A stretch of DNA of 47,203 nt, from assembly GCA_017536215.1 (NCBI GenBank), contig JAFXHY010000174.1:1-47203 (forward strand), in the 5' to 3' direction. The position numbers were made by a program, and so were the translations under genes. Each line of letters starts with the position of its first letter. Position 1 is the first letter of the stretch. The notes below the pieces were generated by a model. It saw nothing but the letters and a program-made list of their open reading frames with translations, was not told the DNA's origin and searched no databases. The stretch is from Muribaculaceae bacterium (lineage in GTDB: Bacteria; Bacteroidota; Bacteroidia; Bacteroidales; Muribaculaceae). Positions 1 through 47,203 of this stretch are shown here, in pieces.

Positions 1-2037
1 AACTTTTACTTCGCCCGGTTCGTAGCGCGTTTCATTCCACATTAAGCGATAGCGTGTTTGGTAGGTGGAATCATTCTTTTCACGCACACCTTGGCTTTTG
101 CCATTGATAAACAACTCCGCTTTAGGGAATGATGTGTATACAAATATTGGAGTAATTTCCCCTTCGCGACCTATCCAATTCCAGTGGGGCAAAATATGAA
201 GAGTGGTGTCCTTAGTGTTCCATATAGAACGATAGAGATAGTAGCGGTCCTTCGGAAGAGACGCGAGGTCGATAATACCAAACACTGAGCTATGGCTGGG
301 CCAAGCGTTGGTGTCGTAGGGAGAAGGTTCCCCGAGATAGTCAAACCCTGTCCACACAAATTGACCGAGTACATAAGGCAATTCATCTTTAAATAAATCG
401 ATGTCGGGGGTGTTAGACCATGAGCAAGTTTCATTATCGTAGCTCGACGATTGATTATCGTCGTGAAGCACAGCATTGTGTTCGTTTTCAAATGAGACAG
501 GGAAATGATATACTCCGCGAGATGATACTGTCGACGCTGATTCCGAGCCGTAAAGCATCTTCTGCGGTAGTTTCTCATAGAAACCTTCGTAGTATTGAGG
601 CTTATAGTTGAATCCGGGAATATCAAATGAAGCGGCAAAACCATTATCAATTACCGAACCGATTTGGTCCATTCCGTTTGTGACCGGACGTGTAGTATCG
701 AGACTTTTAATCACGTTTTTAAGCATGATGCTTTCAGCAACACCATCTGGTCCCCATTGACTTGGTACTTCATTACCGCTTGACCACATGACTACCGCCG
801 GGCTGTTGCGATAATGCTTCACCATGTTGGTGACATCTTTCTCAGCCCAATCGGTGAAGAATTTGCCATATCCATTTTTCGATTTCGGACGGAAGCTCCA
901 ATCGTCAAATGCCTCGACTATCAGCATCATGCCCATCTCTTCGCATAGTTCTACAAGCTCCGGAGCCGGCATGTTGTGAGCGGTACGAATGGCATTTGCT
1001 CCCATGTTTTTTAGCAATTCAACTTGATGACGCAATGCTGAGCGATTGATGGCAGCACCGAGTGGACCAAGGTCGTGGTGATTGCAGACACCTTTAAATT
1101 TGGTAGGTACGTCGTTGAGTAAAAATCCTTTCTCAGGGATAAATTCAATCTTTCGCACACCAAACCGAGTTTCGTAGCTGTCTACTTCTTTGCCGTTGAT
1201 ACTTAATTTTGTTCGGGCAATATAGAGAGTAGGGGAGTCGGTGCTCCACAACTCCGGATTATTGATTAAAAAGTTCTGGGTATGAACTTGACCATGGGCA
1301 TAGTAGGGTGAATTATTTGAAGCTACAACATTTCCGTCGGGAGCAATCAATTCGGTAGCAACATCAATTTTCTCTCCTTTATTAGCCCCGGCAATTTCTA
1401 TTTGAAGATTGACCGAAGCTCTTTCTTTAGACACGGAAGGGGTGGTGATGAAAGTTCCCCACACGGGGATATGCACGCGGTCGGTATTTACTATATGCAC
1501 ATTGCGATATAATCCGGCACCGGGATACCAGCGTGATGCACGTTCAAAGTTTTCCAATTCTACGACCATTTCATTGCTCCCGATACGACAAGCATCCGTT
1601 GCATCGGCATAAAATGAATTGTAGCCATAGGGCCAGTAGGCCACCTCTTTCCCATTGACTTTTACATGGGCATTGCTCATCGTGCCATCAAACACGAGAG
1701 TAATTGTGCGACCTTCGATTTCATTGACATTAAAGGTGGTGCGGTATACCCCTTTCCCGATAAAAGGCAAACCACCCGTACGTCCTGTTTTTTCGGTTTT
1801 CTCAGTTTCACCGTTTTGCTCTACGGCAACTACTTGCAAATCGTTGTTTCGGTCAAAAGGTCCGTATATTGCCCAATCGTGGGGTATTCTGACCTCTTTC
1901 CACTCATTCGCGTTGTCGATGCTACCTTTTTTGAATTCCCAATTTTCGTTGAGAGTAGTAACCGAACGCTCGGCATAGGCATTGAATGTAATGGCTCCCG
2001 AAAGAGCCATTACAAGAATAGAAATATGTTTTTTCAT
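1..2037 (-). CDS. GH2 beta-galactosidase, partial (3' end outside window)
   Basis: Family GH2 exo-hydrolase, here probably a periplasmic beta-galactosidase that trims galacto-oligosaccharides made by the adjacent GH53 enzymes. The frame is open for 679 codons from the ATG at 2037 down to position 1, so the C-terminus is missing. The N-terminus (about residues 1-22) is a type I signal peptide without a lipobox Cys. A jelly-roll sugar-binding domain follows (PHDW near residue 50, ARHP-like SRWYPGAGLYRNV). Next come an immunoglobulin-like domain and a TIM barrel. The barrel contains GVCNHHD, the acid/base motif WSSGNE (Glu423) and the nucleophile motif LYGSES (Glu499). It is the last visible gene of the minus-strand galactan locus, 79 bp after a GH53 gene. 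GH2 covers several activities; galactosidase is inferred mainly from context. Confidence 0.9.
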   Translation of the reverse strand, partial: MKKHISILVMALSGAITFNAYAERSVTTLNENWEFKKGSIDNANEWKEVRIPHDWAIYGPFDRNNDLQVVAVEQNGETEKTEKTGRTGGLPFIGKGVYRTTFNVNEIEGRTITLVFDGTMSNAHVKVNGKEVAYWPYGYNSFYADATDACRIGSNEMVVELENFERASRWYPGAGLYRNVHIVNTDRVHIPVWGTFITTPSVSKERASVNLQIEIAGANKGEKIDVATELIAPDGNVVASNNSPYYAHGQVHTQNFLINNPELWSTDSPTLYIARTKLSINGKEVDSYETRFGVRKIEFIPEKGFLLNDVPTKFKGVCNHHDLGPLGAAINRSALRHQVELLKNMGANAIRTAHNMPAPELVELCEEMGMMLIVEAFDDWSFRPKSKNGYGKFFTDWAEKDVTNMVKHYRNSPAVVMWSSGNEVPSQWGPDGVAESIMLKNVIKSLDTTRPVTNGMDQIGSVIDNGFAASFDIPGFNYKPQYYEGFYEKLPQKMLYGSESASTVSSRGVYHFPVSFENEHNAVLHDDNQSSSYDNETCSWSNTPDIDLFKDELPYVLGQFVWTGFDYLGEPSPYDTNAWPSHSSVFGIIDLASLPKDRYYLYRSIWNTKDTTLHILPHWNWIGREGEITPIFVYTSFPKAELFINGKSQGVREKNDSTYQTRYRLMWNETRYEPGEVKV

Positions 2038-2116
2038 TGAAATCATAATTTTCAGGTAAAAAATTTAAAGTTTTATCTTGTAAAGATATAAAATAAAATT
2101 CAAATCTTTATAAACT

Positions 2117-3181
2117 TTACTTTTTTACTTGATTGGTTGCGTTTTTGAAAGGATCAAGTGCAACAGTTGGCGCGCCATTCTCAAAACAGCCGAGTTGATA
2201 GCCACCGTTATATCCGCTTGGGGCTTGAGGTTCCCAATAGAAGATACCTTCTACGTCGGCTTTCATCATCTTTTCAATCAATTGGCGGCACGCTTCAGCT
2301 TCTGAAAAGTGTTCCCCGATTTCACATATCATAATCGGTTTGTTGTACTTTTCTTTGAGGTGCTTAATATTAGCGAGACAGTCGTCGGAAACTTGTACCC
2401 AATTATCAGTACATCCAGCTTCTTTATCTTCCTCGCTTCTTACCCAATAAGGATAAAGCGACATACCAATCATATCGTATTTGCCACCATTTTGTTCCAA
2501 TATGTCGAACATTTGGTCGTAGCGATATTGGTCGTTGCCTTGGTCGAGGTGAACGATAACCCAAGCATTGGGGAATACGGCTTTAACAGCATCGTAACCA
2601 GCATTGTTGAGTTGTGTTAGCTCAACAGGGTGGTCGAGAGTGCCAACAGGGTGCATCATGCCGGGAGTCGTTTCGTTGCCGATTTGAACCCATTCCGGTT
2701 CTACACCTGCATTCTTGAGAGCATTTAGAGTTTCAGTCACATGATTACCAACAGCCTTAGTCAATTCTTCCATTGGCATATCTTTCCATGCTTCGGGAAT
2801 GTGTTGGTGACCGGGGTCGGCCCAAGTGTCGGAGAAATGGAAGTCAATCATGAGGCGCATATTCAAGCTATCTGCTCTTACGGCTTTCTTTACAACATCT
2901 TCAATGCTATTCCATTTGTCTTTGGGGTTTACCCAAACGCGCAAACGAATTGAATTTACACCGCAATAGTCGCGAAGAAGTTGCATACATTCCATCTCTT
3001 GAGGATTTTCTCCGGGAGTGTAGAATTTATCCCCTTTGGCTTCCATCTCTGTAATCCAGCTGACGTCGGCGCCACGAGCAAATCCCGTTTCTCTTTCATA
3101 CTGTTGCGTTTGCTTGCCGGTGCACGATAGTAGTGTGGCCGACAGCATTAATGTTGATGCTAATATCCAGATGTTTTTCAT
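2117..3181 (-). CDS. GH53 endo-beta-1,4-galactanase (lipoprotein, copy 1)
   Basis: Arabinogalactan endo-beta-1,4-galactanase that cleaves the beta-1,4-galactan backbone of type I arabinogalactan or pectin side chains. The 354-residue length fits GH53. A lipoprotein signal ends at Cys20 (ATLLSC). The catalytic barrel shows IRLRVWVNP, the substrate-binding segment DFHFSDTWADPG, the acid/base Glu170 in WVQIGNETTPGM and the nucleophile Glu287 in ICEIGE. It is strongly similar along its length to the upstream GH53 gene, from which it is separated by only 18 bp, so a tandem duplication is likely. Residues after Cys20 (TGKQTQ) lack the acidic cluster typical of Bacteroidetes surface-exported lipoproteins, which suggests a periplasm-facing enzyme; that is inference. 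Confidence 0.95.
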   Translation of the reverse strand: MKNIWILASTLMLSATLLSCTGKQTQQYERETGFARGADVSWITEMEAKGDKFYTPGENPQEMECMQLLRDYCGVNSIRLRVWVNPKDKWNSIEDVVKKAVRADSLNMRLMIDFHFSDTWADPGHQHIPEAWKDMPMEELTKAVGNHVTETLNALKNAGVEPEWVQIGNETTPGMMHPVGTLDHPVELTQLNNAGYDAVKAVFPNAWVIVHLDQGNDQYRYDQMFDILEQNGGKYDMIGMSLYPYWVRSEEDKEAGCTDNWVQVSDDCLANIKHLKEKYNKPIMICEIGEHFSEAEACRQLIEKMMKADVEGIFYWEPQAPSGYNGGYQLGCFENGAPTVALDPFKNATNQVKK

Positions 3182-3199
3182 GGATCTGTTTGTTTTGGA

Positions 3200-4252
3200 T
3201 TATTTTGTCTTAAATGAATCGAGAGCTACAGTTGGTTTACCATTTTCGAAGCAACCTTTTTTGTAACCGCCATTGTAGCCGGCGGGCGCTTCCGGTTCCC
3301 AGTAGAAGATACCTTTCATGTTGAGCGACTTTGTGCGACTCATGATTTCGGAAATAACTTTATTGCAAGTTTCCCCTTCTCTGTAGTCCATCCCAATTTC
3401 GCAAATCATGACCGGCTTTCCGTAGGTGGCTATGACGTAGCTGATGTTTGCAACAAGGTCGTTGACAGTAGTTTGCCAGCTTTCTACCTTGGGATAAACC
3501 GACATACCAATCATATCGTATTTGGCGCCATATCTCTTAAGCGGGCCGAATACATGGTCGTAGCGCCATTGGTCGTTCCCTTTGTCCAAATGAACTATGA
3601 CAGCGGCATTAGGGAACACAGCCTTAACGGCGTCGTAGCCGGTTGTTATAAGTTCTGAGAAGTTTTTAGGATTGTCGATAGAGCCAAGAGGTAACATCAT
3701 CCCGGGGGTTGTTTCGTTGCCGATTTGAACCCATTCCGGTTCGATGCCGTATCCGTCAAGAGCGGTAAGCAATTCGTTTACGTGGTTGGCCATTGCTACT
3801 TTTAACCCTTCCAAGTCGAGATGAGCCCATGCCGCCGGAGTGATTTGTTTGCCCGGGTCGGCCCAAGTGTCGGAGAAATGGAAGTCAATCATAAGACGTA
3901 GCCCCAAATTGTGGGCGCGACGCGCTTTAACGAGCACATCATTAATATTGTTCCACCCTTCAGCGGGATTGACCCACACACGAAGTCGAATAGCGTTTAC
4001 TCCGCAATATTCTTTAAGCAGTTTCATGCACTCCATTTGTGTTCCGTCGGGGGTATAAAATTTTTCCCCTTCAGCTTCCAATTGGGTGAGCCAACTCACG
4101 TCGGCGCCTTTGGCAAAAGTGCCACGCTCGATATCGGTTGGTTCGTCGTCGCCCGGAGGAATAGGTCCCGGATTGTCTTCGGAGCAAGCTGATGGTATGG
4201 CAACCGCAGCTGCTATTCCCAGGTAGACCAAAATCTTTTTTAATCTTTTCAT
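3200..4252 (-). CDS. GH53 endo-beta-1,4-galactanase (lipoprotein, copy 2)
   Basis: Second endo-beta-1,4-galactanase of the locus, 350 residues. The lipoprotein signal ends at Cys23 (PSAC) and is followed by SEDN and a Pro/Asp-rich linker to about residue 42. This resembles the acidic export signal plus tether seen on surface-exposed Bacteroidetes lipoproteins, so this copy is the better candidate for cutting polymer outside the cell. The barrel has IRLRVWVNP, DFHFSDTWADPG, acid/base Glu180 in WVQIGNETTPGM and nucleophile Glu285 in ICEIG. It follows the SusE/F-like gene after a 204-bp gap containing two hairpins, and shares a probable transcript with copy 1. Confidence 0.95.
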   Translation of the reverse strand: MKRLKKILVYLGIAAAVAIPSACSEDNPGPIPPGDDEPTDIERGTFAKGADVSWLTQLEAEGEKFYTPDGTQMECMKLLKEYCGVNAIRLRVWVNPAEGWNNINDVLVKARRAHNLGLRLMIDFHFSDTWADPGKQITPAAWAHLDLEGLKVAMANHVNELLTALDGYGIEPEWVQIGNETTPGMMLPLGSIDNPKNFSELITTGYDAVKAVFPNAAVIVHLDKGNDQWRYDHVFGPLKRYGAKYDMIGMSVYPKVESWQTTVNDLVANISYVIATYGKPVMICEIGMDYREGETCNKVISEIMSRTKSLNMKGIFYWEPEAPAGYNGGYKKGCFENGKPTVALDSFKTK

Positions 4253-4292
4253 TATAATTGTTTAAATGTATAGGGCTAATTATGTATGTTGT

Positions 4293-4377
4293 CTGTCAAT
4301 GTTTGGCCGTTAAGGATTCCGAATTATTGGCAATGCGGCAATAATTGGATTGTGTTTCCATAACGGCCAAACGACAG
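4293..4377 (-). repeat. Long interrupted palindrome between the SusE-like and GH53 genes
   Basis: An 85-bp symmetric structure. CTGTC plus GTTTGGCCGTTA (4293-4312) is complementary to TAACGGCCAAAC plus GACAG (4361-4377), with a short bulge. A second stem lies inside it: AATTATTG at 4322-4329 pairs with CAATAATT at 4339-4346. It lies in the transcribed gap on the minus strand and has no U-tract, so it is more likely an mRNA processing, stability or attenuation element than a simple terminator. Confidence 0.75.
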
Positions 4378-4424
4378 AACTTATTGTACACTAAACCCCT
4401 TTAACTATTTCGGATTTTAGATTT

Positions 4425-4456
4425 TTAACTTAACGAAAATAATATCGTTGAGTTAA
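4425..4456 (-). repeat. Hairpin directly after the SusE-like stop codon
   Basis: TTAACTTAACGA at 4425-4436 pairs with TCGTTGAGTTAA at 4445-4456, with one wobble position in 12 and an 8-nt loop. The stem abuts the stop codon of the SusE/F-like gene on the minus strand. Only a short A-rich/T-poor stretch follows in the transcript direction, so intrinsic termination would be weak. It may protect the 3' end of the SusC-SusD-SusE message. Confidence 0.6.
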
Positions 4457-6169
4457 TTAAAGATTTGAATAAGAGTATGTGCTATTAACAAGGTCGACAG
4501 TCAACAAATAAGAACCATTTGCAAGTTCATTATCGCCATCAAAACCATCCTGACCATAGATGAGCTGTCCGCTACCGCCACCGAAGCAAACATCCCAGCT
4601 TTGGTTGATGAGAATTTTAACACCCCAAGGAGTTTCTGCAATTTTTTCAACTATAGCAGTGTAAACACCTGGAGTTTCAGTAGCTGTCATCGGGAATTTG
4701 CCCCAGTCGTCATTAAGACCCGAGTAGTGAACTGTAGTTACAGGAGTCAATTCAAAAGTGAGACTTTCCAGGCTGGTGTTGAAGATATAAAGACCTTGTT
4801 CGGGAGCGGGAATGTTGGTTTTGGCACCATATTTAAGGTTGCCACTCATAGCGTCGCCTTCGCCGCCAAAGCCCCAAGATTCATCCCAATTTTCAGCTTC
4901 TTTATAGAGTTTGTAGCCCCATTCAGATGCCATGTAAACGCCACCAGCATAAGCTTTTTCATCTTCGTTGTATAGGCGCAAGAAGTTGTTGAAATGCCAG
5001 CTACCAGAAACTAAGTCGTCGTGACCTGATAGATAGAGTAGCGGACTAACCGGTTCTACCGGTTCGTCAGATGCAGCTTCAAATACTATTGCCCATTGAA
5101 GCGGGTTGACCATTTTGAGTTTCATTACTTGAACACCTGATGTGCCTACATTGATAGCCACTGTCGATGCGCTCTCAGAGAGGCTAAGATTGTCGGCAGA
5201 TCCATTGAGCGCCACAGGCTTGGTGATTGAAGAGTCTTTATCGCCGGTAGAGACGTCATATAGAGTACCTGTGCCTGAAATGGTAATGTTTTTAGCACCT
5301 GATTGAGTGTCGACTGTCATTTTCCATTCGCTGGCCTTGCGGTCAAATTCCATAACGCCGTTGATGTCGCCCGATACTGTCAATTCCGGAATATGTAGTG
5401 CGCTCCACCACATTTCTACAGTATTTACTGTAGTGTAGTAGCAACCCGCAGGTTCGGGATACCAGAAATTGTAGATTTTGTCCTCAAGGGCAAGAGATGA
5501 CACATAGAAAGTGCCGGCTGTGGCAGAGTTACCCCATATTACGCCAAGAGCATCTTGCATGTACCAGTTTTCCCATCCGGCAACTCCAGCAAAGCCTTCG
5601 TAGATGCCGTTTTCAGTGAGAGATATAAGAGTTCGGGTAGTAGGCTCTTGACTCTTGTTGAGCACATAAGCCACAGTCATGTCAATCTTGTAGGGAGTTA
5701 CGAAGATGCTGAGCACATTGCTGTAGGTGGGATCAATGTTCTTACCCACAACAGATTTAATTCTAACGAATACTTCAGCGCGAACGCCCCCTTCAACACC
5801 GAGACGGCTCATAATCGAGTTGAGCTCTGATACGGTAAATTGATAAGAGTAGATGCCATCGGCAACTGTAGTGTTTACAACTTCGTTGAAATCTTGAGAG
5901 AGCGACATTTCAATGCTATTGGTGAGAACACCATCGGGCAGAGCAACGTCGGGATTGCTAAGAGACAAATTGCCGTTTTCATCCCAGTTGAGAGTCAGCG
6001 CAAGGGCTTCGAGATTATCGTAGTCAAGAACAATCTCCTCAGCAGAGGCACCCATAGTGACATCATCGTTGGTGTTGAGCGTCAGGAAGTCGCCGTCCTT
6101 GTCGCATGATGTCACGACAAGTATTGTCAAAGCCGACGCAATGATGCGCGATATATAATTAGTTTTCAT
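4457..6169 (-). CDS. SusE/SusF-like surface glycan-binding lipoprotein
   Basis: Outer-membrane surface glycan-binding protein that would help hold galactan near the SusCD importer. The 570-residue product has a lipoprotein signal ending at Cys22 (VVTSC) followed by DKDGD, an acidic stretch consistent with surface export. The N-terminal part (about 25-155) looks like the SusE Ig-like domain. The middle and C-terminal parts are beta-rich, aromatic modules (for example WENWYMQD and NFWYPEPAGCYY near 200-250, and HYSGLNDDWGKFPM near 480) resembling SusE/SusF starch-binding-type modules. It begins 5 bp after the SusD stop, which fixes it as the third gene of the SusCD operon. Ligand specificity is inferred from neighbours only. 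Confidence 0.88.
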   Translation of the reverse strand: MKTNYISRIIASALTILVVTSCDKDGDFLTLNTNDDVTMGASAEEIVLDYDNLEALALTLNWDENGNLSLSNPDVALPDGVLTNSIEMSLSQDFNEVVNTTVADGIYSYQFTVSELNSIMSRLGVEGGVRAEVFVRIKSVVGKNIDPTYSNVLSIFVTPYKIDMTVAYVLNKSQEPTTRTLISLTENGIYEGFAGVAGWENWYMQDALGVIWGNSATAGTFYVSSLALEDKIYNFWYPEPAGCYYTTVNTVEMWWSALHIPELTVSGDINGVMEFDRKASEWKMTVDTQSGAKNITISGTGTLYDVSTGDKDSSITKPVALNGSADNLSLSESASTVAINVGTSGVQVMKLKMVNPLQWAIVFEAASDEPVEPVSPLLYLSGHDDLVSGSWHFNNFLRLYNEDEKAYAGGVYMASEWGYKLYKEAENWDESWGFGGEGDAMSGNLKYGAKTNIPAPEQGLYIFNTSLESLTFELTPVTTVHYSGLNDDWGKFPMTATETPGVYTAIVEKIAETPWGVKILINQSWDVCFGGGSGQLIYGQDGFDGDNELANGSYLLTVDLVNSTYSYSNL

Positions 6170-6174
6170 TGTTA

Positions 6175-7743
6175 TTAGTAATTGGGATTTGACAGATTAG
6201 TGTTAACCGACAATTCAGTAGCCGGGATTGGATAGATTTCATATTTGGGATCAACAGCAGTGCCGTCCATCACGCCACCTTTCCATTGCCAAATATATTT
6301 ATCGGAGGTAAACATATCGAAACGACGAAGGTCGGTGCGACATACAGATTCATGCAATAGTTCGCGAGCTCTTTCGTCGATGAAGAATTGCAAATTCATT
6401 TCAGCGTCGGTGATATTACCTGAGATGTCGCCATAAGCGCGTTCGCGCACTTTGTTGACGAGATCTAGGGCTTCGCTGCGGGTCATGCCCTTTCCACCTC
6501 TTACTACAGATTCAGCAGCCATCAAATATACATCAGCCAAGCGGAATACCGGGAGGTCGGTAGAACAACCATTTAAGGCAGTGTTGGAAGCTTGCGTGCC
6601 ATCATCATAAAGGTTGGTGAATTTTTCGCTGAAGTATCCATTTGTTTGGTCGTTGTAAACTGCAAGATATTGAGTTTGTCCATCGGTGTAGAACATGCAA
6701 CGAGAGTCCTTAGAAGTGGCTACGTCGCCAAATTTGGCGGGAATTTCACCACGTACGCGGAAGTTACCCCAACCGCTTGTGATACCATATTTAGCAGGGT
6801 CTTGGCTAGATGAGTTAGAGCAAGAACCGCAAATGATATTGGTAGTGGCACCAAAGGTCACAGTAGTTGTAGCATCGATAACAAACGGGAAGATAATTTC
6901 GTTGGTGCGAAGATGATTTGAAGCGTTGAAAAGTTTGTAGAATTCAGGTTCAAGCGAGTATTTGCCACAGTTGATAACCTTGTTGCAATAAGATATACAT
7001 TCGGTGTAGTAGGCTTGGCGAGTGTAAACTTCTGCGTTAAGGTAAAGTCGAGCAAGGAGTGACCATACGGCACCACGAGTAACTCTACCATATTCGTTGT
7101 CGAGAGGTACCTCTTCTTCGATTTCTTTAAGTTCATTTTCAATGAATTCGAACAACTGAACGTCGCTATATCTTTCAGGAATATATCCTGAGATAGGAGT
7201 GTTCTCATCAGAGAATGGACCTTGAGCATAGAGGTCGAGCACCCAATAGTAGGCAAGAGCGCGAAGGAATCTTGCTTCAGCCTTCATGTTTCTGATTCTC
7301 TGTTGTCCGGCTTCATCAAATCTAGCAATTGAACTTTCCCCGGAGTTGCGGATAAACTCGTTGCACACAGAGATAGTGTAGTATAGTCGGTAGTAACCAT
7401 CCTGTACCCACACATCGTTTGCATCCCATTTGAAATGAGAAATGTTGTAGAGAGAACTCCACGTGTTGATACTTTCTTCGGTGGGGTCCTCTTGCATGTT
7501 GAAGATGCAACGAGAAAGGTCATAACCCTTTTCCGAATCAATATCTTTATCTCCGTCCTTCTCTTGACCGGTGATAACAAAACAAGCATAAGCCTTTGCG
7601 AGAACTTGGAGGTAGCTGTCGGGGGAACTGTAAACCACCGAGGCGTCTTTCTCGAATACCGGGCGTTGGTCGAGATCATCGACACACGATGTCGTTGTCG
7701 CAGCCATCAAGCCCAAGGTTAACATTATAATCGTTTTTTTCAT
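6175..7743 (-). CDS. SusD/RagB family outer-membrane lipoprotein
   Basis: SusD-like nutrient-binding lid that pairs with the SusC channel at the cell surface. It has 522 residues. A lipoprotein signal ends at Cys20 (TTTSC), followed by the usual VDDLDQRP-type start. The N-terminal half contains the helical TPR-like region (EARFLRALAYYWVLDLYAQGPF is a classic SusD segment near 160-180). The C-terminal half shows LPVFRLADVYLMAAE and the terminal RxDLRRFDMF / YPIPATEL pattern of RagB/SusD proteins. It starts 22 bp after the SusC stop. The likely ligand is a beta-1,4-galacto-oligosaccharide, inferred from the GH53 and GH2 genes downstream. Confidence 0.96.
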   Translation of the reverse strand: MKKTIIMLTLGLMAATTTSCVDDLDQRPVFEKDASVVYSSPDSYLQVLAKAYACFVITGQEKDGDKDIDSEKGYDLSRCIFNMQEDPTEESINTWSSLYNISHFKWDANDVWVQDGYYRLYYTISVCNEFIRNSGESSIARFDEAGQQRIRNMKAEARFLRALAYYWVLDLYAQGPFSDENTPISGYIPERYSDVQLFEFIENELKEIEEEVPLDNEYGRVTRGAVWSLLARLYLNAEVYTRQAYYTECISYCNKVINCGKYSLEPEFYKLFNASNHLRTNEIIFPFVIDATTTVTFGATTNIICGSCSNSSSQDPAKYGITSGWGNFRVRGEIPAKFGDVATSKDSRCMFYTDGQTQYLAVYNDQTNGYFSEKFTNLYDDGTQASNTALNGCSTDLPVFRLADVYLMAAESVVRGGKGMTRSEALDLVNKVRERAYGDISGNITDAEMNLQFFIDERARELLHESVCRTDLRRFDMFTSDKYIWQWKGGVMDGTAVDPKYEIYPIPATELSVNTNLSNPNY

Positions 7744-7765
7744 TGTTTTTCCTTGTTAATGGTGA

Positions 7766-10732
7766 TTAGAAATTAAGTCCTACAGTAAGTGAATAAGTGC
7801 GTGGACGAGGATATACGCTAGAATCAATACCGCCACTCACTTCAGGGTCGATGCCTGAATAATTTGTGATAGTGAACACATTTTGGACGTTAGCTGACAG
7901 ATTCAAGCTGAGACCATCACAAACACGTCCGAAGTCATAGCTCAACTGTAGATTGTCCATTTTCAAGAATGATGCATTTTCAACATAGTGGTCGCTGAAA
8001 TGTTGACGTACTGCAAAACCTGTTTCAAGATAGCTGCTGTTGAGGTTGTTGAGCTGATATGCGTTGTACGAAACAGTTTCCCATGCGCCCATGTTCATTG
8101 CATTGGCATTGTATACATAGTTTCCTATGTTAGCACGCAAAGATGTTGAAAGAGTCCATTTTTTGTAGCGGAGGCTTGTGCTAAGACCGAGAATCCAGTC
8201 GGGAGCAGGTGAGTGATAGTGGTAAAGGTCGGAAGAGTTAATCTGACCGTCATCGTTCAAGTCGGCATAAACACCTTCGATTGGTCGACCGGTCTTGGGA
8301 TCGTACACCTGTTTGTAAACGTAGTAGGCATAAGGAGCGTATCCGGTAGAGAATACTTGAACGCGGCGGCTGTCGACTGATGAACCAACGAGAGTGTTAG
8401 GTGATTCAGCGTCGGGCGACATAGTAAGGTTTGTGATACGAGCTTTTTGCCAAGTTGCATTTGCGGCTACGTTCCATGACCAATCCTTGTTCTCAATGAT
8501 ATTGGCGTTGATTGAAAGTTCGAAACCTTCACTATCAACGTTGCCTACGTTGGAAAGGATATATTTAGCGAAGTTAGTGCCGGCAGCACAAGGAACTGAT
8601 GCCAACAAGTCTTCGGTAGTGCGTTTGTAGTAGTCGAAGCTGGCAGTGATGCGGTTGTTAATCAATCCGAAGTCAAGACCAATGTTCCAAGCCTTTGTAG
8701 TTTCCCATTGAAGATCGGGGTTATATTTTTCCGGACGATAAGTGTAGATGGGCACTCCGTTGAATACGTATTGTGCACCGTCTTGAGAAATAGTGTAAAC
8801 CGGCATGTAAGAGTAGTTGGCAATACCATCTTGCTGACCTGTAATACCATAGGAAGCACGAACTTTAAGATCGTTAACGATGTCGCGCAACGGTTCGAAG
8901 AAATTTTCTTGCGAAATACGCCAAGCAAGAGCTACCGATGGGAATGTCCCCCAGCGTTTAGATTTAGCAAAACGAGAAGAGCCATCGCGACGGAATGTAG
9001 CAGTTAACAAATAGCGGTTGTCGAATGTGTAATTCAAACGTCCATAGTATGACAGAAGGGTGTGACGTTCGTCGGAAGGAGCTGAGGTAGATTGCACTTC
9101 GCCGGCTACGTTATAGCTTTCGTAGTAGGGTGAATAGCGTTTCCACCATTGGTAGTCATAACCAAAAGTAACATCGACAGAACTTTTTATAGCGTCGAAA
9201 TCTCTGTTATAGTTGGCGTAGATTGTGAACAACTTATTGTAGGCTTTTTTCGGGCCAACACATGATACAGAACCACCGGAGTTGAATCCGCTCCATGATT
9301 CGGCGGGAGTGAAATAGTCGCTTCTACCTTGAGCACGGTCGTAGGCTGCAGTTGCATGAAAACGAAGACCGGGAACCGGACGAACATTGTAATCAACATC
9401 AATGCTACCAATCACGCGGCTGGTGTGCGACTTGTTGCGGTAGTTAATAAGCCCCACGGGGTTGGCAGTAGCGCCGGTTACGGGAATGCCGTTGATATCT
9501 ACCGGTTCGTTGAAGCCAAGGAAACTTTCATCTCCTGAATATACGGGAATAGTGGGGTTGTAGGTTGTAGCGTTCCAAATTGTAGAGCCGCTGGGATAAC
9601 GGCTCACATTATAGGTAGCTTTACCGCTGATAGTGAATCGAAGGTCGTTGTTGAAGAAAGAGGGACTTAAATTCAAGTTAGCTGAGAATCTCTTGTTTTG
9701 GTCATTCTTTATGATACCTGATTGATAAAGAGTTCCAATTGAAACACGGAAGGGGAGCCAATCTGTAGCATGTCCGGAAACGCTGAGGTTGTTGTCGGTG
9801 CCGAAGCCTGTTTGCATCACCAAATCGGTCCAGTCGGTGTTTTCTTCGCCAAGAAGTGCAATTTGAGCGTCGGAGCCGTTAGTGCGTATAACATTGACAA
9901 ACTCATCTCTGGAGAGCATGTTAGCAGTTTTTGTCTTTGTAGAAATAGAGTTGGTAGTTTGGAAAGAAACTTTCACACCTTCACCGTGCCCTTTTTTGGT
10001 AGTGATAAGAATAACACCATTAGAAGCACGAGAACCGTAGATGGCAGTAGATGATGCATCTTTAAGTACTGTCATGCTTTCAATGTCGTTGGGGTTAATC
10101 ATAGAAAGGAAGTTGCCTTGGCCTTGGATGTATCCACCCACTTCCATAGGCACGCCATCAATAACGATTAGGGGGTCGTTAGATGCATTCAAAGATGCTC
10201 CACCACGAATACGGATAGTAGAATTACTAGTTGTGGCACCACCGGCATTAACGATTTGTACGCCCGGCATCTTACCGTTGATAAGTTCTTCGGGAGAAGA
10301 GATAACACCATGGTTGAAATCTTTTTCGCTGATTGATGATACAGAACCGGTAAGGTCATTTTTCTTACGGACACCATATCCGATAACCACAACTTCGTCC
10401 AATGCTTCAGCATTAGGTTTCATTGTGAAGTCCATTACGTCGGAAGTAATATCGACAGTAATAGGATTGTATCCCACGTAGGCAACGTGAAGTTGCTTTC
10501 CTGTGGCGGGAACTTTCAACGTATATTTGCCGTCGAAATCAGTTGAGGTACCGATAGATGTTCCTACAACCTGAACTGTTGCTCCGAGGAGAGGTTCGCC
10601 TGTTTCATCACTGACAGTACCCGTCACTGTCCGTTGTGATTGTGCAAGTGCCGAAACGGGTATAAAGAGTATTGCCAGGAATAAACCCAACAAACGGCTC
10701 CTTATTCGGGTTGCACCGATTGATTTGTTCAT
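7766..10732 (-). CDS. SusC/RagA family TonB-dependent outer-membrane transporter
   Basis: TonB-dependent importer of oligosaccharides across the outer membrane, 988 residues. A signal peptide of about 30 residues (ending ALA-QSQ) precedes a carboxypeptidase-regulatory-like beta-sandwich (TVTGTVSDETGEPLLGATV to about residue 110). Next come the SusC signature ALDEVVVIGYG and the plug domain (GSVSSI, IRIRGGASLNASNDPLIVIDGVP). A 22-strand barrel ending in an aromatic residue (TVGLNF) completes it. It is the first gene after the HTCS gene, with a 186-bp gap carrying a promoter-like element and phased repeats. Transport substrate is inferred from the locus. Confidence 0.97.
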   Translation of the reverse strand: MNKSIGATRIRSRLLGLFLAILFIPVSALAQSQRTVTGTVSDETGEPLLGATVQVVGTSIGTSTDFDGKYTLKVPATGKQLHVAYVGYNPITVDITSDVMDFTMKPNAEALDEVVVIGYGVRKKNDLTGSVSSISEKDFNHGVISSPEELINGKMPGVQIVNAGGATTSNSTIRIRGGASLNASNDPLIVIDGVPMEVGGYIQGQGNFLSMINPNDIESMTVLKDASSTAIYGSRASNGVILITTKKGHGEGVKVSFQTTNSISTKTKTANMLSRDEFVNVIRTNGSDAQIALLGEENTDWTDLVMQTGFGTDNNLSVSGHATDWLPFRVSIGTLYQSGIIKNDQNKRFSANLNLSPSFFNNDLRFTISGKATYNVSRYPSGSTIWNATTYNPTIPVYSGDESFLGFNEPVDINGIPVTGATANPVGLINYRNKSHTSRVIGSIDVDYNVRPVPGLRFHATAAYDRAQGRSDYFTPAESWSGFNSGGSVSCVGPKKAYNKLFTIYANYNRDFDAIKSSVDVTFGYDYQWWKRYSPYYESYNVAGEVQSTSAPSDERHTLLSYYGRLNYTFDNRYLLTATFRRDGSSRFAKSKRWGTFPSVALAWRISQENFFEPLRDIVNDLKVRASYGITGQQDGIANYSYMPVYTISQDGAQYVFNGVPIYTYRPEKYNPDLQWETTKAWNIGLDFGLINNRITASFDYYKRTTEDLLASVPCAAGTNFAKYILSNVGNVDSEGFELSINANIIENKDWSWNVAANATWQKARITNLTMSPDAESPNTLVGSSVDSRRVQVFSTGYAPYAYYVYKQVYDPKTGRPIEGVYADLNDDGQINSSDLYHYHSPAPDWILGLSTSLRYKKWTLSTSLRANIGNYVYNANAMNMGAWETVSYNAYQLNNLNSSYLETGFAVRQHFSDHYVENASFLKMDNLQLSYDFGRVCDGLSLNLSANVQNVFTITNYSGIDPEVSGGIDSSVYPRPRTYSLTVGLNF

Positions 10733-10826
10733 AGATTGTTTTTTTAGTTATTAATTTAAGGTAGTTTTAACTGGATTTTTCTGTTAGTTAGTAGATGAAG
10801 CAATGAATTTCGACATCTGTCAGTGT

Positions 10827-10834
10827 CAAAATTA
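10827..10834 (-). promoter_or_regulatory. -7 element candidate for the susC operon
   Basis: The minus strand reads TAATTTTG here, a match to the Bacteroidales -7 consensus TAnnTTTG, about 95 nt upstream of the susC ATG. No good TTTG -33 element is visible 19-21 nt further upstream, as expected for an activator-dependent promoter. Confidence 0.5.
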
Positions 10835-10866
10835 TAATTTTAGAAATGTAAAAATGTATTAAAATT

Positions 10867-10893
10867 GGACAAAAAGTGGAACAAATCGGACAA
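10867..10893. promoter_or_regulatory. Three phased GGACAA-like repeats, candidate HTCS operator
   Basis: GGACAA (10867), GGAACA (10878) and GGACAA (10888) are spaced 11 and 10 bp apart, so they face the same side of the helix. They lie 33-60 bp upstream of the susC -7 candidate and just beyond the HTCS stop codon. An AraC-type output domain typically binds direct repeats one turn apart, so this is a plausible binding site; binding itself is inferred. Confidence 0.5.
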
Positions 10894-10918
10894 CTGTCTG
10901 TTTTGATGACTATTTTAA

Positions 10919-13900
10919 CTAAATCTCGTCGTCTGATTGGTATTGGCTTGGTTTGACTCCGAATTGAGCTTGGAAGCATTTCGCGAAATAGGAAGGAGTC
11001 TTAAATCCCACCATATATGCAATTTCCGAAACAGTGAATCGTCGTTGACTCAAAAGCACTGCTGCTTTCTGCAACCTCACTCTACGAATATAGTCAAGAG
11101 GAGCAGTATTCATATATTTCTTTATCAATCGGTAGAGATGTTTTTGATCCAATCCGAGTTTTTCGCACAATGAATTCACATTTAAGTCGGGGTCGGAAAT
11201 ATTCTCTTCGATAGTTTTGGCAATTTTAGCAAGAAGTTTTTCGTTGGCAGTTTCGGCTGTAATCGGTTTTGACTCTGATTCAGTTATTGTTTGAATCCTA
11301 ATTTTCTCTTTTATGTCGTTGCGCGATTTTAGTAATAATTTGATGCGCCCAATCAATGCTTTTGGCTCAAAAGGCTTAGCCATAAATACATCAATTCCCA
11401 ATTTAATACTCTCATTTTCTGTGGGATTATCACTTTTCGCGGTTAGCATGATTATGGGAATATGAGATAATCGAGGGTGCTGTTTTATTAATTTTACCAT
11501 CTCCAACCCACTCATTATCGGCATCATTTCGTCGACAATAATCAAGTCAGGCAAAAATGATGATGCAATTGCAAATCCTGAACGTCCGTTTGCGGCAGTC
11601 AGCGTAGTGAAATCATTATTGAGGCAGTCAGCAATAAAATCACTTATCTGGGCATTGTCGTCAACGATTAATATCTTAGACTTGCCGACATTGCCGGGTT
11701 GATATATGTGACTGCAATGTAGGGCAACATTTTCAGAAATAGGTAGTGTCACTACAAAAGAAGTGCCTTGCCCCTCTTTACTATAAAGAGATATGTTACC
11801 TCTCATTAATTCGAGGTATTTCTTAATTAGGTATAATCCCAATCCGGTGCCTTCTTTGAGTGCAGATGCCGATGCCGAGCGATACATGCGTTGGAACACC
11901 AACGATTGGTCGCTATCGGAGATGCCTACACCGTCGTCGGATACCACGATTTCTACATTTTCCCCTTGTTTGCTGATGCCACATGAAATTGTTGCGTCGG
12001 CATTGGAATATTTGCAGGCATTTGAAAGTAGATTGGTTATGATTGATTCAAATTTTACGGCGTCACCCTCGATATGGATTTGCTCTACTGATGAGTGGAA
12101 CACGAAATTCTTCTGAGGATTGTTCTCTTTAAACACATCAAATACCCCTTTGCAAAATTCAACGATATCAAACGTTGACAATATCAACATACTCTCGTCG
12201 GCATCTTCCAAATGTTGAAGCTCGATAGTGCGATGTATCATATTGTTTAACCTGACAGCATTGTTGTAGACTGTTTCAAGGCTTTTTTTGCTTTCTTCAT
12301 CTTTGGCTCGTTCTTTCAGTTGGCTCACCGGTCCAATTATCATTGATAGCGGGGTCTTTAGGTCGTGGGATATATTGGATAGGAATGACAACTTTCGCTC
12401 TACGCTTTCTAATTCATTCTGTCGTTCTTGCTCTCTAAGCGCTCTGATGCTACGTTTTCTAACATACCAAATTATCCAAATAATCAGAGCAATCGCAACA
12501 GCAATATATGCTATTATTGCCCATGTAGATAATGCGAAAGGCGCTTTGACTGTCAGTGGTATCGCAATTGGAGCCATTGGCGACCCTATTGTCTTGACTA
12601 ATAGGTTGTAGCTCCCCATGTTGAGGTCGGAGAAAGTGATTGTATTGGAGCCTTCGGGCATCACAATCCATCCGCCATGCATATCTTCTTTCGATTTTGA
12701 AAGTTTGTACATATAGCGTTGTACAGCCTCAGGGGAGTAGTCGAGTGAACTTACCACGAGTGTGATACCGCCTCCGGATGGAATGGTTATCACGTTATCG
12801 CTACCTTGCAAATCCGATAAATTGAAGTGCCCTTCACCGGTATCGTTCAGCACCATTTTGATGGTTTTGTAGTCGGTGGCTTTGTTGATAATGTCGCGAT
12901 CAACTTCTACTATTTCATCAGTTCCGCCGAGATATACCTTGTTGCTGAGCTTGTCCTCATATACTGCAGTGTAGGATTTTTGGGGAATAGGCAATAGTTG
13001 GGCCTCTAACGTAGTGCCATTTATACTCCACACGTTGCTCAGTGTTGAAACCCAAAGACCGTCAGCAACAGCACCGATTGCCATAATTGACTCATCACTA
13101 TTGGTCTGTGGAAATCTAATTGTCTGATATTTTCCGGTAGTAGTGTTGAAGATTATAGCCCCATCTTTGTGGGCACACCATACATTCCCGTTATTATCAG
13201 TGCATAGATGCGTGGGATATTCTCCTGCGATATTGAAAATATCATATTCTGTGGCTTCCCCGGTTGCCGGATTATATCGAGTCAGTACATTGTCACGATA
13301 TAATAATATCCATAAGCAACCTTGTTGGTCCTTTACGATATTGTTGATAAAATCATTATTAAGGTTGAAAGGAGTTGTCTCAGAGTTAATTGACTTGTTG
13401 GCGGCAATAATGCCTCCATTGATGTCAAATTTATTTTTGTCAACATAGTGTATGCCATTAAGAAAGCTCCCAATCCAAAAATGGCCTTTATCTTCTACGA
13501 TTGCATATACCCAGTTAGAATTATGCTTGCCATTCTCATCTACAATATAAAACACGTCAAAACTGTTACTGCCTTTATTTAAACGATTGACTCCGGCATC
13601 GGTTGCAAACCACATGTTGTGGTCAGAGTCTTCGTAAATCGCGCGTATTCTATTGTGAGATAGTGAATTTCCTGATTCTGAGTGGCGATACCATATAGGT
13701 TGACCGTTCATCGACAAATGTAGGATTCCATTTGTGCCTCCCAACCATAAGTTATTGCTATGGTCGCGATATATGTGGAAAATTTCATTTCCCTCACCCG
13801 AAAGGGTCAGCGAACTGAGTTTCAAGGTTCTTATTGCTCTTGAATTAGATGCTATGGAGAATCCTCTATCATGACCTGCCAAAATGTTATTCTGAGAATC

Positions 13901-14824
13901 GACGAATATGCTCCATATTTCATTACCGGCTAAACTTAACTCTTGCCGAGTGTCATGTCGATAGTGTTTCATTCCCTCTTTTGAGATGTCAAAAACACCA
14001 TTGTCGGTGCCAACGAAAATATGACCTAATTCCCCTCGAGTCATACTCTTAATATTGCCACTTTCCGGTATGATAACTTTTTCCCATTGCTCATGTATCG
14101 GGAAATAGCGCAAAAGAAACCCCTCTCCACCCACGTAGATGCTTTCTTTATCGTCGTTTTCAAGTAGACAGTTGACAAAGAGTGTGGTTTGTTGCCCAGT
14201 TAATGTTGGTTCTATTTCTATCTTGTTGAAACACTCGGATTTGGAATCCCAACGAGCCAATCCATCGTAGGTCCCTGCATAGAGTACTCCGCGACTATCT
14301 CTGATGATTGAGTAAACCGAACGATGGGGTAGCCCTTCGGAATAATCGCTCATAATATTAGTTGAAAGATTATACCTTAAAATTCCATTCAATCCACCAA
14401 TCCATAGGTTGTTGTCGGCCAAATGTAGCACACGTATTTCTTTTGGTGTTGGAAATTCCGCTTCATTCAAAAGCCCTGATGCATAATCATAAATCAGTAA
14501 ACCGTTATTGCTCCCAATATATAGTTTGTTTTCATGTTCTATTATAGAATATATTTGCAATCCGGCACGTTCTGCTATATTGACAGAATGGGTAGCTACG
14601 CCATCGTAGAAGTATAAGCCATTATTTGAGCCAATCCACACAAGTCCGCGGCTGTCCTTAAAAATGCAGAATACGGTGGTTTTTTTGCCGTCGACAGTAA
14701 CATTTTTCCACGACAAATCCGGGTCGGGGAGTTGAGTCTCTGCCAACCCGCTGAACGGCACTATGATAGTGATTATTATAAGTAAAAATCTCAGTGCAAC
14801 ACTGCTGTTACGATGCTTCCTCAT
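10919..14824 (-). CDS. Hybrid two-component system sensor/regulator (HTCS)
   Basis: One-protein sensor and transcription activator of the galactan locus. The ATG at 14824 is preferred over an upstream in-frame ATG at 14878, because it places a signal peptide (MRKHRNSS then a hydrophobic run to GLAE) at the N-terminus; the product is then 1,301 residues. The order is: periplasmic two-component-regulator propeller repeats (many DSRGLVWIGSNNGL-like blades to about 660), a Y_Y_Y domain, and a membrane segment at about 765-788. A HisKA domain with His820 in SNISHDLKTP, a HATPase (NLLSNACKYS, GTGLGLYL) and a receiver with phospho-acceptor Asp1098 in IIVDEMMP follow. The C-terminal AraC helix-turn-helix ends in VGFKTPSYFAKCFQAQFGVKPSQY. 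The periplasmic part probably binds a galacto-oligosaccharide. Confidence 0.95.
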   Translation of the reverse strand: MRKHRNSSVALRFLLIIITIIVPFSGLAETQLPDPDLSWKNVTVDGKKTTVFCIFKDSRGLVWIGSNNGLYFYDGVATHSVNIAERAGLQIYSIIEHENKLYIGSNNGLLIYDYASGLLNEAEFPTPKEIRVLHLADNNLWIGGLNGILRYNLSTNIMSDYSEGLPHRSVYSIIRDSRGVLYAGTYDGLARWDSKSECFNKIEIEPTLTGQQTTLFVNCLLENDDKESIYVGGEGFLLRYFPIHEQWEKVIIPESGNIKSMTRGELGHIFVGTDNGVFDISKEGMKHYRHDTRQELSLAGNEIWSIFVDSQNNILAGHDRGFSIASNSRAIRTLKLSSLTLSGEGNEIFHIYRDHSNNLWLGGTNGILHLSMNGQPIWYRHSESGNSLSHNRIRAIYEDSDHNMWFATDAGVNRLNKGSNSFDVFYIVDENGKHNSNWVYAIVEDKGHFWIGSFLNGIHYVDKNKFDINGGIIAANKSINSETTPFNLNNDFINNIVKDQQGCLWILLYRDNVLTRYNPATGEATEYDIFNIAGEYPTHLCTDNNGNVWCAHKDGAIIFNTTTGKYQTIRFPQTNSDESIMAIGAVADGLWVSTLSNVWSINGTTLEAQLLPIPQKSYTAVYEDKLSNKVYLGGTDEIVEVDRDIINKATDYKTIKMVLNDTGEGHFNLSDLQGSDNVITIPSGGGITLVVSSLDYSPEAVQRYMYKLSKSKEDMHGGWIVMPEGSNTITFSDLNMGSYNLLVKTIGSPMAPIAIPLTVKAPFALSTWAIIAYIAVAIALIIWIIWYVRKRSIRALREQERQNELESVERKLSFLSNISHDLKTPLSMIIGPVSQLKERAKDEESKKSLETVYNNAVRLNNMIHRTIELQHLEDADESMLILSTFDIVEFCKGVFDVFKENNPQKNFVFHSSVEQIHIEGDAVKFESIITNLLSNACKYSNADATISCGISKQGENVEIVVSDDGVGISDSDQSLVFQRMYRSASASALKEGTGLGLYLIKKYLELMRGNISLYSKEGQGTSFVVTLPISENVALHCSHIYQPGNVGKSKILIVDDNAQISDFIADCLNNDFTTLTAANGRSGFAIASSFLPDLIIVDEMMPIMSGLEMVKLIKQHPRLSHIPIIMLTAKSDNPTENESIKLGIDVFMAKPFEPKALIGRIKLLLKSRNDIKEKIRIQTITESESKPITAETANEKLLAKIAKTIEENISDPDLNVNSLCEKLGLDQKHLYRLIKKYMNTAPLDYIRRVRLQKAAVLLSQRRFTVSEIAYMVGFKTPSYFAKCFQAQFGVKPSQYQSDDEI

Positions 14825-14932
14825 GATACCTAAGGTATGATTTTTCCAATTGATGGCGTCGGGAAGGGAATGACGCAAAATCGATGATGTTATATGTAGA
14901 GAAGATGATGTTTACAAAGGAAATCATTATTG

Positions 14933-14940
14933 CAAAGATA
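14933..14940 (-). promoter_or_regulatory. -7 element candidate for the HTCS gene
   Basis: The minus strand reads TATCTTTG (TAnnTTTG), about 108 nt upstream of the chosen HTCS ATG. A TTTG on the minus strand at 14958-14961 is 17 nt away, slightly closer than the usual 19-21 spacing. Confidence 0.5.
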
Positions 14941-14982
14941 GCATTTTTAAAATATTTCAAACAACGCAAAGATCAATCAATG

Positions 14983-15014
14983 TTGCAACAAATCCCCGAA
15001 TTTTTGCAACAAAT
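14983..15014. repeat. Direct repeat TTGCAACAAAT, 21-bp period
   Basis: Exact 11-bp copies begin at 14983 and 15004, two helical turns apart, and a partial copy (TTTGCAAAAT) begins at 15032. They lie between the two divergent promoters, upstream of the fimbrial -7 candidate. This looks like a protein-binding array; no regulator can be named. Confidence 0.6.
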
Positions 15015-15089
15015 TCGACATGGTTTTCACGTTTGCAAAATTTTATGTTAAATATTTCAGCGGATATATTAATATATATATAATTTTTT

Positions 15090-15097
15090 TAAATTTG
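15090..15097 (+). promoter_or_regulatory. -7 element candidate for the fimbrial operon
   Basis: TAAATTTG matches TAnnTTTG and lies 46 nt before the GTG start of the first fimbrial gene, within an AT-rich tract. The expected -33 position (around 15066-15070) is AT-rich without TTTG. Confidence 0.45.
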
Positions 15098-15142
15098 TAA
15101 TTAATTTCTATCGATGATTAATTTGTAATAAACAAAATTGTT

Positions 15143-16438
15143 GTGAGGATTGTTTTATTGTGTATTTTAACTATGTTTATCACGATGTCGTTGTCGTCTA
15201 AAGATAACGAATCAATTGATATGCAATATGCCGATACCTCAACGGTAGAAGTCCATTCAAAAATATATTATCCGGTAAACAAGGTTGATATATATGAAAA
15301 TTATATGACCAACCGAAAGCAGTTGGATTATATCAAGCGACATCTCGCAGTATCTCCTCGAATAGATAGCATAACGATACATTCATTTGCCTCGCCCGAA
15401 GGACGATACAGTTTCAATAAGTGGTTGGCAGAAGAACGCGGTAAAACAGCCAAACGATATATCTTAAGTAATATACCGGAGTATCGTCATTTCCCAGATT
15501 CGTTGGTAAGAATTGCCCCAATAGCAGAAAACTGGGCGGGAATGCGAGAGGAGATAGAAAAGAATTATCAACTCGCCGACCGCGAAGAGGTCCTGGCGAT
15601 TATAGATAAGCCCGGGGTGAGCGACGAAGAGCGTAAAAAGTTGTTGAAGGGATTGAATAGAGGGGAATCGTGGGTGTATATCTTGAAAAATATAATGCCA
15701 CAACTACGTTATGCTACGTGGGTGTCGGTGTGGCAACCGGTAGGAGAAGTTACACCTGCGCCTCCGGTTTTGCAGTTGCCTGTAGGGGAGCATGCTGTTG
15801 CTCCACTTGAATTGGAACCTGTAACATTTCCTTTAATAGTTCCGAAGATTGAATACGACACAAAGACGATATTGGCGCTAAAATCCAACTTATTGTATGA
15901 TGCATTGTCTTGGGTTAATTATTCAATAGAAGTCCCGTTTTGCGGAGATAAGTTTTCGGCATTATACTATCACCAATTCCCATGGTGGAGATGGGGAGAG
16001 GGTAACAATAAATATTGTATCAGATTCTTAAGTATAGGAGGCGAAGGGAGATGGTGGTTTAAGCCTCAACCACGCCCGGCAACCGAAACACGCAGAAAGC
16101 GAGATTGTCTGGTGGGACATTTCATTGGCGCATATTGCGAGTCGGGGAAATATGATTTCGAGCGTAGACGAGACATTTGCTATCAAGGAGAATTTTGGAG
16201 CGTTGGCTTGAGCTATGGTTATTCAATGCCTATCGGACGTTATCTCAATCTTGAATTCTCTATCTCGGCAGGTTATGCTTCGATAGCCCATAGGGGATAC
16301 ACACCATCATCCGATTACAATATTTTGTGGCGTGATTACGAGAAGATAGGGCGTTGGCACTATCTGGGAATTACAAAAGCACAAGTTTCGTTGGTAATTC
16401 CGATAACAATCAAGGTGAAAAAAGGAGGCGGATTATGA
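15143..16438 (+). CDS. DUF3575 / OmpA-like fimbrial outer-membrane protein
   Basis: Outer-membrane protein of the type found at the head of Bacteroidales fimbrial operons; its exact role is unknown, probably anchoring or assembly. The start is GTG at 15143, since an in-frame stop lies at 15119 and no ATG precedes the signal peptide (RIVLLCILTMFITMSLS). Residues about 25-140 resemble an OmpA-like alpha/beta fold (SITIHSFASPEGRYSFN and LAEERGKTAKRYI). The C-terminal half (from ALKSNLLYDAL, about 252) is the DUF3575 beta-barrel-like domain rich in aromatic alternation. The stop overlaps the next gene's ATG by 4 bp, so translation is coupled. Family assignment is from remembered sequence features. 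Confidence 0.8.
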   Translation: MRIVLLCILTMFITMSLSSKDNESIDMQYADTSTVEVHSKIYYPVNKVDIYENYMTNRKQLDYIKRHLAVSPRIDSITIHSFASPEGRYSFNKWLAEERGKTAKRYILSNIPEYRHFPDSLVRIAPIAENWAGMREEIEKNYQLADREEVLAIIDKPGVSDEERKKLLKGLNRGESWVYILKNIMPQLRYATWVSVWQPVGEVTPAPPVLQLPVGEHAVAPLELEPVTFPLIVPKIEYDTKTILALKSNLLYDALSWVNYSIEVPFCGDKFSALYYHQFPWWRWGEGNNKYCIRFLSIGGEGRWWFKPQPRPATETRRKRDCLVGHFIGAYCESGKYDFERRRDICYQGEFWSVGLSYGYSMPIGRYLNLEFSISAGYASIAHRGYTPSSDYNILWRDYEKIGRWHYLGITKAQVSLVIPITIKVKKGGGL

Positions 16439-17496
16439 TGAAATACAGTAAAATTCGTCGACTATTCGTGTTATGTTTGCCATTATTGATGGTGGCGTTC
16501 GTGGCATGTGAGCATCGTCCTTTGGAGGATCCATATAATATGCATTATGTGCGTGTTTATATTGATGAACAGATAAAAAATGTGACCTACGGATTTTATG
16601 ATGAATCGCGATTGCGCCCGGAATATATTCGTCCGCGAGTGTTGCGAGTAGCATTATGCGATCCTATAACCAATAAAGTTGTTGTAGAGCGATATTTGCA
16701 GACCACGGAGGAGGATGAACGCGGATACTATATAGATGGATACATTTCGGCGGAGGAAGGAGAGTATAATCTGATGATATATAATTTTGGCACGGAAAAG
16801 ACTAAAATTAGAGATGAATATAACTATTCAGGCATTCAAGCATATACATCGCAAATACCGAAAAACTATCATCAGTACATTCCGATGTCGAGCGTTGATA
16901 TCGCTGAGGAAGCAATAAGATATTGCCCTGACCATTTGTTTGTGGCGAATTGTCAACCCGTTAAAGTCGGCAAGAGCGTCGGCTTGGATACGTTGCGAAA
17001 TCAGGACGGCGATTTCTTTACCGCACGGTCGATAGTATTATCGTATTATCTTCAAATTAAAATTAAAGGTTTTAATTATGTTAGTACGGCAGTGTCGTTG
17101 CTAAGCGGTATGGCAGGGTCTACTACATTGAGTGATTGCACTTTGAATAAAAATGATGCAGTCAGCATATTCTTTGATATGGATTATGCCGATGTGCAGC
17201 GCACTAAAAACGAAGATAAAGAAACGGCAATTTTATATGCTACTTTTAATACATTTGGGAAATTACCGGAGGAAAGAAGTATTTACACTCTGAACTTCGA
17301 ATTTAATAAAAGTGACGGGACATCTCAAGTTGAAACAATAGATATAACCCCAATGTTCTTTGACAATCCGCTGGTAGTGAATGAGCAGTGGATAATCTTG
17401 GAAAAAGAAATTGAGATATCGCCACCTATTGGCAGTGGAGGAATGACCCCCGGAGTAGATGAATGGGGGGATATTTGGACTGATATTTATTTGTAA
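16435..17496 (+). CDS. DUF5119 / Mfa2-like fimbrial anchor lipoprotein
   Basis: Probable fimbrial anchor or assembly lipoprotein, 353 residues. The start is the ATG at 16435, which overlaps the previous stop as ATGA; a further upstream in-frame ATG at 16354 would put a charged stretch before the signal and is rejected. The lipoprotein signal ends at Cys25 (AFVAC) followed by EHRPLED. The body shows beta-sandwich features of FimB/Mfa2-type proteins: RVLRVALCDP, a GEYNLMIYNFGTE segment near 120 and PDHLFVANC near 170. These fit DUF5119, a family usually found beside fimbrillins. It sits between the DUF3575 gene and the first fimbrillin. The DUF name is moderately certain; the fimbrial role comes from context. 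Confidence 0.78.
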   Translation: MMKYSKIRRLFVLCLPLLMVAFVACEHRPLEDPYNMHYVRVYIDEQIKNVTYGFYDESRLRPEYIRPRVLRVALCDPITNKVVVERYLQTTEEDERGYYIDGYISAEEGEYNLMIYNFGTEKTKIRDEYNYSGIQAYTSQIPKNYHQYIPMSSVDIAEEAIRYCPDHLFVANCQPVKVGKSVGLDTLRNQDGDFFTARSIVLSYYLQIKIKGFNYVSTAVSLLSGMAGSTTLSDCTLNKNDAVSIFFDMDYADVQRTKNEDKETAILYATFNTFGKLPEERSIYTLNFEFNKSDGTSQVETIDITPMFFDNPLVVNEQWIILEKEIEISPPIGSGGMTPGVDEWGDIWTDIYL

Positions 17497-17535
17497 AACA
17501 TATTCATTAATCCTTAATACTAATCAAAAAAAATT

Positions 17536-18720
17536 ATGAAAAAAAGTGTTTTATTTACAGCACTTGCAAGTGTGGTACTTGTAGGATGTGTAAGCGAAGA
17601 GGTGACAGACCTAGGCGAAAAATCAAAAGCTAAAATTGCATTTGATGCTCCTGTAATGTATAGCAATGAAAATTCGAGAGCAAATGTTTATGGGGAAGTA
17701 GGTTCACATGTTTATGGTGGACAGCAGTATTCTTATCCAAGAGAAGAAAATTTTGTAATTTATGGAGTGAGCCATGAAGGGGATTTTGCTGGATGGAATA
17801 GTGGCACACCGGCAGTGTTCAGTGGTACCGCGATTTCTTATGACAATGACCTCGATGGATGGGCTCCCAAGACAGCAACTGGAGGGTATTATTATTGGGA
17901 ATCAGGTAAAAAAATGACTTTTGCAGCATGCTCACCTGCCGATTTGGAACAAGAGAATTGGCGAGAAGGTGACAACAACAGAACTTACGGTGCGACAGGA
18001 TTGACAATTACCAACTTTGAGGTGAATGAAGATGCTGCCCACCAATATGATTTGTTGTTCAGTACACGTGCTTGCAACCAAACGTCATCCGACATGCAAC
18101 AATCAGCTAGCTATTATAGCGGTATCCCTATCAAGTTCCAACACGCACTTTCTTCTGTTCGCTTCTCTATAGCAAATAGCTCACCCGAAACAGTGGTGTT
18201 GACAGGCATTAAATTGGCGGGCGTGAAATATAAAGGAACATTCAATGAAAATATCGTGGAGCAACCGTCAAATTATGCTCAATATGAGAGAGGAGATGCC
18301 GGTAATGTAAATCCCGCATGGGAAGTTGCTGCGGATGTAATCAACACTCCGTATTTGGCATTCCAGGGCTCGGTTACTTTCCATACCAATCCCCGATATG
18401 TATCAGCATTGGTGGAAGAAGCAGATATCGATACCAATGTGTGCAATCAATTGTTGCTTATGCCTCAAGAGTTGACAGAGGATGTTGTTCTTACTGTAAA
18501 TTATACAGTGAATGGAACACCTAACCATAAAGAAGTTCAATTGAGCAACTTGCTATCAGGCGAGGGTGACGTGAAAACTCCGATTAATGAATGGGAAATG
18601 GGCAAACGTTATACTTATCGCTTGCACTATAGCTCTGCAACAGCAGATAGAGATAAAATCTATTTCGCCCCCTCTACTACAGAGTGGCAAGATGTTGATG
18701 TTATAATCGTAGAATTATAA
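17536..18720 (+). CDS. Fimbrillin family lipoprotein 1 (Mfa-like), candidate major pilin
   Basis: Structural fimbrial subunit of the FimA/Mfa type, 394 residues. The lipoprotein signal ends at Cys18 (VLVGC). In this pilus type the subunit reaches the outer membrane as a lipoprotein and is trimmed by an Arg-specific protease before donor-strand polymerisation. Typical family features are SKAKIAFDAPV after the signal, an Arg in NSRANVYGE (a plausible cleavage site near residue 50), IKFQHALSSVRFSIANSSP near 200 and the C-terminal STTEWQDVDVIIVEL. It has its own 39-bp spacer from the upstream gene and is followed by a perfect hairpin, which makes it the best candidate for the most abundant subunit. 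That ranking is inference. Confidence 0.85.
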   Translation: MKKSVLFTALASVVLVGCVSEEVTDLGEKSKAKIAFDAPVMYSNENSRANVYGEVGSHVYGGQQYSYPREENFVIYGVSHEGDFAGWNSGTPAVFSGTAISYDNDLDGWAPKTATGGYYYWESGKKMTFAACSPADLEQENWREGDNNRTYGATGLTITNFEVNEDAAHQYDLLFSTRACNQTSSDMQQSASYYSGIPIKFQHALSSVRFSIANSSPETVVLTGIKLAGVKYKGTFNENIVEQPSNYAQYERGDAGNVNPAWEVAADVINTPYLAFQGSVTFHTNPRYVSALVEEADIDTNVCNQLLLMPQELTEDVVLTVNYTVNGTPNHKEVQLSNLLSGEGDVKTPINEWEMGKRYTYRLHYSSATADRDKIYFAPSTTEWQDVDVIIVEL

Positions 18721-18730
18721 TCTGATATTC

Positions 18731-18776
18731 TATTCATATTCATCAACCGGCAATTGTCGGTTGATGAATATGAATA
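18731..18776 (+). terminator. Perfect 19-bp hairpin between the two fimbrillin genes
   Basis: The arm at 18731-18749 is exactly complementary to the arm at 18758-18776, with an 8-nt loop (GCAATTGT). It starts 10 nt after the first fimbrillin stop and ends 15 nt before the next ATG. The following bases (TTTATAAATT) are T/A-rich but not a clean T-run. It could be a partial terminator or a 3'-end stabiliser setting pilin stoichiometry. Confidence 0.7.
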
Positions 18777-18791
18777 TTTATAAATTCCTTT

Positions 18792-19943
18792 ATGAGAAAA
18801 TATTTTCAATTAGAGCAAAAACTGATAAGAGCATTATTGTTGATTGTAGTGCTTGGATTGTCATCGTGCGTAAAAGAAGATGGCGATGAGCTGATACAAG
18901 AAACAAGCGACGTTATCACGTGGGACGTGATAACGAATGGCATGCAGAATAGTAGAGCTTTGGTTGAAAATGATGATATGCTGCAAACAGCGTGCTCGAC
19001 CGGAGGAAAGTCCATAGGAATATGGTCGGCATACGAACTCAACGGCGTAGTTACCAAGAATGTGCTGGGTAACTCAACCGGTGATGTTAGTTTGTTTTAT
19101 CATAAAGACACACAGTGGGATAATTATAAATGGTGGACTTACGGCGCGGAGGCAGAAAAATGGGTGAAAGGAGCTAAGTATACGTTCAATGCTTATTACC
19201 CGATGAACGTGGTGAATGAAATTTCCTCATCGGATGTATCAACATTTGTAATTGATTATAATACAGAACGATATCAAGAGGACTTGATGACAGCATATGC
19301 CTTTGTAGATACAAAAGCGCCATCCTTCAAAACGACAACACCGGTGACATTAAAAATGCTTCACACCTTATCAGCCCTAAAATTTAGATTCTCATTTATG
19401 AATAGAGATGGGTCAACGTATAAAGATAGCGATGCGTTGACATCATTCTGGCTTGAAAATACAGAATATGATAAGGGATTTGCCACTACGGGAGTGTTGG
19501 CATTTGGAACAATCAACGAGGATGGGTCGGTAGATGGTGAACATATATATTGGTATCATGAAGATCACCCAGAGCCATCTACATCGGAGCGCGAACGTAA
19601 AATCTATGCCTGGGATGATGAAAATGGTGTGAATTTCGGCTCAACCACATCAAGTCGCACAGTGGCAACTGCGTATAGCACAAATTTTAATGGGGCACAA
19701 AAATATTCGGATAAGGATGGATGGGTTCTGACCATACCTCAAGAATTGGATGGAACATCCCGAATGTGCTTCAGATTGAAATCGACCGGCAACTTAATTC
19801 ACCGAGTTGCTCTACCGAAAATAACATTTGAGGCCGGGAAAAGATATATTTATGATGTATGTTTCAGTCAGTCGGATGTTACTTTGAAAATATCCATAGC
19901 TGACTGGAATGAGCTTAAATCTTCTCAAGATATACCGTTGTAA
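18792..19943 (+). CDS. Fimbrillin family lipoprotein 2 (Mfa-like)
   Basis: Second fimbrillin-family subunit, 383 residues, likely a minor or accessory pilin. The lipoprotein signal ends at Cys26 (GLSSC) followed by VKEDGDE. Family features include QNSRALVENDD (an Arg that could be the processing site, near 55), VTLKMLHTLSALKFRFSF near 195 (the HALS-type segment shared with the upstream fimbrillin), and a C-terminal FEAGKRYIYDVCF then ISIADWNE. The gap to the next gene is 5 bp, so it is co-transcribed. It is clearly related in plan to the upstream gene but not a near-identical copy. Confidence 0.82.
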   Translation: MRKYFQLEQKLIRALLLIVVLGLSSCVKEDGDELIQETSDVITWDVITNGMQNSRALVENDDMLQTACSTGGKSIGIWSAYELNGVVTKNVLGNSTGDVSLFYHKDTQWDNYKWWTYGAEAEKWVKGAKYTFNAYYPMNVVNEISSSDVSTFVIDYNTERYQEDLMTAYAFVDTKAPSFKTTTPVTLKMLHTLSALKFRFSFMNRDGSTYKDSDALTSFWLENTEYDKGFATTGVLAFGTINEDGSVDGEHIYWYHEDHPEPSTSERERKIYAWDDENGVNFGSTTSSRTVATAYSTNFNGAQKYSDKDGWVLTIPQELDGTSRMCFRLKSTGNLIHRVALPKITFEAGKRYIYDVCFSQSDVTLKISIADWNELKSSQDIPL

Positions 19944-19948
19944 AGAAA

Positions 19949-21538
19949 ATGAGAGAGATGAAACCGATAGTAATAATAGCGATATTACTGACATTGCTCA
20001 CCGGATGTCAACAATATGAAGGCGCGGGATATGATGAATGTGCAGAATTGACATTTAGAATATCTACCGAGTCGGTCGGTTCGCGAGGCAATGTGACAGA
20101 TTATCCGTCTAATCCGGGGTCATGGTCGCAAGCGGAACGTGCTGTTGATGGCCGTTATCTTTACAATTTATCGGTTTATTTAGTAAATAGTGAAAATGAA
20201 ATAGTGGCTTCACAAGAGAATATCGAGATAGATAATCAAGCCACGGAGCATGTAGTAGCTTTTGATAAAAGTTACGGATTGACACGAGGCGTTTATAAAT
20301 TATTGGCTGTGGCTAATAATACCGCCCATAAAATAGGAACAAAGACATACAACAGTGGATTGGCGGGGACATGGAATTCGTCGAATTATGATGCGCTGTT
20401 GAATAACAAAATATCAGGGAATAGCACCTACAATATAAGCTCGAAAGAAGTGGTGCAGCCATTGTCGTTGATGAAAGATATTGAGCTGCATGCCGGAAAT
20501 AATGTTGTAGAAGGGAAATTGGTGCGCACATTTGCAAGAATACGCATTGAGGTGAAAAATAATAGTGGTTCTCTGCCATTGAAAATAAAAAACCTCAAGT
20601 TCAGTGATAATTTTACACAAAAGCAGGCTTATGTGTTTGATGATGGTAGCGACCGCAAATATTTTGGGACAACCGGGGCGCCATCGTCGACGTCGACATA
20701 TGCGTTACAGCCATTTACGACGGATGTGGGAGCGAATTATAAAACAATTTCATCCCAATCGTCGAGTGTCGTGTTTGACAGTTATTTGCTTGAAAGTAAA
20801 ATAAATAATGGAGGGTACTATACCTATACGCTTGATTTGGAATATGATGGTGTAACCTCTGTTACCAACACATTTAAGCCTAATTGGAATACCGTAATTA
20901 ACCGAATTAATAATCTAAAAGTAGGTACTGAAACATATTTTTTGATATATAACGAAAACACAAATCGATATTTGAGCGCAGGCGACGGAGTTGTATCTAC
21001 AGCAACTCTAAGTAAAAGTGAAGCGACAGTAGGAACCGATAATGTGTGGCAATTGATTTCAACGGGAGTAAATAATCAATATTATATCAAAAATGTTGAA
21101 ACCGATCTTTATATGCAGACACCCACGTCGAGTTCTGTTGTGATAGGAAAAAATCCGGTTGCATTTACTTTTGCCGAGGGGACATCGGGTGGTAAAAGGT
21201 ATATTTCATTGCGAGCCGGAAATATGTATATAAATTTATCTTCGGCAACTAAAGTGCAAGGGACCAACAGCATAAGTAATAAAACAGGAGCTCGATTCCA
21301 ATTCTATTCTGTGACTAAAACTACCACGACCAATCAAGGTGGAGCGATATCATATAATAAACCGATAACTCTTACAACTATTGACCCGATAACGCAACAA
21401 TCATCGGCAGCAACTGCAATAAAAAGGAATGATTTTATCAACGTGCTTGTGACGGTAAGTTACAATCCGGAGGCAGGAACGTTTGAGTTTTATGTTCAAG
21501 ATTGGAATAGCGGTGGAGGTAGCGTAGATTTTGAATGA
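19949..21538 (+). CDS. Fimbrial subunit lipoprotein with beta-trefoil-like insertion
   Basis: Probable accessory fimbrial subunit, 529 residues. The lipoprotein signal ends at Cys20 (LLTGC); an ATG three codons downstream is an equally possible start. Residues 21-325 look like a FimA/Mfa fimbrial fold (VYKLLAVANN, VEGKLVRTFARIRIEVKN). Residues about 326-457 appear to be an inserted domain with three similar units: YFLIYNENTNRYLS (330), YYIKNVETDLYMQ (378) and RYISLRAGNMYINLS (417). This looks like a beta-trefoil of the ricin/fascin type. The fimbrial fold then resumes to a C-terminal strand (IKRNDFINVLVTVSYNP and FYVQDWNSG). The stop overlaps the next start by 4 bp. An adhesive or sugar-binding role for the insert is inference. 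Confidence 0.75.
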   Translation: MREMKPIVIIAILLTLLTGCQQYEGAGYDECAELTFRISTESVGSRGNVTDYPSNPGSWSQAERAVDGRYLYNLSVYLVNSENEIVASQENIEIDNQATEHVVAFDKSYGLTRGVYKLLAVANNTAHKIGTKTYNSGLAGTWNSSNYDALLNNKISGNSTYNISSKEVVQPLSLMKDIELHAGNNVVEGKLVRTFARIRIEVKNNSGSLPLKIKNLKFSDNFTQKQAYVFDDGSDRKYFGTTGAPSSTSTYALQPFTTDVGANYKTISSQSSSVVFDSYLLESKINNGGYYTYTLDLEYDGVTSVTNTFKPNWNTVINRINNLKVGTETYFLIYNENTNRYLSAGDGVVSTATLSKSEATVGTDNVWQLISTGVNNQYYIKNVETDLYMQTPTSSSVVIGKNPVAFTFAEGTSGGKRYISLRAGNMYINLSSATKVQGTNSISNKTGARFQFYSVTKTTTTNQGGAISYNKPITLTTIDPITQQSSAATAIKRNDFINVLVTVSYNPEAGTFEFYVQDWNSGGGSVDFE

Positions 21539-24500
21539 AGATAAAGATGGAAGCGAAAAATATATATTTATACATAATAGTTTTTCTCCTGTCGATTACA
21601 CTGTCAGCATGCGAGGAGGAAGATTTCGGCGCTGACGGAAAGGTGGGTGATAACGAAGCGTGGGCAACATTGAATTTTGGGCATGCTGATTTTGATAAGG
21701 TGGATGTGACGTCACGCGCCACATTGAGTGACCTCACAGAGTCGCGTGTTGAAAACCTATTTGTATATGTGTTTGACAGCACCGGAAAACGATTGTGCTC
21801 CCATTATTATGATTATAACAATCGAGTAGAAGAGTTGCCAAACACGGCAGGACATTATTGGACAGTCAATAACCGCACGTCATCAAATAATAACGACACA
21901 GAAGGAGAAGTTATGATAAAAGCACCAACCCTTGAAGGGGGGAGTGTATATATCATTGCCAACCTTAATGCCGACCAATTAAATATATCTCCCGACCAAC
22001 TCAACACGATTGAACAACTAAGTGAATTGAAAAGCCTGACGGTGACATTGAATCAGGAAATAACATCTCGAACGGGCTGTTTTTTAATGACCGGAAGTGC
22101 TAATGGTGTTTCAATAGATAATAAGGGAAATATCACTAAGAATAAAACCTCATTGCGAATTCCATTAGTACGCCTTGATGCAAAGGTGACGGTGAAAGTG
22201 GCAATAGGAAATTCAACGCAAGCCAATCAACGCATGAGAAATTTTGTGCCGGAATCATGGCAGGTGTTGAGGTTGCCAAAGGGGACACAATTAATCGACA
22301 CGGGCACTGACGCCGATTTCGCGGGATATTTTGACAGCGAAGAGAAATATTTTGAGAAGATGACCGACGGAGTCAACGAATTTTCGTTCTATATGCTTGA
22401 GAATATGGAGAATACGCAAGGAATCTCTACATATAATCAGCGAGATGAACGCAGTAAAAAGGGGGATGGCTCATACGATATGTCGGCGCCAATGTGGAAA
22501 TATGCGTCGGAGAATGCCACCTATTTGAAAATAAAAGGGAAAGTGCAAATGGAGGTTGACACAGATGATGAAAATGCCATGCAATATCTGGAAGCCGATG
22601 TCACTTATATCGTTCATTTGGGCAATTTTGGCGACAGTAAGGGAGGGGGGAATTATAATGATTTCACTATAGACCGCAATACTCACTATACATATACGAT
22701 TACAATCAAAGGAGTAAATAATATCGAGATTGAGGTAACTGACAATAAGGAAAATCAATCAGGAGCGATGGGGCATGTGTATAAGTCGCGGGAAGAAATA
22801 TATACATTTGATGCCCACTATGGCCAGAGAGTGTTCAGTATAGATGTAGAGTCAATATTAGATAAAACAGTGACTTGGTATGTAAAAACGCCATTTAGCG
22901 AGGGAACTCCCGGCATGGAGAGTGGGACGGAAATCCCGAATCTTGATTATAAGTGGGCGTGGTTCATGGTCAACAAGACAAATAGCGATGGCTCTTATTC
23001 AACAAAAAATCAATGGTTTCCCGGTGACCACTATTTTGCGGAAAATCTTGATAGCACGGATAAATTGATGAATGTGGTTGAATTTGTACAGTTTATAAAG
23101 GACGAAAAAGCAAAATATGAAAATGCTACGGAAGCCAATAAGGGAACTGCAAGTGCATTTAGAAAGAATGCAAATGGTAGATATTGCATGTATGTCACGG
23201 TGTTTGTCGATGAATATTTTTATGAGTCAAATCCATTAAATAGCATGGACCAACCACAGGATTTGTGGAAACGTTTTGTCAATAAACCCAATCGCATAAT
23301 GCATATTCTTTGCGATAGTAAAATTAGCAAAGATGGCGATAGCTCGTTGACAAGTAGTGTTATTACAATCAGACAACGTTCGATACAAACACCCTATAAT
23401 ATATCCAATGGAGAATTGGTGACTGCATGGGGATGCGAATCGGAAGATGAGTTCCTCAAAAGTCAATTGTACTTTTATGATAGCAGTGAGACGATGACTG
23501 CAAGCGATAATGGTAGTCGCAACTTAGGGAATATAGGTGTGACATCCGAGAAAAACGGACTATATAACACCGTGCGTATTCTCGGAATAAATCCCGGGGT
23601 GACATTATGGAGCGATTATTTAGATTACGATAGAGATAATGATTATTCTGCGACAATAAACAGAAATACAATTACGACGTATTTCCTAAAGAATGATAAG
23701 GCGACATTGCGATATGCAATACTGATGAGAAATCGAGACAATAATGGCAATAAAAAGATTGATTTGGATGAAATACGTTGGTATTTGTGCACGATGAACC
23801 AACTCTATGACCTATATATCGGGCAGTTGGGACTAAACAGTGATGCGGCTCTTTATACGGCTGAAATGGCAGCCCTCCCCAATGAAAAGTACACAACAGG
23901 GCCATATTCCGGAGCTTCGAAATGGCGAAATCATGTTGTATGTAGTACATGGACAGGAGGAAATGGTAGCAATGGCCAAATACAAGTGCTGTGGGCTGAA
24001 GAAGGGCTCTCAACATCGGGGTATTTTGAACGATGGGAAAAATATTCACCATTTTCAGCTCGATGTGTGCGTAATTTAGGACTTCTCGTTCCGACTAAAT
24101 CAATAGAAGGTGTAGAGGGTGTAGATTATCCCGTTTCGTTAGTACAAGTGTCTAATCAAGGGGGAAATGTGTATCGTTTTGATTTGACGAATGTGAATGA
24201 AAAATCCTTACGTTATTTCACTTCCCGAGAATTGGAACTTGGTGATGAGCAGTCGGAAATGGCACGAGTATATAGCGGATTTGAAACCGGACAAGTTGTT
24301 ACTCGCACTCAGGTGGGGGGTAGTAATAATTATGGGAATTACACATCATTGAAGAATGCTCTTGAATCGGGAGTTTCAACGGGTTGTGATATAGCAAATG
24401 GTTATCGAGTGCCAAATGTCAGAGAAGGAGCGCTAATGGCTCTTTATTGTCCATCTGATTTTTGGAATAATCAATATACGATGGTCAGTACGTGGTATTC

Positions 24501-24633
24501 ATTGGGAGATAGGGCTACCGGAGGAAATGGATATGACGCCGGATATTATAGCTGGCAGTTCTCGTATAAATATGGAACTATCGGACGAACTGATGTTAAT
24601 ACCATTCGCTCGGTTAGGGACTGGCGCCCATAA
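21535..24633 (+). CDS. Large fimbrial tip-adhesin-like lipoprotein (DUF4906-type)
   Basis: Last and largest product of the fimbrial operon (1,032 residues), positioned like the tip adhesins of Mfa-type fimbriae. The lipoprotein signal ends at Cys26 (TLSAC) followed by EEEDFG, with a second possible ATG four codons downstream. The N-terminal about 400 residues have Mfa-like features (SRVENLFVYVFDSTGK, VYIIANLNA, RLDAKVTVKV). The segment after about 400 (THYTYTITIKG, YTFDAHYGQRVFSID) fits DUF4906. The C-terminal third holds an acidic loop at 735-746 (DNNGNKKIDLDE) followed by IRWYL, then SARCVRNLG and a terminal IRSVRDWRP, resembling FISUMP-type domains. Ligand unknown. Tip location is inferred from gene order and size. 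Confidence 0.75.
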   Translation: MKIKMEAKNIYLYIIVFLLSITLSACEEEDFGADGKVGDNEAWATLNFGHADFDKVDVTSRATLSDLTESRVENLFVYVFDSTGKRLCSHYYDYNNRVEELPNTAGHYWTVNNRTSSNNNDTEGEVMIKAPTLEGGSVYIIANLNADQLNISPDQLNTIEQLSELKSLTVTLNQEITSRTGCFLMTGSANGVSIDNKGNITKNKTSLRIPLVRLDAKVTVKVAIGNSTQANQRMRNFVPESWQVLRLPKGTQLIDTGTDADFAGYFDSEEKYFEKMTDGVNEFSFYMLENMENTQGISTYNQRDERSKKGDGSYDMSAPMWKYASENATYLKIKGKVQMEVDTDDENAMQYLEADVTYIVHLGNFGDSKGGGNYNDFTIDRNTHYTYTITIKGVNNIEIEVTDNKENQSGAMGHVYKSREEIYTFDAHYGQRVFSIDVESILDKTVTWYVKTPFSEGTPGMESGTEIPNLDYKWAWFMVNKTNSDGSYSTKNQWFPGDHYFAENLDSTDKLMNVVEFVQFIKDEKAKYENATEANKGTASAFRKNANGRYCMYVTVFVDEYFYESNPLNSMDQPQDLWKRFVNKPNRIMHILCDSKISKDGDSSLTSSVITIRQRSIQTPYNISNGELVTAWGCESEDEFLKSQLYFYDSSETMTASDNGSRNLGNIGVTSEKNGLYNTVRILGINPGVTLWSDYLDYDRDNDYSATINRNTITTYFLKNDKATLRYAILMRNRDNNGNKKIDLDEIRWYLCTMNQLYDLYIGQLGLNSDAALYTAEMAALPNEKYTTGPYSGASKWRNHVVCSTWTGGNGSNGQIQVLWAEEGLSTSGYFERWEKYSPFSARCVRNLGLLVPTKSIEGVEGVDYPVSLVQVSNQGGNVYRFDLTNVNEKSLRYFTSRELELGDEQSEMARVYSGFETGQVVTRTQVGGSNNYGNYTSLKNALESGVSTGCDIANGYRVPNVREGALMALYCPSDFWNNQYTMVSTWYSLGDRATGGNGYDAGYYSWQFSYKYGTIGRTDVNTIRSVRDWRP

Positions 24634-24774
24634 AATATTAGATATTTGATTTTTGGGGAATCGACAAAGGGCATCAAATCGGTGAAAATAAAGGATGATA
24701 ACCTCGAAGAATTTCAGTTCAGGCTCATTCTCCACCGAATAAAAAGATAAAAAAACAAAAAAGTGTTCGGTTAA

Positions 24775-24806
24775 ATTGTTAAATCAAATTTTAACTATTA
24801 ATTTTG
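24775..24806 (+). promoter_or_regulatory. Promoter of the trigger factor gene
   Basis: ATTG at 24775-24778 and TAATTTTG at 24799-24806 are separated by 20 nt, matching the Bacteroidales TTTG-N19-21-TAnnTTTG pattern with one mismatch. The start codon follows 76 nt later. The 249-bp gap before the gene shows no clear terminator for the fimbrial operon. Confidence 0.7.
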
Positions 24807-24882
24807 CAGGCTGAAACTTAGTGCAGATAAACTCACTATTTTAATTAATGTATAAATCAATATTGAAATATAAATTTACGCT

Positions 24883-26247
24883 ATGAACGTATCATTTGAA
24901 AAGCTCAACGACGTAGAAGGCAAAATCATTGTCAATGTAGAGGAGAGCGACTACAAAGCAAAAGTAGATTCTGAAATCAAAAGAATCGGTCGTACACACA
25001 ATATCCCCGGTTTCCGTAAGGGTCATGTGCCCATGGGACAACTCGTGCGTATGTTCGGCAAACAAGTAAAAAGCGATGTGCTCAACCAAGAAGTTTACGA
25101 AGCTGTTGTCAACTACATCAGAGAAAATAAGCTTGGCATCCTCGGCGAGCCTCTTCCTGTTGAAGTAAAAGAAATATCAATCGAGCAAAAAGATTTCACT
25201 TTTGCTTATGAAATCGGTCTCGCTCCCGAATTGAATATAACCTTGGATAAGTCAACTACACTTGCTTACTATCCCATCAAGGTTTCTGAAGAAATGCAGG
25301 AGCAGCAAGACAAGATGCTTCGCGATCGTTTCGGCAAGCAAGTTCCCGGCGAAGAATTTGAAGAACGTGCGTTGGTTAAGGGTGTTCTCATGGAACTCAA
25401 TGCTGATGGCACATTGAAATCAGAAGAAGATGCAATCCAAGTAACAAATGCTATCGTTGCACCTTTTGTGTTCCGTGGCAAAGATGAAGCTGCGAAATTT
25501 GAAGGTAAGAAAGTTGGTGATAAAGTAGTATTTAATCCTGCCGCTTCTTGCGAAGATAATGCAGCTGAATTGGCTTCAATGCTTAATATTGACAAAGATG
25601 CAGCAGCTAACGTTAAAGCTGACTTCGAACTTACTATCGCTGAAATCATCGTAAATCGTCCGGCTGAATATGGTCAGGAATATTACGATGAAGTTTTCGG
25701 AAAAGATAAAGTTACTACCGAAGAAGAATATCACAAAAACATTATCGCTATGATTGCATCACAACTTGTTCCTAATAGCGAAAACTTCTTCCAGTACACT
25801 ACAGAGAAATCACTTGTTGAAAAATATGGTAACTTCGAGCTTCCCGCAGAATTCTTGAAGAAATGGCTCGTGGCACGCAACGAAGAGCTTTCAGCTGAAA
25901 ACATCGACGCTGAATACGAAAAGATGATTCCCTCTATCAAGTGGCAACTCATCAAAGAACGCGTAGCTCAACAAGCTGAAGTTAAAATCGAAAAAGAAGA
26001 TCTCGAAAACTTCGCTAAATCAATCGCAGCTCAGCAATTGGCTCAATATGGCATGTACAACCTTAGCGATGAAATGCTTGCAGATTACGCAAAACGTATC
26101 CTCGATGATAAGAACTCACGTTCACACATTATTGAGCAAGTTGGCGACCGCAAACTCTACGATGCAATCAAGAACCTCGCTACAATTGAAGTGAAAGAGG
26201 TAACTCTCGATGAATTCAAAGAAATTGCACAAAAAGCACAAGCATAA
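24883..26247 (+). CDS. tig: Trigger factor, ribosome-associated chaperone
   Basis: Cytosolic chaperone that binds the ribosomal exit tunnel and shields nascent chains; 454 residues, normal for Bacteroidetes. The ribosome-docking signature GFRKGHVP occupies residues 43-50. A central FKBP-like segment (about 150-250) follows, then the helical C-terminal substrate-cradling arms (for example WQLIKERVAQQAEVKIEKEDL). The PPIase region is divergent from proteobacterial homologues, which is usual in this phylum. It has its own promoter and a clear terminator, so it is a single-gene unit. Confidence 0.95.
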   Translation: MNVSFEKLNDVEGKIIVNVEESDYKAKVDSEIKRIGRTHNIPGFRKGHVPMGQLVRMFGKQVKSDVLNQEVYEAVVNYIRENKLGILGEPLPVEVKEISIEQKDFTFAYEIGLAPELNITLDKSTTLAYYPIKVSEEMQEQQDKMLRDRFGKQVPGEEFEERALVKGVLMELNADGTLKSEEDAIQVTNAIVAPFVFRGKDEAAKFEGKKVGDKVVFNPAASCEDNAAELASMLNIDKDAAANVKADFELTIAEIIVNRPAEYGQEYYDEVFGKDKVTTEEEYHKNIIAMIASQLVPNSENFFQYTTEKSLVEKYGNFELPAEFLKKWLVARNEELSAENIDAEYEKMIPSIKWQLIKERVAQQAEVKIEKEDLENFAKSIAAQQLAQYGMYNLSDEMLADYAKRILDDKNSRSHIIEQVGDRKLYDAIKNLATIEVKEVTLDEFKEIAQKAQA

Positions 26248-26263
26248 CTTTTAGATACAACAT

Positions 26264-26308
26264 TATAAGAGGGCGACAGGCGAAAAATCTTGTCGCCCTT
26301 CTTATTTT
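26264..26308 (+). terminator. Intrinsic terminator after tig
   Basis: AGGGCGACA (26270-26278) pairs perfectly with TGTCGCCCT (26291-26299), extended inward by two more pairs. TTCTTATTTTTATT follows. It begins 17-23 nt after the tig stop codon. Confidence 0.88.
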
Positions 26309-26417
26309 TATTGATGAAATAACTTCAAAATCGAACATTTTGTCGCATCAAGTGCTCAAATTTTGTCAATAATTGGCTTTTTTGCTTGAAAATGTGTGGA
26401 ATTTATAGAAAAATGAT

Positions 26418-26425
26418 TAATTTTG
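26418..26425 (+). promoter_or_regulatory. -7 element candidate for the aspartate kinase gene
   Basis: TAATTTTG (TAnnTTTG) lies 45 nt before the ATG. The region around 26395-26398 offers only TGTG as a -33 element at a 19-nt spacing. No lysine-riboswitch-like structure is apparent in the leader. Confidence 0.55.
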
Positions 26426-26470
26426 CGTTGTTATAATATTATATGTAATTTTAAACAGAGTATACACAAA

Positions 26471-27784
26471 ATGAAAGTAATGAAGTTTGGCGGCACATCG
26501 GTTGGCTCAGCACAACGCATGAAAGATGTAGCCAAATTGATTAATGAGCGAGGACGCAACCTTATTGTCCTATCAGCGATGTCGGGTACCACCAATTCAT
26601 TGATTGAAATCGGTGACTATCTTTATAAAAAGAATATCGATGGTGCGAAGGAGACGATTAACATCTTGGAAGCCAAGTATATTAAGACAATTGGTGAGTT
26701 GTATTCAACGAATGAATATAAAGAAAAAGCGACCGAAACGATTAAATCGTGCTTTAACTACATACGTTCATTTTCTAAAGATATTTTCACAATGTTTGAA
26801 GAGCGAGAAATTCTCGCTCAAGGTGAATTGATGTCGACTAATTTGATGAACTACTATTTGCAGGAAATTGGAGTGAAATCTGTGTTGCTTCCTGCACTTG
26901 AGTTCATGCGTACTGACAAAAATGCCGAGGCAGATACACAATACATCCGCGAGAAGCTCACTGCAATGATGGAAAAGTATCCCGATGCCGACCTCTTCCT
27001 CACACAAGGTTATATTTGCCGTAACGCTTATGGAGAAATCGACAATTTACAACGTGGCGGCTCTGACCTTACCGCATCGATAATCGGTGCTGTTCTCAAT
27101 GCCGAAGAGATTGAGATTTGGACCGACATTGATGGTATGCACAACAATGACCCGCGTTTTGTTGAAGGAACAAAACCGGTTAAGGAACTCCACTTTGAAG
27201 AAGCTGCCGAATTGGCATATTTTGGCGCGAAGATTCTTCACCCCACGTGTGTGTTACCGGCAAAACTCAATAATATCCCCGTACGCCTGCTCAATACAAT
27301 GCAGCCTGATGCCCCGGGAACTCTTATACACAACACCTCTGAAGGTCATTGTATAAAGGCTGTCGCTGCTAAGGATAATATCACAGCTATTAAAATCAAG
27401 TCCGGACGTATGCTCTTGGCTTATGGTTTCTTGCGTAAAGTATTTGAAATTTTTGAAACCTACAAGACCTCAATTGATATGATTGCTACGTCGGAAGTCG
27501 GTGTTTCTGTAACAATAGATGATGAACGCAATTTGCGCGCCATTGTTGATGATTTGAAGAAATTTGGAACAGTGACTGTTGATAGAGACATGGTGATTAT
27601 CTGCGTAGTAGGCGACCTTGAGTGGCAAAATCGCGGGTTTGAGGCTAAAGCACTTGATGCATTGCGCGATATCCCGGTGCGTATGATTTCTTATGGTGGT
27701 AGCAACTACAACATTTCTTTCTTGGTTAAGAAGGAAGACAAGGTTGCCGCTCTCAACGCTTTGAGCAAACATTTGTTTGAATAA
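26471..27784 (+). CDS. lysC: Aspartate kinase (monofunctional)
   Basis: Phosphorylates aspartate in the first step of lysine, diaminopimelate, threonine and methionine synthesis. The ATG at 26471 puts the kinase signature KFGGTSVGSAQRM at residues 5-17; an upstream in-frame start at 26423 would add an unconserved stretch and overlap the promoter. The product is 437 residues. The catalytic amino-acid kinase domain (about 1-285) has RGGSDLTASIIGAVL and EIWTDIDGMHNNDPR. Two ACT-type regulatory domains follow (about 300-437, SEVGVSVTIDDE and SYGGSNYNISFLV). There is no homoserine dehydrogenase fusion. It precedes the diaminopimelate decarboxylase gene on the same strand. Confidence 0.94.
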   Translation: MKVMKFGGTSVGSAQRMKDVAKLINERGRNLIVLSAMSGTTNSLIEIGDYLYKKNIDGAKETINILEAKYIKTIGELYSTNEYKEKATETIKSCFNYIRSFSKDIFTMFEEREILAQGELMSTNLMNYYLQEIGVKSVLLPALEFMRTDKNAEADTQYIREKLTAMMEKYPDADLFLTQGYICRNAYGEIDNLQRGGSDLTASIIGAVLNAEEIEIWTDIDGMHNNDPRFVEGTKPVKELHFEEAAELAYFGAKILHPTCVLPAKLNNIPVRLLNTMQPDAPGTLIHNTSEGHCIKAVAAKDNITAIKIKSGRMLLAYGFLRKVFEIFETYKTSIDMIATSEVGVSVTIDDERNLRAIVDDLKKFGTVTVDRDMVIICVVGDLEWQNRGFEAKALDALRDIPVRMISYGGSNYNISFLVKKEDKVAALNALSKHLFE

Positions 27785-27840
27785 TCAAAAATAGGGACGT
27801 TGATTCCATTTTGAAAATTAATTCATAACGATAATATGGT

Positions 27841-27867
27841 AACGAGGGCATTTTATTTGCCCTCGTT
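27841..27867 (+). terminator. Hairpin after lysC
   Basis: AACGAGGGCA (27841-27850) is perfectly complementary to TGCCCTCGTT (27858-27867) with a 7-nt loop. A T-rich stretch (GATTTTTTAATTT) follows about 10 nt later rather than immediately, so termination may be partial and allow read-through to lysA. Confidence 0.7.
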
Positions 27868-27928
27868 TGCTCATAAGATTTTTTAATTTCAATAGGTCGT
27901 ATATACAACATAAGAGTTGTTTTTCATT

Positions 27929-29074
27929 ATGAATTTTCCAATAGAACGTTTTCAGTCAATTAAAACACCATTTTATTACTACGATCTCGATTTGCTGAAG
28001 AATACGATAGCAGAAGTGAAAAAGCAAGTCGGCGACTCTCGCTATCACATTCATTATGCTCTCAAAGCCAATGCTAACCCCGACATTATAAAACCGATAC
28101 GTGAGGCAGGATGGGGAGTTGACTGCGTGAGTGGCAATGAGGTAATGACGGCAGTAGAAAATGGGTTTGAGCCATCATCAATTGTTTTCGCCGGCGTTGG
28201 AAAAACCGACGATGAAATTAATTATGCACTCAGTGTTGGCATCGGCTGTTTTAATGTAGAATCATTGCCGGAACTTGAGGTGATTTCGCAACATGCAGTA
28301 GCTAAAAATGTTACGGCAAAAGTATCACTTCGAGTTAATCCTAATGTTGATGCTCATACTCATCACTATATTACTACCGGGCTGAATGAAAATAAATTTG
28401 GTATAGATTTGCGTCATCTTGATGCTGTTGTAGATGCCGCCTTTTCGCTCCCGAATATTTCACTTGAAGGGTTGCATTTCCACATCGGGTCGCAAATCAC
28501 CGATATGGAGCCATATCGCCAGCTCTGTGAAAAGGTGAATGAATTGCAAGCTCATTTTGCGGCTAAAGGGATTACATTCGCTACAATCAATGTTGGCGGC
28601 GGATTAGGTATCGATTATGATAATCCCGACCTCAATCCTATTGCTGATTTTAAATCCTACTTTGAGGTTTTTCGTAATAATCTCAAATTAGCAGAAAACC
28701 AACAGTTGCATTTTGAACTTGGACGCTCTATTGTAGCTCAATGTGGAGCGTTGATTTCTCGGGTTCTGTACGTTAAGAAAGGTGTCGAAAAACAATTTGC
28801 TATTTTAGATGCCGGAATGAACGATTTGTTGCGTCCTGCACTTTACGGCGCACACCATAAAATCGAAAATATATCATCACCTGATGCATCGGAAGAAGTC
28901 TACGATGTTGTAGGGCCGGTGTGTGAATCGTCGGATGTGTTTGGTAGAGATGAATGTTTACCCCACATGCAACGCGGCACTTTGGTGGCATTGCGTAGCG
29001 CAGGAGCCTACGGAGAAACAATGGCGTCGCGCTACAACCTCCGCACACTTCCCGACGCTGTTTATAGCGAGTGA
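27929..29074 (+). CDS. lysA: Diaminopimelate decarboxylase
   Basis: PLP-dependent decarboxylase converting meso-diaminopimelate to lysine. The ATG at 27929 is preferred over a TTG four codons upstream; the product is 381 residues. The alanine-racemase-like barrel carries the PLP lysine Lys46 in HYALKANANPD. Other family segments are LEGLHFHIGSQI and FATINVGGGLGIDYD near 195-225, and ELGRSIVAQCG near 265. The C-terminal domain has the active-site GPVCESSDVFG near 330 and GAYGETMASRYN near the end. A strong terminator follows. Together with lysC it forms a small lysine-branch cluster. Confidence 0.95.
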   Translation: MNFPIERFQSIKTPFYYYDLDLLKNTIAEVKKQVGDSRYHIHYALKANANPDIIKPIREAGWGVDCVSGNEVMTAVENGFEPSSIVFAGVGKTDDEINYALSVGIGCFNVESLPELEVISQHAVAKNVTAKVSLRVNPNVDAHTHHYITTGLNENKFGIDLRHLDAVVDAAFSLPNISLEGLHFHIGSQITDMEPYRQLCEKVNELQAHFAAKGITFATINVGGGLGIDYDNPDLNPIADFKSYFEVFRNNLKLAENQQLHFELGRSIVAQCGALISRVLYVKKGVEKQFAILDAGMNDLLRPALYGAHHKIENISSPDASEEVYDVVGPVCESSDVFGRDECLPHMQRGTLVALRSAGAYGETMASRYNLRTLPDAVYSE

Positions 29075-29099
29075 TAATTAATATATAATTAAAATATAA

Positions 29100-29138
29100 A
29101 GTCGTTAACACCTTTGGGTGATAACGACTATTTTTTTT
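29100..29138 (+). terminator. Intrinsic terminator after lysA
   Basis: AGTCGTTAACACC (29100-29112) pairs with GGTGATAACGACT (29117-29129) with one mismatch and a TTTG loop, followed directly by a run of eight T. It separates the plus-strand lysA from the converging minus-strand unit. Confidence 0.93.
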
Positions 29139-29176
29139 CTACGAGAAGAAATCTCAATAGGATTGCTAATTGCTTA

Positions 29177-29473
29177 TTAAGCAACAGTGTAGTCGACGCA
29201 GGCGCGTGACTCTTTGTTGTTGGCAATTAATGCGGCAGCTGCGACATGAGCGGGATGTTTTGCATATACATCAACGTCGGCGAGAGTGTCGACAGTTGCA
29301 GTTAGCACAACGTCCCAAGTTTCAGCGGGATTTTCGTTGATGCCTACTTCCATAGCTCGAAGCACGTCGATTTGTTGGGGGAGGGCTTCAAGAGCAGCTT
29401 TAAACTTCAAAGCAACTTCGCGGCGTTCTTCGTCGCTACCTTTAAGTTTGAATGTTACGATATGTTTTACCAT
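29177..29473 (-). CDS. Dabb family (stress-responsive alpha/beta-barrel) protein
   Basis: Small cytosolic protein of the dimeric alpha/beta-barrel (Dabb) family; the function in bacteria is not established. The ATG at 29473 gives 98 residues starting MVKHIVTFKLKG, the usual Dabb N-terminus. An in-frame ATG ten codons upstream would overlap the neighbouring gene end and is less likely. Family segments are KFKAALEALPQQI, a central VGINENPAETWDVVLTATV and the final HPAHVAAAALI with ACVDY. It lies 26 bp after the ABC-F gene on the same strand and is probably co-transcribed with it. Confidence 0.85.
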   Translation of the reverse strand: MVKHIVTFKLKGSDEERREVALKFKAALEALPQQIDVLRAMEVGINENPAETWDVVLTATVDTLADVDVYAKHPAHVAAAALIANNKESRACVDYTVA

Positions 29474-29499
29474 TGGATATTGTTTGAGTAGTTGATAAA

Positions 29500-31125
<1,626 letters not shown>

Positions 31126-31206
31126 TTAATATCGTTATCGGCACCATGGCCGTAAATTTATTGCTATTAAATCGTTAACGAAGTTGAGCCTTCGAGAAAT
31201 CGACTG

Positions 31207-31214
31207 CAAAGGTA
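31207..31214 (-). promoter_or_regulatory. -7 element candidate for the ABC-F gene
   Basis: The minus strand reads TACCTTTG, matching TAnnTTTG, about 94 nt upstream of the ABC-F start. The position 19 nt further upstream reads TTCG, one mismatch from TTTG. Confidence 0.55.
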
Positions 31215-31340
31215 CAAAAAAATTACGTCATAGCGAAATCCCGCACGATTGAGAATCGAATTTAGTGGTTAAGCTTATTGATAGCCTATTGTGCCACGAT
31301 ATGCAAAAATTGAATTGCAGTGGTCAAAAGGTTATAAACA

Positions 31341-31373
31341 TTAATGGCGGAAGCTCGTCGCCACCGCCATTAA
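31341..31373 (-). terminator. Hairpin after the MFS transporter gene
   Basis: TTAATGGCGG (31341-31350) is perfectly complementary to CCGCCATTAA (31364-31373), 33 nt past the MFS stop on the minus strand. The downstream minus-strand sequence is moderately T-rich (TGTTTATAACCTTTT). This is a likely terminator separating the transporter from the ABC-F unit. Confidence 0.75.
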
Positions 31374-31405
31374 GATATAATTTAGTAGATGTAATGAATC
31401 AAGGA

Positions 31406-33238
31406 TTATTTGCCTGAATTGGCTTCAGCACGTTGTTTTTCTGCTGATATTTCTTTGATGTTCCAAACGAATAGAGCACCGATTAGCATTAGAATCCCGG
31501 CTATTGCAATCATAAAGATAGTTTGCGGAGCACCAGCCTGTGCGGTATCAGCTGCAGCGACGGGGAAAAATCCGAGGATCAAGCCACCAAGTAGTGCTGC
31601 TATAATTTGTGGCAAGCAGATGGTACAGTTGAACAAACCAAGATATGTCCCAATATTATTGCCTGAAAGCGCGTTGGTGAGGATTGTGAACGGCATTGCA
31701 AGCATAGCAGCCCAACCACACCCCATTAATCCGTAAGGAATTGTTAATGCCCATTTTGAGCTACAGAAATATACAGAAATAAAGCCGATTGCGCCAATTA
31801 TAAGGCTGATTGAATAGGCGAGTCTACGGTTTTTAAATCGAGGTAATATTGCAGCCCAAATTACGGCTACAACAGCTTGTATGGCGAAAAGTACGCCGTT
31901 CCAATCGCCGGCATCTTGATATTGCTTTGATTGGGCATTGAGTACTGTGCTATATTCCGGATGAATGTCATCGGCAGCCGCTGAAGGAAGTTCTTTAACT
32001 TGTTCTTTCTCGTAAACACCATTCTTTTTAACAGCGATATGCGCCATTGTCAGTTTGTTTGCAGGAGTAATAGTCGAGAATGTTGTAATCGTTGACATTG
32101 GACCATTCAAAGTGGTTTCTACGTTGTCAACGTATATTATGTCTCCAACTTTGCCATATTCTTCACCAGGTTTGACAAGCGCTATGCCATTATGGTAGTG
32201 GATTTGACCATTTTTAACTATGAGTTGACCATCTGCGTTTTTAATGCTGTCGACATTGCAAGTTATTCCATTTATGTTAACACCGTCGATAGTCAATCGA
32301 CCTTCATTGATGACGAGTTTGTCATCAGCAAAGAGATATTTATCAGAGAAAGACTCGCCATTAATTGTTACGCCTGAAATTTTTGTTTCTGATGGGCAAT
32401 CAAATGCGCTACCTGCGATGGCATCGGTAGAGTATGTCCAAAGGAAAAGAAATCCTGCCCAACAGAAGAATTGTACGACACCAATAGTCCAGAATACAGA
32501 AGGGGCAGTTTTGATTGCACGAATCATACCAATGAACATATTTTCTTTTTTCTCTGATGTTTCTTCGGGTACACCATTATATTCAGCATACAATTTTGGC
32601 GGCATCTCTTTAACTTTTGCAAATGTGTAGAGTACACACAAGAAAAGTATCAAAGCACCGAGATAAAATGCAAATGTAACAGTCGGAGGAACTTCCCCTT
32701 CTGGAGCTGTGTTGCTGACAAACATCGCCAAAACAATAGGTGCAAGATAACCCACAAACGAACCAGCATTGCAAAGAAAACTTTGTATGGAGTAAGCCAA
32801 CCCTTTCTGTTTTTCATTTACCATGTCTCCAACAAGCATCTTAAATGGTTGCATTGCCATATTGATTGAAGTGTCTAAGAGCATAAGGCAGAATAGTCCA
32901 AACGTGATAGCGGCAGAAACCGTCAGCCCGAGACTGCCGGCATTGGGAAGGAAACACATTACGATGATTGCAAGTGCAGCTCCTACGATGAGGTAGGGTA
33001 GACGGCGACCAAATCGGTTCCATGTGCGGTCTGATGCCGAGCCGATAATGGGTTGTACGAGAAATCCCATAAGTGGCGGAAGAATCCAAAAATAACTTAA
33101 TTGATGCGGGTCAGCACCAATTGTGGAGAAAATGCGGCTCACTTGTGAACTTTGGAGAGCGTAGGCAATTTGAACACCGAAGAAGCCGAAACTTAGGTTC
33201 CATAGCTTCCAAAAGCTCAAGTCGGGTTTAGTTTTCAT
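31406..33238 (-). CDS. MFS transporter, SLC45-like sugar transporter with large loop insertion
   Basis: Inner-membrane major-facilitator transporter, 610 residues, larger than the usual 430-460. The N-terminal half has the SLC45/GPH-like first helix (FWKLWNLSFGFFGVQIAYALQ) and the conserved SDRTWNRFGRRLPYL loop at about 69-83, typical of disaccharide and maltose-type carriers. Helices 7 (about 250-273) and 8 (about 447-465) are separated by a soluble stretch of about 165 residues at 278-445 rich in short beta-strand-like units (VTINGE, LVINEGRLTIDGV, LIVKNGQIHYHNG). This loop should face the periplasm. The transported sugar is unknown. It lies 75 bp after the nfo stop on the same strand. Confidence 0.88.
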   Translation of the reverse strand: MKTKPDLSFWKLWNLSFGFFGVQIAYALQSSQVSRIFSTIGADPHQLSYFWILPPLMGFLVQPIIGSASDRTWNRFGRRLPYLIVGAALAIIVMCFLPNAGSLGLTVSAAITFGLFCLMLLDTSINMAMQPFKMLVGDMVNEKQKGLAYSIQSFLCNAGSFVGYLAPIVLAMFVSNTAPEGEVPPTVTFAFYLGALILFLCVLYTFAKVKEMPPKLYAEYNGVPEETSEKKENMFIGMIRAIKTAPSVFWTIGVVQFFCWAGFLFLWTYSTDAIAGSAFDCPSETKISGVTINGESFSDKYLFADDKLVINEGRLTIDGVNINGITCNVDSIKNADGQLIVKNGQIHYHNGIALVKPGEEYGKVGDIIYVDNVETTLNGPMSTITTFSTITPANKLTMAHIAVKKNGVYEKEQVKELPSAAADDIHPEYSTVLNAQSKQYQDAGDWNGVLFAIQAVVAVIWAAILPRFKNRRLAYSISLIIGAIGFISVYFCSSKWALTIPYGLMGCGWAAMLAMPFTILTNALSGNNIGTYLGLFNCTICLPQIIAALLGGLILGFFPVAAADTAQAGAPQTIFMIAIAGILMLIGALFVWNIKEISAEKQRAEANSGK

Positions 33239-33313
33239 GTTGTTAATAAAAATTAGTAGTTAAATTTTGCTTAAATATTCAGTAAATGTAAGTATGTATT
33301 ACCTTATTTTTTT

Positions 33314-34159
33314 CTATTGTTTTATTTCGGAATATAACCACGCTATTTCTTGTGCCCAAAGCGACTCGTCGGGCGTTTCCAATATGATTGGTATATCGTC
33401 CATGCGCGGGTCGTTAACGAGCATCGTGAAGAATGAAGATCCGAGTTCGCCTTGTCCGAGAGGGGCGTGTCGGTCAACTCGTGAGTTTAACCCTTTTTTT
33501 GAATCGTTGAGATGAATACCGCAGAGATAATTCAATCCTATGATTCGGTCAAATTCATTCCAGGTAGCTTCATATCCATCGGCTGTTGCTAAATCATATC
33601 CGGCAGCCAAAGCGTGGCAAGTGTCAACGCAAACACCAACACGCGATTTGTCCTCTACCTTGTCGATTATAGCTTTAATTTCCTCAAAAGTGCGACCAAG
33701 GTTGGAGCCTTGTCCGGCTGTAGATTCAATTACGGCTTTAACCCCATTTGTGGCATCGAGAGTTATGTTGATAGATTCGGCAATAGTTGCGAGGCAAGTG
33801 TCGATGTCGACGAGGTTAAGGTGAGAGCCCGGGTGGAAATTGAGCATTGTCAACCCAAGTTGGCTACAACGATTAAACTCGTCGAGGAATGCTTCACGCG
33901 ATTGAGCCAACTTATCTTTGTCGGGGGAACCGAGATTTATAAGGAAGCTATCGTGGGGAAGGATGTGTTGAGGAGCATAACCGAAATCATGACACCGTTG
34001 CTTGAAAAGCTCAGCTTCGGCGTCGGATATCGGTTTTGATTTCCATCTCGACGGATTTCGAGTAAATAAAGCAAATGCCTTAGCACCGATGCTATTGGCA
34101 TTTATAGGAGTTTGTGCTACGCCCGAACCGGCTGATACGTGAGCTCCGATATATTTCAT
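33314..34159 (-). CDS. nfo: Endonuclease IV (deoxyribonuclease IV)
   Basis: Zinc-dependent AP endonuclease of base-excision repair, 281 residues. The TIM barrel carries the expected metal-site segments in order: GAHVSAGSG at 5-13, FTRNPSRW, NFHPGSHLN near 107, VIESTAGQGSNLG near 143, VGVCVDTCHALAAGYD near 176, HLNDSKKGLNSRVDRHAPLGQGELG near 216-240 and ILETPDES near 259. Length and motifs match the family with nothing missing. It is divergent from the exonuclease gene that starts at 34427. Confidence 0.96.
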   Translation of the reverse strand: MKYIGAHVSAGSGVAQTPINANSIGAKAFALFTRNPSRWKSKPISDAEAELFKQRCHDFGYAPQHILPHDSFLINLGSPDKDKLAQSREAFLDEFNRCSQLGLTMLNFHPGSHLNLVDIDTCLATIAESINITLDATNGVKAVIESTAGQGSNLGRTFEEIKAIIDKVEDKSRVGVCVDTCHALAAGYDLATADGYEATWNEFDRIIGLNYLCGIHLNDSKKGLNSRVDRHAPLGQGELGSSFFTMLVNDPRMDDIPIILETPDESLWAQEIAWLYSEIKQ

Positions 34160-34266
34160 TGTTATTTTTTACCTTTTTAATTGATACTCAGGTGAGTAGT
34201 GCGCAAAATTAGCATTGCAACGTTTAATTTCGTATGCGAAGAAATGCAATCTCATTATTTTTGATA

Positions 34267-34274
34267 CAAAGATA
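34267..34274 (-). promoter_or_regulatory. -7 element candidate for nfo
   Basis: The minus strand reads TATCTTTG, about 108 nt upstream of the nfo ATG, with CTTG 18 nt further upstream (34293-34296) as a -33 candidate. Confidence 0.55.
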
Positions 34275-34365
34275 AAAAAAAATATCAAGTTGCAAGTCTT
34301 TTTTAATTTAAATTTGTAGGTTAAAAATAATTATAAGTTATGAAAGCAATTTTAATAGACAATGT

Positions 34366-34396
34366 TTTGTAATAGAGCTTTTTTTATCTACTTTTG
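34366..34396 (+). promoter_or_regulatory. Promoter of the DEDD exonuclease gene
   Basis: TTTG at 34366-34369 and TACTTTTG at 34389-34396 are separated by 19 nt, a full match to the Bacteroidales consensus. A purine-rich AAGGAGAGG lies 15-23 nt before the ATG at 34427. Confidence 0.8.
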
Positions 34397-34426
34397 CAGT
34401 AAAGAAGGAGAGGAAATAAAATTATA

Positions 34427-35035
34427 ATGTTAGGAATATCTAAAGAATTAATAGCCCAATTACCCCAAGCTACATTCAACGGTCGTATCGTTGTCATTAA
34501 CTCCCCACTTGATTGTAGGAAAGTAATTAAGTATTTACTCACTCAATCCATTATAGGTTTTGATACAGAGACACGTCCGTCGTTTCATAAAGGCACTTCA
34601 CATAAAGTGGCACTCTTACAGCTGTCGACAGCCGATGAGTGTTTTTTAATACGCTTGAATCGCACCGGATTGACTCCGGAGATTAAAGAGTTGATGGAAA
34701 GTGAGACGGTGATGAAAGTGGGATTATCGATTAAAGATGATTTGCACTCATTGTCGGCACTTGATACGATTATTCCGGCAAATGTGCTTGAACTTCAAAG
34801 CTATGTGAAGAAATTTAATATAGCCGATAATTCTCTCCAAAAGGTGTATGCAATTATATTCAACGAGCGAATATCGAAAGGGCAACGCCTCACGAATTGG
34901 GAAGCAGAATCCTTGACTGAAGCACAGCAGGGTTATGCGGCACTTGATGCATATGCATGTTTGCGTATTTATAAGCATTTAAGTAGCGGCGGTTTTGACC
35001 CGGCGACATCACCTTACCAAATTGAAAATCAATAG
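34427..35035 (+). CDS. DEDDy 3'-5' exonuclease (RNase D-like)
   Basis: Small 3'-5' exonuclease domain protein, 202 residues, without the HRDC domains of full RNase D. The DEDD residues can be followed: Exo I in IGFDTETRPSF (about 44-54), Exo II around KVGLSIKDDLHSLSAL (about 90-105, carrying the second Asp) and Exo III in QQGYAALDAYACLRIYKHL (about 170-188), with Tyr four residues before the last Asp (DEDDy). It acts on RNA or DNA 3' ends; the substrate cannot be told from sequence. It is the first gene of a plus-strand run and has its own strong promoter. Confidence 0.88.
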   Translation: MLGISKELIAQLPQATFNGRIVVINSPLDCRKVIKYLLTQSIIGFDTETRPSFHKGTSHKVALLQLSTADECFLIRLNRTGLTPEIKELMESETVMKVGLSIKDDLHSLSALDTIIPANVLELQSYVKKFNIADNSLQKVYAIIFNERISKGQRLTNWEAESLTEAQQGYAALDAYACLRIYKHLSSGGFDPATSPYQIENQ

Positions 35036-35063
35036 TCGTAAATCTATACCAACAGAATAGAAT

Positions 35064-37193
35064 ATGAAAAATTCATTAGTAGTACTATCCGTTATGGCAT
35101 TAACAACAGCGTGTACGAATGGCACAACAGAAAAGTTGCAGTATCCCCAGGCTCCTGTCGACTCAGTAATAGATACATATTTCGATATTAATGTAGTAGA
35201 TAAATATCGGCCATTGGAGAATGATACGGCAGCTGCTACGCTTCAATGGGTGGATGCGCAACGTCAATTGACAGAGGAATATATGTCGAAGATACCGTTC
35301 CGCAGCGAGTTGCGTAAACATATTGAATCATTTCAGAATTATAATAAAACAGGATTGCCCTGGAAAGGTAATGACAACCGTTACTACTTCTATGAAAATT
35401 CGGGAATGCAAAATCAATCGGTGCTATATCGAAAAGCTACGATTGATGGTAAAGCAGAAGTGTTCCTTGACCCGAATAAGTTGAGTGATGACGGGACTGT
35501 AGCTTTGACCGGCGTCTCGATGTCGCCCGACGGTAAATATACAGCATATACAATAAGCCGTAGTGGCTCGGACTGGACTGAGATTTATTTGCTTGATACC
35601 GAGACAGGTGAGTTGCTATCCGACCATATAGAATGGGCGAAATTTACTGGTGCGGAATGGTATGGCGACGGATTTTTCTATAGTGCATATCCGGCACCCG
35701 ATTCAGGTAAGGAGTTTTCCAACGCCAATGAGAATCATCGCATTTATTATCATAAAGTTGGCACCTCGCAATCAGAAGATGAACTCTTTTATGAGGACGT
35801 AGACCATCCGTTGTATTTTCACTCGGCTTATGTGCCGGAAGATAGTCACTATATCTTCTTGATGGCAGGTGGTCAAGGATTCGGTTCCTCAATCAAAGTT
35901 AAGGATCTTAGAAATCCCAACGCAGAATGGAAGATAATGGAGCCATCGCAAGATAATATTGTAAATATAGTTGACGTGATCGACGATACAATATATTTTA
36001 CGACATCGGTTGATGCTCCCAACTATCGATTGATGTCGGCACCCGTTAGCTCTCCGGGTAAAGAAAATTGGAAAGAACTGATAGCAGAGAGTGATGCTGT
36101 TATGGGAGATGTGCAGATGGCAGGAGATAAAATTATTGTAAATTACAAGCGCGATGCATCATCGAGCCCCGCTTTATATAATCGCGACGGGTCGCTTATT
36201 CGTCAGATAGAGTTGCCTTCAATAGCCAATGTGTCATTCTCAAGTTCACATCGTCACGATGAGGTGTACTACAACGTAGTTAACTATTTGCAACCATGGG
36301 CACATTATGAATATAATCTTGCCACGGGAGAGAGCAAATTGACAGAACGAGCTCAAGTGCCGGGATTTAACCCCGATGATTACGTGACGGAGGCAGTGTT
36401 TTATCCGTCGACTGATGGCACTATGGTGCATATGCACCTCACCTATAAGAAAGGGATTAAACGTGATGGCAATAATCCGGTATATCTTTATGGATATGGG
36501 GGATTTAATATCTCACTCGGCCCGGGATTTTCGTCAAATCGATTAAATTGGCTTGCCAACGGAGGAATATATGCAGAGACCAATCTTCGCGGAGGTTCGG
36601 AATATGGAGATAAATGGCATGAAGCAGGAACGAAGTTGCAAAAGAAAAATGTGTTCAACGATTTTATTTCTGCTGCAGAATATATGATTAAGGAGGGATT
36701 TACCACCCCGTCGCGTATCGTGATAGAGGGAGGTAGTAATGGCGGATTGCTTGTTGGCGCGTGTGTCAATATGCGTCCTGACTTATTCGCTGTAGCAATA
36801 CCGCGAGTTGGAGTTATGGATATGCTTCGCTATCATCTTTTTACAATAGGTTGGAACTGGGCTTCTGATTATGGAACCTCGGCCGACAGCCCGGAAATGG
36901 CGGAATACTTGTATTCTTACTCCCCGATGCACAATATTAAAAATGATGGAACTCGCTATCCGGCAATTCTTGTAACAACAGCCGACCATGACGATCGTGT
37001 TGTGCCGGCTCACTCATTCAAGTATGCTGCAACATTGCAGGCTTCTGACACAGGCGATAACCCCAAACTTATCCGTATTGATTCTAAAGCCGGTCATGGT
37101 GCCGGAAAACCAATGCACAAAGTAATTGACGAATACACTGATTTGTATTCATTTATTTACTATAATTTGGGCATAACTCCGATTACAGAGTGA
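35064..37193 (+). CDS. Prolyl oligopeptidase family (S9A) lipoprotein
   Basis: Serine peptidase of the prolyl oligopeptidase family, cleaving short peptides after proline; 709 residues. A lipoprotein signal ends at Cys17 (LTTAC), so it acts in the envelope. The N-terminal beta-propeller (about 75-430) contains VALTGVSMSPDGKYTAYTIS. The C-terminal alpha/beta-hydrolase domain has the nucleophile Ser558 in GGSNGGLL, the Asp in TTADHDDRVVP and the His in SKAGHGAGKP near the C-terminus. The next gene starts with GTG overlapping this stop (GTGA), indicating translational coupling. Confidence 0.95.
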   Translation: MKNSLVVLSVMALTTACTNGTTEKLQYPQAPVDSVIDTYFDINVVDKYRPLENDTAAATLQWVDAQRQLTEEYMSKIPFRSELRKHIESFQNYNKTGLPWKGNDNRYYFYENSGMQNQSVLYRKATIDGKAEVFLDPNKLSDDGTVALTGVSMSPDGKYTAYTISRSGSDWTEIYLLDTETGELLSDHIEWAKFTGAEWYGDGFFYSAYPAPDSGKEFSNANENHRIYYHKVGTSQSEDELFYEDVDHPLYFHSAYVPEDSHYIFLMAGGQGFGSSIKVKDLRNPNAEWKIMEPSQDNIVNIVDVIDDTIYFTTSVDAPNYRLMSAPVSSPGKENWKELIAESDAVMGDVQMAGDKIIVNYKRDASSSPALYNRDGSLIRQIELPSIANVSFSSSHRHDEVYYNVVNYLQPWAHYEYNLATGESKLTERAQVPGFNPDDYVTEAVFYPSTDGTMVHMHLTYKKGIKRDGNNPVYLYGYGGFNISLGPGFSSNRLNWLANGGIYAETNLRGGSEYGDKWHEAGTKLQKKNVFNDFISAAEYMIKEGFTTPSRIVIEGGSNGGLLVGACVNMRPDLFAVAIPRVGVMDMLRYHLFTIGWNWASDYGTSADSPEMAEYLYSYSPMHNIKNDGTRYPAILVTTADHDDRVVPAHSFKYAATLQASDTGDNPKLIRIDSKAGHGAGKPMHKVIDEYTDLYSFIYYNLGITPITE

Positions 37194-38110
37194 AGATTTA
37201 TAAAGGGATATTAGTTTCGCTTGTCGGCATATCGATGTTGACAAGTTGCTTTACGGGTATTGAGAGTACGCCGCGTATCACTAAGAAAGATGTGATGCGC
37301 AATGATGCCATGATTGCAAATGAAGCATCGGAGATAGCATCAAAGCTACAGCCTGCGCCAATATCCCAATGGGTTGCCGGACGTCGATTTCTTGTGACCG
37401 ATGCAAAAATTTCTTTGTTATTTGAAAAGGAACCAAAGATTGATCCCGGAGAGATTATTGTGTTTGACAATATTGTTAATGAGATTTCGATAATTGGCGA
37501 TGAGGTGGCAGTTTTGACGTTTCATAAAGAAAATGATTCAACGAAAGCCCCTATGCGCTATAAAGTAGGATTACCATTGTCGGAATTGCCCCCATCATTT
37601 ACGTTGCCGATGAGCGTAGATATGGATATGGTGGACACGGCTCGAAATGTCCTTGTGGGGAAAGAATTTTATATAATAACCTCTATGCGAGTGGATAGTC
37701 TGCTGACGCCAGTAAATAAAGGTCGTAGATGTGTGCCGGTTCAGATTAGCAATGTGACGGTTGGGAATGACGATTATCCATTGCGTGTTGATATAATAGA
37801 TGATTTGGGCAGAGAATCATCGGTGGCGATGACGGTCGGTTCGTCATTGAGCTCAACACGTAACTTCGATAAAATATTTGTATTGGAGAATCCGCGATTG
37901 AAATATGAAACAATTTCCGATATGGTGTGGGAAAATATTGTAAACTCGCGAGTAACCCCCGGCATGACGACTATAGAATGTTCGCTTGCGATTGGAACTC
38001 CCAAAGATATTAGAAAATGGCACAACGGAGGTGGCTATTTTGAAGGTTGGGTTTGTGATAATGGAAATTATTTAATTTTTATAGATGGAGTACTATCCGA
38101 AATACATTAA
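37190..38110 (+). CDS. Hypothetical lipoprotein with BamE/SmpA-like C-terminus
   Basis: I do not recognise this 306-residue protein as a named family. It starts at GTG 37190, overlapping the peptidase stop, and has a lipoprotein signal ending at Cys20 (MLTSC). The central part (about 60-230) is beta-rich with no clear motif. The last about 50 residues (VTPGMTTIECSLAIGTPKDI, then GGGYFEGWVCDNGNYLIFIDGVL) resemble the SmpA/OmlA (BamE-like) repeat pattern of a GMT helix, a G-x-P turn and a YLIF-x-DG-x-L strand. A role in the envelope is likely; a functional link with the coupled peptidase is inference. Confidence 0.75.
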   Translation: MKIYKGILVSLVGISMLTSCFTGIESTPRITKKDVMRNDAMIANEASEIASKLQPAPISQWVAGRRFLVTDAKISLLFEKEPKIDPGEIIVFDNIVNEISIIGDEVAVLTFHKENDSTKAPMRYKVGLPLSELPPSFTLPMSVDMDMVDTARNVLVGKEFYIITSMRVDSLLTPVNKGRRCVPVQISNVTVGNDDYPLRVDIIDDLGRESSVAMTVGSSLSSTRNFDKIFVLENPRLKYETISDMVWENIVNSRVTPGMTTIECSLAIGTPKDIRKWHNGGGYFEGWVCDNGNYLIFIDGVLSEIH

Positions 38111-38151
38111 AGATAGATGCTCCCAAATATTAATAAATATTATTCAGCAAA

Positions 38152-38916
38152 ATGCAGTTGACCTTTCTCGGAACCGGAACTTCGACTGGTGTGCCTATGA
38201 TAGGGTGCAATTGTGAAGTGTGTCGTTCCGTCGACGACCGAGATCGTCGCTTTCGTTGCTCGGCATTGGTTGCTGTAGAGGGTAAAAATATACTTATTGA
38301 TGCCGGTCCCGACTTCCGTCAGCAAATGATTGCCTCCGGTTCGCCGGCGCTTACGGCGCTTCTAATTACGCATACACATTATGATCACACGGGTGGAATT
38401 GATGACCTTCGTCCATATTGCTATCCTAATGGCTTTAATATTTATGCACAGGCTGAGGATATAGCAGATTTGCGTATGAAAGTGCCATATTGCTTTGCTG
38501 AAAAGCCGTATCCCGGAGCTCCGGTTCTGATTCCGAACTCAATAGAACCATTCGAAATGTTCGCTGTCGAAGGTGTTGAGATAATACCACTCCCGGTGAA
38601 GCACTATCTTCTTGATATCGTTGGTTTTAGAATTGGTAATTTGGCATATATAACTGATGCAAAAGAGGTGCCTGATGCAACCATTAAAGCGATTGAAGGA
38701 ATTGATACGTTGGTAATCAATGCGTTGCGTCATAAAGAACATATATCACATATAAATCTTACGCAAGCCCTTGAAATTATCAACAAAGTGAATCCTTGCA
38801 TTGCGTATCTTACGCATATAAGCCATGATTTGGGGTTGTATGCCAAAGTCGCTCCTACGTTGCCGTGGAATGTGAAAATAGCGACCGACGGACTTGTAAT
38901 TGAAATACCCGATTAA
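38152..38916 (+). CDS. MBL-fold metallo-hydrolase (PhnP-like)
   Basis: Metallo-beta-lactamase-fold hydrolase, probably a phosphodiesterase of the PhnP/RNase Z-like group; 254 residues, no signal peptide. It opens with LTFLGTGTSTGVPMIGC (3-19) and has a CxxC pair (Cys21, Cys24) and Cys36 that may bind structural zinc. The metal motif THTHYDHTGG gives His74, His76, Asp78 and His79. Further ligands are in LPVKHYLL, YITDAKE and LTHISHDLG. The substrate is unknown. It follows the BamE-like gene after 41 bp. Confidence 0.9.
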   Translation: MQLTFLGTGTSTGVPMIGCNCEVCRSVDDRDRRFRCSALVAVEGKNILIDAGPDFRQQMIASGSPALTALLITHTHYDHTGGIDDLRPYCYPNGFNIYAQAEDIADLRMKVPYCFAEKPYPGAPVLIPNSIEPFEMFAVEGVEIIPLPVKHYLLDIVGFRIGNLAYITDAKEVPDATIKAIEGIDTLVINALRHKEHISHINLTQALEIINKVNPCIAYLTHISHDLGLYAKVAPTLPWNVKIATDGLVIEIPD

Positions 38917-39036
38917 TACATTCAACATTTTATTGGTCAAGGGAAAGAATTTATTCTTAACTTTTGGATGTTCATTTTATTATTTATCTCGAAAAGAAGA
39001 ATTCGGATGGTAAATGGTAGAGTATTTCTTGATTTT

Positions 39037-39068
39037 TTTGCAAATTGTAAATTTATTTATTAACTTTG
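39037..39068 (+). promoter_or_regulatory. Promoter of clpP-clpX
   Basis: TTTG at 39037-39040 and TAACTTTG at 39061-39068 are separated by exactly 20 nt, a full consensus match. The clpP ATG lies 86 nt downstream. The rest of the 238-bp gap (38917-39154) shows no RNA gene or clear terminator. Confidence 0.82.
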
Positions 39069-39154
39069 ATATTGCCATTATTGCTATTGTGGATGGCGAT
39101 AGGGCAATAGTTATAAATTTGAAAACATTAGTCTAAGGTATATATTTAAAGATT

Positions 39155-39859
39155 ATGAACAACGACTTCAGAAATTACGCTGTAAAGCATTTGGGAATGA
39201 ATGGATTGGCGCTTGACCAATATGTATCGGCCACAACGCGCGGTGCACAGTCAATAGCCGCAAGCTATATCTCTCCCACTATTATAGAAGAACGCCAACT
39301 CAATGTTGCGCAAATGGACGTATTCTCACGCTTGATGATGGATCGTATCATATTTTTGGGAACAGATGTAAATGATTACACAGCCAATGTGATTCAAGCA
39401 CAATTGTTGTTTCTCGACCAAGCAGAGTCGGGCAAGGATGTGTCAATCTATATAAACTCACCCGGGGGCTCGGTATATGCCGGATTGGGTATCTATGACA
39501 CAATGCAATATATTTCAAGTGATGTGTCGACAATTTGTACCGGAATGGCGGCATCAATGGCAGCTGTGCTTCTCGTAGCCGGTGAAAAGGGAAAACGATT
39601 TGCGTTGAAACACTCTCGCGTGATGATTCATCAGCCAATGGGTGGAGCGCAAGGTCAAGCATCGGATATTGAAATTACTGCACGTGAAATACAGAAACTT
39701 AAGAAAGAATTATATACTATTATTTCCGATCATTCAGGGCAGCCATTTGAGAAGGTTGAAGCAGATTCGGATCGTGACTATTGGATGACATCCATGGAAG
39801 CTAAAGAATACGGAATGATTGATAATGTATTGGTTCGCAATAAAGAAATCGTAAAATAG
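39155..39859 (+). CDS. clpP: ATP-dependent Clp protease proteolytic subunit
   Basis: Serine protease barrel subunit working with ClpX in regulated cytosolic proteolysis; 234 residues. The catalytic triad is visible as Ser134 in GMAASMAA, His159 in VMIHQPMGG and probably Asp204 in VEADSDRD. The N-terminal about 35 residues are the propeptide and axial-loop region. The oligomer handle helix ([15 protein letters not shown]) is present. clpX starts 2 bp after the stop, forming a two-gene operon driven by the promoter at 39037. Confidence 0.97.
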
Positions 39860-39861
39860 TA

Positions 39862-41133
39862 ATGTCTAAAAAACAAAATCTCGATATATGCGCGTTTTGT
39901 GGTCGCACGGAGAAGGAAGTTAAGATACTATTTCCCTCCGGCGTGTATCAAGATGTGTATATTTGCGATAATTGTCTTAATATGCTCCATAGTCACTTTG
40001 ATGAAGTTCAACGCCTTTCGGGAGGTCTTGTTGACGAAAAAGGAGTGACGGATGAAAAGGTACAAGAAAAAAAATTACCTAAACCTCAAGAAATTAAAGA
40101 ATTTCTCGATAAATATGTCATAGGACAGGATGATGCAAAGAAATACCTGTCAGTAGCAGTTTATAATCATTATAAACGACTTAATCAGCCCACCGACGAT
40201 GATGTAGATATAGAAAAGAGTAATATCATTATTGTAGGTCCGACCGGTACCGGCAAGACGTTGTTGGCAAAGACGATAGCAAAAATGCTTGATGTCCCCT
40301 TCACGATTGTAGATGCCACAGTATTGACACAAGCCGGTTATGTGGGTGAAGATATTGAGAGTTTGTTGACACGATTGCTACAAGTGGCAGATTATGACGT
40401 AAAGAAAGCGGAGCGAGGAATTGTGTTTATAGATGAAATTGATAAGATAGCACGAAAAGGTGATAATCCATCTATAACACGTGATGTTTCAGGCGAAGGA
40501 GTTCAGCAAGGGTTGCTCAAATTGCTGGAGGGTTCGATAGTAAATGTCCCACCACAAGGAGGGCGAAAGCACCCCGAACAGCGAATGATTGCTGTCGACA
40601 CTAAAAACATATTGTTTATATGTGGAGGCGCCTTTGATGGAATAGAGCAAAAGATAGCACATCGATTGAATACGCATACAGTAGGCTTTGCGACGGATAA
40701 TGCCAAATCGCGTGTCAATCGCAACAACTATCTGCAATATGTTGCGCCGCAGGATTTGAAATCGTTTGGTTTAATTCCTGAAATTATAGGTCGATTGCCA
40801 ATTTTAACGCACCTCAATCCTCTTGATAGAGAGGCTTTGCGTAGGGTGTTGACTGAGCCTAACAATGCAATTACTCGTCAATACAAAAAATTGTTTGCTA
40901 TGGATGGTGTTGAATTAGTTTTCACTGATGAAGCGCTTGATTTTATGGTAGACAAAGCGATAGAGTACAAGCTTGGCGCGCGAGGACTTCGTTCAATAGT
41001 AGAAAATATTATGATTGATGCAATGTATGAAATACCATCAACGAAGAAGAAAAAACTAAATGTTACGAAGGACTACGTTGTCGATAAATTGGCGGACACA
41101 AACCTAGATATGCTCTCGCAGACAATTGATTAA
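39862..41133 (+). CDS. clpX: ClpX ATPase, unfoldase of ClpXP
   Basis: AAA+ unfoldase that selects and feeds substrates to ClpP; 423 residues. The N-terminal zinc-binding domain has Cys10, Cys13, Cys35 and Cys38. The AAA+ module has Walker A GPTGTGKT (126-133), the pore loop in GYVGEDIES, Walker [10 protein letters not shown] and a sensor 2 region (ARGLRSIVE). The ClpP-contacting IGF loop is represented by VGF in [11 protein letters not shown]. All parts are complete. Confidence 0.97.
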
Positions 41134-41280
41134 TTAGAGATTCTCTCTCCGCCCTATATCAATATAAAGTAACTCTTCAAAAAAGATTTATCAAAGAATA
41201 TATAACGGAAAGCTATTAATAATAACGACGTCGGTACGCTAATAAAGAATTAAGCGATAAGGCGATAAAAACTTTACAAC

Positions 41281-43464
41281 ATGGTGAATAAACAGCAATT
41301 GAGTGAAGCGCTCAAACTTAATTTCGGTTTTGACCATTTCAAGGGAAACCAAGAGGACATTATACTTTCATTGATGAAAGGAGATGATGTCTTTGTGCTG
41401 ATGCCAACAGGGGGTGGCAAGTCACTATGTTATCAATTGCCTTCATTGTTGATGTCGGGAACGGCTATAGTCATTTCTCCATTAATTGCGTTGATGAAGA
41501 ATCAAGTAGATGCGATGCGCAATTATAGTGAGGAAGAGGGGATAGCTCATTTCTTAAACTCCTCGCTTAATCGCACGGCAATAGAAAAGGTAAAGTCTGA
41601 TGTCAAAGCGAAGCGTACAAAGTTGCTTTATGTGGCACCGGAATCATTGACAAAAGAGGAAAATATAGAATTTCTCAAGTCGATAGAAATTTCATTTTAT
41701 GCCGTTGATGAAGCACACTGTATATCGGAATGGGGACATGATTTTCGTCCGGAATATCGACGAATACGTCCGATTATCAATGAAATACAGCGTCGACCCG
41801 TTATTGCTCTTACCGCGACTGCTACTCCCAAGGTGCAGCATGATATTCAGAAAAATCTTGGAATGAATGATGCAATTGTATATAAATCATCATTCAATCG
41901 ACATAACCTATATTATGAGGTTAGACCGAAGACAAATAGTATTGATAAGGAAATTATCAAATATATTAAGAATAACCCAGGTCACTCAGGCATTATTTAT
42001 TGCTTGAGCCGCAAAAAAGTTGAAGAACTGGCAGAATTGCTGGTGCTCAACGATATAAAAGCACTTCCATACCATGCCGGCATGGATTCAGTAACTCGTT
42101 CCGCAAATCAAGACGCATTCCTGATGGAGGATATAGATGTTATAGTTGCGACAATAGCATTCGGCATGGGGATTGACAAGCCCGATGTGAGGTTTGTAAT
42201 CCATTATGATATGCCCAAAAGTTTGGAAGGGTATTATCAAGAAACGGGAAGAGCCGGACGCGATGGTGGCGAAGGTCGTTGCGTCACGTTCTATTCTGCC
42301 AAAGACCTCCAAAAAATGGAGAAATTTATGCAAAGCAAGCCAGTTTCTGAACAAGAAATCGGCAAACAACTTCTAATTGAGACTGCGGCCTATGCCGAAT
42401 CGTCGCTCTGTAGAAGGAAGATGTTGTTGCACTACTTTGGCGAAGAGTTTGCGCACGATAATTGCGGTAATTGTGACAATTGTTTAAACCCAAAGAAACA
42501 AGTGGAAGCAAAAGAAGAATTGAGCGCAGTGATTGAAACAATCATTGCACTTAAAGAAAAATTTAAAGCTGAATATGTGATTGATGTATTACTTGGCAAA
42601 GAAACAGCTGATGTTAAATCCTATGGTCACGATGAAATAGAAATGTTTGGTTGTGAAGAGGGCGCCGACTCGCGATTGCTCGCAGCTGTTATTCGTCAAG
42701 CAGTGATTGCAGGATATCTCGATCGTGAAATTGAAAATTTCGGAGTACTTAAGGTGACTGCCAAAGGTAAGAAATATCTGAATCGACCTACTTCCTTTAA
42801 GGTAGTCGAAGATGTAGAATTTGTTAGCGAAGAGGAAGAAGGACCGGCACCAAAAGGTGGTGGCACGTGTGCAGTCGATCCGGAGTTGTATTCAATACTC
42901 AAGGATTTGCGCAAAAAGATAGCAAAACAATATGATTTACCTCCCTACGTAATATTCCAAGACCCATCGCTTGAGGCAATGGCAACTACATATCCAATAA
43001 CATTGGAAGAGCTACAAAACATTACCGGAGTTGGTGCAGGTAAAGCCAAACGCTATGGCGAAAGTTTTATTAAGGTGATTAAAACTCATGTTGAGGAAAA
43101 TGAAATAGAACGCCCGGAAGATTTGCGAGTTAGAAGTGTAGCAAATAAGAGCAAATTAAAAATTTCAATTATTCAGGCAATAGACCGCAAAATAGCGCTT
43201 GATGAGTTGGCAAATTCAAAGGGATTGGAATTTAATGAACTTCTCGATGAAGTTGAAGCTATTGTCTATTCAGGCACAAAAATAAATATATCTTATTTCC
43301 TCAATGAAATTATGGATGAAGATCGTCAACTCGATATTTATGAATATTTCAGAGAGAGTGAGAGTGATGATCTTGAATCAGCATTTCAAGAGTTGGGCAA
43401 CGACTACACGGAAGAGGAAATACGTTTAGTAAGAATTAAATTCCTTTCAGAACAAGGTAATTGA
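41281..43464 (+). CDS. recQ: ATP-dependent DNA helicase RecQ
   Basis: 3'-5' DNA helicase of recombination and fork repair, 727 residues. Superfamily 2 motifs: Walker A MPTGGGKS (Lys47), DEAH at 143-146 within DEAHCISEWGHDFRPEYRRI, LTATATP, and motif VI QETGRAGRDG. The zinc-binding subdomain with CRRK and CGNCDNC comes next, then winged-helix (about 410-500) and HRDC (about 540-610) domains. A C-terminal extension of about 100 residues with acidic character follows, as commonly seen in Bacteroidales RecQ. The 147-bp gap upstream has no promoter I can support. Confidence 0.96.
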   Translation: MVNKQQLSEALKLNFGFDHFKGNQEDIILSLMKGDDVFVLMPTGGGKSLCYQLPSLLMSGTAIVISPLIALMKNQVDAMRNYSEEEGIAHFLNSSLNRTAIEKVKSDVKAKRTKLLYVAPESLTKEENIEFLKSIEISFYAVDEAHCISEWGHDFRPEYRRIRPIINEIQRRPVIALTATATPKVQHDIQKNLGMNDAIVYKSSFNRHNLYYEVRPKTNSIDKEIIKYIKNNPGHSGIIYCLSRKKVEELAELLVLNDIKALPYHAGMDSVTRSANQDAFLMEDIDVIVATIAFGMGIDKPDVRFVIHYDMPKSLEGYYQETGRAGRDGGEGRCVTFYSAKDLQKMEKFMQSKPVSEQEIGKQLLIETAAYAESSLCRRKMLLHYFGEEFAHDNCGNCDNCLNPKKQVEAKEELSAVIETIIALKEKFKAEYVIDVLLGKETADVKSYGHDEIEMFGCEEGADSRLLAAVIRQAVIAGYLDREIENFGVLKVTAKGKKYLNRPTSFKVVEDVEFVSEEEEGPAPKGGGTCAVDPELYSILKDLRKKIAKQYDLPPYVIFQDPSLEAMATTYPITLEELQNITGVGAGKAKRYGESFIKVIKTHVEENEIERPEDLRVRSVANKSKLKISIIQAIDRKIALDELANSKGLEFNELLDEVEAIVYSGTKINISYFLNEIMDEDRQLDIYEYFRESESDDLESAFQELGNDYTEEEIRLVRIKFLSEQGN

Positions 43465-43497
43465 TGTTATTTTTCCAACTAAATCGCGATAGAGCAA

Positions 43498-44187
43498 ATG
43501 GCTACAATATTAAAATATAAAAACGTAGAGATATTGCGCAAAGAGCTGATTGTGCTAAAAAAAGTCAGTTTTGAAATTGAGGAGGGGCAATTTGTGTTTC
43601 TCATAGGGAAAGTCGGTTCTGGAAAAAGCTCATTATTAAAGACGATTTATGCGGAAATTGAAATAGAAAGCGGTGAAGCTCAAGTGTTTGACTACGATTT
43701 GCGTAAAATACGTAGAAAGGATATAGCGTATCTACGTCGACAGATAGGTATCGTATTTCAAGATTTTCAATTGCTTACTGATCGCACTGTTTATGAAAAT
43801 CTGCTTTTTGTGTTGCGAGCAACCGGGTGGAAAGATAAGAACGCGATAGAACAACGTATTGAAGACGTGCTAAAAGAGGTTGGTATGCTCAATAAATCGT
43901 ATAAAATGCCTCATGAACTATCGGGAGGAGAGCAACAGCGTATCGTGATAGCACGCGCTTTGCTAAATAAACCGCGCCTTATTCTTGCAGATGAGCCAAC
44001 AGGTAATCTCGACCCTGCAACAGCCAAGCAAATTGTCAATTCGTTGCAGTCAATCGCAGCTTCAGGAACAGCTGTGATAATGGCTACACATAATCATGGC
44101 TTCCTGGAAGAATTTCCGGGCAGAGTATACCATTGCATTGACAAACAGATTGTCGAACAAGAATCGAATACAATGGTATCTGAGTAG
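43498..44187 (+). CDS. ftsE: FtsE-like cell-division ABC ATPase
   Basis: ABC ATPase that partners FtsX to control peptidoglycan hydrolases at the septum; 229 residues. Walker A is GKVGSGKSS (about 37-45), the Q-loop is in VFQDFQLL, the signature is LSGGEQQR and Walker B is [13 protein letters not shown], with the switch His in MATHNHG. The FtsE label fits the [12 protein letters not shown] region and overall length. No ftsX lies beside it; the neighbours are recQ and a DUF4923 gene. A related lolD- or macB-type ATPase is the alternative. Confidence 0.82.
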
Positions 44188-44224
44188 ATTAGAAAATAAT
44201 AGTGAATTTGATAAGAGCAATTAT

Positions 44225-44866
44225 ATGAAAAATCGGATATTATATATCACTTTTATTGCATTAATGTGGGCCGGTTCAATCTCTGCCTTTGATTTGACAT
44301 CACTATTGAAAGGCGTGACGTCGGGAACGGGTAGCGGTAGTAGTGCATCGGATATTGTCAATTCAATAGTTAATTCAATAACATCGACGAGTGTGGAATA
44401 TAATGATTTGATAGGTTCTTGGTCATATTCAGCTCCTGCGGTGTCGTTTAGTAGTAGCAATTTAGTACAGAATGCCGGAGGAGTTGCTGCATCAGGTGCA
44501 ATTGTCGCCAAACTAAAGCCATATTATACTAAGGCCGGTGTCCAAAACTTGAAGATTGAATTTGGTGCAGACTCTACGTTTGTAGGTCAAATAAATAAAC
44601 TCAAAGTGCAAGGCACGGTGCAAATGATTGATAAAGATATATTTAAATTCAATTTCAAAGCATTTGGGAAGGTGCCTACCGGAAGTATCAATGCATTCGT
44701 TGAGAAAAATAGTTCAGGTATTAACATAACATTCGATGCCAAGAAGCTACTTAAATTGGCAGAAACAATAGCGTCAATATCAGGTAATGCAACGTTGCAA
44801 AAGGCTTCAAAGTTAGTAAATTCCTATGAAGGGGTGAATATTGGAGTAGCCCTAAATAAAAACTAA
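44225..44866 (+). CDS. DUF4923 family exported protein
   Basis: Secreted protein of unknown function, 213 residues. The ATG at 44225 gives a clean signal peptide (MKNRILYITFIALMWAGSISAF); an in-frame ATG at 44096 would overlap ftsE and is rejected. A Ser/Gly-rich linker (about 30-50) precedes a lipocalin-like beta domain starting DLIGSWSYSAPAVSF. Its strand pattern (IEFGADSTFVGQINKLKVQGTV, FKFNFKAFGKVPTGSINAFVEK) and KKLLKLAETIASIS helix fit DUF4923, a Bacteroidales-specific family. It sits 37 bp after ftsE and 9 bp before trkH. Confidence 0.82.
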   Translation: MKNRILYITFIALMWAGSISAFDLTSLLKGVTSGTGSGSSASDIVNSIVNSITSTSVEYNDLIGSWSYSAPAVSFSSSNLVQNAGGVAASGAIVAKLKPYYTKAGVQNLKIEFGADSTFVGQINKLKVQGTVQMIDKDIFKFNFKAFGKVPTGSINAFVEKNSSGINITFDAKKLLKLAETIASISGNATLQKASKLVNSYEGVNIGVALNKN

Positions 44867-44875
44867 TTGTATTCT

Positions 44876-46735
44876 ATGGCGGCAAAACGGGAAGGAGGGA
44901 TACAACAGACTTTACGCAATTTGAAATACAGTTACAATCGTGCTGTAATCGATTTACGACCATATACTCGATTTATACTGAATTTCTTAGGCGTATTGGC
45001 GTTTATTGCTGCAATTTTCTGCATAATATCAGGTGCGGTTTATGTCGGATTTGATCACAATGAAACTGATGCAGGTCATCTTAGCGGAGTTATTAAAGTA
45101 TGTCAGATAGTATTTATAATCAACGTTGTATTTAACATAGTACTTAAACCGAGGGAAAATACCCGTAACTCTCGTTTACTTAAATGGATTGTTGATATAG
45201 CTATTTTACTTACACTTCCTTCTCTATTATTCCCCAATCCGCAAGGGGCTTTGTTGGCAGCAGTAGAATCGGTTGCATACAACAAATGGGTAATATATGC
45301 TATTGTAGGAGCTTATGCAATAGTTGAGCTCAGTTATGGGTTGAATAAAGTTCTTGACCGCAAAATCAATCCTTCGATGCTTCTTGCAACCAGTTTCTTG
45401 TTTTTCATCATCATAGGGTCGTTTATCCTAATGATGCCACGTTGCACTGTTAATGGTATCAGTTATATCGATTCTCTTTTTGTATCAACCTCTGCGATAT
45501 GTATAACCGGATTAACACCGGTGGATGTTGCTACAACATTTACACCTTTCGGATTTCTAATATTGTCGATAATGATACAGATTGGGGGGCTCGGGTTGAT
45601 GACCTTCACCAGTTTTTTTGCTCTTTTTTACTCGGGAAATAATTCAGTACATTCGCAGGTCATCGTTAAGGATATGATATATTCCAAAACGATAAATTCG
45701 GTGCTCTCAACATTGCTTTACATTTTGGGCTTTACGCTTGCAATAGAACTGATAGGAGCAGTGGCGATTTTTTTCAGTATTCATGGCACGCTTGGGATGA
45801 GCCTTGAAGATGAATTAATATTTTCGGGCTTCCATTCATTGTCGGCATTCTGCAATGCGGGATTTTCAAATCTTGAAGGAGGATTATCCAATCCGGCGCT
45901 ACTTCAAGTCAATCAATCTATTTACATTATAGCTTCAGTATTAATATTCTTTGGCGGTTTAGGATTTCCGATATTAGTTAATCTGAAGTCGGCAATATTC
46001 CGTTATGTTCGTAATTTCTTTCGACGCATATTTCGAAAAAGACGACGTCATGAGCCGGCGCATGTCTACGACATGAACACAAAGATTGTACTTGTCACGA
46101 CCTTGATAATATTTGTTGTTTCGGCATTATTGTTTTTTATTTTTGAGTACAACAATTCGTTGGCAGGAATGAGTGTGTCGGATAAAATAGTACATTCGAT
46201 TTTCAATTCTTTCATACCTCGAACTGCCGGATTTTCCTCAGTCAACCCTGCCGGATTTCTAAATATAACATTAATAATGATTGTTGTGTTAATGTGGATA
46301 GGGGGTGGGTCTCAATCAACAGCCGGAGGTATAAAAGTCAATACATTTGCAGTGTTGCTACTTGAGCTGAAAGCCGCTATTACCGGCAAGCGCGTTGTGG
46401 TAGTATATAATCGAACAATAGCACATGAATCAATACGCAGAGCCTGTGCAGTGGTATCACTTTCTATATTAGCATTTGTCGTATATGCTATGTTGCTTGT
46501 GGCATTTGAACCATCATTGCCAGTCAAAGCATTATTATTTGAAACGGCATCGGCATTGTTTACCGTAGGTAGTTCATTGGGCATAACAGAAGAATTAAGT
46601 GATGCATCAAAAATACTACTAAGTACGGCGATGTTCCTTGGACGAGTAGGATTGATATCTTTCCTCATGGTATTTGCAGGTCAGCGTAAGGACCCGCCTG
46701 TACATCACCCTGTTGATAACGTGATTATAAATTAA
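44876..46735 (+). CDS. trkH: TrkH family potassium uptake membrane subunit
   Basis: Inner-membrane K+ translocating subunit, 619 residues from the ATG at 44876 (a TTG three codons earlier is possible). Four selectivity-filter-like segments can be followed: SAICITGLTP (about 210), LSAFCNAGFSN (about 325), PRTAGFSSVNP (about 445) and FTVGSSLGIT (about 560), each after a pore-helix pattern. An N-terminal extension of about 160 residues with several extra hydrophobic segments precedes the canonical core, as in many Bacteroidetes TrkH. The TrkA gene follows 46 bp downstream, forming the usual pair. Confidence 0.92.
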   Translation: MAAKREGGIQQTLRNLKYSYNRAVIDLRPYTRFILNFLGVLAFIAAIFCIISGAVYVGFDHNETDAGHLSGVIKVCQIVFIINVVFNIVLKPRENTRNSRLLKWIVDIAILLTLPSLLFPNPQGALLAAVESVAYNKWVIYAIVGAYAIVELSYGLNKVLDRKINPSMLLATSFLFFIIIGSFILMMPRCTVNGISYIDSLFVSTSAICITGLTPVDVATTFTPFGFLILSIMIQIGGLGLMTFTSFFALFYSGNNSVHSQVIVKDMIYSKTINSVLSTLLYILGFTLAIELIGAVAIFFSIHGTLGMSLEDELIFSGFHSLSAFCNAGFSNLEGGLSNPALLQVNQSIYIIASVLIFFGGLGFPILVNLKSAIFRYVRNFFRRIFRKRRRHEPAHVYDMNTKIVLVTTLIIFVVSALLFFIFEYNNSLAGMSVSDKIVHSIFNSFIPRTAGFSSVNPAGFLNITLIMIVVLMWIGGGSQSTAGGIKVNTFAVLLLELKAAITGKRVVVVYNRTIAHESIRRACAVVSLSILAFVVYAMLLVAFEPSLPVKALLFETASALFTVGSSLGITEELSDASKILLSTAMFLGRVGLISFLMVFAGQRKDPPVHHPVDNVIIN

Positions 46736-46781
46736 CTTTAGATATAATAAGCACTTAATAATCTCTCAAAATTATATAACT

Positions 46782-47203
46782 ATGCGCTATTTGATAATCG
46801 GACTCGGAATTTATGGTACGAATCTTGCAATTAACCTAACAGATATGGGGCATGAGGTAATCGGGGCCGACATGTCGGAACAGAAGGTTGAAGCAATTAA
46901 AGATTATATCTCTACCGCTTATATTATAGATTCGACAGATGAGCAATCGCTCAATGCTTTGCCTCTTAAAAATGTGGACCATATTATCGTAGCGATAGGC
47001 AAAAATTTCGGAGCATCGGTCAAGACCGTCGCCTTGTTGAAAAAAATTGGAGGGAAGAAGATATATGCTCGTGCGATTGACGAACTTCATGAGTCAATAT
47101 TACAAGGGTTGAAAGTAGATCGAATTTTGACCCCGGAGCAACGAGCCGCTAAGGACCTTTCATATGAAATGGAACTTGGGACGCACGTAGATGTGCTACG
47201 AGT
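46782..47203 (+). CDS. trkA: TrkA/KtrA potassium channel regulator, partial (3' end outside window)
   Basis: Cytosolic RCK-domain regulator that gates TrkH by binding nucleotide. The first 140 codons are present. The Rossmann nucleotide motif GLGIYG is at residues 7-12, followed by GADMSEQKVE with the acidic residue after strand 2, and VDHIIVAIGKNFGASVKT. The single RCK N-domain is followed by DRILTPEQRAAKDL at the edge. The window ends before it can be told whether the protein has one RCK unit (KtrA-like, about 230 residues) or two (TrkA-like). Confidence 0.92.
   Translation, partial: MRYLIIGLGIYGTNLAINLTDMGHEVIGADMSEQKVEAIKDYISTAYIIDSTDEQSLNALPLKNVDHIIVAIGKNFGASVKTVALLKKIGGKKIYARAIDELHESILQGLKVDRILTPEQRAAKDLSYEMELGTHVDVLR

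Follow-up and report, generated by a model that had tools for sequence, protein, structure and literature searches.

The locus and its question

Between a hybrid two-component system (HTCS) gene and a susC gene of a Muribaculaceae bacterium lie three GGACAA-like units, and we asked whether they form the operator by which this regulator acts on the adjacent polysaccharide utilisation locus (PUL). The window, i.e., the whole stretch of 47,203 nucleotides that was analysed, is a contig of a 1.8-Mb draft genome that is 69% complete. Pfam and domain searches identified the following genes, all on the minus strand:

10919 to 14878, minus: HTCS regulator, the presumed binder, with Pfam domains Reg_prop, HisKA, HATPase_c, Response_reg and HTH_18/HTH_AraC
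7766 to 10732, minus: susC (TonB-dependent receptor; Pfam and open reading frame), first gene of the target operon
6175 to 7743, minus: susD
4457 to 6169, minus: SusE-like / DUF5111 / DUF5114 protein
3200 to 4252, minus: GH53 (endo-galactanase family) gene
2117 to 3181, minus: GH53 (endo-galactanase family) gene

The tandem GH53 pair (2117-4252, minus strand) closes the operon. As originally predicted, the HTCS gene is the direct neighbour of susC, ending 186 bp before it on the same strand, and an AraC-type DNA-binding domain, as expected of a cognate HTCS, is thus encoded beside the target. The receiver domain of the HTCS carries the letters SHIP, and the closest loci in named records come from Muribaculaceae and from metagenome-assembled genomes labelled Barnesiella, Porphyromonadaceae, Bacteroidales and Mediterranea. 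A fimbrillin-like cluster lies beside the PUL (15143-24633, plus strand), encoding a DUF3575 protein, a DUF5119 protein, an Mfa_like_1 protein, one protein without a Pfam match, a protein whose ricin-type lectin match falls slightly below the cut-off and a 1032-aa protein that matches FimA weakly.

Arrangement of the boxes upstream of susC

Re-reading the sequence confirmed the 11- and 10-bp spacings and the coordinates of the original prediction, with GGACAA at 10867-10872, GGAACA(A) at 10878-10884 and GGACAA at 10888-10893 of the plus strand. Read on the susC-coding minus strand from 10893 to 10867, the arrangement is TTGTCC-4-TGTTCC-5-TTGTCC, followed by 32 bp and then TAATTTTG:

10888 to 10893, minus: A1 box TTGTCC, distal half-site (sequence and ortholog alignment)
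10878 to 10883, minus: B1 box TGTTCC, second box of the distal half-site (sequence and ortholog alignment)
10867 to 10872, minus: A2 box TTGTCC, proximal half-site, its TGTCC starting 37 bp upstream of the -7 element
10857 to 10862, minus: expected place of a fourth box, B2, reading TTAATA, decayed compared with TTTGT of wider relatives
10834 to 10827, minus: putative susC -7 promoter element TAATTTTG (match to TAnnTTTG)
10895 to 10899, plus: A0, a weak and uncertain candidate, TGTCT, 7 bp before A1, the only inverted box in the window

The two TTGTCC boxes start at 10893 and 10872, forming a direct repeat of 21 bp, and TAATTTTG matches the consensus TAnnTTTG described for the -7 element of Bacteroidetes primary-sigma promoters (PMC7366714). 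No TTTG is present at about -33 in the window, nor is any column conserved there in the alignment of 16 orthologs described below. The -33 box is thus missing as predicted, which fits an activator-dependent promoter. The units had been placed immediately upstream of the -7 element; they do lie upstream of it, and the wording is loose only in that 32 bp separate the last unit from TAATTTTG.

Conservation of the arrangement in orthologous gaps

Among 41 HTCS loci that include the 3' end of the gene (the window among them), susC lies directly downstream in 21, and removal of five duplicates left 16 distinct HTCS-susC gaps of 115 to 362 bp. The TAnnTTTG element was present in all of them, and in all 16 the proximal TGTC[C/T] started exactly 37 bp before it. 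The original prediction had staked itself on the repeats being conserved when this gap was aligned in related loci, and it withstood that comparison. A2 is the most conserved box, TTGTCCGAT being the strongest box of the logo, and the stretch separating it from the -7 element has diverged, all columns from 9 to 36 bases past the A2 start holding 0.75 bits or less. Upstream of the first T-rich columns of A1, no column of the ortholog alignment exceeds 0.6 bits.

The other two boxes are kept less strictly. A1 is weak in the logo and reads TGTC[C/T] in 10 of the 16 gaps, so that both A boxes are kept in these 10, and it has decayed to GGTCT, AGTCT, TGGAA or GTCTG in the remaining six. B1 is strong in the logo (1.2-1.5 bits in the TGTTGC columns), with exact TGTTGC in nine gaps, one base off in six and absent in L037. 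The predicted count of three units stands, whereas their likeness does not, the middle unit being a different box. Three equal repeats are consequently ruled out: B1 looks like an A box because the window reads TGTTCC, one base off the consensus TGTTGC found in 9/16 orthologs.

Wider relatives clarified what this middle box belongs to. The full form consists of two TGTCCnnTTTGT copies 21 bp apart (L064, L198-L201), each made up of an A box and a B box, suggesting that the triplet of the window is A1-B1-A2 of a four-box operator with two half-sites, of which B2 has decayed. In 12 of 37 further HTCS loci (35-40% identical), the region downstream of the gene has TGTC[C/T] at a distance of exactly 37 bp from TAnnTTTG; the box is altered in two more (L044, L056), and in another two the distance is 38 bp (L060, L063).

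Association with one HTCS clade

Of the 46 HTCS loci whose first recognition helix contains K[QHLN]xYR, 29 have the A2-37-(-7) pattern, which was found in none of the 84 others. The 17 K[QHLN]xYR loci without an exact site comprise L009 and L038, the near misses L044, L056, L060 and L063, and 11 others, for most of which the available flank is limited to about 1.5 kb. L009 and L038 represent a single locus (54% identical) that was encountered twice; neither susC nor a site was found in its 16 kb. In the second helix-turn-helix (HTH2), FKTPSYFAKCFQ is found in 13/16 orthologs, with one or two residues changed in L028, L031 and L041; in 14 of 16 distant relatives the same segment opens with FS[SN]. 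These data fit recognition of the A box by HTH1 and of the B box by HTH2, a correlation along one branching of the family that is confounded by descent, since one clade is compared against others. The A and B boxes typical of AraC-type half-sites, about 10 bp apart, are complete in relatives and B2 is decayed in the window, and the pairing of helices with boxes is a matter of correlation.

Occurrence of the pattern in genomes

TTGTCC-4-TGTTNC-5-TTGTCC is matched exactly once in the 1.8-Mb draft, with no further match within two mismatches; allowing up to three mismatches gave 13 matches against five for the reversed control. The shorter TGTCY-32-TAnnTTTG matched twice in the draft against once for its control, and no second TGTC[C/T]-32-TAnnTTTG site occurs anywhere in the window, PUL included. 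Across the family, the two-A-box pattern was found in 31 of 397 genomes compared with two for the reversed control. Outside the family, an order-wide scan barely exceeded its control (16/393 against 11), and seven of these 16 sites are HTCS-adjacent sites known from the HTCS search.

Genes downstream of 17 pattern sites were inspected. SusC-like genes (by sequence) follow four sites (L197, L205, L218, L221), a GH53 gene (Pfam) follows the L198 site, and a GH5-like protein is encoded downstream of five (L193, L199, L200, L201, L203), two of these proteins having been scanned, with Pfam matches just under the cut-off. Five further sites precede genes with no evident galactan link (L202, L217, L224, L225, L232), and no gene was called downstream of L212 and L231. 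The sites of L198, L199 and L203 adjoin an HTCS; those of L193, L200 and L201 are on contigs different from that of the HTCS found in the same genomes.

An inverted box upstream of A1

Many relatives carry a further, inverted A box, A0. The motif [AG]GACA occurs 5-70 bp upstream of A1 in 31 of 52 non-redundant sites, compared with a shuffle mean of 7.9 (maximum 16 in 300 shuffles), and forward A-box copies upstream of A1 were seen in five sites (2.6 expected). In the window itself A0 is weak or lost, the sole remnant being a weak AGACA 7 bp from A1. Distances upstream of A1 cluster, 25 of 37 inverted boxes lying at 17-20, 26-28 or 38-40 bp. Over all 37, helical phasing gave R = 0.62 at 10.5 bp, a value to which orthologs contribute as non-independent observations. 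With one value per related group, p was 0.0008 (nearest box, 19 groups) and 0.012 (23 inverted boxes), rising to 0.0028 and 0.046 when the period was scanned; as the groups were chosen by eye, the phasing is suggestive only. A0 overlaps the HTCS stop codon in many susC orthologs. In L032, where the stop lies farther away, A0 is again 39 bp from A1, indicating that its position is tied to A1 rather than to the stop. If A0 truly binds the regulator, this inverted third half-site would add a novel component to HTCS control.

Two other roles for A0 were considered, of which the first was rejected as a general explanation and the second gained no support. As the operator of a divergent promoter it should have an own-strand TAnnTTTG at 37 bp, which was found for none of the 40 listed inverted boxes; such an element lies 39 bp beyond the box in L049 and 94 bp beyond it in L232. 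L049 is a possible exception to this rejection, as its HTCS lies on the side of A0. A0 as a general HTCS feature was unsupported, a one-mismatch inverted copy being present in only 2/12 paralog operators with other boxes (L161, L180).

The L049 arrangement is of separate interest: its operator lies in front of the HTCS gene (1507-5412) and points away from it, while the inverted box and its TAnnTTTG are on the strand running towards the HTCS, so that self-control of this HTCS is possible. Upstream of the GH5-like gene in L193 and L200, two inverted A boxes 21 bp apart are found 38 and 59 bp upstream of A1. This pair resembles an inverted operator and has no own-strand TAnnTTTG at 37 bp.

The same geometry in paralogous HTCSs

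To see how general the geometry is, we took 80 other HTCS loci and scored the surroundings of each TAnnTTTG, in flanks or upstream of susC, for self-repeats. The non-duplicated panel comprised 80 sites in 48 loci, every TAnnTTTG being accepted by its sequence. A lag of 21 bp at a distance of 37 bp ranked first of 2184 combinations (9/80 sites, against a background of 1.2%), and the mean 18-mer match of 6.49 compares with 5.21 for random draws (sd 0.22; maximum 6.00 of 2000 draws). A clear repeat is confined to a minority of sites, with 12 distinct operators at 8 or more of 12 matches, and the box sequences vary among paralogs, e.g., GAGACTATTTTT in L136. Since the geometry of 21 bp and 37 bp recurs with different boxes, it appears to be shared while specificity varies.

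A second peak at lag 21 was seen 77 bp from TAnnTTTG (7/74 sites). Repeats 76-78 bp upstream of TAnnTTTG occur in L126, L132, L137, L157 and L164, and L138 and L154 also score near 77 bp because they carry two TAnnTTTG about 40 bp apart. The 77-bp repeats could be a class I position or reflect a mis-chosen -7 element.

Much of what gut Bacteroidales consume as glycans is under HTCS control, yet few HTCS operators are known. A fixed operator-promoter spacing across paralogs would offer a simple way to look for an HTCS operator beside a TAnnTTTG promoter, and would also help to link recognition-helix residues to DNA boxes. A far-reaching generalisation can be formulated from these analyses, which we consider improbable as a whole: HTCSs would follow a general rule of a 21-bp repeat with the proximal half-site 37 bp from the -7 element, whatever the box; the galactan lineage would add a third half-site, inverted and an integral number of helical turns away from A1 on its upstream side, where it frequently overlaps the HTCS stop codon; and a membrane-bound dimer would swap between A0-A1 at rest and A1-A2 when active. 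AraC is known to exchange partners with a distant operator.

Proposed function and alternative explanations

Judged by the sequences, A1-B1-A2 is very probably the site at which the HTCS encoded next to it binds and, together with the -7 element, controls an operon for beta-galactan utilisation (susCD-susE-GH53-GH53). The idea of an AraC-type activator operator is hereby supported, by the 37 bp kept in 16/16 gaps, the HTH_18/HTH_AraC domain and the clade distribution of 29/46 against 0/84, with the correction that there are two half-sites and not three equal operators. In the mechanism that we propose, a periplasmic galacto-oligosaccharide would lead the HTCS to phosphorylate its own receiver domain, which would free the AraC-type domains. 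HTH1 would then sit on the TGTCC box and HTH2 on the TGTTGC/TTTGT box, two protomers lying side by side on A1-B1 and A2-B2 along one face of the DNA. Judging from their position and from general AraC biology, the protomers may touch the primary sigma factor where the -33 box is missing, i.e., class II activation.

An operator of the same AraC-type, direct-repeat kind might instead serve another regulator, such as a stand-alone AraC-family protein common to these genomes. The L197, L205, L218 and L221 sites speak for this, since no HTCS is evident within the 3-kb locus around the SusC-like genes that they precede, and so does the different AraC-like protein encoded upstream in L200. However, the arrangement in its exact form tracks the HTCS clade, and all 16 distinct tandem loci have it between HTCS and susC; we hold another regulator to be unlikely. 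Chance repeats in AT-rich intergenic DNA would agree with the lack of GGACAA enrichment as a word in the window (18 matches, 22.15 expected), but this explanation is refuted by the spacing kept in diverged orthologs and by the match being the only exact one in the draft genome, leaving it a negligible probability.

The repeats, together with the inverted GGACAA near the HTCS stop of relatives, might also represent a hairpin or terminator of the HTCS transcript and no DNA operator at all. A0 and A1 are complementary by nature, and predicted folds pair them in L003, L006, L029, L036, L037 and L041 and weakly in L008 (-0.9 kcal/mol), while L028 has a 12-bp hairpin starting in A0 and the window a terminator-like match at 10887-10900 of the plus strand. 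With pairing in about half of the A0-bearing orthologs, an RNA role for A0 is possible. Yet A0 is unpaired in L001, L002, L004 and L007, the window's own fold to A1+10 is weak (-2.8), and a hairpin gives no reason for the fixed 37 bp from A2 to the -7 element; the folded stretch stopped before A2 and is thus uninformative on that box. As a full explanation of the repeats, a transcript hairpin is very unlikely, and an HTCS operator is the reading that we carry forward.

Comparison with known systems

In E. coli, the AraC site araI1-I2 adjoins the promoter and consists of two half-sites in direct orientation, spaced by about 21 bp and each divided into an A and a B box. The operator proposed here resembles it in its full form, as seen in relatives. 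E. coli AraC is a cytoplasmic arabinose sensor acting at a sigma-70 -35 region, whereas the HTCS is a membrane-bound phosphorelay protein acting at a Bacteroidetes -7 promoter.

Among HTCSs, receiver-plus-DNA-binding fragments of BT4124 and BT4663 bind the susCD-homolog promoters of bt4114 and bt4662, respectively, in EMSA, and the SHIP motif has been linked to phosphorylation-gated binding (PMC11253607). These systems share the SHIP motif with the HTCS of the window and respond to other substrates (PMC11253607). Similarly, a BT0366 HTCS fragment shifts, in EMSA, the BT0365 and BT0366-BT0367 promoters, which hold predicted HTCS sites, and a supplementary figure marks these sites and the -7 boxes according to its legend (PMC5061871); BT0366 belongs to an arabinan system, as opposed to the galactan locus here.

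Direct-repeat motifs for Bacteroides HTCSs, including HTCS_Pga (BT4673, pectic galactan), were predicted by footprinting, with an average of 21 bp between tandem sites (Ravcheev et al., 2013; PMC3878776). The arrangement upstream of susC is a candidate HTCS operator of this direct-repeat kind. Neither the 37-bp spacing nor an inverted HTCS half-site is mentioned in the passages covered from PMC3878776, PMC11253607, PMC7366714, PMC6874557, PMC5061871 and PMC12125979, and the spacing grammar reported here is sharper than that which we found described there. With the motifs of Ravcheev et al. (PMC3878776) the operator shares an AraC-type HTCS, a direct repeat of about 21 bp and co-localisation with susC/susD; the comparison with BT4673 covers motif class and substrate. 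In contrast to the two conserved sites and non-conserved spacer of those motifs, as given in PMC3878776, the operator family of the window has a conserved middle box, B1, and a -7 element at a fixed distance of 37 bp, to which many relatives add an inverted box upstream.
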